A stretch of 64,000 nt of DNA from the NCBI GenBank assembly GCA_015178975.1, contig WHVD01000072.1, positions 124,001 through 188,000 of the forward strand, given 5' to 3'. The notes beneath the pieces are model-generated. The model did no database searches. It worked only from the letters and a program-made list of their open reading frames with translations, and was not told where the DNA came from. The DNA comes from Hysterangium stoloniferum (taxonomy: Eukaryota > Basidiomycota > Agaricomycetes > Hysterangiales > Hysterangiaceae). The position numbers were made by a program, and so were the translations under genes. Positions 1 through 64,000 of this stretch are shown here, one piece after another. Each line of letters opens with the position of its first letter. The stretch's first letter is position 1.

Positions 1-459
1 CCATTTACATTGGTATGAAACCTGATCCTGTACACTACTACCCTTCAGTTTAAATATTGACTCAGAATACCCATTTTGAATCCCCTCTCATTTGGAGAAG
101 CTTATGGAATAATAACTCTTAGTATCCCAAGCCTCTGGTACATAATTACACTGGGTACTGTACATTTATTTAAAATCTTTTCAACATATCAATGAGGATG
201 GAATAACAGTCCACAAAGGATGTAACAGAATAGTCAGTTATAGAACAGTTTAACAATGTTGTTTAACTGAATTTACTGGTATTTACTTGTGCTTAATTGG
301 AATTTATTGGAATTTGATTGGCTGAAATTTACTGAAATTTTATTGGATTTAGTGGATTTACAAGTTAATTGGTATTTCATTTAATTGACTGGCATGTTTC
401 TCCATTTCCCACCATTCTGAAATTTATTGTAATTGTTTTTAAGGACTGCAGCCACTGTT
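1..459. other. AT-rich stretch without a gene
   Basis: I see no gene here. From about 260 to 370 there is a loose run of aattggaattta/ttactgg words that resembles a degenerate short tandem repeat. The rest is unremarkable AT-rich sequence. No ORF with family resemblance crosses it. Confidence 0.5.
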
Positions 460-880
460 AGAGTTAGGTAATAATACATGGGTCCACACCCAGCACCCTT
501 GTGGAATCCCCACATGTGCACACTTGTGATGTAATGTGCCTGGTGGCACAACACAAGTGAGGCAGCCTGGGAGGGCCTGTCACACATGCCCACACACATG
601 TGTTTGTGACATATGTATGTGCCCAGTAGCACAATGCGAGTGAGGTGGCATGAGGGCCTATTGCATCTGCCAGCACCCACATGCACATTGTGTTTGCAAA
701 CATGTGCCCGAACTGGTGCAGTGGTGACCCCCAACCCCCCCACACATATGTAATATGCCAGGTTGCAAGGTGGGGGGTGAGAGGCCATTGCACCTGCCAG
801 CACCCTTGTGGAACACCCACATGAGCACATCTGTGATGTAATACACCTGGTTGCACAATGCAAGTGAGGCCAGCATTACG
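460..880. repeat. Degenerate minisatellite, gtgaggtggcatgagggcc family
   Basis: Phrases such as gtgaggtggcatgagggcc, tgccagcacccacatg and catgtgtttgtgacat recur several times in diverged form. The same phrases form a clearer array at 1340-1625, so both blocks belong to one minisatellite family. Long open frames on the minus strand here are Cys/His-rich translations of the repeat and show no family resemblance. Confidence 0.6.
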
Positions 881-1339
881 CTGAGACTTAAGGGTGGCAG
901 GGCAGTGGGCAGTGGGATGAAAGGGTGTAGAGATATGTGGGAGACAGTCCATGATGCTGGTTGTAGTCCTGGCATTGTCATGAAACTTGAAGGGGAATTG
1001 GTGTAGTTTTTGATCATGGGTGCTGAAGTGGCAGTGCAGCTGGGTGAGATTTGATTGTATGGAGAAATATGAAGTGTAAAGGGGCCATACGGACTGCATG
1101 GGCTATGGATGATGTTCAAGTGTGAGAGATGGTTATTGATGCATGAAACCACACCTAACACTTCCAGCCATGCTTGTTGCAATGAGCAGTCATACAACTG
1201 CAGAGAAAAAGCACTGCTGGATCCCTGAGACTCTGAGATTTCCATGGTTCCAAGAACTAAAATAAATGGCAGGTTTAGAACAGTGCAGGGGGCACATCAT
1301 ACCCACATGTGTGTTCATGACATACATACATGCCTGGTT
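881..1339. other. Spacer between two minisatellite blocks
   Basis: I see no gene in this stretch. It separates two blocks of the same degenerate minisatellite. Open frames on the minus strand extend into it from the repeats, but they have low-complexity composition and no recognisable domain. Confidence 0.4.
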
Positions 1340-1625
1340 GGGTGATGTGAGTGAGGTGGCAAATGAGGGCCAATTGCACCTGCCAACAACCATGCAAAGT
1401 ACATGTCATGAACACACACAACACAAGTGAGGTGGTGCATGAGGGTCCATTGTGCCTGCCAGCAACCATGCAAAGTGCATGTGATGAACGTGTGTGACAT
1501 GAGTGAGGTGGTGCATGAGGGCTCATTGTGCCTGCCAGCAACCATGTCACAAACACATGTGACATGAGTGAGGTGGTGCATAAGGGCCCATTGCACCTGC
1601 CAGCAACTATGTGCTTGGCAATCCA
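1340..1625. repeat. Minisatellite, unit about 76 bp, four copies
   Basis: The phrase gtgaggtgg followed by atgagggyccattg and cctgccagcaaccatg starts near 1350, 1426, 1503 and 1569, giving spacings of about 76, 77 and 66 bp. Copies differ by substitutions and a short deletion in the last full unit. Related degenerate units lie at 460-880. Confidence 0.75.
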
Positions 1626-2084
1626 CATGAGTTGGAATGTCATCATGGTGACACATGATGGCAATTTGTGTGACAATGGTGTGCTATTGTGGGTGTGGGA
1701 AAGCTAAGGCTCACTTCACTCGCAGATACAGACTGTGGGAACCTGGCTGCTCACTTTGCTCACAGATGCTGACCAATGCTGACAAATAGTGACTAAGCAG
1801 CACTCATGGACCCACCAATGTGAATTCACTTATACACAAGCCTGAAAACCCTTGTTATGCTGTGGGGTGGTTGCTTTGCAACCTGCCCTACTGCTCACTG
1901 CAGGCTCTGGCTTGTGGGGGGGCCCCCCCGCATCAACAACTTTTAAGTATTTCTAAAGCTCATTGTTTGAGAAAGGAAAGTCTTCAAAGAACGGAAAGTC
2001 TTCAAAGAACGGACAGTCTTTAAAGAATGGAAGCTGTTCAAAGAATGGAAGCAAAGGGAAACAAAGCTGACAAAAGGGAACAAA

Positions 2085-2825
2085 GGAAACAACGGTTACA
2101 AAAGGAAACAACGGTTACAAAAGGAAACAACGGTTACAAAAGGAAACAACGGTTACAAAAGGAAACAACGGTTACAAAAGGAAACAACGGTTACAAAAGG
2201 AAACAACGGTTACAAAAGGAAACAACGGTTACAAAAGGAAACAACGGTTACAAAAGGAAACAACGGTTACAAAAGGAAACAACGGTTACAAAAGGAAACA
2301 ACGGTTACAAAAGGAAACAACGGTTACAAAAGGAAACAACGGTTACAAAAGGAAACAACGGTTACAAAAGGAAACAACGGTTACAAAAGGAAACAACGGT
2401 TACAAAAGGAAACAACGGTTACAAAAGGAAACAACGGTTACAAAAGGAAACAACGGTTACAAAAGGAAACAACGGTTACAAAAGGAAACAACGGTTACAA
2501 AAGGAAACAACGGTTACAAAAGGAAACAACGGTTACAAAAGGAAACAACGGTTACAAAAGGAAACAACGGTTACAAAAGGAAACAACGGTTACAAAAGGA
2601 AACAACGGTTACAAAAGGAAACAACGGTTACAAAAGGAAACAACGGTTACAAAAGGAAACAACGGTTACAAAAGGAAACAACGGTTACAAAAGGAAACAA
2701 CGGTTACAAAAGGAAACAACGGTTACAAAAGGAAACAACGGTTACAAAAGGAAACAACGGTTACAAAAGGAAACAACGGTTACAAAAGGAAACAACGGTT
2801 ACAAAAGGAAACAACGGTTACAAAA
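2085..2825. repeat. 19-bp tandem array, 39 copies, no visible variation
   Basis: The unit is ggaaacaacggttacaaaa. The array is 741 bp, exactly 39 units, and by eye every copy is identical. Three units equal 19 codons, so a frame stays open through the whole array. That open frame is a by-product of unit length and lack of stops, not evidence for a protein. The uniformity implies recent expansion or strong homogenisation. The array could be longer in the genome if it collapsed in assembly. It occupies the 19-mer slot of higher-order unit 1. Confidence 0.95.
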
Positions 2826-3082
2826 GGGATCAACAGTTACAACAGGGATCAACAGTGACAAAAGGAAACATCGGTTACAAAAGGAAACATCAGTTACAAA
2901 AGGAAACAACAGTTACAAAAGGAAACAATGGTTGGAAAAGGAATGATGGTTACAAAGGGAAGAACAGTTACACAGTTACAAAAGGAACAACAGTCATGTA
3001 CAACAGGAACAAAGGTTACAACAGGAACAATGGTTACAACAGGAACAACGGTTACAACAGGAACAATGGTTACAAAAGGTGA
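2826..3082. repeat. Diverged tail of the 19-bp array
   Basis: Units continue at 18-19 bp spacing but vary: the aacgg core becomes aacag, atcag or aatgg, and aaaagg becomes acaggg or acagga. The single CpG of the perfect unit is replaced by CA or TG in several of these copies. The contrast with the neighbouring uniform array suggests homogenisation runs from one side only. Confidence 0.8.
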
Positions 3083-3109
3083 ATAGTTCCAATGATTGAA
3101 TTGACTGTC

Positions 3110-3420
3110 AACTGCACATAATTATTGTGGTCAACTGATTTATTTATTTGATTTAATGTTTTTTATTTTGATTCACTATTTTTTATTTTGATTCACTATT
3201 TTTTATTTTTATTTATTGGATTCTATTTTGATTTACTGTATCTTATTTTGATTTATTGTCTTTGATTTTGATTTATTGTATTTTATTTTGATTTATTATA
3301 TTGTTTTTGAATTTGTTGCATTTTATTTTGATTTATTTCATTTGATTTCCTTTATTTCTTATCTTCTTGATTTATCAAGTTTTATTTCCATTTATTTTAT
3401 TTTATTTGAATTATTCTGAT
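3110..3420. repeat. T-rich degenerate repeat (ttttattttgatttattgta-like)
   Basis: Successive words of about 20 bp, such as ttttattttgatttattgta and ttttgattcactatttt, are repeated with changes. The same kind of T-rich block, shorter, occupies the equivalent slot of the second higher-order unit at about 5195-5290. No gene is visible. Confidence 0.7.
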
Positions 3421-3499
3421 TTTATTCATATTTTCCCAGAAATCCTTATAGACCTCCCCCCAGGGATATGTGATCCTTCTCTGGAGAACTGGCCTCAGT

Positions 3500-3760
3500 T
3501 GAAGTGCCCAGGAAATGGTCCCATGAAGGGTGTAGGAAACACTTACATGAAGGGTGTGGGAAATCCTTACATGCCAGGTGTGTAACAATACTTCCACACA
3601 TGTGACAGAATACCTCCACACCATGAGAGTATACTCCTGCAAGCATTGAATTTGCTCCCACAATTGTAAATTGCTGCCATGCTGGCACAGAAAAGCCTCC
3701 ATGCTGACAAATCACAGGTTTTGCTTCCATGCTTATGTCATGGCACCTAGTGGTGTTATG
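3500..3760. repeat. 24-bp and ~20-bp repeat modules of unit 1
   Basis: The 24-bp words gtgtaggaaacacttacatga and gtgtgggaaatccttacatg are followed by weaker aatacttccacacatgtg-type words. The block starts just after the conserved gatccttctctggagaac line. Its counterpart in unit 2 lies at 5341-5760. Anchor copy 2 begins shortly after it. Confidence 0.65.
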
Positions 3761-3951
3761 ATGGGTTTGGGTGCCAAGCAACTAAAAAAGGCAACATGGA
3801 CCACCACCCACCATACAACTTTACTTTATTTGACAAGCCTGGGAACCCTTGCTATGCTGCAGGGCGGTCACTTCATGACCTGCCTCCCAAACCCCCCCAC
3901 ATCCACAACTCTAAAGTATTTCTGAGGTCCATTGTTGTAAAAGAGATACTG

Positions 3952-4617
3952 TTAGAACGGAAAGTGTTTGTAGAACGGAAAGTGTTTGTAGAACGGAAAG
4001 TGTTTGTAGAACGGAAAGTGTTCGTAGAATGGAAAGTGTTCATAGAACAGAAAGTGTTCGTAGAATGGAAAGTGTTCATAGAACGGAAAGTGTTCGTAGA
4101 ATGGAAAGTGTTTGTAGAACGGAAAGTGTTCGTAGAATGGAAAGTGTTCGTAGAACGGAAAGTGTTCGTAGAACGGAAAGTGTTCATAGAACGGAAAGTG
4201 TTTGTAGAACAAAAAGTGTTCGTAGAACGGAAAGTGTTCGTAGAACGGAAAGTGTTCATAGAACGGAAAGTGTTTGTAGAACAAAAAGTGTTCGTAGAAC
4301 GGAAAGTGTTCGTAGAACGGAAAGTGTTCGTAGAACGGAAAGTGTTCATAGAACGGAAAGTGTTCGTAGAATGGAAAGTGTTCGTAGAATGGAAAGTGTT
4401 TGTAGAACGGAAAGTGTTCATAGAATGGAAAGTGTTCGTAGAACGGAAAGTGTTCGTAGAACGGAAAGTGTTCATAGAACGGAAAGTGTTTGTAGAACGG
4501 AAAGTGTTCGTAGAACGGAAAGTGTTCGTAGAACGGAAAGTGTTCATAGAACGGAAAGTGTTCATAGAACGGAAAGTGTTCATAGAACGGAAAGTGTTCG
4601 TAGAATGGAAAGTGTTC
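3952..4617. repeat. 18-bp tandem array, 37 copies, variants mostly at CpG
   Basis: The unit is gtagaacggaaagtgttc and the array is 666 bp, exactly 37 units. Copies differ mainly at two places: aacgg/aatgg/aacag and ttcgtag/tttgtag/ttcatag. These are the two CpG sites of the unit, changed to TG or CA. Because 18 is a multiple of three, several frames on both strands stay open and give repetitive pseudo-proteins, which I do not treat as genes. Diverged relatives (aaagaacggaaagtcttc) occupy the same slot of unit 1 at about 1970-2045. Confidence 0.93.
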
Positions 4618-4842
4618 GTAGAACCCATTACAAAGGAATCAACCATTACAAAGGAATCAACCATTACAAAGGAATCAATGGTCACAAAAGCATCAACAGT
4701 CACAAAAGGACACAAAGTTCACAAAGGGAAACAACGGTCACAAAGGGAAACAACGGTCACAGAGGGAAACAACGGTCACAGAGGGAAACAACAGTCACAA
4801 AGGGAAACAACGGTCACAAAGGGAAACAATGGTGACAAATGA
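4618..4842. repeat. Mixed 18/19-bp repeat modules
   Basis: The 18-mer accattacaaaggaatca is repeated about three times, followed by intermediate forms and then 19-mers of the type gggaaacaacggtcacaaa. The latter are sequence relatives of the perfect 19-bp unit in higher-order unit 1 and sit in the corresponding slot. Confidence 0.8.
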
Positions 4843-4860
4843 AAATGACAGCTACAAAAG

Positions 4861-5158
4861 GTGCAACAGTGACAAAAGGTGCAACAGTGACAAAAGGTGC
4901 AATAGTGACAAAAGGTGCAACAGTGACAAAAGGTGCAATAGTGACAAAAGGTGCAACAGTGACAAAAGGTGCAACAGTGACAAAAGGTGCAATAGTGACA
5001 AAAGGTGCAACAGTGACAAAAGGTGCAACAGTGACAAAAGGTGCAATAGTGACAAAAGGTGCAACAGTGACAAAAGGTGCAACAGTGACAAAGGTGCAAT
5101 AGTGACAAAAGGTGCAACAGTGACAAAAGGTGCAACAGTGACAAAAGGTGCAATAGTT
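4861..5158. repeat. 18-bp tandem array gtgcaacagtgacaaaag, about 17 copies
   Basis: The unit gtgcaacagtgacaaaag alternates with gtgcaatagtgacaaaag, and one copy lacks a single A near 5084. The core agtgacaaaag is a relative of ggttacaaaag in the 19-mers. The open frames on both strands follow from the unit length and are not genes. Confidence 0.88.
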
Positions 5159-5194
5159 TCAAAAGTAGCAATGGTTTCAATCAAACATTGAGTT

Positions 5195-5300
5195 GATCTT
5201 ACTGTCATGTATTGTAGTTTATTTTACTTTATGTAATTTAGTTTAGTTTATTATATTTTATTTTAATTTATTGTACTTAGGAGTCAACGGTTACAAAAGG
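5195..5300. repeat. Short T-rich module of unit 2
   Basis: Words such as tttagtttattatattttatttt match the T-rich block of unit 1 in position and composition. It is followed by a stray copy of the ggttacaaaaggagtca element and then by the conserved gatccttctctggagaac line. Confidence 0.6.
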
Positions 5301-5340
5301 AGTCATATGGGATCCTTCTCTGGAGAACTGGCCTCAAAAT

Positions 5341-5760
5341 TCCTCCATTGAAGCCCATGGGAAATGTGCCCCATGTGTAGCATGGGAAATGGTCCCATAA
5401 GCAGCATGGGAAACGGTTACGTCAACGGCGTGGGAAATGGTTATGTCAACGGCATGGGAAATGCTTATGTGAACGGCGCAGGAGAGAGTCGTGGGAAATA
5501 TCTCCATTAGGGCATGTGAACTGGTTCCACGAATGTGAGAAATACTCCCGTGCATGTAACAATACTCCTGCGGCATTACAGAATACCTCCATGCACCCTG
5601 ATATAATACTCCCACGGATGTCAAAATACTCCCGCGGATGTAAAAATACCTCTGCGCATCACAAAATACTTCTGCGTGTGACATAATACTTCCACACCTG
5701 TTACAAAATACTCCCACGGTGCCAAAAATACTCCCACAAATGCCAAAAAGGCTCCGTATT
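5341..5760. repeat. 24-bp and ~21-bp repeat modules of unit 2
   Basis: The 24-bp words catgggaaatggttatgtca recur about four times up to 5480. They are followed from about 5520 by words of the type aatactcccacggatgtca, spaced about 18-23 bp. The order matches 3500-3760. From 5760 to 6003 there is no gene, only an AT-rich ata/tata run before the third anchor. Confidence 0.7.
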
Positions 5761-6233
5761 TGCTCCCATGATGACTAATACCGAAATTCCAGCGCTAATA
5801 TTAGTCACACTCTCCCACACAGAAGCTTCAGGCACTGATGCACCCTCATTGGGATTTTTTGACCCTCATGGGGAAGCTCGGGTGCTCCATGCCCTTACGC
5901 ATTGGGGCACCTGTGGTGCCTAAAAGTGCCCACCACCCACCGTACAACTTCACTATATATTGATATATACATGTATAATATAATAATAATATATATAATA
6001 TAACAAGCCTGGAAACCCTTGCTACACTGCAGGGTGGTCACTTCATGACCAACCCCACTGCTTGTCAGGGGCCCTGAACCCCCCCATGTCCATGACTCTT
6101 AAGTATTTCTCACCAATTCTAAGTATTTCTCACAATCACTATTAGAAGTTAGAAGCAAACAATCAACATCCATTAAAACTTCAATCTAATAATACATCTT
6201 TGTATACTATATTTACTGTTCTCTTTGTCTCCT

Positions 6234-6730
6234 TTAATAATATTTTATCTTATTCCAACTTCTTCCTCTTGAAAGTCCCACATACAGTTGCCCCTGTCCA
6301 AACACTGTCATTCTCAAATCTATTCCCACCACTTTCAAAGACTGTCCTGGTGACTTGTTAATTGTCATTGCAAATGCCAACTGCACTGGAAACTGAATAC
6401 AATGCAGTTTAAATGGCAGTTGATCATCATTTGTAATTATTTTGATCTGTGAAATAAATGCCAATTTCCCAGTACATGGTCCAGTTGAGATCCACACTTG
6501 AAGCAAATGATTTTCCATTTTCAGCCAGTCGCAACTGTGTCCCATTGAAAAGCCCTCTCTGTGTGGATTTATGATCTGTAATAACATCAAAGGTACTCCT
6601 GGCTTCACCTCAAGTCAACTTGGTGAGATTCCACCAAAATTTAGGCTGTTCAAATACTCTACAGTATACATCTCTGTCTCACTGTCTCTCTCTGCAGTAT
6701 CAGCACTGTGGTACACATGACAGAAGGCTC
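6234..6730 (-). pseudogene. Helitron PIF1-like helicase, C-terminal fragment
   Basis: Minus-strand translation gives the C-terminal part of the PIF1-family helicase of Helitrons, which unwinds DNA during rolling-circle transposition. Recognisable family segments are VKPGVPLMLL, the FPVQLAFAMTINKSPGQS block (helicase motif V region) and GQLYVGLSRG (motif VI). Upstream of the longest ORF the frame continues with EYLNSLNFGGISPS and is broken by a TGA near 6619 at a position usually occupied by a basic residue. The Rep/HUH domain and helicase motifs I-IV are absent. No Helitron ends (TC/CTRR with hairpin) were identified. It lies directly left of an unexplained ORF. Confidence 0.85.
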
Positions 6731-6744
6731 AGAAAACTAATGAC

Positions 6745-7191
6745 ATGGAAAGTTCGGGAGCAGCCAAAATTGGGGAAATTGAAGTGCCAAATACGGATAG
6801 TACAGGCATTGAGCTCCTCAAGGACACCATCAACACGTTGGTTTTTATCGGAATGGAACTTATGAAAATGCAGGATGCACTGGAGTGCCATAATGATATC
6901 CAAGAAAAGGGTTTTCATTTGTTGACCCGGAATTTCCAGAGGCAAAGCGAATTTCTGGAAAAGGTAATGGTTAGCATCATTGTTATTGCAGTTTCTGAGA
7001 GGTTTTCCGATAAGGCAAGGGAGCAGCCAAATGATCCATTGGCAGAATGTGTCAAGAAAAGGTGGGAGTCAGGAAAGGGGCCGGGAAGTGAGGATGAAGA
7101 AGTGCAGGATATGGTGGAAAGTGCGGAGATTGCGGATGATACAGGAGTTGAAGCAGAAGGAGGATTTGGGATGTCAGAGACTTTGAAGTAG
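6745..7191 (+). CDS. Hypothetical 148-aa protein next to gypsy 3' end
   Basis: I do not recognise this ORF. It encodes 148 residues. Residues 20-90 are probably helical and include a hydrophobic stretch EKVMVSIIVIAVSERF. The C-terminal third is acidic (PGSEDEEVQDMVESAE). It starts about 15 bp after the last Helitron helicase similarity and stops 86 bp from the stop of the oppositely oriented gypsy pol, so the two are convergent. It may be an antisense ORF carried in the 3' region of that retroelement, a fragment of a host gene captured between elements, or a chance ORF. Its composition is less repetitive than the shadow ORFs nearby. Confidence 0.4.
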   Translation: MESSGAAKIGEIEVPNTDSTGIELLKDTINTLVFIGMELMKMQDALECHNDIQEKGFHLLTRNFQRQSEFLEKVMVSIIVIAVSERFSDKAREQPNDPLAECVKKRWESGKGPGSEDEEVQDMVESAEIADDTGVEAEGGFGMSETLK

Positions 7192-7277
7192 TTGCAAATA
7201 AAATTTGACTTGTACGATTTCAAAAACAAGCATGATATTGGAAGTGTCAGAAACTGGACAGAAGAAACAGAAAAAGA

Positions 7278-10200
7278 TCAGAGTGATGATAAAGGTCCGG
7301 GTTTGCTCAGATAAGCTGTGTGGAAGTCAGTAACAATTTCCATTGCATGTCCAAGTTCCGTGGCCAATATCCATGAAGTTTCCTCATCGGTACCTTCATA
7401 TCCTGCCCATTTGACTAAATAGAGCAATTTACAAGTACGTCAGTGATTATTGATTTTAGAATCCAAAATTTCGGAAACTTCAAATTCAGGGTCTCTGTCA
7501 ATGATGACCAGAGGGGGTGGAGGTTGAATACATTCCGGGATTTTGTTAGGAACACAAGGTTCTAACATGGAAACGTGGAAGACAGGGTGGACTGCTTGCA
7601 TACTATTGGGAAGTCAGAGAGTCCATGAGAGTGAACCAGCTTGTGCTATAATTTCAAAAGGGCCTAAGAATTTCTCAGCGAGTTTTTTAAAAGGTCGGGT
7701 GGTACAGAAGAATTGAGCTTTTACAAAAACCTGATCACCAATTTTAAAATTAGGAGGCGGGATCCTGTTTTTGTCCATGGAATGTTGGTAATATTCCTGG
7801 GTGGAAGAAATAGCTTTCCGAAGTTCTTGATGTAATTTATCGAGGTCAGTAATAAATTCTTGAGCACAGACAGAAGCCAAATCTCATTCGGAATGTACTG
7901 TGAGATTCAGATTATAGCCCTTGTTGGCAAAAAAGGGAGAGATGCCGGTAGTTGCATTCGGAGAGTTATTGTAGGCAAATTCTGCAATCGGAAGAAGGGA
8001 TTTCCAATTGTCCTGTTGATAGTTGCAATAAATGTGGAGATATTGTTCCAATGTTTGATTAACACATTCCATTTGTCCATCACCTTCCAGGTGATATCCC
8101 GAGGTGAAGTGTAGTTTCATGTTGAGGGCTTTTCTGAGGGCCTGGAAGAAATGGGAGACAAACTTGGAGCCTTGATCGGAAGTTATGTGAGACAGAACAC
8201 CATGTTTGGAAAATACGTGAATAATGAAAAGTTCCGCTAATTGTAAGGATGTAATTGTATCGTGAGTGGGTATGAAAATGCCTTGTTTCGAGAATCGATC
8301 CACAACAACTAGAATGGATGTAAAGCCTTCAGAAGTCAGAAGTTGCTCAATAAAATCCATGGAAATTGAGTTCCAGGGTTTTTCCGGTATTGGGAGTTAC
8401 TTGAGAAGGCTGTACGGCTTATGTCTCTGGGTTTTAGAGCGTAAGCAGGTGGTGCATGACTTACAGAACTGGGTTATGAAATATTGGAGGTTGGGCCAAG
8501 TATATTCTCTACGGATTAGACCAAGAGTATTATTAATGCCGTAATGTCCAGATATTGAATGATCGTGTTTGCACTGAAGTACGCAGAGTCGGAGATTGTT
8601 GGAATCTGGAATGTAGATACATCCATCGAGACAGATAAAACCTTGAGAGTCTTGTGACCATCGGGGTTGGTCGGGATTATCAGGAACTTCTAGGTGTGGC
8701 TTGAGAGCCGGATCGGAAGTGAGTGCAGAAAGGATATCTTGATGTAATTGCTCAATGTCCATAATCATAATGCTATGCATAATTGGATAGTAGAGGGAAG
8801 TCGCTCAAATAGATGCAGAAAGTTGTTGTGTTGTAAAAACTGGTTTCAAGTTATGTGGATTAACAACAGCATAGGTACTTTCCCCCTCATTAGGATAGAC
8901 GTCCCATTGTCAAGTCATGGCATCAGGTTTTCCACCAAGATGACGGGGTCAGAAATGGATAATCATGTTGAAAGCAGAAAGGAATTCGGACCAGCAGGCT
9001 TGCCAGTGGGTCAAAAGTTTAGTGGTAGAAAAATATTCGAGATTTTTGTGATCGGTAACAACATCAACGGGAGTTGCAGAACCTTCAAGATAATGACGCC
9101 AATGTTTGAAAGCTTCAAAAATTGCCAAAAGTTCCTTATCATGAACGTTGTAGTTGAGTTCGGATACTGAAAGCATCTGAGAAAGGAATGCGACCAGATG
9201 AATTTCACCATCAGAAATGGAAAGAATTGCGGCAATTGCATAATCGGAAGCATCAGTTTCCACAATAATCGGAATGTCAGGTTTCCAATGAGAAAGAATT
9301 GGAGTGGAAGTGAAAGCATTTTTCAAAGTCTGGAAAGCAGAGCGGCATTTGTCGTCAAAGACCCAAGGTTGAGTTTTACGGGTAAGACAAGTAAGCAGTA
9401 TTGTAATATCTGAGTAATTCCAAATAAAATGATGGTAAAAGTTGGTGAAACCTAAAAATGATTGAATATCTTTGACTTTCCATGGTTTGGGCCAATCACG
9501 GACAACTTGAACCTTGGTTTCATCCATATGGAGGCCCTCAGGTCCAATAATGAAACCTAAGTATTCAATAGAATCCATGTCAAAGTAGCATTTTTTACTG
9601 GCGGCGAAAAGATTGTTTTTTTGGAGTTCTTCAGAAGACTTCATGGACTTGTTCATCGTGAAGAGCAGGACCCTCGGAAAATACCAAAAATGTCGTCCAA
9701 ATAGACTATAACACATACGTCAAGCATGTCGGAAAATATATCATTAACAAAACGTTGAAAAGCGGAAGGGGCGTTGGTAAGGCCAAACAGCATAACCAAC
9801 CATTCAAAGGATCCATAGCGAGTCCGAAAAGCAGTTTTTCATTCATCGCCCTTGGCAATTCGGACCAAATGATAGGCGTGTTTGAGGTCTATTTTGGTGT
9901 AGATCTGAGCTTTCCATGGGGCATCGAGTAAATTGGTAATGAGTGGAAGTGGATACTTATCTTTCCATGTCATGGAATTTAATCCTCTGAAATTGACACA
10001 GAGTCAAAGGGAGCCATCCTTCTTTCTGATGAAAAGGATGGGTGCTCCATACAGAGACTTTGAGGGACGGATAAACCCTATCGACAGATGTTCATCCAGG
10101 AACTCCCGAATAGATGAAAGTTCTGATTGGGATAATGGGTAAATAGGTCCTAACAGAGGGTTTGAACTGGGCTCAATATCAATTTTTAAGTTGTAGGGCC

Positions 10201-11116
10201 TATGTGGTGCAAGCTGGTCAGCTCTTTGCTTACTGAAAATGTCTGCGAAATCATGGTATTTTTTGGGAACTCCTTCCAGGTCAGCTTTTAGCTCAGATAG
10301 TTCTGGAGTTGCAAAACATCCAGATGCTTCATCAACTTTTACGCTGATCGAAAAACACTGTGATCTATCGAGTTTACTCGCCCTAACAAATGCTGAAGTG
10401 TTGATGAGAGAGATTCTTGGAGGTGTGGAGGTTTTGGTAGAAGCCAGAGGTGCCGTTGAGGCTGAAAAGGCTTTGGCCAGAAGAGATGCTGCAGGAGGAA
10501 TGGAAGTGTCAGGAATCTGGAAATTAATACTGCCCAATACCCAGTCAATCAACGGATTATATCAGGTGAGCCAGTTGTATCCAAGAACTACCAAACAGCT
10601 AGAGTCCAACTGTGTCATGAAAAAGGTAACCGTCTGGGATGTTCCACATGGGAACCAGATAGACATGTTGCAGGCTTGGGCAATTGCTGTATTGCTAGTG
10701 CCATCAAACAGATGCAAAGAAATTGTGGGCACAGAATGGAGTTTCAGATTATGTTTTGTGGCAAAGGTGGTATCTACAAAACAGTGTGTGGAGCCGGAAT
10801 CTATCAGAGCTTGGAATACTAAATTTCCAAGAAGGTCAGAGACGAGTTTTACAAATAATGAATCGGGATTAGAGAGAGCGGACACATTGAGACGGATAAT
10901 CTCGGAAACATGGAGAGAGTCAACGCAACCCTCTGTCCGTGCAGATTCCGGAGGGTTGCTTACTCTTTTTTCAAGTCTGTGGCGGGTTTTTCCTTTGACA
11001 TTGCAGTCGTAGCGGAAGTTGCCACATGCATGGGCTTTGGAAGAGCTAGATTTAATGGTACAGTCGGAAACCTTGTGTCCACCTTTCCCACAGAAAAGGC
11101 AGAGGTCATTGTCCAT
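7278..11116 (-). pseudogene. Gypsy element 1 pol (zinc knuckle, PR-RT-RH-IN-chromodomain)
   Basis: Order on the minus strand: zinc knuckle CLFCGKGGHKVSDC (CX2CX4HX4C); protease with LIDSGSTHCF; the RT start FIRKKDGSL near 10010; RT active-site region YLDD near 9710, where the frame shifts; RNase H with ETDASDYA and DKELLAIFEAFKHW; the integrase HHCC finger (HDHSISGHYG ... CKSCTTC); the integrase core with VVVDRFSK, SDQGSKF and QMECVNQ, so D, D and E are present; then a C-terminal chromodomain (LLYLVKWAGYEGTDEE). In-frame TGA codons at 10562, 10004, 7884 and 7440, and a TAA at 8397, fall where the family has Arg or Gln. Product if intact: a polyprotein for reverse transcription and chromatin-targeted integration. 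Confidence 0.9.
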
Positions 11117-11119
11117 ACG

Positions 11120-12205
11120 TCATTGTTTCTCCTTCGGGGTGAGTTTACCATTGGTGCCCAACAAATGGGAAATGTTGGGTTTGTCGGAAGTTGACTGTTT
11201 ATCCTTGTTGAATTTCTTGTCTTTTTTCCGATCGGAGTTTGATTTGCCAGTATTAGTGCCAGAGTTGCCAGTGTTATTGCCTGAGTTGTTGCTGGAAGAC
11301 TTGCTAGTCGATGCCTTGTTGTTCTGAAAACATTCCATTGGATTCTCTTGGGAGACCTCAGCTTTTCATTCCCAATAACAGGCATCAGATGTCTGAGCTT
11401 TAATCTGCATGAGTTGGAGAGTTTTCAACTTTCCATCTTTGCAGATCTCATCTTTAAGGTGTGACGGAAGTCCCATATAGAAATGGTGCCTGAGGGCAGA
11501 ATCGTCCCATCCACATCATGCAGTGAGGGAACTTGACAAGATAATCGGAGACTCCTTGATTGTCCTTCATCTTGAGCATCATTAATTCATTTTCTGCTTC
11601 ACTGGATTGATCGTAAGGTCTGAAATTAGTTTCCAGTTCTTCCACAAATGCATCCCAGTCGTCGAGCCATACAGGTGTCTCATCGGATATTCCAGATAGT
11701 CCAGGTTCGAACCAATCCTGAGCAGTATCCTTGAGATAAGAGAGCATGAAATTGACTTTTCAATTGTCAGATTTAAATGCAGCAGGTCATCACGGAAACT
11801 GAAACGGCATTGGAGAAGGAAATTCTTCAATTCTTTTGGATCCTTGCCAGTAAATGGTTCAGGTTCTTTGACTCCAGTGCGGGATGATTCTTTACTTTCC
11901 TCAGCAGATTTCAAATAGTCAGCAGATTTCAAATAGTCAGCGAATTTCACAATGGAGTTGATAAACAACATTTCAGTTGGTTCATCAGAAGATTTCTTTT
12001 TCGATGTCACCGGCTGATCTTCTGCTTCATTGTCAGAAGTGTTGTGATTGTTGGGATCCTTCATTACCTCAGTAACTTCCTCGGTAACTTCCTTGATGGA
12101 AGCTGATTTTGTTGGCTGATTTGGGGTTTCAGGTTGGGTGGTATAAAGTTGCAATGGGGATTGAAGTTGAGATGGTCCTTTGGCAGCTTTGTGTTTGGGA
12201 CGCAT
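11120..12205 (-). pseudogene. Gypsy element 1 gag
   Basis: The frame starts 34 bp inside the LTR with MRPKHKAAKG. It has the retrotransposon gag/capsid block EPEPFTGKDPKELKNFLLQC followed, after a frameshift near 11750, by LKDTAQDWFEPGL and LDDWDAFVEELETNF. A further frame change leads to an Asn/Ser/Lys-rich linker (11120-11338) ending in-frame with TGA at 11120, two codons before the zinc-knuckle ORF. Family knowledge: capsid protein packaging the RNA. It is broken by at least two frameshifts and one stop. Confidence 0.85.
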
Positions 12206-12239
12206 GATAAGCGAGTCGCAGAATTGAGATCTGATATAC

Positions 12240-12808
12240 TGTTAAGTGCCGTGTCGGGAACTTATTCTGGAACTATCAGAAAGTCACCGTGAAGTCGGGA
12301 ACTACCAGATAAGATCAGGACATTGGCTTCAGCTTATGTGTTGCACCTCTACGCAAATGCTCAAAGTCCTTAATTTCAGAGGTGAGACTTACAATAGAAG
12401 ATACGTATATTCAGAGTTCCGAAGAGTTCCAAATATCAAGCGTACAGAAAGATGGAAGAGGGAATATGAAACTAAGTCGATATCAGATCTAAAGTAAAGT
12501 ACAAATTCGCGGAAACTAATATAAGTCTTCTCATTATTATACTACAAACTAAGACCATAATAAGACGGAAATAGAAGTATTCTGAAACAGGAATACAATA
12601 AGACATATCGGGGAGACAATAATCTGAAACGGAAATATAATAGACAAACGAGTGAATACTTGTCAACAGACAAATTACCAAATGCAGAACAAGGAAAGAA
12701 TGCGGAACATACAGTAACTATGATGTTCCGTAGTCGGAGGTTGGAAGTTGGAAGTTGGAAGTTGGAAGTTGGATATTCAATTGAAACATCCAGAAATGGG
12801 TTGTAACA
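12240..12808 (-). repeat. 5' LTR of gypsy element 1 (569 bp)
   Basis: The ends are TGTTA...TAACA in either orientation. The same sequence, diverged, forms a clean solo LTR at 27585-28128, which fixes the borders. A (ttggaag)n run of about four copies at 12740-12772 is expanded relative to that solo copy. The core gcttcagcttatgtgttgca (12327-12346) is shared, as reverse complement, with four other LTR copies in the window. The sequence just inside the LTR on the minus strand (gtatatcagatctc) resembles a tRNA-primer site only weakly. Confidence 0.9.
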
Positions 12809-12811
12809 TTG

Positions 12812-13403
12812 ACCTTGGGGACAGCATGAAGGCATCTGATCAGTACATGCAAAATTTGCAACATATCATCATGTACTTTAAGCAAATCCATGAGTTGGAT
12901 AAACAATTCCCTTTTTATTGCCATTCTTCCTCTCTCCATTGGGATTATGAGTTCCTCAGACCATTCGGGGATCAATTGAATGACCTCTTCCAGAGTCCTT
13001 GATTGCGTGAAGAGGGTTTGAGCCAATAGAATCCCATGATACCTACCTAGCCAGGTTGTGATTGATGGAGGCATAGTGGAGTATCTCATTTGGTAGTCCT
13101 GCATAATTGCTGAACTTCCTCCTCTGAAATCTGAGAGGCATAGTACATGTCCCACTTGTCATTCATTGGTTTGTCATAAACCAGTTGTCCGTGGTAGGCA
13201 TGTTGAAGCATTACTTGACACGATGGAAATTCCAGAATAATGTCCTTATTGCAGGTAGGTAAAAGGTTTCTTTCTGGTGTTTTTAATAGTCCCTGGCATG
13301 AAGGTGGTCCTAATTGGCTGGCTGTCACTGGTTCGACTTCAGTTTGGGGAGAGCCTCTGACAGAGATTTGTTTTTGGGAAGTCAGTGAAGGCTTTCTCAT
13401 CAT
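12812..13403 (-). pseudogene. Unrecognised frameshifted ORF in retroelement debris
   Basis: Two overlapping minus-strand frames read as one protein broken near 13100-13150: an upstream part containing CNKDIILEFPSCQVMLQHAYHG cut to KPMNDKWDMYYASQISEEE, and a downstream part with MPPSITTWLGRYHGILLAQ and RTLEEVIQLIPEWSEELI. The composition is protein-like and not low complexity. I do not recognise the family. It ends where the gypsy 1 LTR begins, so it was probably truncated by that insertion. It lies in a stretch that reaches a polypurine tract and LTR start at 14389, so it could be an antisense gene carried by that element. Confidence 0.4.
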
Positions 13404-14369
13404 AACATTTCTGGGTGGTTTGAGACTAGCAGGTCTTCATCGTGGGAAGGAACTACTTGATCCCACTGAAGGTTTCATGGCCTGTTGCCCGTAGTCATTG
13501 TGTATAAAGGAGTCTGTTACTTTTAATAGACATTTTCTTCATGGGGAAAGAGTGGTCTGGCCCATATCAACACTATGAAGAGTTGTGAAAGTTTTAACCA
13601 TTCTATATACAAAGAATATCGACCATTTAGGTATGACATGACAATGTATTGACTGTCTAAGTTCAATACAACTGAAAGGATTAGTTATCTTAAGTGCAGA
13701 ATAGATAACTAAGACAACTGGAAAGAGAATTGACCTTACAGTATGATTCTGAGCAACTGCTCTAATGATTAAGGAAATAATATAAGAGAGTCGAACAAAG
13801 CAGAGTAGGGTGGATGTAGTCCACATGAATTGAGATAACAGTTTGGTTTCAACTAGTATAGTTCGAAATGGTGATTGCACTGATAGTTAAAGCCCATCTG
13901 TGATGGTCGAGATGATACCCTAATCATAACTTGCAGGACACTAAGTGGGTGTCTGGGCAAGTCGTGGTTATGAGGTAAAAAGTGTCTGAGTTTTAACTAT
14001 AGGCACTAAAGTACATAGGTCTAGTGCATATGCACCCACAAGAGTCTATGTACCATAGGATTACATAGGTCATCAAACTAATATATGTGTATGATAAAAT
14101 AGAGAGAAAATTGAAATAATAATTGAAATATAGTGTGGATCTGTCTGGGCTATATTTTGGAATATATTACACAGTACCTCTCACAGCATGGGCTTTGGTT
14201 CCATTTCTTGGATGTTGATGGGGTATGACAGAAGAAGAAATTTTATTATTTTCAATTTTTATATAGGCTCCTTGCATTTGAACCTTACCTTCTAGATCAC
14301 CTGACATCTTGACACATACATGTATGTAACTGATGAACCTTAACAAGTTCTAGGGCCTCTTTGGGACTT
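13404..14369. other. Non-coding retroelement debris with dispersed repeat pieces
   Basis: I find no gene here. The stretch 13890-14080 is repeated in inverted orientation at about 31160-31390 (shared phrases: gatgatacc, aacttgcaggacact, gtggttatg, gagtctatgtacc). The stretch 14200-14388 is repeated in direct orientation at about 31780-31978, ending in the same polypurine tract. Both indicate the interior 3' end of one retroelement family. Confidence 0.55.
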
Positions 14370-14372
14370 CAG

Positions 14373-14600
14373 TCTTAAAGGGAGGATACTGTTAGGACTG
14401 GGAAACTTACCAGGACCCAGAACCCATCCTATAGGTATTTTGACTCTCTATGTATATTGTATGAACCAGCCCCCAGCCTCCACCCAGACATTCCCCTTGT
14501 TCCCAATCTGTCTTTGCCTGTTTGATGTCTGGTTCAGTCTGCCCCTTGTTTCCTGATCCATTTGACATCTGGTTTATTGTCATATTGTATGCTCTTAAGT
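14373..14600 (+). repeat. Polypurine tract and start of a truncated 3' LTR
   Basis: The purine-rich ttaaagggaggatac (14374-14388) immediately precedes tgttaggactgggaaac, the layout of a polypurine tract followed by a 3' LTR. The same layout occurs at 31964-31979. The LTR end cannot be followed because the sequence passes into an oppositely oriented LTR copy near 14600. Confidence 0.6.
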
Positions 14601-15355
14601 TCCAGATCTCGGGGCAAAATTTCCAGTGGATATTCCAGATCTTCCTGGAAATATGTCCACAGAGTTTCAGAGAATTAGTCTGGGAGTTTCCAGGGATTAG
14701 TATTGGGAGTATCAGAATATTACCAGAGTACAGATGGTCTTGGCTTCAGCTTATGTGCTGCACCCTCATGCACTCACTTGGATATCCATATTTCAGAGGA
14801 TGGATATATGCTGGAGTGTTTACAGATACTCGGAGTTCCGGGAGTCTGGATTCTGGATTCCAGAGAGTTCCAAAGATCAAGTGTACAGAAAGACAGAAGA
14901 GATACAAACTAATTTGGAGACTAAGTCAAGATTAAAACTGAAGAGTAAGTACATGGCTATGGAAGACTACATATATAGATGTTCCAGTAATTGTACTACA
15001 AAAATCTAGAAGTATAATAAGAAAGATTAGGATGAAGATTCCAAAACAGGAATACAACAACAAGTAAATGAATACTTGTCAATGGACAAGTTACCAAATA
15101 CAGAACAAGCCTGAAGTTCAGAAATATGGAAACTATTATAAATGTTCCATGAATGGAAGTTGGGTTGGAAGCTATGGATAATTATGGAGGATGAAGTATC
15201 CAGGAATGAGTTGTAACATCAATGGATAAGTTACCAAATACAGAACAAGGGTGAGGTTCAGAAATTCAGAAACTAGAAATGTTCCATGGATGAAAGTTGT
15301 ATTGGGAAGTTATGGAAGATTGAAGTTTCCAGGAATGGAATGTAGCAATACTATC
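14600..15355 (-). repeat. Diverged LTR copy with partial tail duplication
   Basis: The stretch resembles the gypsy element 1 LTR in reverse orientation: it holds the shared core (cttcagcttatgtgctgcac near 14745), the ggaatacaacaa and tacttgtcaatggacaagtt phrases, and ends ...gagttgtaaca at 15218. The final ~135 bp are repeated with changes at 15219-15355, so the tail is partly duplicated in tandem. The start border is unclear. Confidence 0.6.
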
Positions 15356-15746
15356 CAGAAATGGATCCTAACACAATGTTTCTAGAATAAACACTGGGAG
15401 TCCAACTGGAATGGAAGTCCAGGCTGGGAAATGACTCAGGATATGTAGAGCAGTCAACTGTCAAAGGGCAGAGTAATACCAGAATGGGGTTTGAGTTGAA
15501 GGGTACTTGAGGGATGAGGGTCAGGTTCTGGTGGATTCCAGATCTTGATACTAGTCCAGAAGATGCTTTGGAACCTGATATGATATCTGGGAAATACTCT
15601 GTGGAGTCTCCAGGAATGGAACTTCACATACATATGCCTGTTATGTTTTTTTGTCTTTCTGGATATGTAGTACAATAATCTACTAGTCTATACATATATT
15701 GTACTATAGCTACTATCTGTACTTACAATCTGATCAGAAAATCAAC
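15356..15746. other. Spacer, no gene seen
   Basis: I see nothing definite. A short minus-strand ORF (15454-15675) has no recognisable features. The sequence leads into a dispersed repeat at 15747. Confidence 0.4.
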
Positions 15747-16085
15747 TTAGGAGGATATCTGAAAATGATTAAGCATATCAAATTTTAATATACTCTAAAG
15801 GTTATTTAAACATCTAGTATGTGATTCAAACATAATTTGGGTTTTCAAACTTTGGGAATGTTTAAAACTTATATGTATATTATGAAACAAAGCATCATTC
15901 AGGACCTGAATAGGTTATAAGAGAGTTTAGTAGATTAAAATGTTAAGACTTTTAAATAGCATATCCTTTTAAATGGTCCATTTCATACACATGTATATCA
16001 TTGACATCTCTAAATACATATGAATTATATTGGAATGTGTCTGTCAACTGAACAGATTTCTACTTGATTCAACATACCAAGAATA
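15747..16085. repeat. Dispersed repeat, copy 1 (host of Tc1 insertion)
   Basis: This stretch matches 30461-30789 throughout (shared phrases: taggaggatat, tttagtagattaaaa, agcatatccttttaaatggt, gaacagatttct, gattcaacatacc). It ends at the TA where the Tc1-like element is inserted. No coding capacity is seen. Confidence 0.8.
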
Positions 16086-16161
16086 CAGTGAGGGGCAAAA
16101 CCCTTCCAATGATTTTAGTTATGCAAAGATTCTTGAATAACTCAAGAACCACTGTAGATAC

Positions 16162-16473
16162 TGTTGGAATATTAGCGCGACGTGTCTGTGTCACATGACG
16201 GTGTTTAGGTCCACTACAGTCCACAACTGCCGGATGGGTATGCGGTGTCAAAAGTTCTATATATGCTATACTTCTGAGTTAGAAAAGTTTTCCTCAGTCT
16301 TTCGTTTATTTTATACGAGACTGAGGTTAGTAGATATTCTAGAATTAATGCTTCATAACTGATACTGATTTCTTATTAGTATATTGTTATAGGTTAGCAA
16401 TTATAGAATACAGTCTTTCGTTTACTTTATACGAGACTGAGTATATTGTTATAGATTACTTCGTATCTCAACA
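16162..16473 (+). repeat. Copia 5' LTR
   Basis: It runs tgttggaata...tatctcaaca and is 312 bp long. It holds two copies of a cagtctttcgttta...tatacgagactg segment. Each can fold, pairing cagtct with agactg across about 20 bases. A ctatatatgctata stretch near 16255-16270 may be the TATA region (inference). Confidence 0.95.
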
Positions 16474-16513
16474 GGTTATAGGGCCCCCGTAGCACACTCA
16501 CTGCAAATTCGAC

Positions 16514-19500
16514 ATGTCAAATTCCCAAAGTACCAACTCCATTGAGAAGGCCTCTTCTCGTCTTTATGACATCCCATATCTAGATGACACCGGATCAAAT
16601 TTCCAGTCATGGAAATATCGCACTCAAACAGTTCTCGAAGTTCGTGGATTGTCGAAAGCTCTCGAAGGCACTGAAACAGATCAGTCAAAAATCCGGGAAG
16701 CTAGAGCCCAGATTGTACTGACCTTGAAAGATGAACCTTTAAACGGAATCATCGGCCTCGAGTCTGCTAAGGAGGTGTGGGAGAAGTTATGTGCTCGATA
16801 TGAAGGAAAAGGGACACAAAAAGTAGCTTACCTCATTGGTGAACTATTCCGAAGTAGCCTTGTGGACTCAGAAGCACTCGAACCACAGATGAATAAAATG
16901 CGGACTACTGCCAGATCACTCAGAGCACTTGGAAACGAGATAAAAGACAACCTTATTGCCATTGCAATCATCCTATCACTTCCCCCTTCCTACTCGACTC
17001 TCCAGACCATCCTTATGTCACTCGAAGATCAGAAGACTGAAGATGTTATCGCAAAAATCCTTGCCGAAGAATCTCGCTGAAAAGAATCAGCCACACAAGC
17101 AGCATTTCTAGCAAAATTCCGGATCAATGCAGGAAAATCTAAAGATACATCAGCTTCTGGGAAAGAGAAGAAGAAGAAAAAGGAGTACAAGAAATGTGAT
17201 AATTGTGGAAAGAAGCATCCTGGCGAATGCCGAAAACCCAAAAATGATTCAAAAGATGATAAGACTGACAAACCAAAGATTCCTGAAGCCACAGCCAAAA
17301 TCGCACAAACGGCAGTATCCATAAGCCAGCCGATCCAACTCTTCATGGCTAGTGAACGATCCATAAATCGCAATATCCAACAGAAATGGATAGTTGACTC
17401 TGGTGCATCAGCTGCCATGAGCTCACACCGTGAATGGTTTGCCACTTACCAAAAACTTGAAGAACCCATAAAAGTCTGGTTGGGTGATAACAGCTACATA
17501 CTCGCTGTAGGAGAAGGCTCAGTAAAACTCGAACTATCAATTGGGAATCAGAAAATCACCGGCATTGTACAACAAGTCCTACATGTACCAGAATTGCATG
17601 GAAATCTTCTATCTGTGTCCAATCTCACACGAAATGGACTTCAGGTTGCTTTTGAAGCGAATCAAATGTGTCGCATCTATAATGAGCAAAATCAGCTTGT
17701 TGGAGAGGCACACCTGGAAGGAAACATATACATTCTTCATGCCGACGTCGTACTATCTGAACAAATCCACATCAGTAGGATTATCCCAGGAAGTGAAATA
17801 AAATCACAAGCACTTACCGCAGTTGCTAAGGAGTCGAAGGGTGACATAAAATTGTGGCATCGCTGCCTAGGTCACATTAGTGCCAAATCCGTCCTCAAAA
17901 TGGTTCGAAAAGGGATGGTCAAAGGAATGTCAATTGTAAAAGGCAAAACAATTGATACCTCACCTTGTGAACCATGTCTCCATGGAAAGCAAACTCGCAA
18001 ACCCATTCCGAAGTCCACTGAAAATCGAGAAACAACCATTCTTGCACGAATACATTCAGATATTTGTGGAAAAATGCCAACAAGATCACACACCGGATAT
18101 GAATACTTCATCACATTTATTGACGATGCGAGCCGAATGCTTGACCTCACATTTCTGAAGGAAAAGTCCGAAGCACTTGAAAAGTTCGCCGCATTTGTAG
18201 AAAGGGTCGAAGTCGAGACTGGAATGCGAGTTACAAAACTGAGGTCAGATGGTGGTGGCGAATACATCTCCAAGAAGTTTGAGACATACCTTACTTCAAA
18301 GGGCATCAAGCATGAGAAGACAAATGCATATACACCACAAGAAAATGGCGTCTCCGAAAGGATGAACCGCACTCTTGTGGGAAGTGCACTGTCAATGCTT
18401 AAAGATGCCGGGTTGCCCAATTCTTACTGGTCGGATGCTGTTGAATATGCTGGACAAATACACAATGTGGTTCCAACACGAGCCTTATCAGATTCAACTC
18501 CATATGAAGCCTGGTCTGGAAACTTACCAGATATTAGTCGTTTTCGGATTTTTGGCTGCACCGCATATGTGCTAATCCCGGAAAACAAACGACGAAAGCT
18601 AGATGGGAAGACCATTAAATGCATATTCATTGGTTATGCAAGGGACAAGAAGGCTTACCGTTGTATCGACCGAAGCACTGGTCAGGTGTATGAAAGTCGC
18701 GATGTCGTATTTGTTGAAGACATGGCCAGAACACCTGAAAGAGTCGTCATTGAGGTAACCCCAAGCTCAAACGACACAGGAACTGCTCGAGCAATCACCC
18801 CAGTTGAATCTATCGAAAATAACAGTGACGTACCAGACTTAATGGAAGTTGAAGATTCAGATGACGAAGGAGACAATGAACTACACGATAGTTACTTCAA
18901 TGAGTCAGATGGTGATCAAGAGGAAAATAGCAGCTCACATACCTCGGAACCCATGCAGTCCTCAACAGTGTCGGAAACCTCACAATCAACATCCCTACCT
19001 GTGGCAAATGAAAACTCTCGACCAGTCCGCACCCGAAAAGCTCCAATACGAGATGATGACAATCGTTATTTTGTTACTTCGTATGGACCTAAGAATCAAG
19101 AGTCAGTGAGCAAAACTCAAGTGAATGTGGTCCAATCAATCATAAATGAACCAGAGACTTACGAAGAAGCAATGTCTCGACCTGATGCACCTCAATGGAA
19201 AGCCGCCTGTGCAGAAGAACTTCTATCATTTGTCAAAACAGAGTTATATGATGAGGTTGAAAGACCCAAAGGCCACCGTGTTGTGGATTGTAAATGGGTT
19301 TTTCGACTAAAACGTGGACCAAATGGTGAAATACTTCGATACAAAGCCAGGCTGGTTGCAAAAGGGTTCACTTAAGTTGAAGGGATCGACTATAATGAAA
19401 CCTTCGCACCAGTAGTCAAATTTACATCCATTCGAACCCTCCTAGCTTTGGCAGCTGAACTTGATCTAGAATTGCACCAGATGGATGTCAAAACAGCTTT

Positions 19501-20701
19501 TCTCAATGGGAACCTCGAGGAAGAAATATTCATGCACTTACCTCCTGGATTTCGCAAGCCAAATACAGTTTGGAGGCTGAAAAAGGGCTTATATGGGTTA
19601 AAACAAGCTAGTCGAGAATGGTACAAAAAACTACGTACCGAATTTGAGGCACTGGGTTTCATTCGTTGCCATTCAGACCATGGGATTTTCATCAAACGTG
19701 ATCATGACATCCTTGTGATCATTGCTGTATACGTTGATGACCTATTGCTGCTGTCAAATTCAATGAGCGCAGTTGAAAAGGTCAAGGAAGATCTCAAACG
19801 GAGGTTTGAAATGACTGACCTAGGTGAAGTACGTTGGATCCTGGGAATGGAAATAACCCGAGATCGCAAAGCCCACACACTCTCTGTCTCTCAGCGCCGT
19901 TATGTGCTTGATATCCTCGAGCGGTTCGGAATGTCGGACTGCAAAGCTGTTATAACACCTATAGAACCAAACATGTCACTGACGAAATTGACGGCTCCAG
20001 AAATCGAAGCAAAAGCTTACCAGAGTGCAGTTGGATCCTTCATGGATGCCATGATAGGCACTCGCCCAGACCTTGCCTTTGCAGTGGGCGTGCTCAGCCA
20101 ACATTGCGCAAATCCTGGAAAGGATCACGAAAAGGCGATTAAACGAGTCTTGAGGTATCTAAAGGGATCATCAGATCTAGAAATCGTTTTCAAGAGATCT
20201 GGAAACACAAAAGTTAGAGGATATGTCGATGCAGACTGGGCAGCGGACAAAAATGATCGCAAATCACTTACTGGGTACATTTTCTTGCTCGCAGGAGGTT
20301 CCATCAGCTGGAGTTCGAAGAAGCAGTCTTCTACTGCTCAGTCCAGTACTGAGGCCGAGTATATGGCTGCGGCACATGCTGGAAAGGAAGCCCTCTGGCT
20401 TAGGTCATTTATGGAAGAACTCGGTTTTATTCAAGACTCACCGACACCACTCTATGTGGATAACCAATCTGCCATAGCCCTCTCAAAAAATCCAGAGTCA
20501 CATAGTCGAATGAAACACATCGGCGTACGCTATCATTTCATACGCGATCATGTCGAATCTGGTGAAATCGAACTGTTATACACTCCAACAGGTGAACAAG
20601 TTGCTGACGCACTAACCAAAGGACTCACAAAGATTAAGTTGGATAAGTTCATTGTTGGGATGGGATTAAAAAGAATCGGGAGTGTTGTGAACGCGCAGTG
20701 A
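16514..20701 (+). pseudogene. Copia gag-pol polyprotein, two in-frame stops
   Basis: One frame of 1395 codons runs from ATG 16514 to TGA 20699-20701, broken only by TGA at 17078 and TAA at 19373. Order: gag (UBN2-like, residues 1-190); a short zinc knuckle CDNCGKKHPGEC; protease WIVDSGASAAMSS; integrase HHCC finger (LWHRCLGH ... CEPCLHGK); integrase core with HSDICG, SDGGGEY and QENGVSERMN; reverse transcriptase with KTAFLNGNLEEEIF and YVDD; RNase H with YVDADWA, STEAEYMA and YVDNQSAI. PR precedes IN and IN precedes RT, as in copia. All catalytic residues I can check are present. The stops fit single C-to-T changes (CGA and CAA). The first lies upstream of the zinc knuckle, so programmed readthrough is unlikely. 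Confidence 0.95.
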
Positions 20702-20708
20702 GTGAGCG

Positions 20709-21020
20709 TGTTGGAATATTAGCGCGACGTGTCTGTGTCACATGACGGTGTTTAGGTCCACTACGGTCCACAACTGCCGGATGGGTATGCAGTGTCAAAA
20801 GTTCTATATATGCTATACTTCTGAGTTAGAAAAGTTTTCCTCAGTCTTTCGTTTACTTTATACGAGACTGAGGTTAGTAGATATTCTAGAATTAATGCTT
20901 CATAACTGATACTGATTTCTTATTAGTATATTGTTATAGGTTAGCAATTATAGAATACAGTCTTTGGTTTACTTTATACGAGACTGAGTATATTGTTATA
21001 GATTACTTCGTATCTCAACA
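20709..21020 (+). repeat. Copia 3' LTR
   Basis: It is 312 bp with the same ends as the 5' LTR. By eye it differs at four sites: ctacggtcc for ctacagtcc, tgcagtgtc for tgcggtgtc, gtttacttta for gtttatttta, and ctttggttt for ctttcgttt. It follows the polyprotein stop after 7 bp. GATAC follows it. Confidence 0.95.
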
Positions 21021-21025
21021 GATAC

Positions 21026-21158
21026 AGACCTGAAATTTGGTGGTTGGTGAGGTCTATATGTTATCTATATGCCCTTAAAATATTATGACATAAGCATTAG
21101 TATTTCCCACACTATAAACAAAACACTAATAAAATCACATTGGAAGGGTTTTGTCCCC
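21026..21158. repeat. Inner part of the left Tc1 inverted repeat
   Basis: This completes the left terminal repeat split by the copia insertion. It ends with cattggaagggttttgtccc, the reverse complement of the motif that opens the element at 16093. The whole matches 22288-22420 in inverted orientation (tatatgttatctatatg, aatattatgacataagcatt). Confidence 0.88.
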
Positions 21159-21186
21159 GGTATAAAAAGAACACAAATCAAACAAT

Positions 21187-22147
21187 CTAGTACTTGGTAT
21201 AGCCTCCCTTGGCCTTCAAAACAGCCTCAACCCTTTTCGGCATACTCTCTATCAAGTTCTGACAAGTAGAGGTAGGGATCTTCTCCCACTCTGTCTGAAC
21301 CCTCTTCCACAACTCATGAATACTCTTGGGTGCCACTTCATACTCTCCCAAACTCTTTTTGAGATAATACCAGAGGTGTTCAATTGGATTAAGGTCAGTA
21401 GACTGAGGTGGCCTTCTTGCTCTTGTATTTGGGGTCATTGTCTTGTTGAAAGACCACATCTTCTGCGTTCTTGCCATAATACTCCATGGTTGCTTGAAGT
21501 TCATCTTCCAGAATGCTAACCTAAAGGCCGGCATCCATCCTTCCATCAATCTTGGTGGAATATCCTGGTCCTTCCCACAGCATACAGCCCCACAACATCA
21601 GATTTCCTCCTCCAAACTTGATGGTACACTCAACCAGCCTATCACTGAGCCCCTCTCCTGCCCTTTTCCACACCCACTTCCTCCATCTGACCCAAACAAT
21701 TGATTTTTGTCTCACCTGACCAAACAACCCCCTCCCAATCATTGACAGTCCAGTCCTTGTGTGCCAGAGCAAAATCCATCCTTGCCTTCCTATGCCTCTT
21801 AGTGAGTAAAGGCCTTTTTCTCTTCACCACAGCCCTCATTCCAGCCTTCTTGAGTACTTCTTCACTGAAATGGACTCCCCAGTCATATTTTCAAGGATTT
21901 TTGTGACCTCAGTGGCATGTTCTGCCTTCTGAGAAGTGATTTGTTGGATGGAATAATGAATATCTGAGGGAGAAAGCTTGTCTGGACAGCCACTAGGTGC
22001 TTTGACAAGTGATGGGCAATGGGTAAGGCAAATTCTGGATATAGTGGATAGGCCTCTCCCAGTGATTGCAGAGATCTGAGAAGCAGACTTGCCCTTATTG
22101 AGCAAAGTGAGAATATGGCTAACCTGAGCAGGAGTAAGAGTTTTCAT
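21187..22147 (-). pseudogene. Tc1-like transposase, frameshifted, first catalytic Asp lost
   Basis: The minus strand starts MKTLTPAQVSHILTLLNKGK, a helix-turn-helix DNA-binding region (to about 21836). It continues through VVKRKRPLLTKRHRKARMDF and VVWSGETKIN, then QQDNDPKYK near 21440, and ends with STDLNPIEHLWYYLKKSLGEYE. These are the landmarks of the DDE_3 cut-and-paste transposase. The first catalytic residue, normally the Asp of W-S-D-E, is Gly (GGT near 21707). The second Asp (DND) and the final PIE glutamate are readable, but in different frames. At least three frame changes are needed, so the gene is dead. It is the only gene of the element. Confidence 0.9.
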
Positions 22148-22227
22148 AGTGTAGAATGTTGAGTTGTGGGGATGTTGGTGGACTAGAAAGTGAACAGCTA
22201 TATATATATCTAATTTTGACAGGTCAT

Positions 22228-22281
22228 ATGATTAAACAAAACCTTATTTGCAGATAATCAATAAGGTTTTGTGCTAATCAT
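22228..22281. repeat. Long hairpin next to the right Tc1 inverted repeat
   Basis: The arms atgattaaacaaaacctt and aaggttttgtgctaatcat face each other across about 15 bases, with the arms almost fully complementary. It lies between the transposase start and the right terminal repeat. It may be a remnant of a small palindromic insertion or part of the element; the role is unknown. Confidence 0.75.
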
Positions 22282-22287
22282 GTGACT

Positions 22288-22495
22288 GGGACAAAACCCT
22301 TCCAATGTGATTTTATTATTATTTTATTTATAGCATGGGAAATACTAATGCTTATGTCATAATATTTTAAGGTATATAGATAACATATAGACCTAACCAC
22401 CCACCATATTTCAGGTCTGTAGCTACAGTGGTTCTTGAGTTATTCAAGAATTTTTGCACAACTAAAAATCATTGGAAGGGTTTTGTCCCTTGCTG
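22288..22495. repeat. Right Tc1 inverted repeat, 208 bp, uninterrupted
   Basis: It begins gggacaaaacccttccaatg and ends cattggaagggttttgtccc ttgctg, so the repeat is itself capped by inverted copies of a ~20-bp motif. Its middle matches the split left repeat in inverted orientation. It shows what the left repeat looked like before the copia insertion. Confidence 0.88.
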
Positions 22496-22516
22496 TATCT
22501 TCTGAGACTATTATAT

Positions 22517-23178
22517 TGTTAACCACCTCCATCTCTCCTATTGTCTGACTCAGTTCCCCGTATTGTTCTATTGTGTTTCCCCATTTGTCCATATCACATG
22601 CCTGATCTTATCTTTTGTTTGTCATTCTCTTATTGTCCAGCGCAGCCTGCCCCTTTTATTATTCACAGCTTTACTAACATTCTTATTGTGATGACTCAGA
22701 GATGACTCACACCATATCACATCGTTATTGTGTCATCATTTGTAGATGTTTGTTTTGACCTGTGCTTCCTCATGTATATAAGGGGCTCTCTTTTGCCCAC
22801 TATTGAAAAAGCAATTTGTTGTATCTTAATCTTGAAGCTCATTCTTGAGTCAGAAGCTTAAGTCTTACTCTCAGTCTCACTCCTACAGCCAGTAAGGGAT
22901 ACTGTAGTGTCTCTTATTGTTGAAGTTCTACACTCCTCGACATTGGGCTTACATCAGCCTTTTGCATTCATCTTCAATTACATCATCCAAGGTTTGATCT
23001 CTAGCCTCTCGCTCCAAGTGTGTTTGGTTATGGACTGGTTTCACGAATGACTGTGTTAGTGACTGTCATAAAGACTTCACTGTTACTCACAGGTTATTAG
23101 GTATATTCCTAGTGACAAACTCACATCAGGTGCATGTAGGATAGGGTCCAGAGCCCATCGGGTTTTCCAGTCCTAACA
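22517..23178 (-). repeat. Probable LTR of another retroelement (662 bp)
   Basis: The ends are tgttaacc...gtcctaaca, and the reverse complement starts tgttaggactgg, like the 3' LTR start at 14389. The first 32 bp from the Tc1 TA (22496-22527) recur inverted at 31009-31040, spanning this LTR end and its flank. That suggests LTR plus adjoining internal sequence of one family. A plus-strand tatataagggg box is at about 22776. I see no target duplication. Confidence 0.45.
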
Positions 23179-23195
23179 GATTCAGTGTGGCTCAC

Positions 23196-23500
23196 TGTCA
23201 GGGGACAATCTTAAGTTTTCCATTTTCACTTCTGACTCTCCTTAATATAGTTTCATAAGTAAAGACTGAGGGGGGCACCTTGTTGTTATCACATTTTCAA
23301 ACTCAGCTGCACCTTTAGTTAGTCACCCACTGGCTGAGGATTCCTTAGACTTTTCTCTTCAGATTTCCTCTGCTAGGTAAGTAATATTGTATTCTACATG
23401 TATGTAATTAGACAGGTATAAACTTCCTTCAGATTTCCTCTGCTAGGACCCCAACTCAGTCATAGTGTGAGTTAGTGCAGTCTAGAGAGTCGCCCTTACA
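23196..23500 (+). repeat. Gypsy element 2 5' LTR (305 bp)
   Basis: It starts tgtcaggggacaatctt and ends gtcgcccttaca. It holds the phrase cttcagatttcctctgctag twice, the first followed by gtaagtaat, so a GTAAGT...TTCAG segment between the copies looks like a small intron or a duplicated segment. The 3' LTR lacks four bases here (taagtaat instead of taggtaagtaat). Confidence 0.95.
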
Positions 23501-23640
23501 GAAGAAAAGTCTCCCATCGAGTGACCAGAACTACCCCCGCTATTTTTTGAACCATATTCAAGATCGCGAGTTCAAACATTTATACAGATCTAATCGACTT
23601 CAAGTTTACGTGTGGTTCCCTTCCCTCATTTTTACCATCA

Positions 23641-24740
23641 TGTCGGCTTCTATGACCAATCCTCACCAGGTGCTCGAACAGCACAGTAATGAGATTCACG
23701 AACTCCAAGCCTCCCAGAAGCAAAACACGGACTTATTGCAGCAAATCCTCCAGCAACTTACCGTACAGTCGCAACCACCAGCAAATCCTCCACAACCAAC
23801 AGCATTACCTACGTCGATCCCTTCTGCCGCTTCGACAAACTCAGGTCCAAAGGTCCCACTCCCGAATGTGTATGATGGCAATCAATCCAGCGGATGCACC
23901 TTTTACAATTCGTGTCTGTTATACATTAGCATGAACAGGTCAAAATTCCAAACGGACGAGACAAAGGTACAGTGGGTGGTGTCATTCATGAAAACTGGCT
24001 GAGCCACCCTTTTTGTGAACAGGCTCATGAAGTCGTGGAGTCAAGGAGAGACGGTGCCTTCATGGGAGACCTTTCATGCAGCAGACCTTCGAGCGCGAAT
24101 TCTTTCCAGCTGACGAAGCAGCGATGGCCCGTATCAAATTAGAAGGAACAATGTACCATCAAGCCCAAAGAACCATCGACGAGTACACTGACGAGTTTCG
24201 CGAACTCGTTGACCTTGCGGGTTACAAAGACTCGTTAGCTATTGTAATGAAATATTGACATGGCCTCTTGCCCGAAGGACAACGATGAGCAAGGCTGGTA
24301 CGACGCCACTTCCCGCTTCGACCGAAACTGAAACGCAAATGAAATCTTTCGTTCAGCAGGCATCACCATGTGACCGGTCACATGGAAATCCACGTCGTTC
24401 CCCCACGTCATTCCCCTGTGTCATTCCCCCACATCCTATGCTGACTCTACCATCCTCTAGGCCAATCGACACGATGGACATCAATGCAACCAAAGGCCAT
24501 GGCCTTCCTTCAACCCTCTGCTTCGAATGTCGTCAACTGGGTCACTTCAGTTGAGGCTGCCCTCGTAAACTGCAGAGGATCTGTTCGTTACTCACCAGCC
24601 TTGATCAGGAAGGACAGGACATGGCCATGGATATCCTGCTTGCTGAAGCAGATGTCCGAATTGCTTGTAGTAGGGTGGCTGAAGCTGACGATTCTCCGTG
24701 AGGGGCTGATCTACAGCCTATTTTGGGTTTTCCCGACAGC
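23641..24740 (+). pseudogene. Gypsy element 2 gag
   Basis: The ATG at 23641 opens MSASMTNPHQVLEQHSNEIH, a coiled-coil-like start followed by a Gln/Pro-rich linker. It is followed by VYDGNQSSGCTFYNSC (capsid region) and, after a TGA at 24000 and a frame change, TFEREFFPADEAAMARIKLE. Another TGA at 24256 and a frame change precede the zinc knuckle CFECRQLGHFS, whose last spacer is cut by TGA at 24552 just before the final Gly-Cys. The TGAs fit CGA-to-TGA at Arg. Function: capsid and RNA packaging. Confidence 0.85.
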
Positions 24741-25018
24741 AGCGAGTGAAAGGTATGCCCTTGCTGCCACTTTCAAATAGATTCAGTGTCCTCTCAGTTG
24801 ATGATGTATGTACAGTTAATACATCTGAAGTTGAACCTCCATTGAGTGAGGACACTGGAATTCAAGTCATACCTACCCCATCCAAGCCCCCTTCTGTCCA
24901 TTCACATCATAGAAGACCAGTTTGGGAACGCCATCTTCCAAAATCTTTCATTATTGCCTCAACTGCAACTGCCAAATCATTATGCCTGAAAGTTGAACTC
25001 CAAACAACTGACACTGGT

Positions 25019-25740
25019 TGTTACGACCGTGTCGCAACCCTATCGGTCCCGAAGTTATCGCCACTTGTCAATGTTTCAAGTCATCCTCTCGGAAACCATC
25101 GGCCCCGAAGCTGACGAATGTTTTCGCGAAGATCAAACTCTGTTTACGCCCATGTCAAAATAACTCGTATTGTCTGGTCAAACTTTGATACGTCCCCTTT
25201 ATTATGTTGATCTGTCCAATCTTATGTTTCGCATATGTCTATCTATATTTGTAGTCCTTGAACTATTTCCTTTTATCGTAATCCCGCTCTCGGTTATCAT
25301 CGGCCTCCGAACTAATCATAAACTTCCCGTTCCTAGTCAAGCTTATTGTTAATACCGTGTTCCGCCCTTCTCCCCATTAGTATTTTCCAGACGCCTGTTA
25401 CTTGTATATGAACCCACTGTAGTTGTAGTCACTAGGCAATCAGAATATCGACTCAGAATACCCTCATACGCCTGTATCAGTCTCATACTAAGAATCCCCC
25501 CATCCACCTTCACGTGCGCTCGCCCACTCCCGGCCCTGACCCCTTGGCCCGACGCTCGACTTGTCCTTCTATTCCGATCGGTATCACGCTAAAAGGTACT
25601 CGTTAGGATTAGTCTTCGCCCACCCGAAATTTAAGGACATCCTACGGATATTTGCGAGGGCGCAGCACATAAGCTGAAGCCAAGTCCTTCCGATCGCTCC
25701 CTGTCGGCCACCGACATTAGTCAGTTTTCAGTTCTTAACA
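25019..25740 (+). repeat. Solo LTR nested in gypsy element 2, target duplication CTGGT
   Basis: tgttacgaccgtgtcgcaac...cagttcttaaca is 722 bp, flanked by CTGGT at 25014-25018 and 25741-25745. No internal retroelement sequence is present, so it arose by LTR-LTR recombination. It carries the shared core gcgcagcacataagctgaag at 25660-25679. It interrupts pol between the linker and the protease. Confidence 0.95.
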
Positions 25741-27584
25741 CTGGTCCTCCGATCAACTCGTGCATTGGTTGATTGTGGTGCAACTGGTTTGTTCATTGAC
25801 CGAGACTATGTGCATGAAAATGGAATTGCCACACGATCACTCCTTTACCCAATCCATGTGTACAATGTAGATGGGACACCCAATGAAACAGGTTCAATCA
25901 CTGAAGTTGCTGAACTGGTCCTCCGTTACAAGGACCACTCAGAGAAGGCATTATTTGCAGTCACCAAGCTTGGGAAGGAATCCCTTTTGCTTGGCTATAC
26001 CTGGCTTCGGGATCACAATCCTGAGATAAATTGGCAGACACAAGAAGTCAAGATGACTTGTTGCAACCCACACTGTAAAGAGTGTAAAATATCAACCCTC
26101 CGGGCACGTGAAGAGATCAGATGTTTACAAGCTTGCAGAGATGCCCCAGCCCCAATCTTTATATTGGAGGAAATAGAGGAGCCAATTCCTGACTTGCTAC
26201 CTGATAAGTCTGATGAGGTGGAGGACCAAATTGATGACTCAATTGAAGATGGAGATCAGGTATTTGTCACAGCGCTGCACCCAGAACTGACTCCAAGTCA
26301 GATTTGAGCATCTGCTACAGTGTCTCAGCAATTAGCAGAGGCTAGTGCAAGGTTCAACACACCGAGTCCAAAAGGTTTCTGAGATGTTGTCCCAGAGTAT
26401 CTCCACACCTTTGAAGATCTGTTTCTAAGGAGTCATTTGATTCACTACCAGATTGAAAGCCTTGGGACCATGCAATTGAACTAATCCCTGATGCAAAATC
26501 AACCAATTGCAAGGTCTACCCTATGTCCCTCAATGAGCAGACAGAGCTGGATATCTTTATTGCTGAAAACTTGGCAACTGGTCAGATATGTCCTTCTAAG
26601 TCACCCATGGCATCCCCAGTTTTCTTCATCAAGAAGAAGGATGGCTCCCTTCGACTTGTCCAAGATTATCGTATACTGAATGACCAAACCATAAAAAATC
26701 GATATCCACTCCCACTCATTTCAGAGCTGGTAAATCAATTGAAAGGGGCACGGTATTTCACAAAGCTTGATGTTAGATGGGGCTACAACAATGTTCGCAT
26801 AAAAGAGGGGGATGAGTGGAAGGCTGCCTTCCAAACAAATAGAGGGTTGTTTGAACCCTTCGTCATGTTTTTTGGTCTCACTAATAGCCCAGCAACCTTC
26901 CAGACTATGATGAATGATATCTTCCAGGATTTGATTGCTGAAGGAGTCATATGTGTCTACCTGGATGTCATCCTCATCTTTACCAAGACACTTGAGAAAC
27001 ATTGCCGTGTCCTATTACTGGTCCTTGAGCGTCTTCGTGAGTATAAGCTCTATCTCAAGCCAGAGAAATGTGAGTTCAAAAGAACGAAGATTGAATACCT
27101 GGGCCTAGTCATATCTGAAAACCAAGCAGAGATGGACCCAATTAAGGTGTCAGGTGTGCGTGATTGGCCCACTCCAACTAGCCAGAAAGAGGTACAAGCC
27201 TTCCTTGGGTTTACCAACTTCTATAGGTGATTTATAGCAGATTTCTCCCACCATGCACGACCACTGTTTGACCTCACAAAAAAGGAATCAGCTTGGAGGT
27301 GGACTATAACAGAGGACCAAGCTTTCCTTTTCCTCAAGGATCTGGTTACAAATGCACTGATTCTGACAATGCCCGATGACTCAAAACCATTTCGAGTTGA
27401 AGCTGACTCATCAGACTATGCCACTGGAGCAGTCCTCTCACAACAGCAGGACAATGGAAAGTGGCATCCTGTTGCCTTTTACTCAAAAAGCTTGTCAGCT
27501 GTTGAATGCAATTATGAGATCCATGACAAAGAGATGCTTGCAGTGATCCATGCCTTTGATGAGTGGAGACATTTCCTAGAGGGG

Positions 27585-28128
27585 TGTTACGACCCGTTCC
27601 CGGATGTTTCAATATCCAACTTCCAATCTCCGACTACGGAACATCATAGTTACCGTATCATCCGCATTCTTCCCTTGTTCTGCATTTGGTAATTTGTCCA
27701 TTGACAAGTATTCACTCGTTTGTTTGTTATATTCCCATTTGGGAATATTGTCTCCCTAATATGTCTTATTGTATTTCCGTTTTAAGAACACTTCCGTTTC
27801 CGTCTTATTATGGTCTTAGTTTGTAGTACAATAACGAGTAGACATATATTAGTTTCTGCGAATTTGTACTTTACCTTAGATCTGATATCGACTTAGTTTC
27901 TTATTCCTTCTCCCGTCTTTCTGTACACTCGATATTCAGAACTCTTTGGAACTCTGAATATCCGTATCTTCCATCGTAAGTCTCACTTCTGAAATTAAGG
28001 ACTTTGAGCATTTGCGTAGAGGCGCAGCACATAAGCTGAAGCTGACGTCCTGACCCTATCCGATAGTTCCCGACTTCCCGGTGACTTTCCAATAGTTCTG
28101 GAATAAGTTCCCGACACGGCACTTAACA
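27585..28128 (+). repeat. Solo LTR nested in gypsy element 2, target duplication AGGGG
   Basis: tgttacgacccgttcccgga...gcacttaaca is 544 bp, flanked by AGGGG (27580-27584 and 28129-28133). It is the same family as the 5' LTR of gypsy element 1 (in opposite orientation) and fixes that LTR's borders. The shared core is at 28022-28041. It splits the RNase H domain exactly between ...HFLEG and the codons for EVWTDHKN. Confidence 0.96.
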
Positions 28129-30018
28129 AGGGGGCACAACACTCAGTGGAGGTGTGGACTGACCACAAAAACCTGGAGTACTTCATGTCCTCAAAGAAGT
28201 TAAATCAAAGACAGGCCAGATGGTCCCTGTTCCTGGCACGTTTTGATTCCCAACTGCACCACCGACCAGGACGCTCAATGGGCAAAACTGATGCACTCTC
28301 TCACCGGCCTGACCATGGCTCTGGTGAGGGTGACAACTCAGACATAACCCTACTTAAACCAGAGTTTTTTGCAATTCAAGCCATGGAGGGTGTGTCAATA
28401 CATGGGCCAGAACATGAATTCCTCACTGCTATTCATCAAGGAAATGAGAAGGGTGAACAGGAGGAAGCAATGATCACAGCAGTGAAGGAGCTCCGAAAAT
28501 CTGGTGGCCGATCCATCAGATTAATGGAATGGTCAGAGGAGGATGGACTGGTATTGTATCGGGGAAAAATATACATACCAACTGACCCAGAACTGAGGCG
28601 TAGAATTGTGGAACAGCATCATGACTCTCAGGTTGCTGGCCATGCAGGACAATGGAAGACCTTAGAGCTGATCAGTCGCAATTTTTGGTGGCCAGGTATA
28701 TTGCGATATATAGGGCAGTATGTCAAGACCTGTGACATTTTATGCGCACCAAGTTCCAGCGTTGAATGCCAATTGGGGAATTACACCCAAATGCCACACC
28801 AGAAGATCGATGGGATACAACTAGTGTTAACTTCATAGTTGACCTACCTGAATCCCAAAGGTACAATTCAGTGATGGTGATTATAGATCTCATGACAAAG
28901 TGTGGACACTTCCTACCTACACATAAGACTGTTGACTCTGTTGGTGCAGCTGGGATCTTTTTCAAGGATGTGTGGAAGCATCATGGACTTCCACAACGAG
29001 TTATCTCAGATCGTGGATCACAGTTTGCAAGTCAATTCACTGGGGAATTATACCGACTCCTTGTTATTCAACCAGCCTATTCCACAGCCTACCACCCTCA
29101 GACTGATGGACAGACTGAACGAGTCAACCAAGAGTTGGAGACATATCTACGGATTTTTGTAAATCAGCGCCAATCAGACTGGGTTGATCTTCTCCCACTT
29201 GCAGAATTCCAATATAACAACCATATCCATGCATCTACACAACAGACACCATTCATGTTAGACTGTGGACGTCATCCACGAATGGGTTTTGAACCAGACC
29301 TTCAATCCAATAAGGTAGAATCAGTAAATGATTTTCAAGATCGAATGGCTGAAACTCTTGAAGAGGCAAAAGCAGCACTGGCTAAAGCAAAGGATGAGAT
29401 GACAAAGTACTATAACCGTCGGCAAACCCCAGCACCAAACTTCAAGGCAGGAGACCAGGTTTTCCTAGATGCCAGTGATATTCAAATGGCCCAGCCCTCA
29501 AAGAAGCTTTCACACCTTCGATTAGGGCCATTTAAGGTACTTGAACAGGTTTCACCAATTGCCTATAGATTGGAACTGCCCAGGTCCATGAATAGTCTTC
29601 ACCCAGTCTTCAATGTGGTGAAACTGACACCAAAGATTGAGGATCCAATCATTGGCTGCCATGCTAAACCACCACCAGATCCAATAGTGGTAGAAGGAGA
29701 GATTGAGTATGAGGTTGAGAAGGTATTGGACAGTAGATGGAGATATGGGAGAATTGAATACCTCATAAAATGGCAAGGTTTTGGCATGGAACATAATAGC
29801 TGGGAACCAGGACATAAGATATTCACCCCTGCCTTGACAGCAGACTTCCACACACAACATCCAGAGGCAGTAACAATTCAGGGCCTTATTCGAGGATCAA
29901 GGCAACCTCCAACCACCACAGTATGAGTGACCCAGATTCCAGGGTTTCAAAAGGTCAAGCCTGGACTCTACTGGCAGCAACACCATGTCGAGATGCCATA
30001 CCTTAAAAGGGGGGGTGA

Positions 30019-30319
30019 TGTCAGGGGACAATCTTAAGTTTTCCATTTTCACTTCTGACTCTCCTTAATATAGTTTCATAAGTAAAGACTGAGGGGGGCA
30101 CCTTGTTGTTATCACATTTTCAAACTCAGCTGCACCTTTAGTTAGTCACCCGCTAGCTGAGGATTCCTTAGACTTTTCTCTTCAGATTTCCTCTGCTAAG
30201 TAATATTGTATTCTACATGTATGTAATTAGACAGGTATAAACTTCCTTCGGATTTCCTCTGCTAGGACCCCAACTCAGTCATAGTGTGAGTTAGTGCGGT
30301 CTAGAGAGTCGCCCTTACA
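30019..30319 (+). repeat. Gypsy element 2 3' LTR (301 bp)
   Basis: It matches the 5' LTR with a 4-bp deletion and about four substitutions by eye (cccgctagctgag for cccactggctgag; cttcggattt for cttcagattt; gtgcggtc for gtgcagtc). It is older than the copia insertion by this measure. It follows the polypurine tract directly. Confidence 0.95.
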
Positions 30320-30329
30320 CTCACTGCAA

Positions 30330-30450
30330 TTTACTTTTTGCAACTCTGTGTGACTTTTTGTTACTGTGACCTTATGACTTTTTCAACTCTTTTTGCAACT
30401 TTTTGCAACTCTTTACAACCTTTTGCAACTCTTTCTGACTTTTTGCATAC
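30330..30450. repeat. Short degenerate repeat ctttttgcaact
   Basis: ctttttgcaact, gactttttgcaact and similar 10-14 bp words recur about eight times. The block directly follows the target duplication of gypsy element 2. Similar words reappear near 31434-31475. No gene. Confidence 0.65.
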
Positions 30451-30460
30451 AGCTGGCCAT

Positions 30461-30789
30461 GCTAAGGAGGATATATGAGAACTATTAAGTATACCAAATT
30501 CTAATATACTCGAAAAGTCATTTAAACATCTGGTTTTTAAAACTTTAGGAATGTTTAAAACTCATTGGTATATTATGAAACAAATCATCTTTCAAGAGCT
30601 GAATAGATTATGAAAGAGTTTAGTAGATTAAAACATTAAGACTTTTAAAAAGCATATCCTTTTAAATGGTCCATTCCATGCATATATACATACATATGTC
30701 ATTGAGATCTCTAAATACATATGTATTACATTGGAATGGGTCTCTCAATCTGAACAGATTTCTGTTTGATTCAACATACCCAGAATATA
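30461..30789. repeat. Dispersed repeat, copy 2
   Basis: It matches 15747-16085. This copy is not interrupted by Tc1: the phrase gattcaacatacc continues cagaatatatagg, so the TA used in copy 1 is intact here. No coding capacity. Confidence 0.8.
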
Positions 30790-31630
30790 TAGGTGGTTTC
30801 ACTTAATAAAGAAGGCCATAGGATGAAAAATCTCCAATGATATCTCACATATTTTGCTGAGAAATAACTACAGTTTAGCTTTAAAAAACAAAGTACCAAC
30901 AAAAGTATTAGCAAGTATTTATATAACTTGGAAAACTATATACAGTAGGTTCTATTAATTGACTCTGAATTGTTTAGGATATAATATCAAGAATTGTTTC
31001 TCATGGTTGGTGGTTAACAATATAATAGTCTCAGAAGATATATCACTATTTAAAGATGGAGTTTTGTAGAAATATAAATTTTACCAATAAACATCTGATA
31101 TTATAGTAATTATGGACAACATCCTATTTTTGACTACATAATTCTTTGATTACATGCACTTACATTAGCTTGAAGATCTATGTACACCTGTGGGTACATA
31201 GACTCTTATGGGTACATACATACTGTTACCTTATGTACACTAGTAGGCATAACAGAGAATCAGACACTTTTACCCCATAACCACAACTTGTCCAAGACAT
31301 TATTTGAAGTGTCCTGCAAGTTGTGACTGGGGTATCATCTCAGCTATCTCTAATGGCTACTAGCTACATCTGCTCTGAGCTTTGTACTCACTGTTGAAGC
31401 TCAGAATTATCTACTCAAACTCACTCATCACTGCCTGCAACTCTTTGTGCTTTTTGCTTCTTTCTTGCAAACCAATATTGGTAGATTCCCTTTCATTGGA
31501 ATCCTTCATTTGAATTGTACTGTAAAGGTCAATTCTTCTTATTTGTAATAATCATCTCCAGCTCCCCTAGGGATGCTTATGACAATCATTCTCCTTTTAC
31601 TTATATTGCACTTTGATAGTCAATATAACT
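30790..31630. other. Retroelement debris, no gene seen
   Basis: The stretch 31009-31040 is the inverted match of the Tc1 right flank (22496-22527). The stretch 31160-31390 is the inverted match of 13890-14080. The rest is AT-rich without ORFs of note. It probably belongs to the interior of the element whose LTR is at 31979. Confidence 0.5.
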
Positions 31631-31870
31631 TTATGACTGATATTCCTGTTCCATCACCTCCTCATCCTCCCTCACCTTCTTCTCAGCCCTTTCCCACAGC
31701 TCAAGAAGTTGGGCAGCGGTAAGAGGTGCCCAATAGGTGGACCCCATGGGTGTTCCAGCAACACTGGGGTTGGGTTTGTGTGGCATTGGTTTTGGTGCCA
31801 TAAGATGATGGTGGTGGTATGGAAAAAAGAATTGATTGATTATCTTTTGGGTTTTATATAGGCTCCTCAC
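31631..31870 (-). CDS. Small unrecognised ORF upstream of a polypurine tract (antisense)
   Basis: The ORF can start at MAPKPMPHKPNPSVAGTPMG and continues with a charged helix (LLELWERAEKKVREDEEVME) to the stop at 31631. It is antisense to the element whose 3' LTR begins at 31979. The equivalent place of the 14.2-kb copy also opens antisense with M-E-P-K-P-M but soon diverges or stops. I do not recognise a family. It may be an antisense gene of the element, a gag fragment of an opposite element, or chance. Confidence 0.3.
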   Translation of the reverse strand: MRSLYKTQKIINQFFFPYHHHHLMAPKPMPHKPNPSVAGTPMGSTYWAPLTAAQLLELWERAEKKVREDEEVMEQEYQS

Positions 31871-31963
31871 ATCCAGACCCCTACTTCCAGATCACCTGAT
31901 ATTTTTACACATGCATATCTGACAAACTTTATCCAACTCTAGGGCCTCTCTGGGAACTTGGCC

Positions 31964-32570
31964 TTAAAGGGAGGGCACTGTTAGGACCAAACAACCCACC
32001 AGGTCCTGGGAGCTTCATTACAAATACAAACCTCTATCACTCTCTTTTCATACTAGTCAATGACTGGACCTCACCCAGAGATCCCAGCTCTCATGATATA
32101 TGAAATACATATCTGTCTCGATCAGTTTTGGAACCTGGTTGTCAGTTAGTTTACAATGTCCCATGTGAATGTTCCTGTTTCAGTTCAGACTTTCACCAGA
32201 CTTCAGTCACCACTGTCCATTCTGTTCCACCTGTTTGTTTATCTATTCCACCAGTATTGTAGTATGACCCATCTATATAAACTAGGCTAATTTGTATTGA
32301 CAATCCAACAGAAAATCAACTAGGTTACCCCATACTTTGGATTAGTTAAATATAACCTCTATTTGCACCCCTCAGAACCTGTGGGCCCTCTACCCAAGAG
32401 TCTTCAGAATTCCCATCACTATCCCTTTACCCTTCCAGACCTCTCATTCATCCCTTTGAAATTGGACACAACAATCTCATGAAGGCACAGCATATAAGCT
32501 GAAGCCAAGTCCTACCTGCATACCAGACAGGTTTCCCACTGGACCCTACTTGTAAGCCCAGAGCTTAACA
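31964..32570 (+). repeat. Polypurine tract and 3' LTR cutting into the TPR gene
   Basis: ttaaagggagggcac (31964-31978) is followed by an LTR from tgttaggaccaaac to cccagagcttaaca (31979-32570, 592 bp). It carries the shared core (ggcacagcatataagctgaa at 32484). The 5' LTR of this element is not recognised. Its right end abuts the tetratricopeptide gene fragment, and bases tgttaa of the LTR end, read on the minus strand, supply that fragment's stop codon. Confidence 0.75.
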
Positions 32571-33262
32571 AAGCAGTTGCTTTCTTGCTTTCATGACCTG
32601 CACTTCCAGCTCCTGAGCTTCAGTATACTTTCCCAGATTCTTCAAGGTGCATGCCAAGTTTACCATGCATATTAATGTTTCTGGATGCTCTGGGCCAAGC
32701 AATTGCTTCCTTGTCTCCAGGACCTGCACTTCTAGCTCCTGGGCTTCAGTATACTTTCCCAGATCCTTCAAGGTGCATGCCAAGTTTCCCATGCATATTA
32801 ATGTTTCTGGATGCTCTGGGCCAAGCAGTTGCTTCCTTGCCTCCAGGATCTGCACTTCCAGCTCCTGAGCTTCAGTATACTTTCCCAGATCTGACAAGAT
32901 GCATGCCAAGTTTGCCATGCATATTAATGTTTCTGGATGCTCTGGGCCAAGCAGTTGCTTGGTTGACTCCAGGACCTGCACTGCCAGGACCTGAGCTTCA
33001 GTATACTTTCCCAGATTCTTCAAGGTGCATGCCAAATTTCCCATGCATATTAATGTTTCTGGATGCTCTGGGCCAAACAGTTGCTTCCTTGCCTCCAGAA
33101 CCTGCACTTCCAGCTCCTGAGCTTCAGTATACTTTCCCAGATTCTTCAAGCTGCATACCAAGTTTCCCATGGATGTTAATGTAGATGGATGCTCTGGGCC
33201 AAGCAGTTGCTTGGTTGCCTCCAGGACCTGCACTTCCAATTCCTGAGCTTCAGTATACTTTA
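32565..33262 (-). pseudogene. Tetratricopeptide-repeat protein fragment (kinesin-light-chain type)
   Basis: Five to six 42-residue repeats with the core PEHPETLICMGNLACTLKDL plus GKYTEAQELEVQVLEARKQL. This is the TPR type found at the C-terminus of fungal NB-ARC/STAND and kinesin-light-chain-like proteins, a protein-interaction superhelix. At DNA level it is a 126-bp tandem repeat with high identity. There is no ATG: the frame closes upstream at a TGA near 33280, so the N-terminus is missing. The C-terminus is cut by an LTR at 32570. It lies about 110 bp downstream of the aldo/keto reductase on the same strand. Probably a non-functional remnant. Confidence 0.85.
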
Positions 33263-33369
33263 CATCCAGTGTGACAAGCTTCCGGTACCTTCATCTATCC
33301 TGTCAGATGGAAAACTATTTGGTCTACAAAACGGTGTTGATTTATTTCGACACTGACTGTAACCACCTT

Positions 33370-34853
33370 CTACATCTTCGGTAAAGGAGTCTCTACTAAG
33401 GCCATCGCCATGCCTGTCTCTGGATACCGAGGCACATCAGCGGCACCACTCTCAATAGCGACCTTCCGAATTTCTTTCACCTCCTCTGAGGTGAGAGTGA
33501 CCTTCACAGCGTCGCTGTTCTCGTCCAAGTACTAGAATCCTCATTTTTAAAATCAAGAACAACTGTTCAATATTGTGGATGTCCTACCTTAATTTTCTTT
33601 GTACCCGGGATAGGAATGATGTCATCCCCTTGGGCTAATACCCATGCCAGACATATTTGTCCGGCAGTAGCATTATATTTCACACCCAATTTATTCAACA
33701 GCTCAACGAGTGCGAATATTTTGGAGAAATGTTCGTCCGAAGCCCTGGAGGAATGCTTCAGCTATAATATAAGATGTAGACATTGTACGTGCTCACTTAG
33801 GTATATATCTTCGGAAATCATCTTGATCGAAGTCTTCCAACGATTTCTAAAACAGCACATTTATTAGAATATAGCGGCAATACAATACTTTGTTACGTAC
33901 ATATTGTCCAGTAAGGAGCCCACGTCCAAGGGGAGAATACGCAATCACCTTCGTCCCGAATTCACGTGCAGTAGCCAATATACTTGACTTGGGGTCTGAA
34001 TCGTCTCCTTCAATGTATAATACAAATGGGGAATATTCCATTTGAATCGCTGCGATGGGATGGATTGCATTGGCGCGACGAATGGTATTCGCTGATGCTT
34101 CAGAAAGGCCAAGATATTTGACTTTTCCTTCCCTGAATGGCAATTTCAATTAGGTCTGGAACACTATAATATCCTCAACCGACTCACTTCACTAATTCTG
34201 CCATAGCTGCAACAGTCTCTTCAATGGGGACAGTAGGATCGATACTGCGGTGTGAAACAATGCCATTAACTATGCAATGATTAGGAAAATATCCCGTTCT
34301 GCTCACCGATGTGCATAATAAAGATCGATGTAATCAACTCCAAGCCTCTTCAATGATTTCTCGACGGCCTGTTTAATGTAAGGTGGGTCACATCGTATTG
34401 CTTGACGACCGATGTCCCCCGTAAATCCGAACTTCGTTGCGAGAAAAATAGAGTCACGTTTTCCGGTGCGCTTGAACCACTTTCCAATAAGGTCTTCACT
34501 GTCACTGTATATATCGGAGCTGAGGGATAGAAGGAATGTTAAAGGTTACTTTGTAGAGATGAACATTCAAGTACAGCTAACCTATCCCAATGTGTGATCC
34601 CCAATTCCAATGCACGGTCCAAAACCTGAGTTTTCGATACTCATAAGCTGCATCCAATGAACTGCATGCTTCTGCCTCACCTTAAAACGCTCTTCATCAC
34701 TCGGAACAGGACCGCTATCATTTCAAACCACCATCAGCCCTACCACAATACTATCAAACAACCCAATGCTTACTAGAATGCACTCAACCCCATAGCACCC
34801 CACGATATCGCAGGAACTTCTGCATTGCCAATTTTTCGTGTCGGATAAGGCAT
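33370..34853 (-). CDS. Aldo/keto reductase, 9 exons, 342 aa
   Basis: Exons (minus): 34774-34853, 34681-34714, 34582-34625, 34307-34519, 34188-34244, 33901-34132, 33797-33846, 33588-33744, 33370-33531. They total 1029 bp with every junction in phase and GT-AG. The protein starts [20 protein letters not shown]. Expected catalytic tetrad: Asp52, Tyr57 (in [10 protein letters not shown]), Lys82 (ATKFG), His123 (YAHR). Later landmarks are [29 protein letters not shown], a NADPH-binding [11 protein letters not shown], and [10 protein letters not shown] near the end. It most resembles fungal yakc/AKR13-type or pyridoxal-reductase-like enzymes, reducing carbonyls with NADPH in the cytosol; the substrate cannot be told. 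It appears intact and is the clearest host gene here. Confidence 0.93.
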
Positions 34854-35143
34854 AGATAGTGACAGTATTACTCGCGTCTCGTGTCTCGGAGTCTTCACAT
34901 CTTTCTCCCCCACAGCTCCTTTTATACAAATGCAAACCCCGACCCGGGTATGATTATACCATTTCCCGCACGCACGAAATTTCTCACACTTTTATATGAT
35001 GCCATCAGCTGTTTACGAAGGTTGGCCCCGATGTTTCTATGACGGTTATCGTCTCATTCTCGGGGCTCCCGGACATTCCTGAAAGACATGTAAGAATTTA
35101 GTCTCTCGTAGTGAGCGAAAATCCCTGTGATTTACATTCAGTG

Positions 35144-35505
35144 TCCAGAAAATTCCTCCTCTGGTACCTGCATAAATTTGAATTATACGATGCCAACGCC
35201 AAATTCTATTTTTCCATTAATCATCCAAGCGAGCATGCCGAAAGGACACGTAAGTTGCTGAACAAGCCTGTATTATGACTATTCTAATTTTAATAGGGGC
35301 CATTGCTCCTCTAACCCTTGTTCAGCTTCATTTCAATGGAACCTTGCAAGTTTAAAAAAACGTCATATACAGATCCTCTAAGATCCATTTTGTTAGTGAT
35401 AATTCGGTTTACTCAAAAGGCGAGGGGAACGAATTTAACAGCATAGACTATAATTATACATGGTATGACTCAACTGAACGGGAAGCCTTTGTCATGAGAG
35501 AGTAG
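35144..35505 (+). CDS. Hypothetical protein, three exons, 5' end unresolved
   Basis: Three segments read as one protein: 35144-35249 (SRKFLLWYLHKFELYDANAK, then FYFSINHPSEHAERT), 35297-35349 (AIAPLTLVQLHFNGTLQ) and 35383-35505 (IHFVSDNSVYSKGEGNEFNS ... EAFVMRE, TAG). The introns are 47 and 33 bp with GT-AG ends; the second is unusually short, so a different splice or a frameshift is possible. I could not find a start exon in phase. I do not recognise the family. The composition (aromatic-rich, non-repetitive) suggests real coding. It is divergent from the aldo/keto reductase, about 300 bp from its start. Confidence 0.35.
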
Positions 35506-38310
35506 GTAGGCTGTAAAGATCGCCAACTTTGTCTGATCATTGATGAAAGCCGAATTGCAGCCGTCTATCCGCGTAACCAAATCTCAAAGTCTGAAGTTTA
35601 CGGCCGTCATTAGGTGGCTGCAAGGCAGCCCTAATACGTTATCTCTACTGTTGGCGTTGTATGATTGTAGATAACAGCAGGCAAGGACGAACACTTTATC
35701 ACTAGACACCAAACAACGCCGTGAGTCATTGTCTTATTATTAGAATACGCCAATGAACTTTCTTGGGCTAACCTTGATCTACTGGGACAACAGCTTGAAC
35801 ACTCCCTCGCGTTGACGTATCGTGGTACTGTGATATGTCGACGGTAAAAACGCCCCACGACATACGGCTTGACATGCAGAAAATTACCCTTTTGTCTTCT
35901 GCTCCCTCACATGTGGCATCGTCCTCTTTTCTACGGTATATACAGGGCCCATTGTTCCTAGAATAACCCTGTTGGCCAAATCGTCAGCTATTCATCAGTA
36001 CCCTAGACAACGTGAATGGGATAGCACTAGTGAGTTCTAACTGGTGCTTGTATACCTACTGATGGATACGGTACATCCACAGTATTCCACATCTACAACC
36101 ATCAAGCTGCCAAACAGTAGATTATTTTAAACCAAATATTTATGGCGCGTTCATTTCGATCCTTTATAACCTGACGCTTGATAGCGACGATTTTAATATT
36201 AATGCACATGTTAAGAGTTAATAGACCGTAGTACTATATTATATCAGTGATTAGTATTTAGGAAGTGAATAATAAATAAGCGTGTCTGAGTCAGGCTTCC
36301 TGGAACCATGTCAGCGACACCGAAGGAGATCTTTAGTAGAGCCAGGTATATTTAATTCATTTTGGCTCCAATAATACGCCATGAGATATATTCACTGACG
36401 TACTGCATGCACGATTGTATAGCCACCGAATCAATTATTGGATCATCGTAGGGGTAGCCGAAATAGCTGCTCGTGAGAGACGCACATCCAGGTCAGTGTC
36501 CAAGTCAAATGCCCGTTCGCATCGGGCAAATTTACTTCTTTAGTTACAGGGTTCACGGAGCTTGTACAACAACTGGCCTCTCAAATGGGTAACGGCATTG
36601 ACGATAGCTGCCGAACCATACCGATCTTGTTTTCGATACAAGGAGACAGCGATTATGGCACTGTAATATAGTCATCATAACTGGTATGAATCAAGCCACA
36701 GCATTCTCCTCTTGAAACTTTAATACTCATCAAACTTTGTTTTCCCTCGACCACACTGGCGCAGGAAGGCCTATACACTAACATACCAGTGTGTGCAGGC
36801 CTGATATGAATGATCGCGGCCTAGTTCGGCAGTTAATTGATAGATGATGCACAGCAAGCGCAGCCGCATACCAGTACATCATCCTAAGCTGGAACAATGT
36901 TGACCCTGCAATCGCACAGCTCCAATTCGTCTGTCGCAAGCTGCCAGATATCAGGTGCCCCCATACCCCTCCTTCTTTTCGACCCTCAGTCTGGACTCTG
37001 GACCCTGAACCTCTCCGGAAAGCCTCGGATGATGGCGCCAGCATTATCGGGGAGTGGCGAAATCGTCGCTTGCAGAGGCGCGACTCGGATGTTCGGGTCG
37101 CTATTCTATTCGGGTCGTGTAGAGCAACATGGCCCTGTCGTTGAGCCTGGAATGATGGTCCCAGAGGTGGACGGGAAGCGAAGCCAACGCCGCCAGCGAT
37201 GAAGGATATAGTAATATCCCATTGGATCCACCTGCGGCACGAGTGACATTGGTCTCACAAGGGATGGCATGCGGCAGAAGACGAAAATGAGGTTTTTTCA
37301 GATATTTGACCGCGATATTGCCATCTGCGATGGTTCTCATGCTTCTCAAATAAGCTGGTTTTGGCAGCTGTACATATCCCGGAAGCGCTGCACTGCCAAC
37401 ATGTAGCATATGACGGATGCACGGATGGATGTTGCTGGGGCGACCCAGAAACAGCAATAAACCTAACGCGAAACCATCGAACCTCATTTCATTCTGTGCG
37501 TGTGGAGAGCGCCAGGGATTCTCGTTAGTGCGGCCCACCCTGTGTATCCACACACGCCTGTGGGCGGAAAGTAGTACTTCGGAGAAACCGGCAACCAGCG
37601 TTGGGAAAGCGGATCAAAGGTTAATTGATGATGATACTAATGTATCTTCACATTTAGGCTGTCTCTGATATGAAATTATATCCACCCTCAGGCTTCGCCC
37701 CCTTCGAAAGGAGTGATATCTAATAATCACAACCCGACACACACTTCTCTATCATTGTTTCATGACACTTGACCTTAGTCACCTAGACTCCAGAAACCTG
37801 TCGAATGGCACTCGTCGCCGAAACCAACTGTTGTTCGCTGGTGATCATGGCGGATCGAATGATTTGGCCTATTGTCGGCATTTACACCCGGCGACTTTTG
37901 CCATTTTGGCGTTGCTCTGGAGACGATGCACCCCCGATCTGGCAAGTTTAAAAGGTTAGCTGTCGGTGCCGGGCCGGGGTAATTACCCATAATAAAGATT
38001 TCGAAGGGCGGGCAATTGAACCTTCTGTGTCGAACATCACTCATCTTAGGAGACTCGGCGATCCTTTTTACCGACTTACCCACGCAGATCAACCTAGTGG
38101 ACGGCCGCTGAAAGCTGGCGATATTGAGAGGAGCCAAGGTGATGACGCACCCCGCTTGGCAAGAATTGGTATTGATTAAGTGGAAGGGTATTAATCATAC
38201 ATTGTACTACAACAGACAAGATAAAGATACAGCTTGGTTGTGAATGATCGATATCTTCGGAACGAATGGCTTGATGGTGAATGCGGGATGATGAAGCAAG
38301 CTGGAAAATA
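35506..38310. other. Island stretch without a recognised gene
   Basis: I see no gene I can support. The longest frame is a 150-codon minus-strand ORF at 37101-37553; with a neighbour at 36778-37044 it is not joined by an obvious intron and shows no domain. The sequence is less AT-rich around 36.8-38.0 kb than the transposon areas. No repeats or transposon ends were noticed. Confidence 0.4.
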
Positions 38311-39200
38311 CTAACAACGCCGTAAATTGCTATCGTCCATAGTTGTATAAGGTGGAGGATCTGGTGTGGGACCACGCCGAGGGCGGACGGTGTTGGCGCT
38401 ATGAGGCCGCCGTAATTGTGAACTTGAAGGTCTATGTCGGGACGACGTCGCAGGAGCATAAGCGGGGAGAGTGCCTCGCAACTCAGCTTTGAGGCTGGCC
38501 TCCAATGCGGTTCGAGAAAGAGCGCTCTGGGCGACTCGCCATTCGTCCTTTTGTGCACAAATAAGGATGGCGGTAAGGATAATGTGATCAACGATGGTGG
38601 AGGCACTTGGATAAATGGTCACTTCCGATTTGACAAGGCCACTCTGGGGCGGAAAAAATACGGCGATCGGCGGCGCTGACTGCGAAGAGGCGTAAGATGA
38701 CGGTGTGGATGCGGTTGGAGATTGTTGGGGCTGCGGGGGACTTGTCTCATAGCACATCCATGCTGACGCAGTCCAAGTCCGTGAGGTGGTCCAATTTTGT
38801 GAGGTGGGCGACTTGGCCCGTTTCCATTTACACTTTATCGCGCCAGCAGCGAATGTCCGAGAGCTTGAAGAGCGATTGAGACAGTCACACGAATAACGAG
38901 AATCTTGACAACTCACTCGCTGCGGAAAAATCCTTTCGACTTTTGGAGCACGTTCTCAACCAACATTGTCTGACCATTGACCACAACCGTACTATGATAT
39001 GCGCTCGCAGAATCCCCTTCCCAATGTATTCGAGCTACTTCCAATAGCTTTCCTCGAGGATTCACGCACCACAAAGTAGTAACGGAGCCCTCTGTGGTAG
39101 TTGCATATGTGGGTCGACGGGGCTGGTCATTGATAAAAAGCGTATCTAATATGGACCCTTTTGAGAGAGAGAATCTACAGAGGGGTCTAGTTTCGTTCAT
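38311..39200 (-). CDS. DUF6593-type protein, 2 exons, 278 aa
   Basis: Exon 1 is 38917-39200 and exon 2 is 38311-38863, joined by a 53-bp GT-AG intron in phase (837 bp in all). Exon 1 reads ILDTLFINDQPRRPTYATTT, then TTLW and LLEVARIHWEGD. Exon 2 opens SSRTFAAGAIKCKWKR and later has SEVTIYPSASTIVDHIILTA. This succession of short beta-type blocks (N-T/D-T-x-F, P-x-Y, T-T-L, VARIxW, RTF...W, then a hydrophobic DxIxxT strand) is the layout of DUF6593, a domain of unknown function frequent in mushroom-forming fungi. A Gln/Pro/Ser-rich insert separates the last strands, and the C-terminus is Pro/Arg/Ser-rich with LPAYAP. No signal peptide or membrane segment. Function unknown. The 3' end could be extended by another splice near 38310. 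Confidence 0.7.
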
Positions 39201-41506
39201 GGTGGTTTGACTTCACGGAGCGACCAGGCCTCGCGACGGCTGTGGAAGCCTTTTGTAAATGCGTTGTAGCGCCCAAATACCGGGGGCGCCTATAGTTCAG
39301 ACCCCGCACTCCGCAAGCCTGATGGCATATTGATGCTGACTGCACGGACTGATTCTTTGACTGATTCCTAGCCCATGAATAGTTCATCAACAATGATCTG
39401 CGTGCGATACATATACGAACAGTCGTAGAAGTACTATGTAATACTTTAAGAGAGAGATCTGTTCAAAGCGTAGAGAGAGTTCTTTCGCTCAGCCCCGAGC
39501 GAGTTTGTTACGTCGAGTTCCGCTTCTTTCGCATTCCTCTCGCATTACCTTCTGCCTTCTCGAAATTTGAATCATCGATCTCCCCAAGTTACCTCGAACG
39601 GCGGTTTAGACTCCCACTCTAACCTATAAAGAGCACGATGCCACTTTTTGTCATATATAGCATCAGCCCGAAATGACAGACAAAGGGGAGTCAAAGCTCG
39701 CATACTCTCTACTTGGAACGCGTACCCTATATATTTATATAACCAGTGTTCCACATGCGCCCTCTGGGAATAGGGGACGGTAACATCCGACGGGTGGTGG
39801 AAGGATTTAAAGCGCCGACTGCTTCGATCCACGTGGACAAGTCTGCGCTCGAAGTTCATCGTTGTCCCAACCTGCACAGGCGATAAGTTGCCTCTAATAT
39901 GCCCCATGGATACATTGGGCCGGCCCGCCCCGGACTCCTATGAAAGAAGGAAGAAGACGGCACTTGTCCATAAATTCCTCCGCTCACTAAAAGGCCTCTT
40001 TTCAATGCAGAAGGTAGCTTAATTGCACCCCAGTGCTTGTATAGTGCTTTCCTCCCGCCACCGTTTCCATGTCCAGTAGGGTAACGACCGAGCTCACGTA
40101 TATAGAATCATCAAACAGGGAGAGCGGAATTGGACAATTAAATCAACGTCGGTTGTCTCTCCATCCTCCCCAGCGCCCAGCCCTGGTGGGTTGGCTTACC
40201 GTGTACTCTCGGCCGCAATCGGCAGATCTACTCGTCATCGAATATCTATGGTCATTTCGGGGACCTTCCTTTGACTCTTCTTTATACTAATGTGGCCAGA
40301 TGAAATACAACCAACTCTATTCGTACTCGTTTCAATTGGCAACTGCTGGCCGCGCGACGCTCTCCTGCACGCCTAACCTCCGAGATAATCCGCGATCCGT
40401 CTGTTGCCCCCAGTCAGACAATTGTATAATCCCCTACGTGGGCTGGGGAGCCTCTTTGAGTGCTTAAGCTGCGAGCTTCATTTCACTGAATATGTGAGAC
40501 TCTCTACCCTTCTGGCACTTGTCTGCACAGGGAGTGATCAATAGAAAAAAAATAATTTTAAAAGATCATAAGATTATTAAGCCTCGAACTTGCTTCCTGA
40601 GAACGCCCATGACCATGCCAAGATGGCCCTGTAGCACTTGCAGCCAATATTCCATTCAAGCCTCAAAGCGTGAAATCAAATACTACTCTGGAGCATGCGG
40701 TTGCGTGATCTTTGAATTGCAGCGTCTGATGTTCCGTCGGTGTTGTTGTGCTCCGAGTGAGTCGAGATGGATAGGAATAAAGCAGTGGGTAGAAGCGGTA
40801 CATTATTGCGTGTGAAGCCCTTTGCAGAGAAAACAGGGCAATATTGTTCGCAACTTTTTACGAACTTTATTATGTAAGCGGCTATACTCGACGTCTCGCC
40901 TCACCTTCAGAGCATTTCGGAAGTCGGCTACCCCGGCTAGATCGCGTCAGATAGGCAAACTGGAAGAAATGGAAGAAACACTGTACATAGATTAGATCAG
41001 TAAACTAGCCGAGTCCCTTATTCATGCTAGTGTACAGCGAAAGCTCACCAACTCTGCAAGCTCACCCTCAATCCAGAGGAATAACTCCCATACAGCAACT
41101 TCCAAAATTGTACGGCAAACTGTACATCTTAACTTGTACATCTTTTATTTATCATCAGCGGACGAACTTATTCCGCCAACCTTGGTCTGGACCATCCATG
41201 GATACATCAGATAAAAATTCCTGGTACTCAATCACGAGAAACATGGTATTTGAAACAAAAGCCGCAGCCAACATTTTTTTGGGCATCGATTGAAATAAGC
41301 AGCATTACAAAAATGTATACACACCCCGGCTCGCATGTTTACTTTGCCATAACTGGTGCTGTGCTTTAATCATCTTCCGTGGCTCCGACACCGGCTAACC
41401 ATGATTCCAACGGCCCCACTAGACATCGTGGCTAATCCAACACCTTGAAAGAGATGTCGCGCCCACCAGGACAGGATGGAAATTCCTCGGTATATGGTGG
41501 GTCTGT
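39201..41506. other. Intergenic or unresolved stretch
   Basis: I cannot support a gene here. A 111-codon minus-strand ORF at 39572-39907 (HVEHWLYKYIGYAF, DKKWHRALYRLEWES) has protein-like composition but no family I recognise and no visible exon partners. The rest shows no ORF of interest, no transposon ends and no tandem repeats. Confidence 0.4.
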
Positions 41507-42161
41507 TTAGGCTGATCGTTTGCCACGGCTCTCTGGAATAGCCAGAAGACTCGCGACGGCCCCCGCGTTGTCTTGTAGTCGTTGTCTTTTTTCATACAAG
41601 GTTTGTACAGATTTAGTCATGCCTTCTATCATCTGTTGCTGAGTCGGTAAATTCTCCGGGTCGAAGGGCATGACGGGGAGCGATCCGACACCCGATTCCC
41701 GTAAAAAATCGGCAAAGGCATCCAGTGCATGCTTTAACGAGATTATTTCTCCTGGAGGAGGAAAAATTAACAGAGGGATGAAAGCATTTTCACGATGTTT
41801 ACCCGAAGCTTGTATAGCGTAGTTGCAATTAGGATTATATGCTCTCTCACTAAGTTCATTGGATCAATAAATCCTCGGTCTGTGTCAAGTCCATCCACCC
41901 TACTCACATCGCACCGATTGCATTTTGCACAGTCTGCTGTATCCTCAGAATATGTTGCTGGGCAATATCTATGTTATTCTTAAACACTTCCGGCGAGTTC
42001 GGATCGAGTTGAGGCCCAGACACAAGTCCTCCGAACGCATGAGGATCCTGAAAGTGAATGGGGAGGGAGTTGAGAGGCTCAGAACCCATGAAGAGCGAGG
42101 ACGATGAAGCGGTATTGATAGAATTGGGTTCCGTAAGCATCTGCTCAGATATTAATGACAT
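41507..42161 (-). CDS. Conserved-looking hypothetical protein, 3 exons, 181 aa
   Basis: Exons on the minus strand are 41908-42161, 41803-41849 and 41507-41751, total 546 bp, with all phases and GT-AG borders consistent. The N-terminal third is Ser/Asn/Pro-rich (MSLISEQMLTEPNSINTASS). It is followed by two helical stretches with heptad character: FKNNIDIAQQHILRIQQTVQ and, after introns, LKHALDAFADFLRESGVGSL. Next are LPTQQQMIEGMTKSVQTLYE and a Gln/Arg-rich coil ending LLAIPESRGKRSA. No signal peptide or membrane segment. I do not recognise a named family; the coiled-coil layout suggests a small subunit of a complex, but that is only a guess. Confidence 0.7.
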
Positions 42162-45100
42162 GTTGAAAGACGTAAATTGGATGTGTGGAACTTAAGCTTC
42201 AGATGGGAGAGCTTGTGACAATGGCTGACTCATCGAATGTTTAAACCCCGACCACAATGAACAAATGAACAAATACGAGAATAATCAGCGCATAATTGAT
42301 TACTTTCTTGGTTATTATATTCCCATTATAGTTGGTTAAAAATGGTATTTTTTCAAGTGATTGAGTAACACGCACAAGGTGCCATTATCTGCCTAATCCA
42401 GTGAAAATTCGTTCCGTCTGCTTCCCGAAGCAAGCAGGTTTTTTTTTCATTATCCCGAAGTGCTATTAATATCTTTCGGAGAAACTGCTATCTCCTTCGC
42501 TTCCCGTATGAACGCCTATCATTTCTTTTTTTTTTTTTCTTTCCACTCCGCGAAAGCTAAATGTTTCTTGTAATCGATCGGGATGATAGCCGATCCCTGT
42601 TGCCCATTTGCAGGTCTTTCGCGCTAAAACTCTTCTTCTCATTACAATTGTCGACCACCATGACATATCTCTCATTTTCTGCGCAATTAAACTCCATTAC
42701 ATTCTTTTTTAAACGCAAAGGCCTATCTCCAGCAGCGAAAACCGAGTCGGACGCGGCCGGCATACGTAAACCAGAGTCATAGATGTTCATATAAAGCCCT
42801 TGATTGCCTCCCACAGCAGGTGATACTGCTATAACTGCTCGCACATTCCCCATTGGGTAGGGTGTTATTATAGAGATCTTCGCCGCATTTATTTCTCAAA
42901 CTTTCTCCAGCTTCGCCGGGGGAATTTCATATCTCATTTTTCAACAGCCACTGAACAGCTTGAGACCATCCATTTGCACCTTCTCTTCGTTCCATACGCC
43001 TCATTACGGCCGGGTCTCAAACAACCACTCCTTTATGTATCTTATATGGCGCCTGGTTAGTCTTCTAACTGTCACAGATTTGCCTTGCTCGTCAGATCGA
43101 TGACACGACGTCTTATTGGCTGGTATTAATCTCGAAGTTATTCCAGAATACTCATGACCGTATGGCAAGTCTAGACCGCCTGATTTCTATTATAGCCTGT
43201 TTCAAAAAAGCTATATCCAATGGAACCCATCGATTCTCGATTCTCACGAGGAATCTGCGGACCCCATACTCGAATAGTCCTTGTGACAATTTTCCGATCA
43301 CAGCGGAGCTAGTTGTTATTATATGTTATTATATCACGAACGCGGTCCTGCCCAATAGCCACAGATCGAAACTAACCTTACTTCGCCTGGGTGTCAGCCC
43401 ACGGGTCAATGTTGGACAAACTGAGCTCTTACTACCCAGCTTCAATCACTTCTCAATCAAATTTCGCAGCATTGTCTGTCCCCCTTCTGAGAAGTGGACC
43501 TCTTGGGTGCGTATTTGCTTCAGGCGGTACATGTCATAGCTGCATGATATCATGCGGTATTACCTCTCGCGTCAGCCGGCATTGTCGTCAATGTGTCTGA
43601 TGGTGCGCTGACGAAATTTAGGGCAATTGAGATACAACCTCCTGTAACTGATATATGACAACTGAATTTCACTTCATATGGAGATAATTGACCCCTACCA
43701 ACACCGACCAAGGGCAACGCAAGCCGCTCCTGTAACCCAGTCAATTTTCAATGGCAAGGTAGGGTCTGATAGTGTAAACCCACCATAGATTACCATATGT
43801 GTTTATTATTCAAAAATTTGCTTCTTAAATACCAATGAAAAACGCGGACGTCAAACTAAACACTTTCAGAGCGCCTCCGCCATATATACGCACTTTTGCA
43901 GAACCATCCCTTTGGGCACAACAATAGAATACCAGAGTCAAAGCGCCCAAACATTTCTATGTTAATCCATGACTTGAAAAAAAAAAGAAACATTGCAAGG
44001 GAAGACTCAGTAAGTATACGGGAGACTGTAGGGTGTATTGAATGGAGGGGCAGGTGCCAGAGAACCTGCTTTCCACATGCAAACAGTAAAAGTAGAGCTT
44101 CGGTTCTCCTTCCATTTTTTATCCTTCCTCAGCGACAATTGGGGGGAATTGGGAGTCCTCACTCCGCTTCATACATGTCCACCGTGAAGAGGGTAAGTGT
44201 TGCCAGATATCGGGAGTCAAAGATGCCCTAAATCTGTATAGAAGTTCTTTCTCTCTCCAAGGGGACGCTTCATTACGTTCATCGCTGCTTTGTTAACCAG
44301 AAATTTACTTCCTCATCGATATGTCTCCAAATGCTAGGGCGGTGTGCTCTCTGAACAGCATGTCGACACAGGAGAGGCTAAGTTGTTAGTAAAGTCTTTT
44401 CTCTTCCCAGGGCTCAAGACATTCTAAACATAATTATAGTGTGTCATATACCCCAAGCTGAGTTACATCAGAAAATCTTTCCTACTTTAGGTATATTTTT
44501 TTATTTGAATTACAAGTCCGCTGATCCCTTTGGGAAGTTCACATGACATCTCAACCAATCATTTCCTGGTCTAGACACTCAATAACATCCTAATCTTAAC
44601 CCATACTATGTCCCTTTCATTTAACGCTGTGACGGATGATGGAACAAAATGCCGAGGGGTTGAAATCTTAACACAGGATTCCGAGTCCCGATTACACTTC
44701 GTCTGGTGATAGCCCCAGGAATTGTGATCAATGTAATGTGTACCTCGAGTGCTAATGTCCCTTTCATTGAACTCTCTAACGGATGATGGCACAAAAAGTC
44801 GAGAGGTTAATTTTTTGGCGTAGGATTCCAAATCCCGATGACACCCATAGCACTTCATCTGGTGATAGCCCCAGGAAATGTGTTCAACATGATCTTCTTG
44901 ATCCACATCTATCGCTGATTGATTGTTTAATTGGAAGTGTGGAACTTCATCAGAGATCGCTGATGGTTCCATTTATGTAAAGAGGTTCATAAGTTAAGGA
45001 CGGCTCCTCGACTCGTTGAGTAATATTCCCCATCACTTCTACCTTACACCCATATTTTTTTTAGCACAATTCGCCAAATATGGTGGTTGTGGCATATCTA

Positions 45101-46062
45101 GAAGTTCTCTTCAGCCACAATTATGTAACAGATAATACAGTCGAAAACATCCATTTACCCTACGACTCGTAGTCATTTGGTAATCACAGGTATTCCTTAG
45201 TATTTGTAAAAATATGGAAGGCACTAGTGTTGAATTAAGTTCCGAAACAAGGGAGAATAGATTAGAAAATGATTACTTGAGGGGTTTTCGGAGAGCTCGA
45301 GCGTCATGCAAAGCCTGTACCCAAGGGCGTGGGTGAAGTAGTGCAATTATTTTGTGCGCAAGCCAGGCTTTGCAAGTGCAGTGGCAACGCCTCTCAAGTG
45401 GATCATCCAATTATTAAGAGAGAGAATATCTCAAGTCCTGGGACACAGACTTACGTAGGTAACAGGAGCACTATTCAGTCGTGGGGCATACGTGTAACAT
45501 ATCTCAATTAACGGATAGCTTCTCCTTGTATCTACGGAACCCGTTTAGGCACGTTTCTCCTCAGGGTTATCATGAAATTTCTCATAATCTTTCGAACAAC
45601 AGGATCGTCGTCTACTACGATCGATAATAAAAGACGGGAAAGAACACCTTCAAACTGCTTGGCTTGAAAGCGGAAATACATTTCTAAATATTAATAGTGG
45701 AGAACGCTGACAGAAGATCCCACATGTACGATCATTTAGGGCAAGAACCCTGATCTTAAAATCAACCCGCATCTGCGAATTTTCTCTTTTTACTCACTCC
45801 TATATACTATTCTACATGATTCATCCCAGATGATCGCTCCTAATTATCAAAGGATACAAGGTCGTAACAGGTCGTAGACGACGGACATGAGGAAGTTGTG
45901 GTGAAGTTTGAATGATTTATGTCGTCTTAGCAGATCTGTGAAGGGATATATGGGAATATTTTAAAGGGAAAATTGTAAACGGGGTATGGGAGACGTCTGT
46001 CGAAGAAAAGTTTTTAAAACTTCATCCGCCTTACAGAAAGTAAAGAGTGAGAGAAGATAGCA
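42162..46062. other. Island stretch without a recognised gene
   Basis: No gene I can support. Minus ORF 42557-42853 (98 codons) and plus ORF 43162-43539 show no domain. A poly-T/pyrimidine run lies at 42520-42545. A two-copy tandem duplication lies at 44608-44893 (listed separately). No transposon ends were noticed. Confidence 0.4.
44608..44893. repeat. Two-copy tandem duplication, period about 147 bp
   Basis: atgtccctttcatt ... gatgatgg ... gattcc ... cttcrtctggtgatagcccc occurs from 44608 and again from 44755, about 80% alike by eye. A minus-strand ORF (44571-44972) reads through both as a repeated ~48-residue block (SWGYHQMKCYG / SWGYHQTKCNR, then RHFVPSSV and NERDI). Whether this is coding is unclear. 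Confidence 0.7.
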
Positions 46063-46936
46063 TTAATATCGAACGTAAACGACGTTATCAGAGTGTGTTC
46101 TCGGTCGCGATGGTCTATAACTGCTTTCGCGATCGGATGACCTAGAGTGTGAGTTTGATTTTGATTTGGACGACGAGCGGGATGTATCGCGAGGTTGGCT
46201 GTAGGTTTTGGCAGGAGCAGAACCCCACTCGAGTCCACCAATCCCACCGAAGATACGACGTAATAGTGGTGCCTTTTTTGGGACAGTGCGCGTTTGGAGA
46301 GTAATGGTGGGAGTGGAATGATATGCCTGTGCATATGCCGTATATTGTCTGGTATCGTTAGACCTCTAATAAGTTTCAGATAATAAAATAAGCGATCTTC
46401 AGGGTTAGAATCAACAATGCACGCACAGGAGACTCCACTCGGTGTGGGCTGGGACTAACGACCCTGTATTGAGGTGTAGATGTATTGTAATTCCCGCCGC
46501 GACTTTGAACGGAATTCTTGACGTGATGTGCCGACGAAGGTGCATGGTACACCTGGTTCGATTTCGGCTGTGCGTAGCTGTACAAAAGCGGCTGGACTGG
46601 AGGAGGCATATATCGCGGTTCGGGGGAAAAAGAATTGTGCCTATTTCTAGAGGGTGATGTCGAAGTGACGGGGGGGTGTGATTCTCTTTCTCTGTAATGC
46701 GCTTGCGCGGACGTGGGCCGTCGGTCGAGGTAGGCTGACGGTGGGTGAGATGCTCGTGAAATAGGGATTGGTGGACGATTCCGCATCCCGGTGTAGCGGG
46801 ATGCATAAGGATTAGAAACTGAGGATTCTGGATATACTGTGGAAACTGAATCATCAGGGAGACCGGCAGGGGTAGATGGCGGTGGAGGAGGGTCCGCATT
46901 GTCTTCCAACCATTTTGCAACGATCTGAGGCTTCAT
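46063..46936 (-). CDS. Pro/Ser/Arg-rich hypothetical protein, paralogue A
   Basis: Exon 1 46427-46936 and exon 2 46063-46326 are joined by a 100-bp GT-AG intron, 257 residues. It starts MKPQIVAKWLEDNADPPPPP, then is disordered, rich in Pro/Ser/Arg/Tyr. Exon 2 carries PKKAPLLRRIFGGIGGLEW followed by a Ser/Arg-rich tail ending VVYVRY. The frame is also open upstream of the ATG (TPQWFTAAV), so another exon may precede it. Gene 49579-50226 has the same plan: disordered basic N-part, an intron, then a PKK-hydrophobic-EW segment. Function unknown; RS-like tails suggest nucleic-acid or nuclear association only weakly. Confidence 0.5.
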
Positions 46937-49578
46937 AACGGCGGCTGTAAACCACTGGGGGGTGAAGAAGGAGACGGTGGTGGTAATGGGCAGAGGGAAA
47001 GCTGCCTTGTGTGGAGCGAACGTATAACAGGTCAGGCTTGACCATACTTAAATACTTATTACTACTCATTACCACTCCTAAAGAAATCCGTTTCACACGC
47101 CAGGTTTCAAGGAGGTTCAGATACAAACCATCGGTCACGCCGGATCGGCTCTTCCCCTCGTTGGGAGGTTGGAGTTTCATTTAGGCTTCGCCGAGCTCTG
47201 CCGCTCAAACCCTTTTTTATGTTTTATGCCTATTTCCTCGTGTGTTCCGCAAGTTCAACCGATAAAGGGAAATTAGAAGCACTAACATGCACTAAAGGTG
47301 TAGTTACATATGTTGCTCAGGAAGACTCTGGCGTGGTGGAATTATCTAGTAGGAGCTCGACGAAACTCATGTTCACCGCAAGTTCCATTGCATCCAGATG
47401 GTCAGCGGCGCTGTCGCGTGTTATTCTAACTTCCCCACAAACAATGCAGCCGTTTTTCACTACTCTAACGTTCCACAGCCCAACCCCTTAAGTGTACCTG
47501 GCGGATATCCTCAGTTGCTTCAAACTTGTTTCCATGATTTTGATGCCCGAGAGAGTGCAAAACCACGCGGCTGCCTTGAGGTTCATTGTTCGCTACACTT
47601 GGAGGTCACAAGACTATAATTTTGACTGTAGGACACGCGATTACCATTCCCTTCAAATGATGCACATCCGCGCCATATGCAAGTTTACATCTCCTTAGTA
47701 CTGCATGTGACACCTTTTTGTTTATCGACCAGAACGAACGAAGAACACGTCCTCTCTTTATTGGTTGTTTAGTATCTTCCTTTCTTACAACGAGTTTCAC
47801 TTGGGGTTGGCCTTCCGACGGGAGACTCATGTTCGACCCCGCAGCACGTATTCAAGTTATACATAACGCGCCACATTACTGATGCCGTCGGAACAACCAA
47901 GTGTCACACTGTAGCCCAATATATAATGATACTATTTTTTAAGGATGGGGCGGGATTGAAAGGTTAGGGGCAATTGCTATGCAAGTCTAGAAGGACCTTG
48001 AACGCAGTCACTTGAAGAAGAGAATCACTGTGTGCTTCTATCAAAAGAATGTACAATTAATTTGCGAAAATTAAAGATTGTTGCGAGATCGGGTGATAAC
48101 ATGATCATATACCATTCCAGGAGGAATTGCGCGATCAGTGTCGCCAGATATACTCCGTACTATGTATTCCCTCCGCAACTTAGCGGCCAGACACTCAAGG
48201 ATAATCACGTACCTGCTTATAATAGAATTTCGTAATCAAACATGAATGTACATCAGTACGTTGAGATTCTGGCTTTGTTCAACACCGAACCCCCATCGTA
48301 TTCGGTCCGTGTCTCAGCCTCACGCAGCGTCAGAACACAATTACCTTTTCGAATGAATCATGCTTCCAATTTCCCCGACCATTAATACCCTTTAACGTCT
48401 ACTAGTGGAACTCTTTAGGAAGGGTATAATAGTGCTTTACCTTCTTGGCTCCCCTAACATGGTATATTAAGTACTGGGCTGTTTGGTTGCCCCCTCGATA
48501 TCGGAAGGCAAGCCTGGGCACATAACTGTTCTTCTACTATCCTATTCTTATCTGTTCGAAGATAACGGCGATGGAACTATTTGTCCGACCCTATATGGTC
48601 TGGCGGCAAATCAATTCACTCATCACAACTCAAACACATCATCAAAATATTGGTCCTGGTTTAGTATTTCAAATATTGCTTATACTTTTCGGCACTTGGT
48701 AGGACAGTTTAAAATTATGAGAAGCCTCTGGTGCCCATCGAGATGCGAAACAGATTTTCTCTCTGCACCTGGATTCTTAGGCCGAGGACCAGCCTTATGC
48801 TATCACCCGCCATCTTTCACCTTGTCAGATTGCATATAATATATCACGCTGATGATCTCAATTGAAGTGGAGGGAATCACCGATCCCTGTATGTCCAGAG
48901 GCATCCTCGCCAAGGATAATTGTTATGGCTGTAAGTTTAAGAAAAAACTACCAATGGGGTTTCACGGACGTTTTTCCGGCGTTTTTCTGGCGTATCTTAA
49001 GTATTTCTGAGAAATCCAAGTATCTGTAAAAGCAGCCCAGACCTTCGCTTTGCAGGTATTCGTGGAAGTTCTCCTGGAAAGTGTTCTTTTTCAAAAGTTC
49101 TGGCCAGAAAACAAACGGTGAAACCACGTAAATACTGTAGGATAATTATTCTCCCTTCCATCAACAACTGCGATAGTGCTTTACTTAATATCCCACTGTC
49201 GATGTTCTTTCGCTCATATTAACTTGTTAAGTAACTCTATATCTATTATGCGTTAGTATCTCTAAGCCCTCATTCAAATATTACGACAAATTAAAGTAAG
49301 GAGGTCACTACAACAGTGACTGCGCATTGATCACAATCACGCCACAGAGATCGAGGTTTTGATTGCCGCAACAGGCTCTTTCACATTATACAATGTACAG
49401 TCGTTCTGTATGATAATGCTAAATCAACTCCATGGTAACAAGATAATTGCACGACGCGAATATTGCAAAACAGCAGCATAATAAGCACTAAAAATCCATC
49501 CAGTCCGTAAACATATAATGGCCTATATGCCATACATTGCAACTAGTATCAAGTTTTCGGCTACAGTGATAACACAAC
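46937..49578. other. Island stretch between the two paralogues
   Basis: I see no gene I can support. The first ~200 bases may hold an upstream exon of the 46-kb gene. A 118-codon plus ORF at 48483-48839 shows no recognisable feature. No repeats or transposon ends were noticed. Confidence 0.4.
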
Positions 49579-50226
49579 TCAAGGCAATAATCTTTTGTAG
49601 AATGGACGAGAGGTCTGTCTTGATGGTTTGCGATACTGGTATCGTGCTCCTGCCTGAGAACTCTTGTTGTCCCATTCTATTTTATCAAGGAGACGGGAGA
49701 TGAGACCACGCTTCTTCGGCGGGGAAAACTGGGGTTCGATTGGGAGAGTTACGATCAGGATCACTGTTATATAACATTCGTAGAGCAAGAAAGTACGTAC
49801 GACAAAGTCTACTCGTTGACCAGATGGAGCTCTCACATACACAGGACTCTGGGCATCCCTAGCACGTATAGGAACTGGGATAAAAACATGTTTCCCGTCA
49901 CGATCTATCACAGGAGCAGGTGACGAGTGTGTGCGGCGCGGAGTTTGGCGGTGCCTTGCATTCTCTGCGGGGAAGGTGGGCGATGGACGAGCTGTATGTG
50001 GTTGAATACCCTGAGTAGTGTGGCGACGATGTGTAGAAGGACGGGTGCCGACTTTGACATCGTGACTGGGGCTACTGTGCGGGGTATGACTCTGCCTACG
50101 ACTATGAGTGTGACGACGGGAGCTTGATGGGCTTGAATGTCTAGGTGTCGAGCGCGGTGTCGAAGAGGTTGAATTCTTCGAGTCTCGACGGATAGGGGAT
50201 ACTGGAGGAGGCATTAATGGTTCCAC
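49579..50226 (-). CDS. Arg/Ser/Pro-rich hypothetical protein, paralogue B
   Basis: Exon 1 49801-50226 and exon 2 49579-49728 are separated by a 72-bp intron (gtacgtac...ccccag). Because 72 is a multiple of three, the unspliced frame also stays open. The first ATG is at 50214; the frame is open four codons further upstream, so a preceding exon is possible. The protein is basic and disordered (SSSRRHTHSRRQSHTPHSSP), then has KHVFIPVPIRARDAQSPVYV; exon 2 reads PKKRGLISRLLDKIEW and ends in a basic tail. The same plan in gene 46063-46936 argues that both are real and related. Function unknown. Confidence 0.5.
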   Translation of the reverse strand: MEPLMPPPVSPIRRDSKNSTSSTPRSTPRHSSPSSSRRHTHSRRQSHTPHSSPSHDVKVGTRPSTHRRHTTQGIQPHTARPSPTFPAENARHRQTPRRTHSSPAPVIDRDGKHVFIPVPIRARDAQSPVYVRAPSGQRVDFVVRTFLLYECYITVILIVTLPIEPQFSPPKKRGLISRLLDKIEWDNKSSQAGARYQYRKPSRQTSRPFYKRLLP

Positions 50227-53200
50227 TTAGATATGGTGTTTGATAAGAACCATGTGGGAGACCAAGCTGAGGGAGGGGTCGCCTTATACGTACTCGGCAG
50301 AGTCGGCCCGGCTATCGGGTTGTCAGACCTCGAGGCTCCGATTACAGATGCTGCACTCCGAAGCCTCAGTGGAACCTGCCCTACACATCATTGCTATTAT
50401 GAGGCTCTGGTTGCATTGCACCATGTCAATGTTCTGGAAACATTAACTCTATGCGGCGACGATCTGCCTCAAAATCTCAGATACATTCCCCGCATTTGTA
50501 GTAAGCATTTGGGAAACATGCGGGGAGAGAGGTTTGAAAGCCAGGATGTAAAGGTGAGGATTGTGAAATGAATTAAAACAAGAGTAAACAAATCCCATTA
50601 GAGAGTTCGCCAGGTGGTGTGTTGACTTGCACTTCAGTCTGCGGCCCATCTTTCCCTGGCGCTCGAAGATTGCACTGGGACTGTGGAATATGTCTTTAAC
50701 GACTTGGTTCTTACAACGGTAGCGGTTCAGAAGCCGTTTATGCCCTTCTAGAGATGTACTACGGAAACTGTATGTCTGGTTTTACTATCTTCGTAAATTC
50801 CACTTGACGAAGATTCCGGATTTCTGCTATGGATTCCTTGAATAAAAGTATTATAAGAAGTGGTAACCGAGTGTTCTTCAAGAACATCCCTTTCAGCAGT
50901 GCGTTTCCTCAGGCCTCTTGGACAATGCAGGCGGTGACCTAGCATCCTACGCTGTGCTATAGCGACCTTCTGTCTAGTATATGACAGTGGATAAATGGCG
51001 CTCCCATCCCATCAGAATACTCGTGATAATTTCCCTTTCTTTTGGGCAGAGCTACTTCTGACTGCATAAGCTTACTGATATTCTTTGGATGGAACCGCAT
51101 GCATACGACAATTTGTACTATATTTTCTTTATGGATACTACCGGTAGACGACATGTAGAATATTCTGTCTACTCTCGCCTTCATCCCCTACGCTATCACA
51201 ATACAAGGGTGATACTTCAAAATGTATGCTGCGTTGGTTTATTGATTGGTGGGTCGATCTGACATATTTTGCAGTAAGGGTCGTCCCCGATTTCTCTACA
51301 TTGTGTTTATTGAGGGCTCATGGGGGACAGGAGCCTTGATGGGCATCGGGAACACAGTATGATTTACACCATTTAACGGAGACCTGGCGATCGGGAGAAT
51401 ATCCATTCAAGGGTGGGTGGCATTCGCCTTCAACCGTTACACATCGATTAACCCAGTAGTTACTGCCAGGGTTGCGGGGTCTCGTAGTATATGCCACTGG
51501 GAGATATATGTTGGCTCTTAAATCAGGTAATGTGCTGTCAACCTTTGAGTTTTGCTTGATGTATAACCTCCAACAAGATACGACACCGACTTACTGGATT
51601 GACAGGTTTGGAGCATTCCTTCACTTTTGAGTCTCAAGTCTCGAGAATCTCGTCCACTGATACAACACATGCGGGACAAATGTAGAGTTCGCTCGGTATC
51701 ACCCGCGTGAGGTATAGGTACAAGCCGTAAAACCGATTCATTACTATTGCCTACCAATAATATTGATGTCGTGTCTTGACTGCAGCCACACGTTTCCGAA
51801 CGCTAACATTTGTGGTGTTATTAATACGAGGTTGGTTTTCGATATCGGTATGACATGCCTCGCTTGTAGTTTCTAATCCGAAGGAGAGGTCGGTGAATAC
51901 AATCGGTGAATACAAAGAGACTTTTTATCCTATCTCACGGAGCGCCTCACAGCCTTAGAACCTCCGTCACCACCCAAGCATATCTCATGTACCGATGTGA
52001 GCAAAGGCGGTCGGCACCCAAATTGAGTCACCGCTGTGGTTTGACGGCTGTCTTCATCAGTAAAATGAGCATGTGCTCTGGAGCCTCCAGGAGGCTCCAG
52101 CGGCACCGGAGTATTCAGAGAACATCGCCCGGTTTCAAATGCTCTCAGAGCACTATAGAGACGGCAATATCTCTTGCAAATATTTTACTCTCACTACTCT
52201 CACTACTCTAGCTATATTTATAATATTTACAATAAATATTCATATAGAAAAAAAAATTTAAAAAATTCAAATACAATTGTGATGCGGAAAATGATTATTA
52301 TTATTATCAAACATTAGTATCACTAGTTGCACAATTACAAAACAGAATAAAAAATATAAGAAAAAAATGATCCATAAAATACATAAATAAATAAAAACAC
52401 GCCATAAACAATCTTCACACTACAAGCAATGAAACAACCAGTATAGTTGGCTGTCATGAAGACATGGAGAGCTTGTTGTTACAAAAAATATAACCCAGTG
52501 AGAAGGACAACAGTAACAATACTGCATCTTCCAGCACAGCAGGGACAGGATTGTAGCCCAAACGGAGAGAACGGGAAGGACAGGTGTAGGGGATCGTGGC
52601 AATGTCCGAATGGGCAGCACCTTCTCAGAGTGTCGGTGCATCACGGATGTCAAGAGTGGTCGCGGTCGCATCGTGATCCATAGATTGACCCTGGGAGTAC
52701 ACCCTGAGTGAATGTGGTGGTCGCCTTGCAGGTGTAGGAGACGATGGCCCCCTGACCCTGCAGTGGCCTCGATGGCCCCTTGTGGGCCCGACGGGAATGC
52801 GCCGAGAGTGCTTGCAGACACGGCGGTTGTCTAGTGCGGGGCTAGTGAGAAGACACTCCTCAATTCCAGATGTAAACCTCGCTCGTGTGGGCTTTTCGTA
52901 GGGGCCGGCTCGCCGACGAGAAGGGGTTAGGGACTGTCGACATCCCACAGGATGTACGACACAGTCACTGAGAGCGGGCGTGCTGCCAGCATATGCGGAG
53001 GAGTCGGTGGACCTTGAGGTCTGGGGATTGATTGTTGTACTATAGCTGGACATCCTGATGGGGGGCGCACGTTAGGCAATGTGATGATAAACGAGGAAGA
53101 AGCACTGACATTGTCAGCTTTCCGAATTCTTCCACACTGAAAATGAAGTAAATGAAGACATTCAACATCGCGATGTGTTTCACGTAACCTGTGGAAAGTT

Positions 53201-53332
53201 GAAGCCTCCACGTTCCTGTGAAGGTTCCATTGCGCTGGGAAAGAAAATGTATTGAAGGGACACATGTTCTAAGAAGCAGCTGGAAACTCACATATTCATA
53301 CGTTCCATCGCCGGCGTAAACTGAAATGTGGA

Positions 53333-53663
53333 ATTAAAATAATTCTTTTACAACTCCAAGGCGGGTACATACTCTGTCTGCAGAAAGTCCATTGTAGGGC
53401 AGGTGGATGTGCGATGGAAAAAAACAAGAAAGAAAAAGGAGAAACAGTATATTCCAGGCAGAAGTAAGGACAAGTGTGGGGGTGAGGGCCAAGATGAATC
53501 CAAAGTGTCGAGGCAGAGACAATGATGTGAAGGTGAAGGTAGAGATGTGTAGAGATGAAGGCGGAGATGAGGAAACAAGTGTGGATAGTGCTAGATGCGC
53601 AGGCAGAGAAAGGATAAGGAAGGTGATGAGAGCACGAAGGGAAACTAAGCAGGGCCACACCAT
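53333..53663 (-). CDS. Possible membrane-protein exon (two hydrophobic segments)
   Basis: The minus-strand frame MVWPCLVSLRALITFLILSL continues with a second hydrophobic stretch and ends near LSADR, where gtatgt...catttcag could be an intron leading to a short next exon. The two hydrophobic segments could be membrane helices. I could not extend the model in phase with confidence and recognise no family. It may be a chance pyrimidine-rich reading of a purine-rich strand. Confidence 0.2.
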
Positions 53664-56566
53664 GTCACAGAATGTTTGAACCGTGACTGGTATGCTACTG
53701 TGACTGACGCATGTTTATCACGTTATGTCACATTACTTCCCTGGCTCAGGGTTCTAGCCGGCTATATCTAAATCTATGTGAATGTATTTACTCTCTCTCA
53801 GAGCCTCTGGGAGCTAGTGCCTATCCTCTATAGTAGCCTATTGAATAAGACAAATAAGGAAGAGATCTCAGGTTCCAAGTAATGAAACTCTTATATTTCT
53901 GCTTTAAATACTCTAGAAGTGATATTGGTACATTATCTGTTGTAAAATAATACATATTATTGATGTTTTGTACTTTAAGCACTCTGAGAGCCTCTGGGAG
54001 TCAGCACCTATCCTCTACAGCCAAAAAAAGGGACGGGAGCAAACCGGATCATGGCCGGCAGCTCCAGCGGCTAAACCACTTTACTGATGTTATTAGAGCA
54101 GGACCAGGTGTTGTTGCACTACAACCTGCGTGCTCTCTACATAGCATCAGTGTGAGTCCGTACCCAACTCATCCTCATAGAAATTCACATATCTACAATA
54201 CGTTCACGACCCTCCGTGTCGATCGCGACTGCTTCCAGATTAATAGCCATTCCGTACAAATCCTAAGTTCCATGGTTCGAATTGGGATATAACGGGACAT
54301 TGGCCTGAGTCGCCGGCTTACGTTGTTTCAAGGCGTTGTGCCGCTTAAAGTAAAATTGGCTGCTTCTTGGAAGATAGCTGGAGTATCCAACCCTGACGCG
54401 CTCCAGTGCACCATATCAGGTTATTCACTATTCCTGTTTACCTAACAATAACGACTCATAAGGCTCATTTCCGGTTTAAAATAGGCTGCCGTTTATCTCT
54501 TGTTATTGCTTTCTTCCATATGGATCAAAAGCCTTGTGATGACTCCGGGCGGATATCAAGGTTTTCTCACGTGAAAACTTGCCATACGCAGATTTTATCT
54601 CTGATGACGTATTTCATTAACCCCTGCTTTTGAGATGCATCGCCAACCTTACCTTACCCCAGGCGAGAAAACTACGCCGACGTCGGCTCTTTGACGTAAC
54701 AAACCTTTTTTCAAGAAATATCCTCATTTGAAAGGTGTATGTCCAGGCATATTGTTGGCGCGTTCCCTAGGTCATCTTTCCAGATTGACCACTATCCGTT
54801 AATAAAACTAATAAGATATACTACGGAAGCCTTCCTGGTATGCCAGTTGTGCGCTGTATTTTTAAAGATGACTTTCTTCCTTGATCGACGTACCGGCGAG
54901 TGAAGACCCAGCACGCCATGCAGAAAAGGCGTTTTCTCCCTTCTACAGCCTATCTAATAAATATATGCTTGCACAAACAACCTCAAGGGGTCGGGGGTGC
55001 GCTATCTCATTTCATTATATGCCCCTCAAATCACATAGTTGAAATCTGTCATTGTATCAAGTATCCTATTACGGGAAGTGTCGCATTGTTCAAATTAGAC
55101 TGCCGTTGCAGCCACATAATTCGAAATAAAATTAGAATAAATGAGATATATATTTCTTTATGTGTCCTTTTTGAAGTCGACAAAAGATATCGGGAGTTTA
55201 CGGGTGCCAGCCATTCAACTGCACCAGAACCGTTAGACTGGCAAATTAAATACTACCATATTACAATTTTCGCCGAAGGCCGACCTTCACCTGAAGTGGG
55301 AGCCTAATACTCGACATTCGCTGTTAATCAGAAAATCACAAAACCCTAAAGTTAGTTGCAACGCTAGTTAAAACCCAGGGCGATTTATAACCGTTCGGGA
55401 TTGGCTCAAACGCCTGATTTTCCCATCCAGCACACAAAACACCTGTTCACAGAAACGCTGCACAATTATTTCCTCAGTATCTATCAGTCAGAATAACACC
55501 TATGTATGTTCTCTTTGAAACTCTCAACACACCTGTTTGATAGCATGGTCAAGAGCTCGAACACAAGACTTGCGAAACTTCCCCAACATACGACACCTCC
55601 TGTAATAGGACAGCAACTGAACCAGACGTTTTTTCTAAGTATATTCTGTTTTCCCTGTTAGATTAAGCCAGACTCTATGGTAGTGTCAGATGCTAGCCTG
55701 ATAATTAGGCGAATCCTGACCCTGAGGCCACAATCGCGACATATGTACGGGGTAATTATCCGACACCACGCACTACGACTTATATGTACGCTTTTACATA
55801 AGTTATCGGGAATTTAAGACACTTTTGTACCCACCCAGCATGTTGACACCATGTTTCTCCCCCTACGACAACGACAGCATGAAAAGGCCGAACTAAAGCA
55901 TAGACATCGCAAGAATGGTCTTGCGGACTTCCCCCGCGTCATCCCGTTCGGTCCTATTCGCACCTCCTAGGCCTTCCATCCCCCTTCCAACTGTCCCGCT
56001 GCCCTGGAGCGATTGTAAGTCCTGTTTCTTTTGCATATATTCCCGATCCACGTTAAGTCTACTAACAGCGCTAAAACCTACCGCGACCTTTTGCGAAAAT
56101 TCCACACTGAAGGCCTTAAGACTGTAATGTGTCCCCTTACCGGAGTGCTTATCTTTTTGGAGACACGACGCGTCGCTTTTCGCCTCGGGACTGAGCCTTC
56201 CACCTTCGTGGGATGGGCGAGTAGCAACGTCAATGGTGCGTAATATACCGCAATATTACGGTTATTCCTGCCTTGGACTTTCGCCTTATTACCTCCACGG
56301 TCATCGTCATTTTCGCCGCTGAAGAACTTTAAGTCATATTAGTAGAGCTATAAACATGACCCAACTTCCAACAATAGCCGCCACCGCCATTCCTACCTTC
56401 AGAGTTTGCCTATAGAATACAACAAGAGGTTAAATAACGGGAGCACCATGGATTTATTAGAGTAAACTGCAAGCCTGGGGAGCAAGTTGAATGACTCTCT
56501 ATGTAGGGCAGAGAATGCGACTTAGATAGAGCGGTGTAGAGATAAACCGATGCTATAACTAGGCTT

Positions 56567-56594
56567 CCAGTTGAGGTTTCTACTCCTCAACTGG
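56567..56594. repeat. Perfect 10-bp hairpin
   Basis: ccagttgagg and cctcaactgg face each other across tttctact. The flanks add weak extra pairing (ggctt / ggggct). It stands alone about 270 bp left of the Mutator-like element. Role unknown. Confidence 0.8.
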
Positions 56595-56862
56595 GGCTAA
56601 CTATATACTATATTACATGGTTAGTGCATGGGTCTGTGCTCACAAGGAACTCGGAACTCCGTCACTAAACTAATAATACTATCACGGAAGTCCATGAACC
56701 GGCAATAACCTAAGCAGTCACAATACAAGGTATGAGGTCATACTAATAGATGATACCTCATATTCCAACAGGATTATAGTCGCAGAGGCTACGACCTTGC
56801 AGGTGCACTTCTCACTAAAGTATCAGTCAGGTACTCCCACCCTAATCAAAGAGCAAGCTATA

Positions 56863-56930
56863 AGCTGCTCCAGCTCAACCCCTCCCTGGACACATCACAT
56901 TGAAGATCATGTGACATAAGATCATGTGAC
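56863..56930. repeat. MULE left terminal inverted repeat
   Basis: It contains agctcaacccctccctggac at 56871-56890, then acatca, gaagatcatgtga twice in diverged form (gaagatcatgtgac and aagatcatgtgac). It pairs with 60205-60270. Confidence 0.85.
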
Positions 56931-56977
56931 TGCCAAAACATATTGTAACCTTGTTGAATGGAAAACGTACATAGACT

Positions 56978-59900
56978 ATGGACAACATAGAAGTCCACAT
57001 CTGCTCACAATCCAAATGCAAAAAAAACCTCCCCCCAGAGTATGAATATGGATTCAAGCAATGCCCACATTGTCGGGAAACCAACAGAGCCTCACGAGCA
57101 CAAGCACGAAAATGTAAATGAGAAGGAGAGCAACCACATCAACCACCTCCTGCCACACACAGCACCAACCCAGGCTCCACTCATGAAGACCCCTCTTGAA
57201 GTCTCTTTTGCAGCTGAATCTGAGGATGGAAACCAAACCGTTAGTTTTTATCTCTATAGCTGTAACTTGGAGGTTACTGATGAGCACCAGACTCTCTTCC
57301 TATGAAAATAGTCAGAAACTCTTCACAGGACTCAGAAGAAAGTGTCAGGGCAACCATACACTAGAATTTGATGGCACCTTCATAATGACAGAGGACCTGT
57401 TAGTTACAGACAAGGAGAGGGTGCAAATGTTTGCTCATGAGGTGTGGAAGGTGACTGGATGGTGTTTTCGGTGTGTTACAAAAGTATTCTACGAGATGAG
57501 AAGCTAATCCTAGGATGGCAGAGTACAAGACCACTGGAAGATGACAATGGGACATAAGACATGATGCAAAGCAGAAGCAAAAGTCACGCCCAAGCCAGAG
57601 AGAGGGTGCAAAGCATCGTTGACACTCTTGGAATGGAGAAGTTTAACTGTCTGATTCTATCCTGCAAGAAAGGCTCATCAGCAGATGAATGCATCATCAT
57701 TGTGTGCCTACACCACTATGCAAAACACAAAGCTTATTATGATGTGGCCATGCCACCAGAGGCGACTGAGATCGTCAAAGAAAACCTGGAATGATGTACT
57801 TCTCTTGTATTGAAGATCCAGGCATTGTATCCGAGTGTTACTGCTAATCAAGTACATACAGCATGAACAACAATGAGTGAAACAGTATGGAAATGAGACC
57901 CAGATCCATTGACCTCTGCAAGAATGTTACTTGAGGAGTATCCTGATGATGTGGAAGTGCTTGAGGTCACAGTAGAAGAAGGAGTTGAGCAGCTACATTG
58001 GGCTCAGAAGAGGATCCTATTGTCTCTGGGGGAGAGGATTGTGGAGATTGGACTCGATGCAACATGTATGTAATGAGAGATTTCCAGATCCAAAAAATTA
58101 ATAACAAAAACAACAGATAACACAAACTCAAAACACCTTGAGCTTTACTCGATTCTTGGAGAGTATGACAATGCAGGCTTTCCCATAGCCTACTGCCTAC
58201 AGTCAACACTCAATGCAAAACAGATTGGAAAAAGGAAATGCACACTTGAGTCATGGGCCAAACAACTTCAAGACAAATATGGTGTTGTGCCTGTGTTTGT
58301 ACATGTCGATAAGGATATGGCAGAGATAGGGACATTGCAAAAGGTCTGGAATCATGCCAAGATTCAGTTATGGTGGTGGCATCTACGTAAAGCTGTCAGG
58401 GAGCATCTTTCAAAAGCCAAGCTATCAACCACACCATATGATCCCAGCTGTGTAATGCAGGAATTTCCCTTCATTGATATTACATTCTGACCACTAGGGG
58501 ATGAGGACCCTGATGATGTTGAAGGTGGGGTGCTTAACAATCTACCAGAAAGACTAATGATCCACCCTCCACGACCCCATGCACTTACACTTCATATTCC
58601 TAATTTATCCCAACAACAGAATACCCAACATTATCCAGTACACTAGCACATCAAGAGCGGTGCAGAGAACACACCAGCACTAGTATCTTATCATGCAGAG
58701 CCTAGTGTTGGTGACCATATGATGAACAGTAGAGATCACCATGATGTGTCCAGTCTTACAATTCATCTTCACCCCAAAGCTACTTATAATGAAATGGATG
58801 AGGATGATACAAGTGATGATGACCAACCAAAACAATGCACCTTCTGTCAAAAACAATTTCGGGAGGACATCATCCACATGTTTGAGCAACATCTATGTGT
58901 TCACCCACTTATCCCAGGATATGCTCATCCTAGTCCAGTCAGAATACGGGAATGGGCAGTTACGCAGATGTACAACTTCTGTGTTGCAAATGATCTTTGT
59001 GAGTTGTAAGCATATCTGTGGGGAAACTGGTATCATGCTGGTCATTGGGAACTGTGGGCACACTCCTCATATCCTGAAATACCTGTGCTAAAAACAACAA
59101 TGATTCTCAAGAGTCAGTGAGTGGAACAATAAAATCCACCTGGAAACTCACAATAACTAACCTACAATCCTTGCAGCTGGTGTTGAATTAAGAGAGAATT
59201 CCTTTATCATTTTTCCCTGCCACGGATTGATTTGCTTGCATGGATTCTAGTGATGAAGCTCACTCCCACCTACTACTGAAAACTTGATTTAATGTTGAAC
59301 AATGTCGGACAGTATCAAGAGTTGCCATCATGGAGGAAGCACTTCAAGCAGGCATGGAAGAAGGTTGCAAAAATACCAATTACCCTCCCCCTGAATGTGA
59401 AATATCGCCCCAATCCTGTGAAGTGGGTATGTACATGCCCCGAGTTCCATAAACATCACTTCCTGTTATGCAAGCATCTTGTTCAATCAGTACATCCTGT
59501 TGACCCAAAATTCTTTGTAGATGTTAAATGAGGACGTACCACTCCATTCTGGTCTCATAGCTCACTCATCCCTCTCAAGGTGGAACTGAGATCTTCACAG
59601 ATCACAACACCCTCTATTTCCACTCTTGGGCCATTGCATGGTGATGATGATGATGGCTATGATAGCATGAGTGAATCAGATGAGGAGGATGATGGGCCTA
59701 TCAATGTGGGGGAAAATATCAACAGTCGAGCCACATTCCAGGAGCATTTCACTCACTGTATCAATATGCTTCAAGAGTTTTGCAATGGTCTGGAATATCA
59801 AGTACAGTTTGGTGACAACAGGATGCTAAATGTCATTGAGAGAGAAGGGACATCCCTCTTCTGGCTTGCACATAATTGCCTGGATCACGAACATTGTCAA

Positions 59901-59990
59901 AGTTCAATGAGAATACCAGCACCTACAATGTGGGAGCAATCAAGCAATGCTATGTTCTATCGAGCATGTCCATCACCACATTCTCTTTGA
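56978..59990 (+). pseudogene. MULE transposase with SWIM zinc finger, many breaks
   Basis: It starts MDNIEVHICSQSKCKK with a Cys-rich CPHC finger. Then come NHTLEFDGTFIMTEDLL (57340 region), a helical part, and the DDE core near 58130-58480: YSILGEYDNAGFPIAYC, FVHVDKDMAEIG (Asp), KIQLWWWHLRKAVREHL (the W-H-x-x-K block of MULEs) and EFPFIDITF, closed by TGA at 58488 where Arg is expected. A second Cys/His finger (CTFCQKQF ... HMFEQHLCVH) follows, then the SWIM motif WVCTCPEFHKHHFLLCKHLV near 59430, and a C-terminal region (59580-59990) with a run of Asp/Glu. At least eight stops or frameshifts are present. Product if intact: cut-and-paste transposase. Confidence 0.9.
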
Positions 59991-60204
59991 CATTTGACAG
60001 GAATGTGTGACCCAAGTTCTCATCTTCTTTTCCCTCACATGGTCTATGTCCCTTTGACTTATGAGCCCTTGGATTAATCATTTTCACATGAACTTTCGAT
60101 TTGCCATTATGTAGTTGTGTAGTATTACAAGTTGTATTACAATACTACACAAGTGTGCGTACTTAGAGCATCACAATCATCTTCCGGCTACTGGCATCAA
60201 GTCA

Positions 60205-60270
60205 GATGACATGTGTAATCACATGATCTTCCACATGATGTGTCCAGGGAGGGGTTGAGCTAGGGTCATT
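60205..60270. repeat. MULE right terminal inverted repeat
   Basis: It contains tcacatgatcttccacatga and gtccagggaggggttgagct, the reverse complement of the left repeat, followed after a few diverged bases by the CAAGCTATA duplication. Confidence 0.85.
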
Positions 60271-60279
60271 CAAGCTATA

Positions 60280-60954
60280 AAAAAGAAGAAAAAGAGCCAG
60301 CCACCTAAGAGAAAGTATAGTAGCTTAAAGCAAGAAATTCTCAAAACTCTTCCAGGAGTGTAAAATAACTGGAAAGAAACAATTTTCAATAACAATGGAT
60401 GAATAGAGAGGCTAATTAGAGTGTAACCAACTATAATGTGGTCTGGGTCAGGAATTGCAGAGGTTGACTGTCAATTTTTTTTCAAAATCCGCCATTGAAT
60501 CTCACTGTGGGGGTTACATTGGCATCCAGAATACAAAGATATTATTGAAACTGATGCCTTTGATCATGCTCTTTGTAAGCCTGGCGCCCCAGTCTTACGC
60601 TTTCACTCATTGTTCCCGTTATGTGTTCGCTCTTTTGTTATGCGTTCACTCTTTGTTATGTGTTCCCTTTGTTCCTTGTTCCTTTGTTCCCCTCTTTTGT
60701 TATATTGCCACATTACCATGACTTATATAGCCCAGGATGTTTCCCTTCTCTCCAGACACCGTAGCTATACTTCCTGTATCCAGTCCTGTTCCAGACTATA
60801 CACCGTGGTCCTGTCAACTCGTGTGACCACCAGTGATCCCATTGACAACGGGATTCCACTCTTGCTTCAATATTTTTTATACAGACTCCTGATGATGATA
60901 TTCATCTAGTCACATCATTCATGCACTCTTTCAACTTCCAAAGTCAATTACAAT
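60280..60954. other. Spacer with gttcc/ttgttatg microsatellite-like block
   Basis: No gene. From about 60600 to 60720 words such as tgttccc, ttttgttatg and cgttcactct recur irregularly. Long open frames there are Cys/Leu/Phe-rich translations of this block. Confidence 0.45.
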
Positions 60955-61215
60955 ACTCGTGACAAAGATTTTTAGCAATATTTGAATCATTTAAAATTTG
61001 GTGACATTATTTCAAAGGAACAAAAGAACCAATTGAAGTTTTAACAAATCACAAGAATCTTTGAATATTTGCAACAGCTTGAATTTTATCTCAACAACAA
61101 GCTTGATGGGCAGAATATGTACTTATCAACTTTTAATTTAATTATTTGATTCAGACCAGGAAAACTAAATTTAAAAACAGATATTCTTTCAGAAGAAGTG
61201 ATCTATCCTAACAAA
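60955..61215 (+). pseudogene. Gypsy RNase H remnant, heavily decayed
   Basis: Reading through stops, the plus strand gives LAIFESFK, EPIEVLTNHKNL and WAEYVLI, the RNase H tether region of a Ty3/gypsy pol. Stops at 61002, about 61079 and about 61103 are TGA at positions that are Arg in the family. No ORF survives. Probably the same element as the integrase remnant 1.2 kb downstream. Confidence 0.75.
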
Positions 61216-61733
61216 CCTGACTACTCAAAAAGAACAATGAACCTTTTGACCAATATTCATGAATGAACAAATCTGTAATGTATTCAGGGTATTCTCTTAG
61301 ATAGCTCAATATATGCTATAGTGTCACAGAGCTTCAACAATAAAACAAGCAAAGGGCCAGTAATTTAAATACTGATAGATTAATGAGCTGCACTATTAAG
61401 CTTAAACAACTCAAATCAATTCTTATTTTGATTATTGAAAGGTTCAATAGAACAATATATGACTCTTTTAGCAAATAAAAGAACTATTCCTTGAGAATAG
61501 GGGCTAGAAGCTGAGTATATGCACAGTAACTTAGCAGAGACTTGATATAAAGCTTCGTTAGAGTGGAAAATGTATTAGATTACTGGGGGGAATCTAAGCC
61601 AATTTTCTGACTGGATTGTATGTACAACATCTACCAGTTTAAATAGACCATGGAGTGAATGACATACCAAATCCAGTAATGATGAAACGAAACTAGCAAA
61701 ACATAAAACGAGAATAGTAAACACCAAATTTGG

Positions 61734-62105
61734 TGTTAGGAATGGGATGGAATGGAGTGGAGTCCGAATCGTGACAAAGCATAACCCATAACGGGAAACA
61801 GAGCAGGAGTGGAGTCCTAATCGTGACAGGTCATTTGACTAAAACGGGAACGGGGCTCAGTTAGAGTGATGATGGGATTCTGAGTGGGGTCCAGTGGCTG
61901 ATGTGTGGGACGAAGACGGACATAGACAGGGACAGAGTCCAGGGGAAGTCCGGTGACTGGTATGTGACATAATGAGGTCGAACGTAAACAAGTCTGACGT
62001 ATGGAGTCTGGGTGGGAATTCCTGTAAACTGACATTTGGTGCATCTAGGGCTTTGGTGCGTATGAGTTAGTGCCTGGAGTCCAGCGGGATTGTCCAGTCG
62101 TAACA
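61734..62105. repeat. LTR-like insertion with TGTTA...TAACA ends
   Basis: The ends tgttaggaatggga and cagtcgtaaca resemble LTR termini of this window. The inside has the phrase gtggagtcc(g/t)aatcgtgac twice. The composition is clearly less AT-rich than the surrounding gypsy remnant it appears to split. I see no target duplication, so a solo LTR is only likely. Confidence 0.4.
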
Positions 62106-62404
62106 TGTCATGTGAATGTGAAATGGCTTGAAAGACCATTCACAGCCACACAATGACAATCATGTGACAATCATGTGATATACATGTGTCAAATGTAAAA
62201 CTTAACTTTATTTTAATTTTCCCTTTAGTATACTGTAAATACCCTAAGATGTACATAGTTAGACCCCAGTTTCAATCTCTTAGGATTTCCACTAAATACA
62301 AGTGTGATATTCTTAAGTCATTATATGTAACTTCTATTCTCCTACTCTTTATCTTGCTCTCTCTCTCTTGTTTCTTTTTGTGTTTTGGTAGGCAGGTTAG
62401 TGTT

Positions 62405-62590
62405 GTCCTAACAGAGATGGCCAAACTGAATGAGTAAATCAAACTCTTGAACAATATTTATGAATATATTGCAACTGTCAACAAGATAATTGGGCATAGT
62501 TACTTCCTCTTACAGAATTCACTTATAACAATGTGGTGAAACACCATTTTTTGTGAACAGAGGTTATCATCCATTACTTGAAATTTGTAA
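62405..62590 (+). pseudogene. Gypsy integrase remnant
   Basis: The frame reads DGQTE then TGA at 62431, VNQTLEQYL then TGA at 62461, IYCNCQQDNWA, then LLPLTEFTYNN and FFVNRGYHPLLE. This is the C-terminal half of a Ty3/gypsy integrase core, close to the equivalent part of gypsy element 1. Both TGA codons stand where Arg is expected. Confidence 0.8.
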
Positions 62591-63447
62591 GGCTGTGGGT
62601 ATCAGCCTCACTCAGTCAGCAACAGAGTCTCGTGTTTCATGTGGCACTTCTCTACTTTTACAGATGTATGTATGTGGTGTAGCTATTATATAGAATATGG
62701 AACCATTGTGTGATCATGACAACAGAGATAGAAACAGGAACAAGGGGTCTGGAATTGTGTAGTCAAGACAAGAAAGCAAAACAGGATCTTGATCCGGTTC
62801 AACCAGGAGGATGACCATTAGGGGAGTGGGCCCATGATTGATTCCAATAGCAGGTTGGCACTTGATCGGGGGAATAGTGGAAAGGTGGCCAGGGGTTGCC
62901 AGTGGTCAGAGCTGTGGCTTTGTATGTGTGGTAAGGTGGCCAGGATTACAAAATTCACCCTGAAAAATATTTAGCTTCCACTCTCACTGACAATGATGTG
63001 ATAGATCTCAAAGCTATATATATGTAAACATCTCAAATCAAATATCCAGAAAGCTCAAACACATTATCAAAATATATGGACTTGAAATTATTGCTCAACC
63101 AACCAAGAACTTATTTATATACATTGAAACTCCCCAATCATCTTAAAGGAATCCATCTCATATTTCATGTTTTGATGTTGGGACCATTCCATCCCAATAC
63201 TTTTTCAAATTGAAAACAACCACCACTGCCAATTTATATTAAAGAAGAACCTGAATATGAAATTTGAGAAATATTGGACTCAAAATTCAACAAAATATAG
63301 GAGGATAGTCACAATTCATTGAATATACAAAATTTTATGGAAAAGTCCTTATATTTTTAAGTGGGACTATTTCCTCTGGCTATGACTACATGTTTTAGGG
63401 ATTTATATTTCATTACCCCAAAATTTCATCTTTAAGAGTTGTATGCT
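62591..63447. other. AT-rich stretch without a gene
   Basis: I see no gene. Several phrases look like decayed retroelement sequence continuing from the integrase remnant, but nothing can be named. Confidence 0.4.
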
Positions 63448-63728
63448 CTTTTAAAATATGCACAAATGTCATGGTTATACAAGATTATCTGGGTTGTTAC
63501 CTAATCTTTGGGATAAAATACATTCTCTAGTATCTCTGTGACTTTTAAAATATGCACAAATGTTATAGTTAAACAAGATTATCTGGGTTATGACTTAATC
63601 TTTGGGATGAGATGCATTCTCTAGTATCTCTGTGACTTTTAAAATATCCACAAACATCATGGTTAAACAAGATTATTTGGGTTATGATGTAATCTTTGGG
63701 ATAAGATGCATTCTCTTGTATACATGTG
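63448..63728. repeat. 94-bp tandem repeat, three copies
   Basis: cttttaaaatatgcacaaa starts at 63448, 63542 and 63636, giving two periods of 94 bp. Shared phrases per copy are caagattatctgggtt, taatctttgggat and gcattctctagtat. Copies differ by about ten substitutions, many of them C/T or G/A. Confidence 0.9.
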
Positions 63729-64000
63729 AACTTTCAAATGTAGTTCATATAATTTAAATTTATTTGATTTAGAAAGGTAACCAGAACTATCTGGCCAACC
63801 AATCCATGTTGTGGAATTTATCCCCAAAAGGATAATCTATATATGTTTGTTTGACTAACTTTTGTCAGATACAAGATTAATATTAATATTTCCTTATTCT
63901 CCAGAGTATCACCTGATAGACTGAATTTGATTAAATATTAATTCTACAACAAACAATATAAATATATATACTTTAGTGGACAAATAACTTTTAAAGTTTT

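Follow-up and report, generated by a model that had tools for sequence, protein, structure and literature searches.

Head-to-tail Helitrons carrying ordered minisatellites in Hysterangium stoloniferum, probably stacked by repeated insertion

Canonical Helitrons (Helitron1) join a 5′ TC to a host A and a 3′ CTRR to a host T and have a hairpin of 16–20 nt about 10–12 nt from the 3′ end; Helitron2 elements or Helentrons insert between T and T. Tandem Helitrons are usually read as traces of rolling-circle copying. The family described here resembles HELPO2 of Pleurotus ostreatus (Castanera 2014, PMC4289320) in its 3′ CTTG end, AT insertion, subterminal hairpin and RepHel gene, a likeness of described features (ends, target, hairpin, RepHel). 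As far as the paper's main text goes, the 5′ ends of two Pleurotus families are given as T[C/G], the word “tandem” is absent, and intact non-autonomous copies are described for HELPO1 only (PMC4289320), whereas the units reported here lack RepHel. The oyster Cg_HINE, non-autonomous Helentrons, are like our units rolling-circle elements with satellite-like central arrays spread through the genome; their repeats are described as coming from one, exceptionally two, clusters, mostly with 140–180-bp monomers (PMC7492417), in contrast to about six or seven minisatellites of 17–24 bp in fixed order and an A/T target here (the slash marks the point of insertion). In the FoHeli study of Fusarium oxysporum and relatives, one element had inserted at a distance of 2 bp upstream from the 5′ end of another, three tandem copies in Metarhizium and multiple 5′ termini were described, and self-insertion was proposed (PMC5148889); these elements have Helitron2-type ends and the article presents isolated cases, while in the present genome 131 of the 194 listed 3′ ends run up against a 5′ end of the family. 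The tandem Helitrons of plants and bats form head-to-tail arrays, as here, and are cited as signs of rolling-circle copying or of circular intermediates (PMC5876387, PMC5148889), whereas here the closest relative of a unit is mostly not its stack neighbour. Both the head-to-tail arrangement of Helitrons and the carriage of satellites by them are already known; for six or seven ordered minisatellites and for stacking at such a scale our literature search found no match.

The window, the whole stretch of 64,000 nt that was analysed, comes from the 111-Mb genome of Hysterangium stoloniferum. An earlier note had seen in it two units of about 2 kb built of the same minisatellites between copies of one anchor sequence. 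Sequence comparison identifies the anchor as the 3′ terminus of Helitrons belonging to one family, whose ends read A/TC...CTTG/T. A T directly follows CTTG in 191 of the 194 listed 3′ ends (194 of 207 places, one component search listing 100 of 113; the search patterns require an A or a T 15 bases further along), and an A precedes TC in all 38 exact 5′ ends whose preceding base is not G (100 of 128 matches listed, up to 2 mismatches allowed), at least 2 of these 38 sitting in stacks behind a TCA spacer, so that the A there is a spacer base. The earlier note had proposed to search the assembly for the anchor; the listed 3′ ends are spread over 100 contigs (counted from names copied manually out of the listings).

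Copies with Rep and a PIF1-type helicase exist in the family: locus L035 contains PIF1 and Helitron_like_N (Pfam), the latter having at least 151 matches genome-wide (150 of 342 candidates scored). At L035 two RepHel copies adjoin as CAGGCTTG directly followed by TCAAATAAGTG, and the 5′ region that follows holds 20-bp repeats (TRF) and 24-bp-like repeats (by eye); the coding copy and the window units have the 5′ terminus and the 5′ repeats in common. From the helicase stop to the 3′ terminus there are 194, 230, 234 and 236 nt at the four loci measured. As in Helitron1, the 5′ TC is joined to a host A and insertion between A and T proceeds without target duplication (one insertion against two empty sites). 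The 3′ end is CTTG and not CTRR, and we therefore name the family a CTTG-ended variant rather than a canonical Helitron. The T–T target of Helitron2 or Helentrons was considered and rejected, a host A preceding TC.

The two units extend over about 1836–3832 and 3833–6002, each with an anchor at its start, and a third anchor, beginning at 6003, opens a further unit; as had been claimed, the three are homologous, deletions being present in anchors 2 and 3. All elements lie on the minus strand. Helitron copy 1 (1836..3833, 3′ side at 1836, 5′ side at 3833) has no RepHel gene; anchor 1, its 3′ terminus with the hairpin, ends in CTTG in transposon sense (1836..1954), and its 5′ end, TCAAATAAAG in transposon sense (3798..3833), meets the CTTG of copy 2 with zero spacer. 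Copy 2 (3834..5963), likewise without RepHel gene, has a 3′ terminus from which the outer hairpin arm is deleted (anchor 2, 3833..3926) and a 5′ end reading TCAATATATAG in transposon sense (5927..5963), followed by an AT-rich spacer up to 6002. Next comes the 3′ end of a RepHel Helitron (6003..6721), which shares 83.6% identity with L035 across 779 alignment columns, the similarity stopping at 6721; it includes the adjoining helicase fragment that the earlier note had recognised, a C-terminus of about 178 residues broken by one stop and one frame shift (6184..6719). At the other side lies the probable 5′ part of an older further copy (480..1835, left limit approximate) with 76-bp repeats (1350–1546, TRF) and a t-type 5′ end (1781–1835) of the kind also found in L011, L012, L020, L021, L025, L026 and L027; an anchor search, L037 included, gave no match for its 3′ end in the window or 5 kb upstream. 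An Rfam scan of positions 1–7500 (E up to 1) returned zero matches, and Pfam gave for five open frames within the repeats only repeat-like matches, either without a significant stretch or under the curated cut-off.

TRF detected in both units 18-bp, 19-bp, AT-rich 20-bp and 24-bp arrays in identical succession. After its anchor, unit 1 has module 1 (18 bp, 4.5 copies, 1970..2050) and a 19-bp array of 52 copies (2082..3079). The uniform amplification of the 19-bp module noted previously is real, with 38 exact in-register copies (2100–2803) within this array and not 39; at the array's end, in the place of module 4, stand four and a half copies of a different 18-bp repeat (2999–3079). There follow module 5 (AT-rich, 20 bp, 14 copies, 3143..3426), module 6 (24 bp, 3510..3582) and module 7 (3578..3619), the last detected here solely by a BLAST match to unit 2 (81%). 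In unit 2 the 18-bp modules are amplified, as the earlier note had it: module 1 to 37 copies (3953..4624) and module 4, the second 18-bp module, to 17 copies (4854..5165). Between them lie modules 2 and 3 (18 and 19 bp, 4625..4839), and beyond them a short AT-rich module 5 (5199..5275), module 6 (24 bp, 5356..5478) and module 7 (20 bp, 5558..5748), which TRF called in this unit alone; 20-bp repeats like those of module 7 also occur in the 5′ region of the L035 and C223 Helitrons.

The common succession in the two units, seen with TRF and BLAST, extends to other loci. Canonical order was examined in 21 units, of which two are those of the window and 19 come from 14 other loci; it holds for 166 of 175 module pairs when two similar modules are treated as one and all units are kept; the 9 discordant pairs all come from L009, L018, L023 and L024b, where bounds or hits are doubtful. 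In 20,000 draws of random order the mean was 87 and the maximum 120 pairs. Module order thus exceeds chance. The unit interiors also look mosaic.

We propose that each unit is a Helitron without RepHel gene and that the stacks arose by repeated A/T insertion before existing 5′ ends, to which we assign a probability of roughly 0.8. The earlier note's guess of a rolling-circle element is correct as to kind, each unit being itself a Helitron and not part of the inside of one large element. In transposon sense (the minus strand of the window) a unit starts with A/TC and a 5′ region whose 20-bp and 24-bp minisatellites are common to the RepHel copies, continues with further minisatellites and finishes with a 3′ terminus able to fold as a hairpin and ending CTTG/T; RepHel copies would provide the transposase in trans. 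After insertion the 5′ boundary would still read A/TC and the 3′ boundary G/T, so that only the 5′ side would remain a legal target. New copies would arrive there repeatedly and in one orientation, building stacks of mostly unlike units, and the minisatellites would grow or shrink within each copy via slippage or unequal exchange and move with it. One exact junction occurs 33 times, in the reversed orientation 0 times. That the A/TC boundary is renewed by each insertion, and is used often enough to have placed about two thirds of the listed 3′ ends in one-way stacks, we regard as an even bet. If this is true, the stacks are a time-ordered record of insertions with the newest at the 5′ side; CpG counts in the anchors gave no trend of younger copies towards that side (of 10 pairs, 4 went up, 4 went down and 2 were equal).

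The strongest alternative is that a multimer, made by several rounds of copying of one Helitron circle, was integrated, the units diverging afterwards. From a closed circle one expects a spacer-free CTTG/TC, found at 90 of the 194 listed 3′ ends (5′ ends being recognised by motifs picked by eye), and Helraiser circles show a junction of this type (PMC4778049); the tandem arrays in plants and bats have been interpreted as support for rolling-circle replication (PMC5876387), and L020a and L020c, two units apart in one stack, are mutual nearest relatives (95.7%), which makes duplication within a stack possible. However, 31 junctions contain short TC...A spacers, units next to each other in a stack have different module variants and lengths, and for none of 17 anchors is the immediate neighbour the nearest relative (two units away in 2 cases), which favours repeated insertion of different copies over concatemers. 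The anchor of L020b is 99.2% identical to one on another contig and 92–93% to its neighbours; L020b and L025b, from different contigs, align end to end (92%), whereas the adjacent L020a and L020b align in pieces only (68–80%). This comparison rests on anchors (10 neighbour pairs in 7 stacks, the two anchors of L021, 4 kb apart, being omitted) and on eight unit pairs. Mean neighbour similarity was 0.857 versus 0.837 for random stack members, 6% of permutations being as high. We consider the concatemers unlikely. With over 100 junctions and mostly unlike examined neighbours, repeated insertion at one renewable site offers an alternative, testable route to tandem Helitrons.

Also in favour of repeated insertion is the L025 locus, where a two-unit array of 5,696 bp is missing at both full-length paralogous sites, the A/T being undivided there (cleanly in L046, and with minor differences close by in L047). 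The earlier note had considered a centromeric or heterochromatic satellite. A higher-order satellite of this sort, holding a Helitron fragment by chance, would account for the hierarchical tandem organisation and the uniform sub-arrays; it is very improbable in view of this clean A/T insertion, the termination of the units at Helitron termini and the distribution of 3′ ends over 100 contigs. Long arrays of like units in one chromosomal domain were not found, the neighbours being mostly unlike. One transposon family can spread many minisatellites as a fixed package, and satellite annotation could misread such Helitron-borne packages. Arrays of this kind are difficult to assemble and the analysis was made on the assembly, but that repeat collapse or mis-joining produced the stacks or their copy numbers is the least credible reading, since stacks of the same polarity occur on many contigs and their neighbours differ, which is not expected from collapse. 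The copy numbers of individual minisatellites, as assembled, may still be off.

For L023 and L021, the 3′-side site is seen uninterrupted in Tc1-like copies, in all 7 of the 7 that were viewed; the 5′ side of this target did not turn up next to the L023 element, and a joined-flank search for L018 gave 41 matches, every one to a single half (40 of 407 candidates scored). A likeness to the family's own 5′ end is seen in A/TCTATATTATGG, the more frequent of the Tc1-like hot spots. Flanks were scored with a profile of 12 distinct 5′ ends against 9,118 A/T sites in the window as background. Among 11 distinct Tc1-type flanks (10 from 13 rows and one moved from the other group), the 7 starting TC lie at the 97.1–99.9 percentile and the 4 starting TATC at the 26–74 percentile. 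The other flanks (39 of 50; 3 duplicates and 7 flanks resembling microsatellites or ends were removed, and 1 was moved) have scores higher than the background (p 7e-8), mostly owing to their high AT content: their AT-matched z is 0.27 (s.e. 0.18, 37 of 39 scored). The likeness to A/TCTATATTATGG hints that the transposase might prefer targets resembling the end it cuts.

The predicted 3′ hairpin is larger than the canonical one, the inner stem lying about 30 nt from the end and the outer arm reaching the end. The window copies fold weakly (z −0.6 to −2.6), and two of five covariation measures were no higher than in shuffles. In the alignment of 33 anchors (32 of 36 matched rows and L035; the partial anchors at window 3780, L019:7572, L026:4997 and L027:2019 and a self-palindrome match were omitted), 93.9% of cells pair. 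Pair 7–75 is C-G in 16 anchors, T-A in 10 and unpaired in 5; pair 38–44 is A-T in 14, G-C in 13, G-T in 2 and unpaired in 4.

The anchor, the sequence with which each repeat unit of the window opens, is the 3′ end of a Helitron. In four loci cut from the host genome (L012, L022, L021 and L035) the helicase sequence ends 194–236 nt short of this terminus. L035 contains two successive Helitrons with a Rep-helicase (RepHel) gene; the helicase of the first is followed by the 3′ end ...CCCAGGCTTG, which directly abuts TCAAATAAGTGAAAGG, and after the latter come 20-bp repeats resembling module 7, repeats resembling the 24-bp module (by eye) and then the next Rep gene. The Helitron of L012/L036 has a 5′ region of the same kind, and therefore both ends and the 5′ repeats are common to the units and the RepHel elements. 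The third anchor of the window (at 6003) aligns with L035 at 83.6% identity over 779 columns, reaching position 6721, and is the end of a RepHel-carrying copy. Tandem repeats (15, 42, 72 bp and others) occur in L035 as well, within an open frame (4530–5674) that precedes the Rep domain, and L012 has 42 copies of the 19-bp repeat GTGAGTGAGGGAGTGCGAC adjoining a 5′ end of the t-type (3788–4583); window repeats 1350–1546 are placed like the latter array.

The two units of ~2 kb and the three anchors described in the earlier note were borne out by TRF and BLAST, as was the shared succession of modules: 18-bp, 19-bp, AT-rich 20-bp and 24-bp arrays follow in one order in unit 1 (~1836–3832) and unit 2 (~3833–6002), which align in order (BLAST). 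Two more, another 18-bp module and a final 20-bp one, stand out clearly in unit 2, whereas their counterparts in unit 1 are short or decayed. Pfam gave no credible domain for the open frames that the repeats contain.

The window lies on contig C525 (124001–188000); the assembly has 111,116,353 bases in 554 contigs. A search of this assembly, which the same note had suggested, found the anchor dispersed, with at least 40 matches (40 of 145 candidates scored). Many of the 20 loci of 10 kb taken around the best matches contain the window modules in unchanged order; across 21 units the order was canonical in 166 of 175 module pairs, the maximum of 20,000 random orders being 120. Which module is long varies between copies. 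A second kind of unit has 65–67-bp and 15–21-bp repeats adjoining the 5′ end. The interiors of units look mosaic because in the pairs L020b/L024c and L020c/L027a one block is 95–98% alike and the remainder 65–70%; we attribute this, like the minisatellite variation, to slippage, unequal exchange and recombination. One unit (L027:1269–4954) has another 3′-subterminal-like stretch behind its first array and is possibly a composite of two elements.

The terminus ends in CTTG, as in HELPO2 of Pleurotus ostreatus (PMC4289320) and unlike the canonical CTRR. The next base is T in 191 of the 194 listed 3′ ends, which are spread over 100 contigs. Where an exact 5′ end has a base other than G before its TC, this base is A (38 of 38, at least two of them in stacks, i.e., head-to-tail rows of these Helitrons, behind a TCA spacer). 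A two-unit array of 5,696 bp (L025) is missing from two paralogous sites, both on the same contig: L046 is continuous across A|T without duplication and L047 agrees, with two bases differing nearby; the flanks of both show further small length differences. Some insertions lie inside Tc1-like elements (DDE_3 in L021 and L018). Seven unbroken Tc1-like copies (40 of 599 candidates scored) show the L023 site, and two bases further on the L021 site, in both cases on the 3′ side only. Insertion at nearly one place, AGA|TA|TGAT near the Tc1-like transposon end, is recurrent (L021:8984, L023:5070; 13 of the 194 listed 3′ ends). On contig C51 (36582–36962) the Helitron 5′ end occurs nine times in tandem in 44-bp steps, an array of the 5′ terminus itself, of which the outermost copy is flanked by A and the remaining eight by G.

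Folded as single-stranded DNA, three of the intact termini gave z-scores of −3.9 to −6.8 and the three window copies −0.6, −1.7 and −2.6. Across 33 copies 93.9% of the cells of the hairpin are paired; at pair 7–75, 16 copies have C-G, 10 have T-A and 5 are unpaired, and at pair 38–44, 14 have A-T, 13 G-C and 2 G-T, with 4 unpaired. Three of five covariation measures exceeded shuffles; the numbers of double-change pairs and of further pair types in these copies did not.

Directly downstream of 131 of the 194 listed 3′ ends there is another 5′ end of the family, in 90 cases without spacer and in 31 with a short one (10 were not parsed). One exact junction was found 33 times and its reversed control not at all, and Helitron_like_N domains recur every 7.1–7.2 kb on contigs C153, C63 and C2. 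The short spacers consist of units that start with TC and finish with A (TCA, TCATCA, TCAA, TCATA, TCCA), which reads as if they had been cut at A|T sites inside 5′ ends.

We propose, with a probability of about 0.83 for the Helitron explanation as a whole, that stacks formed by repeated insertion of mostly different copies. After an insertion the 5′ boundary would still read A|TC and the 3′ boundary would become G|T, so that only the 5′ side would remain a legal target, which would give the stacks their one polarity. Were the stacks instead rolling-circle concatemers of one element, immediate neighbours should be nearest relatives, which was so for 0 of 17 anchors; L020b aligns end to end at 92% with L025b on a different contig but only piecewise, at 68–80%, with its own neighbours. 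From this comparison we conclude that mostly different copies were inserted successively. For two of the 17 anchors (L020a and L020c) the nearest relative is in their own stack, two units off, which speaks for some duplication within a stack; on account of this pair we rate the Helitron explanation slightly lower and concatemers slightly higher, though still as improbable. Neighbouring units show slightly higher similarity to each other than stack members taken at random. Serial insertion predicts an age gradient along stacks; CpG counts, a weak test, gave none (4 up, 4 down, 2 equal).

Tandem Helitrons (PMC5876387), self-insertion and multiple 5′ ends of fungal Helitrons (PMC5148889) and Helentrons bearing satellite arrays (PMC7492417) are already described; the Helentrons have one or two arrays, whereas the Hysterangium units have six or seven ordered minisatellites. 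The titles and abstracts searched, with subscription journals mostly uncovered, mention neither a Helitron in which six or seven minisatellites follow a set order nor stacking on the present scale. The genome paper of the host (PMC7550596) counts Helitrons among the transposons that abound in basidiomycetes; its passages available mention neither ordered minisatellites nor stacks.

The window also contains a Ty1/copia-type retrotransposon with long open frames (16493–20701; RVT_2, gag_pre-integrs), two Ty3/gypsy-type pieces (7884–12241 and, with a chromodomain, 25678–29926), 126-bp tandem repeats coding for TPR repeats on the minus strand (32565–33290) and a 94-bp tandem repeat of 2.9 copies (63448–63721), which by eye resembles a 94-bp unit on the reverse strand of L028 (427–606).
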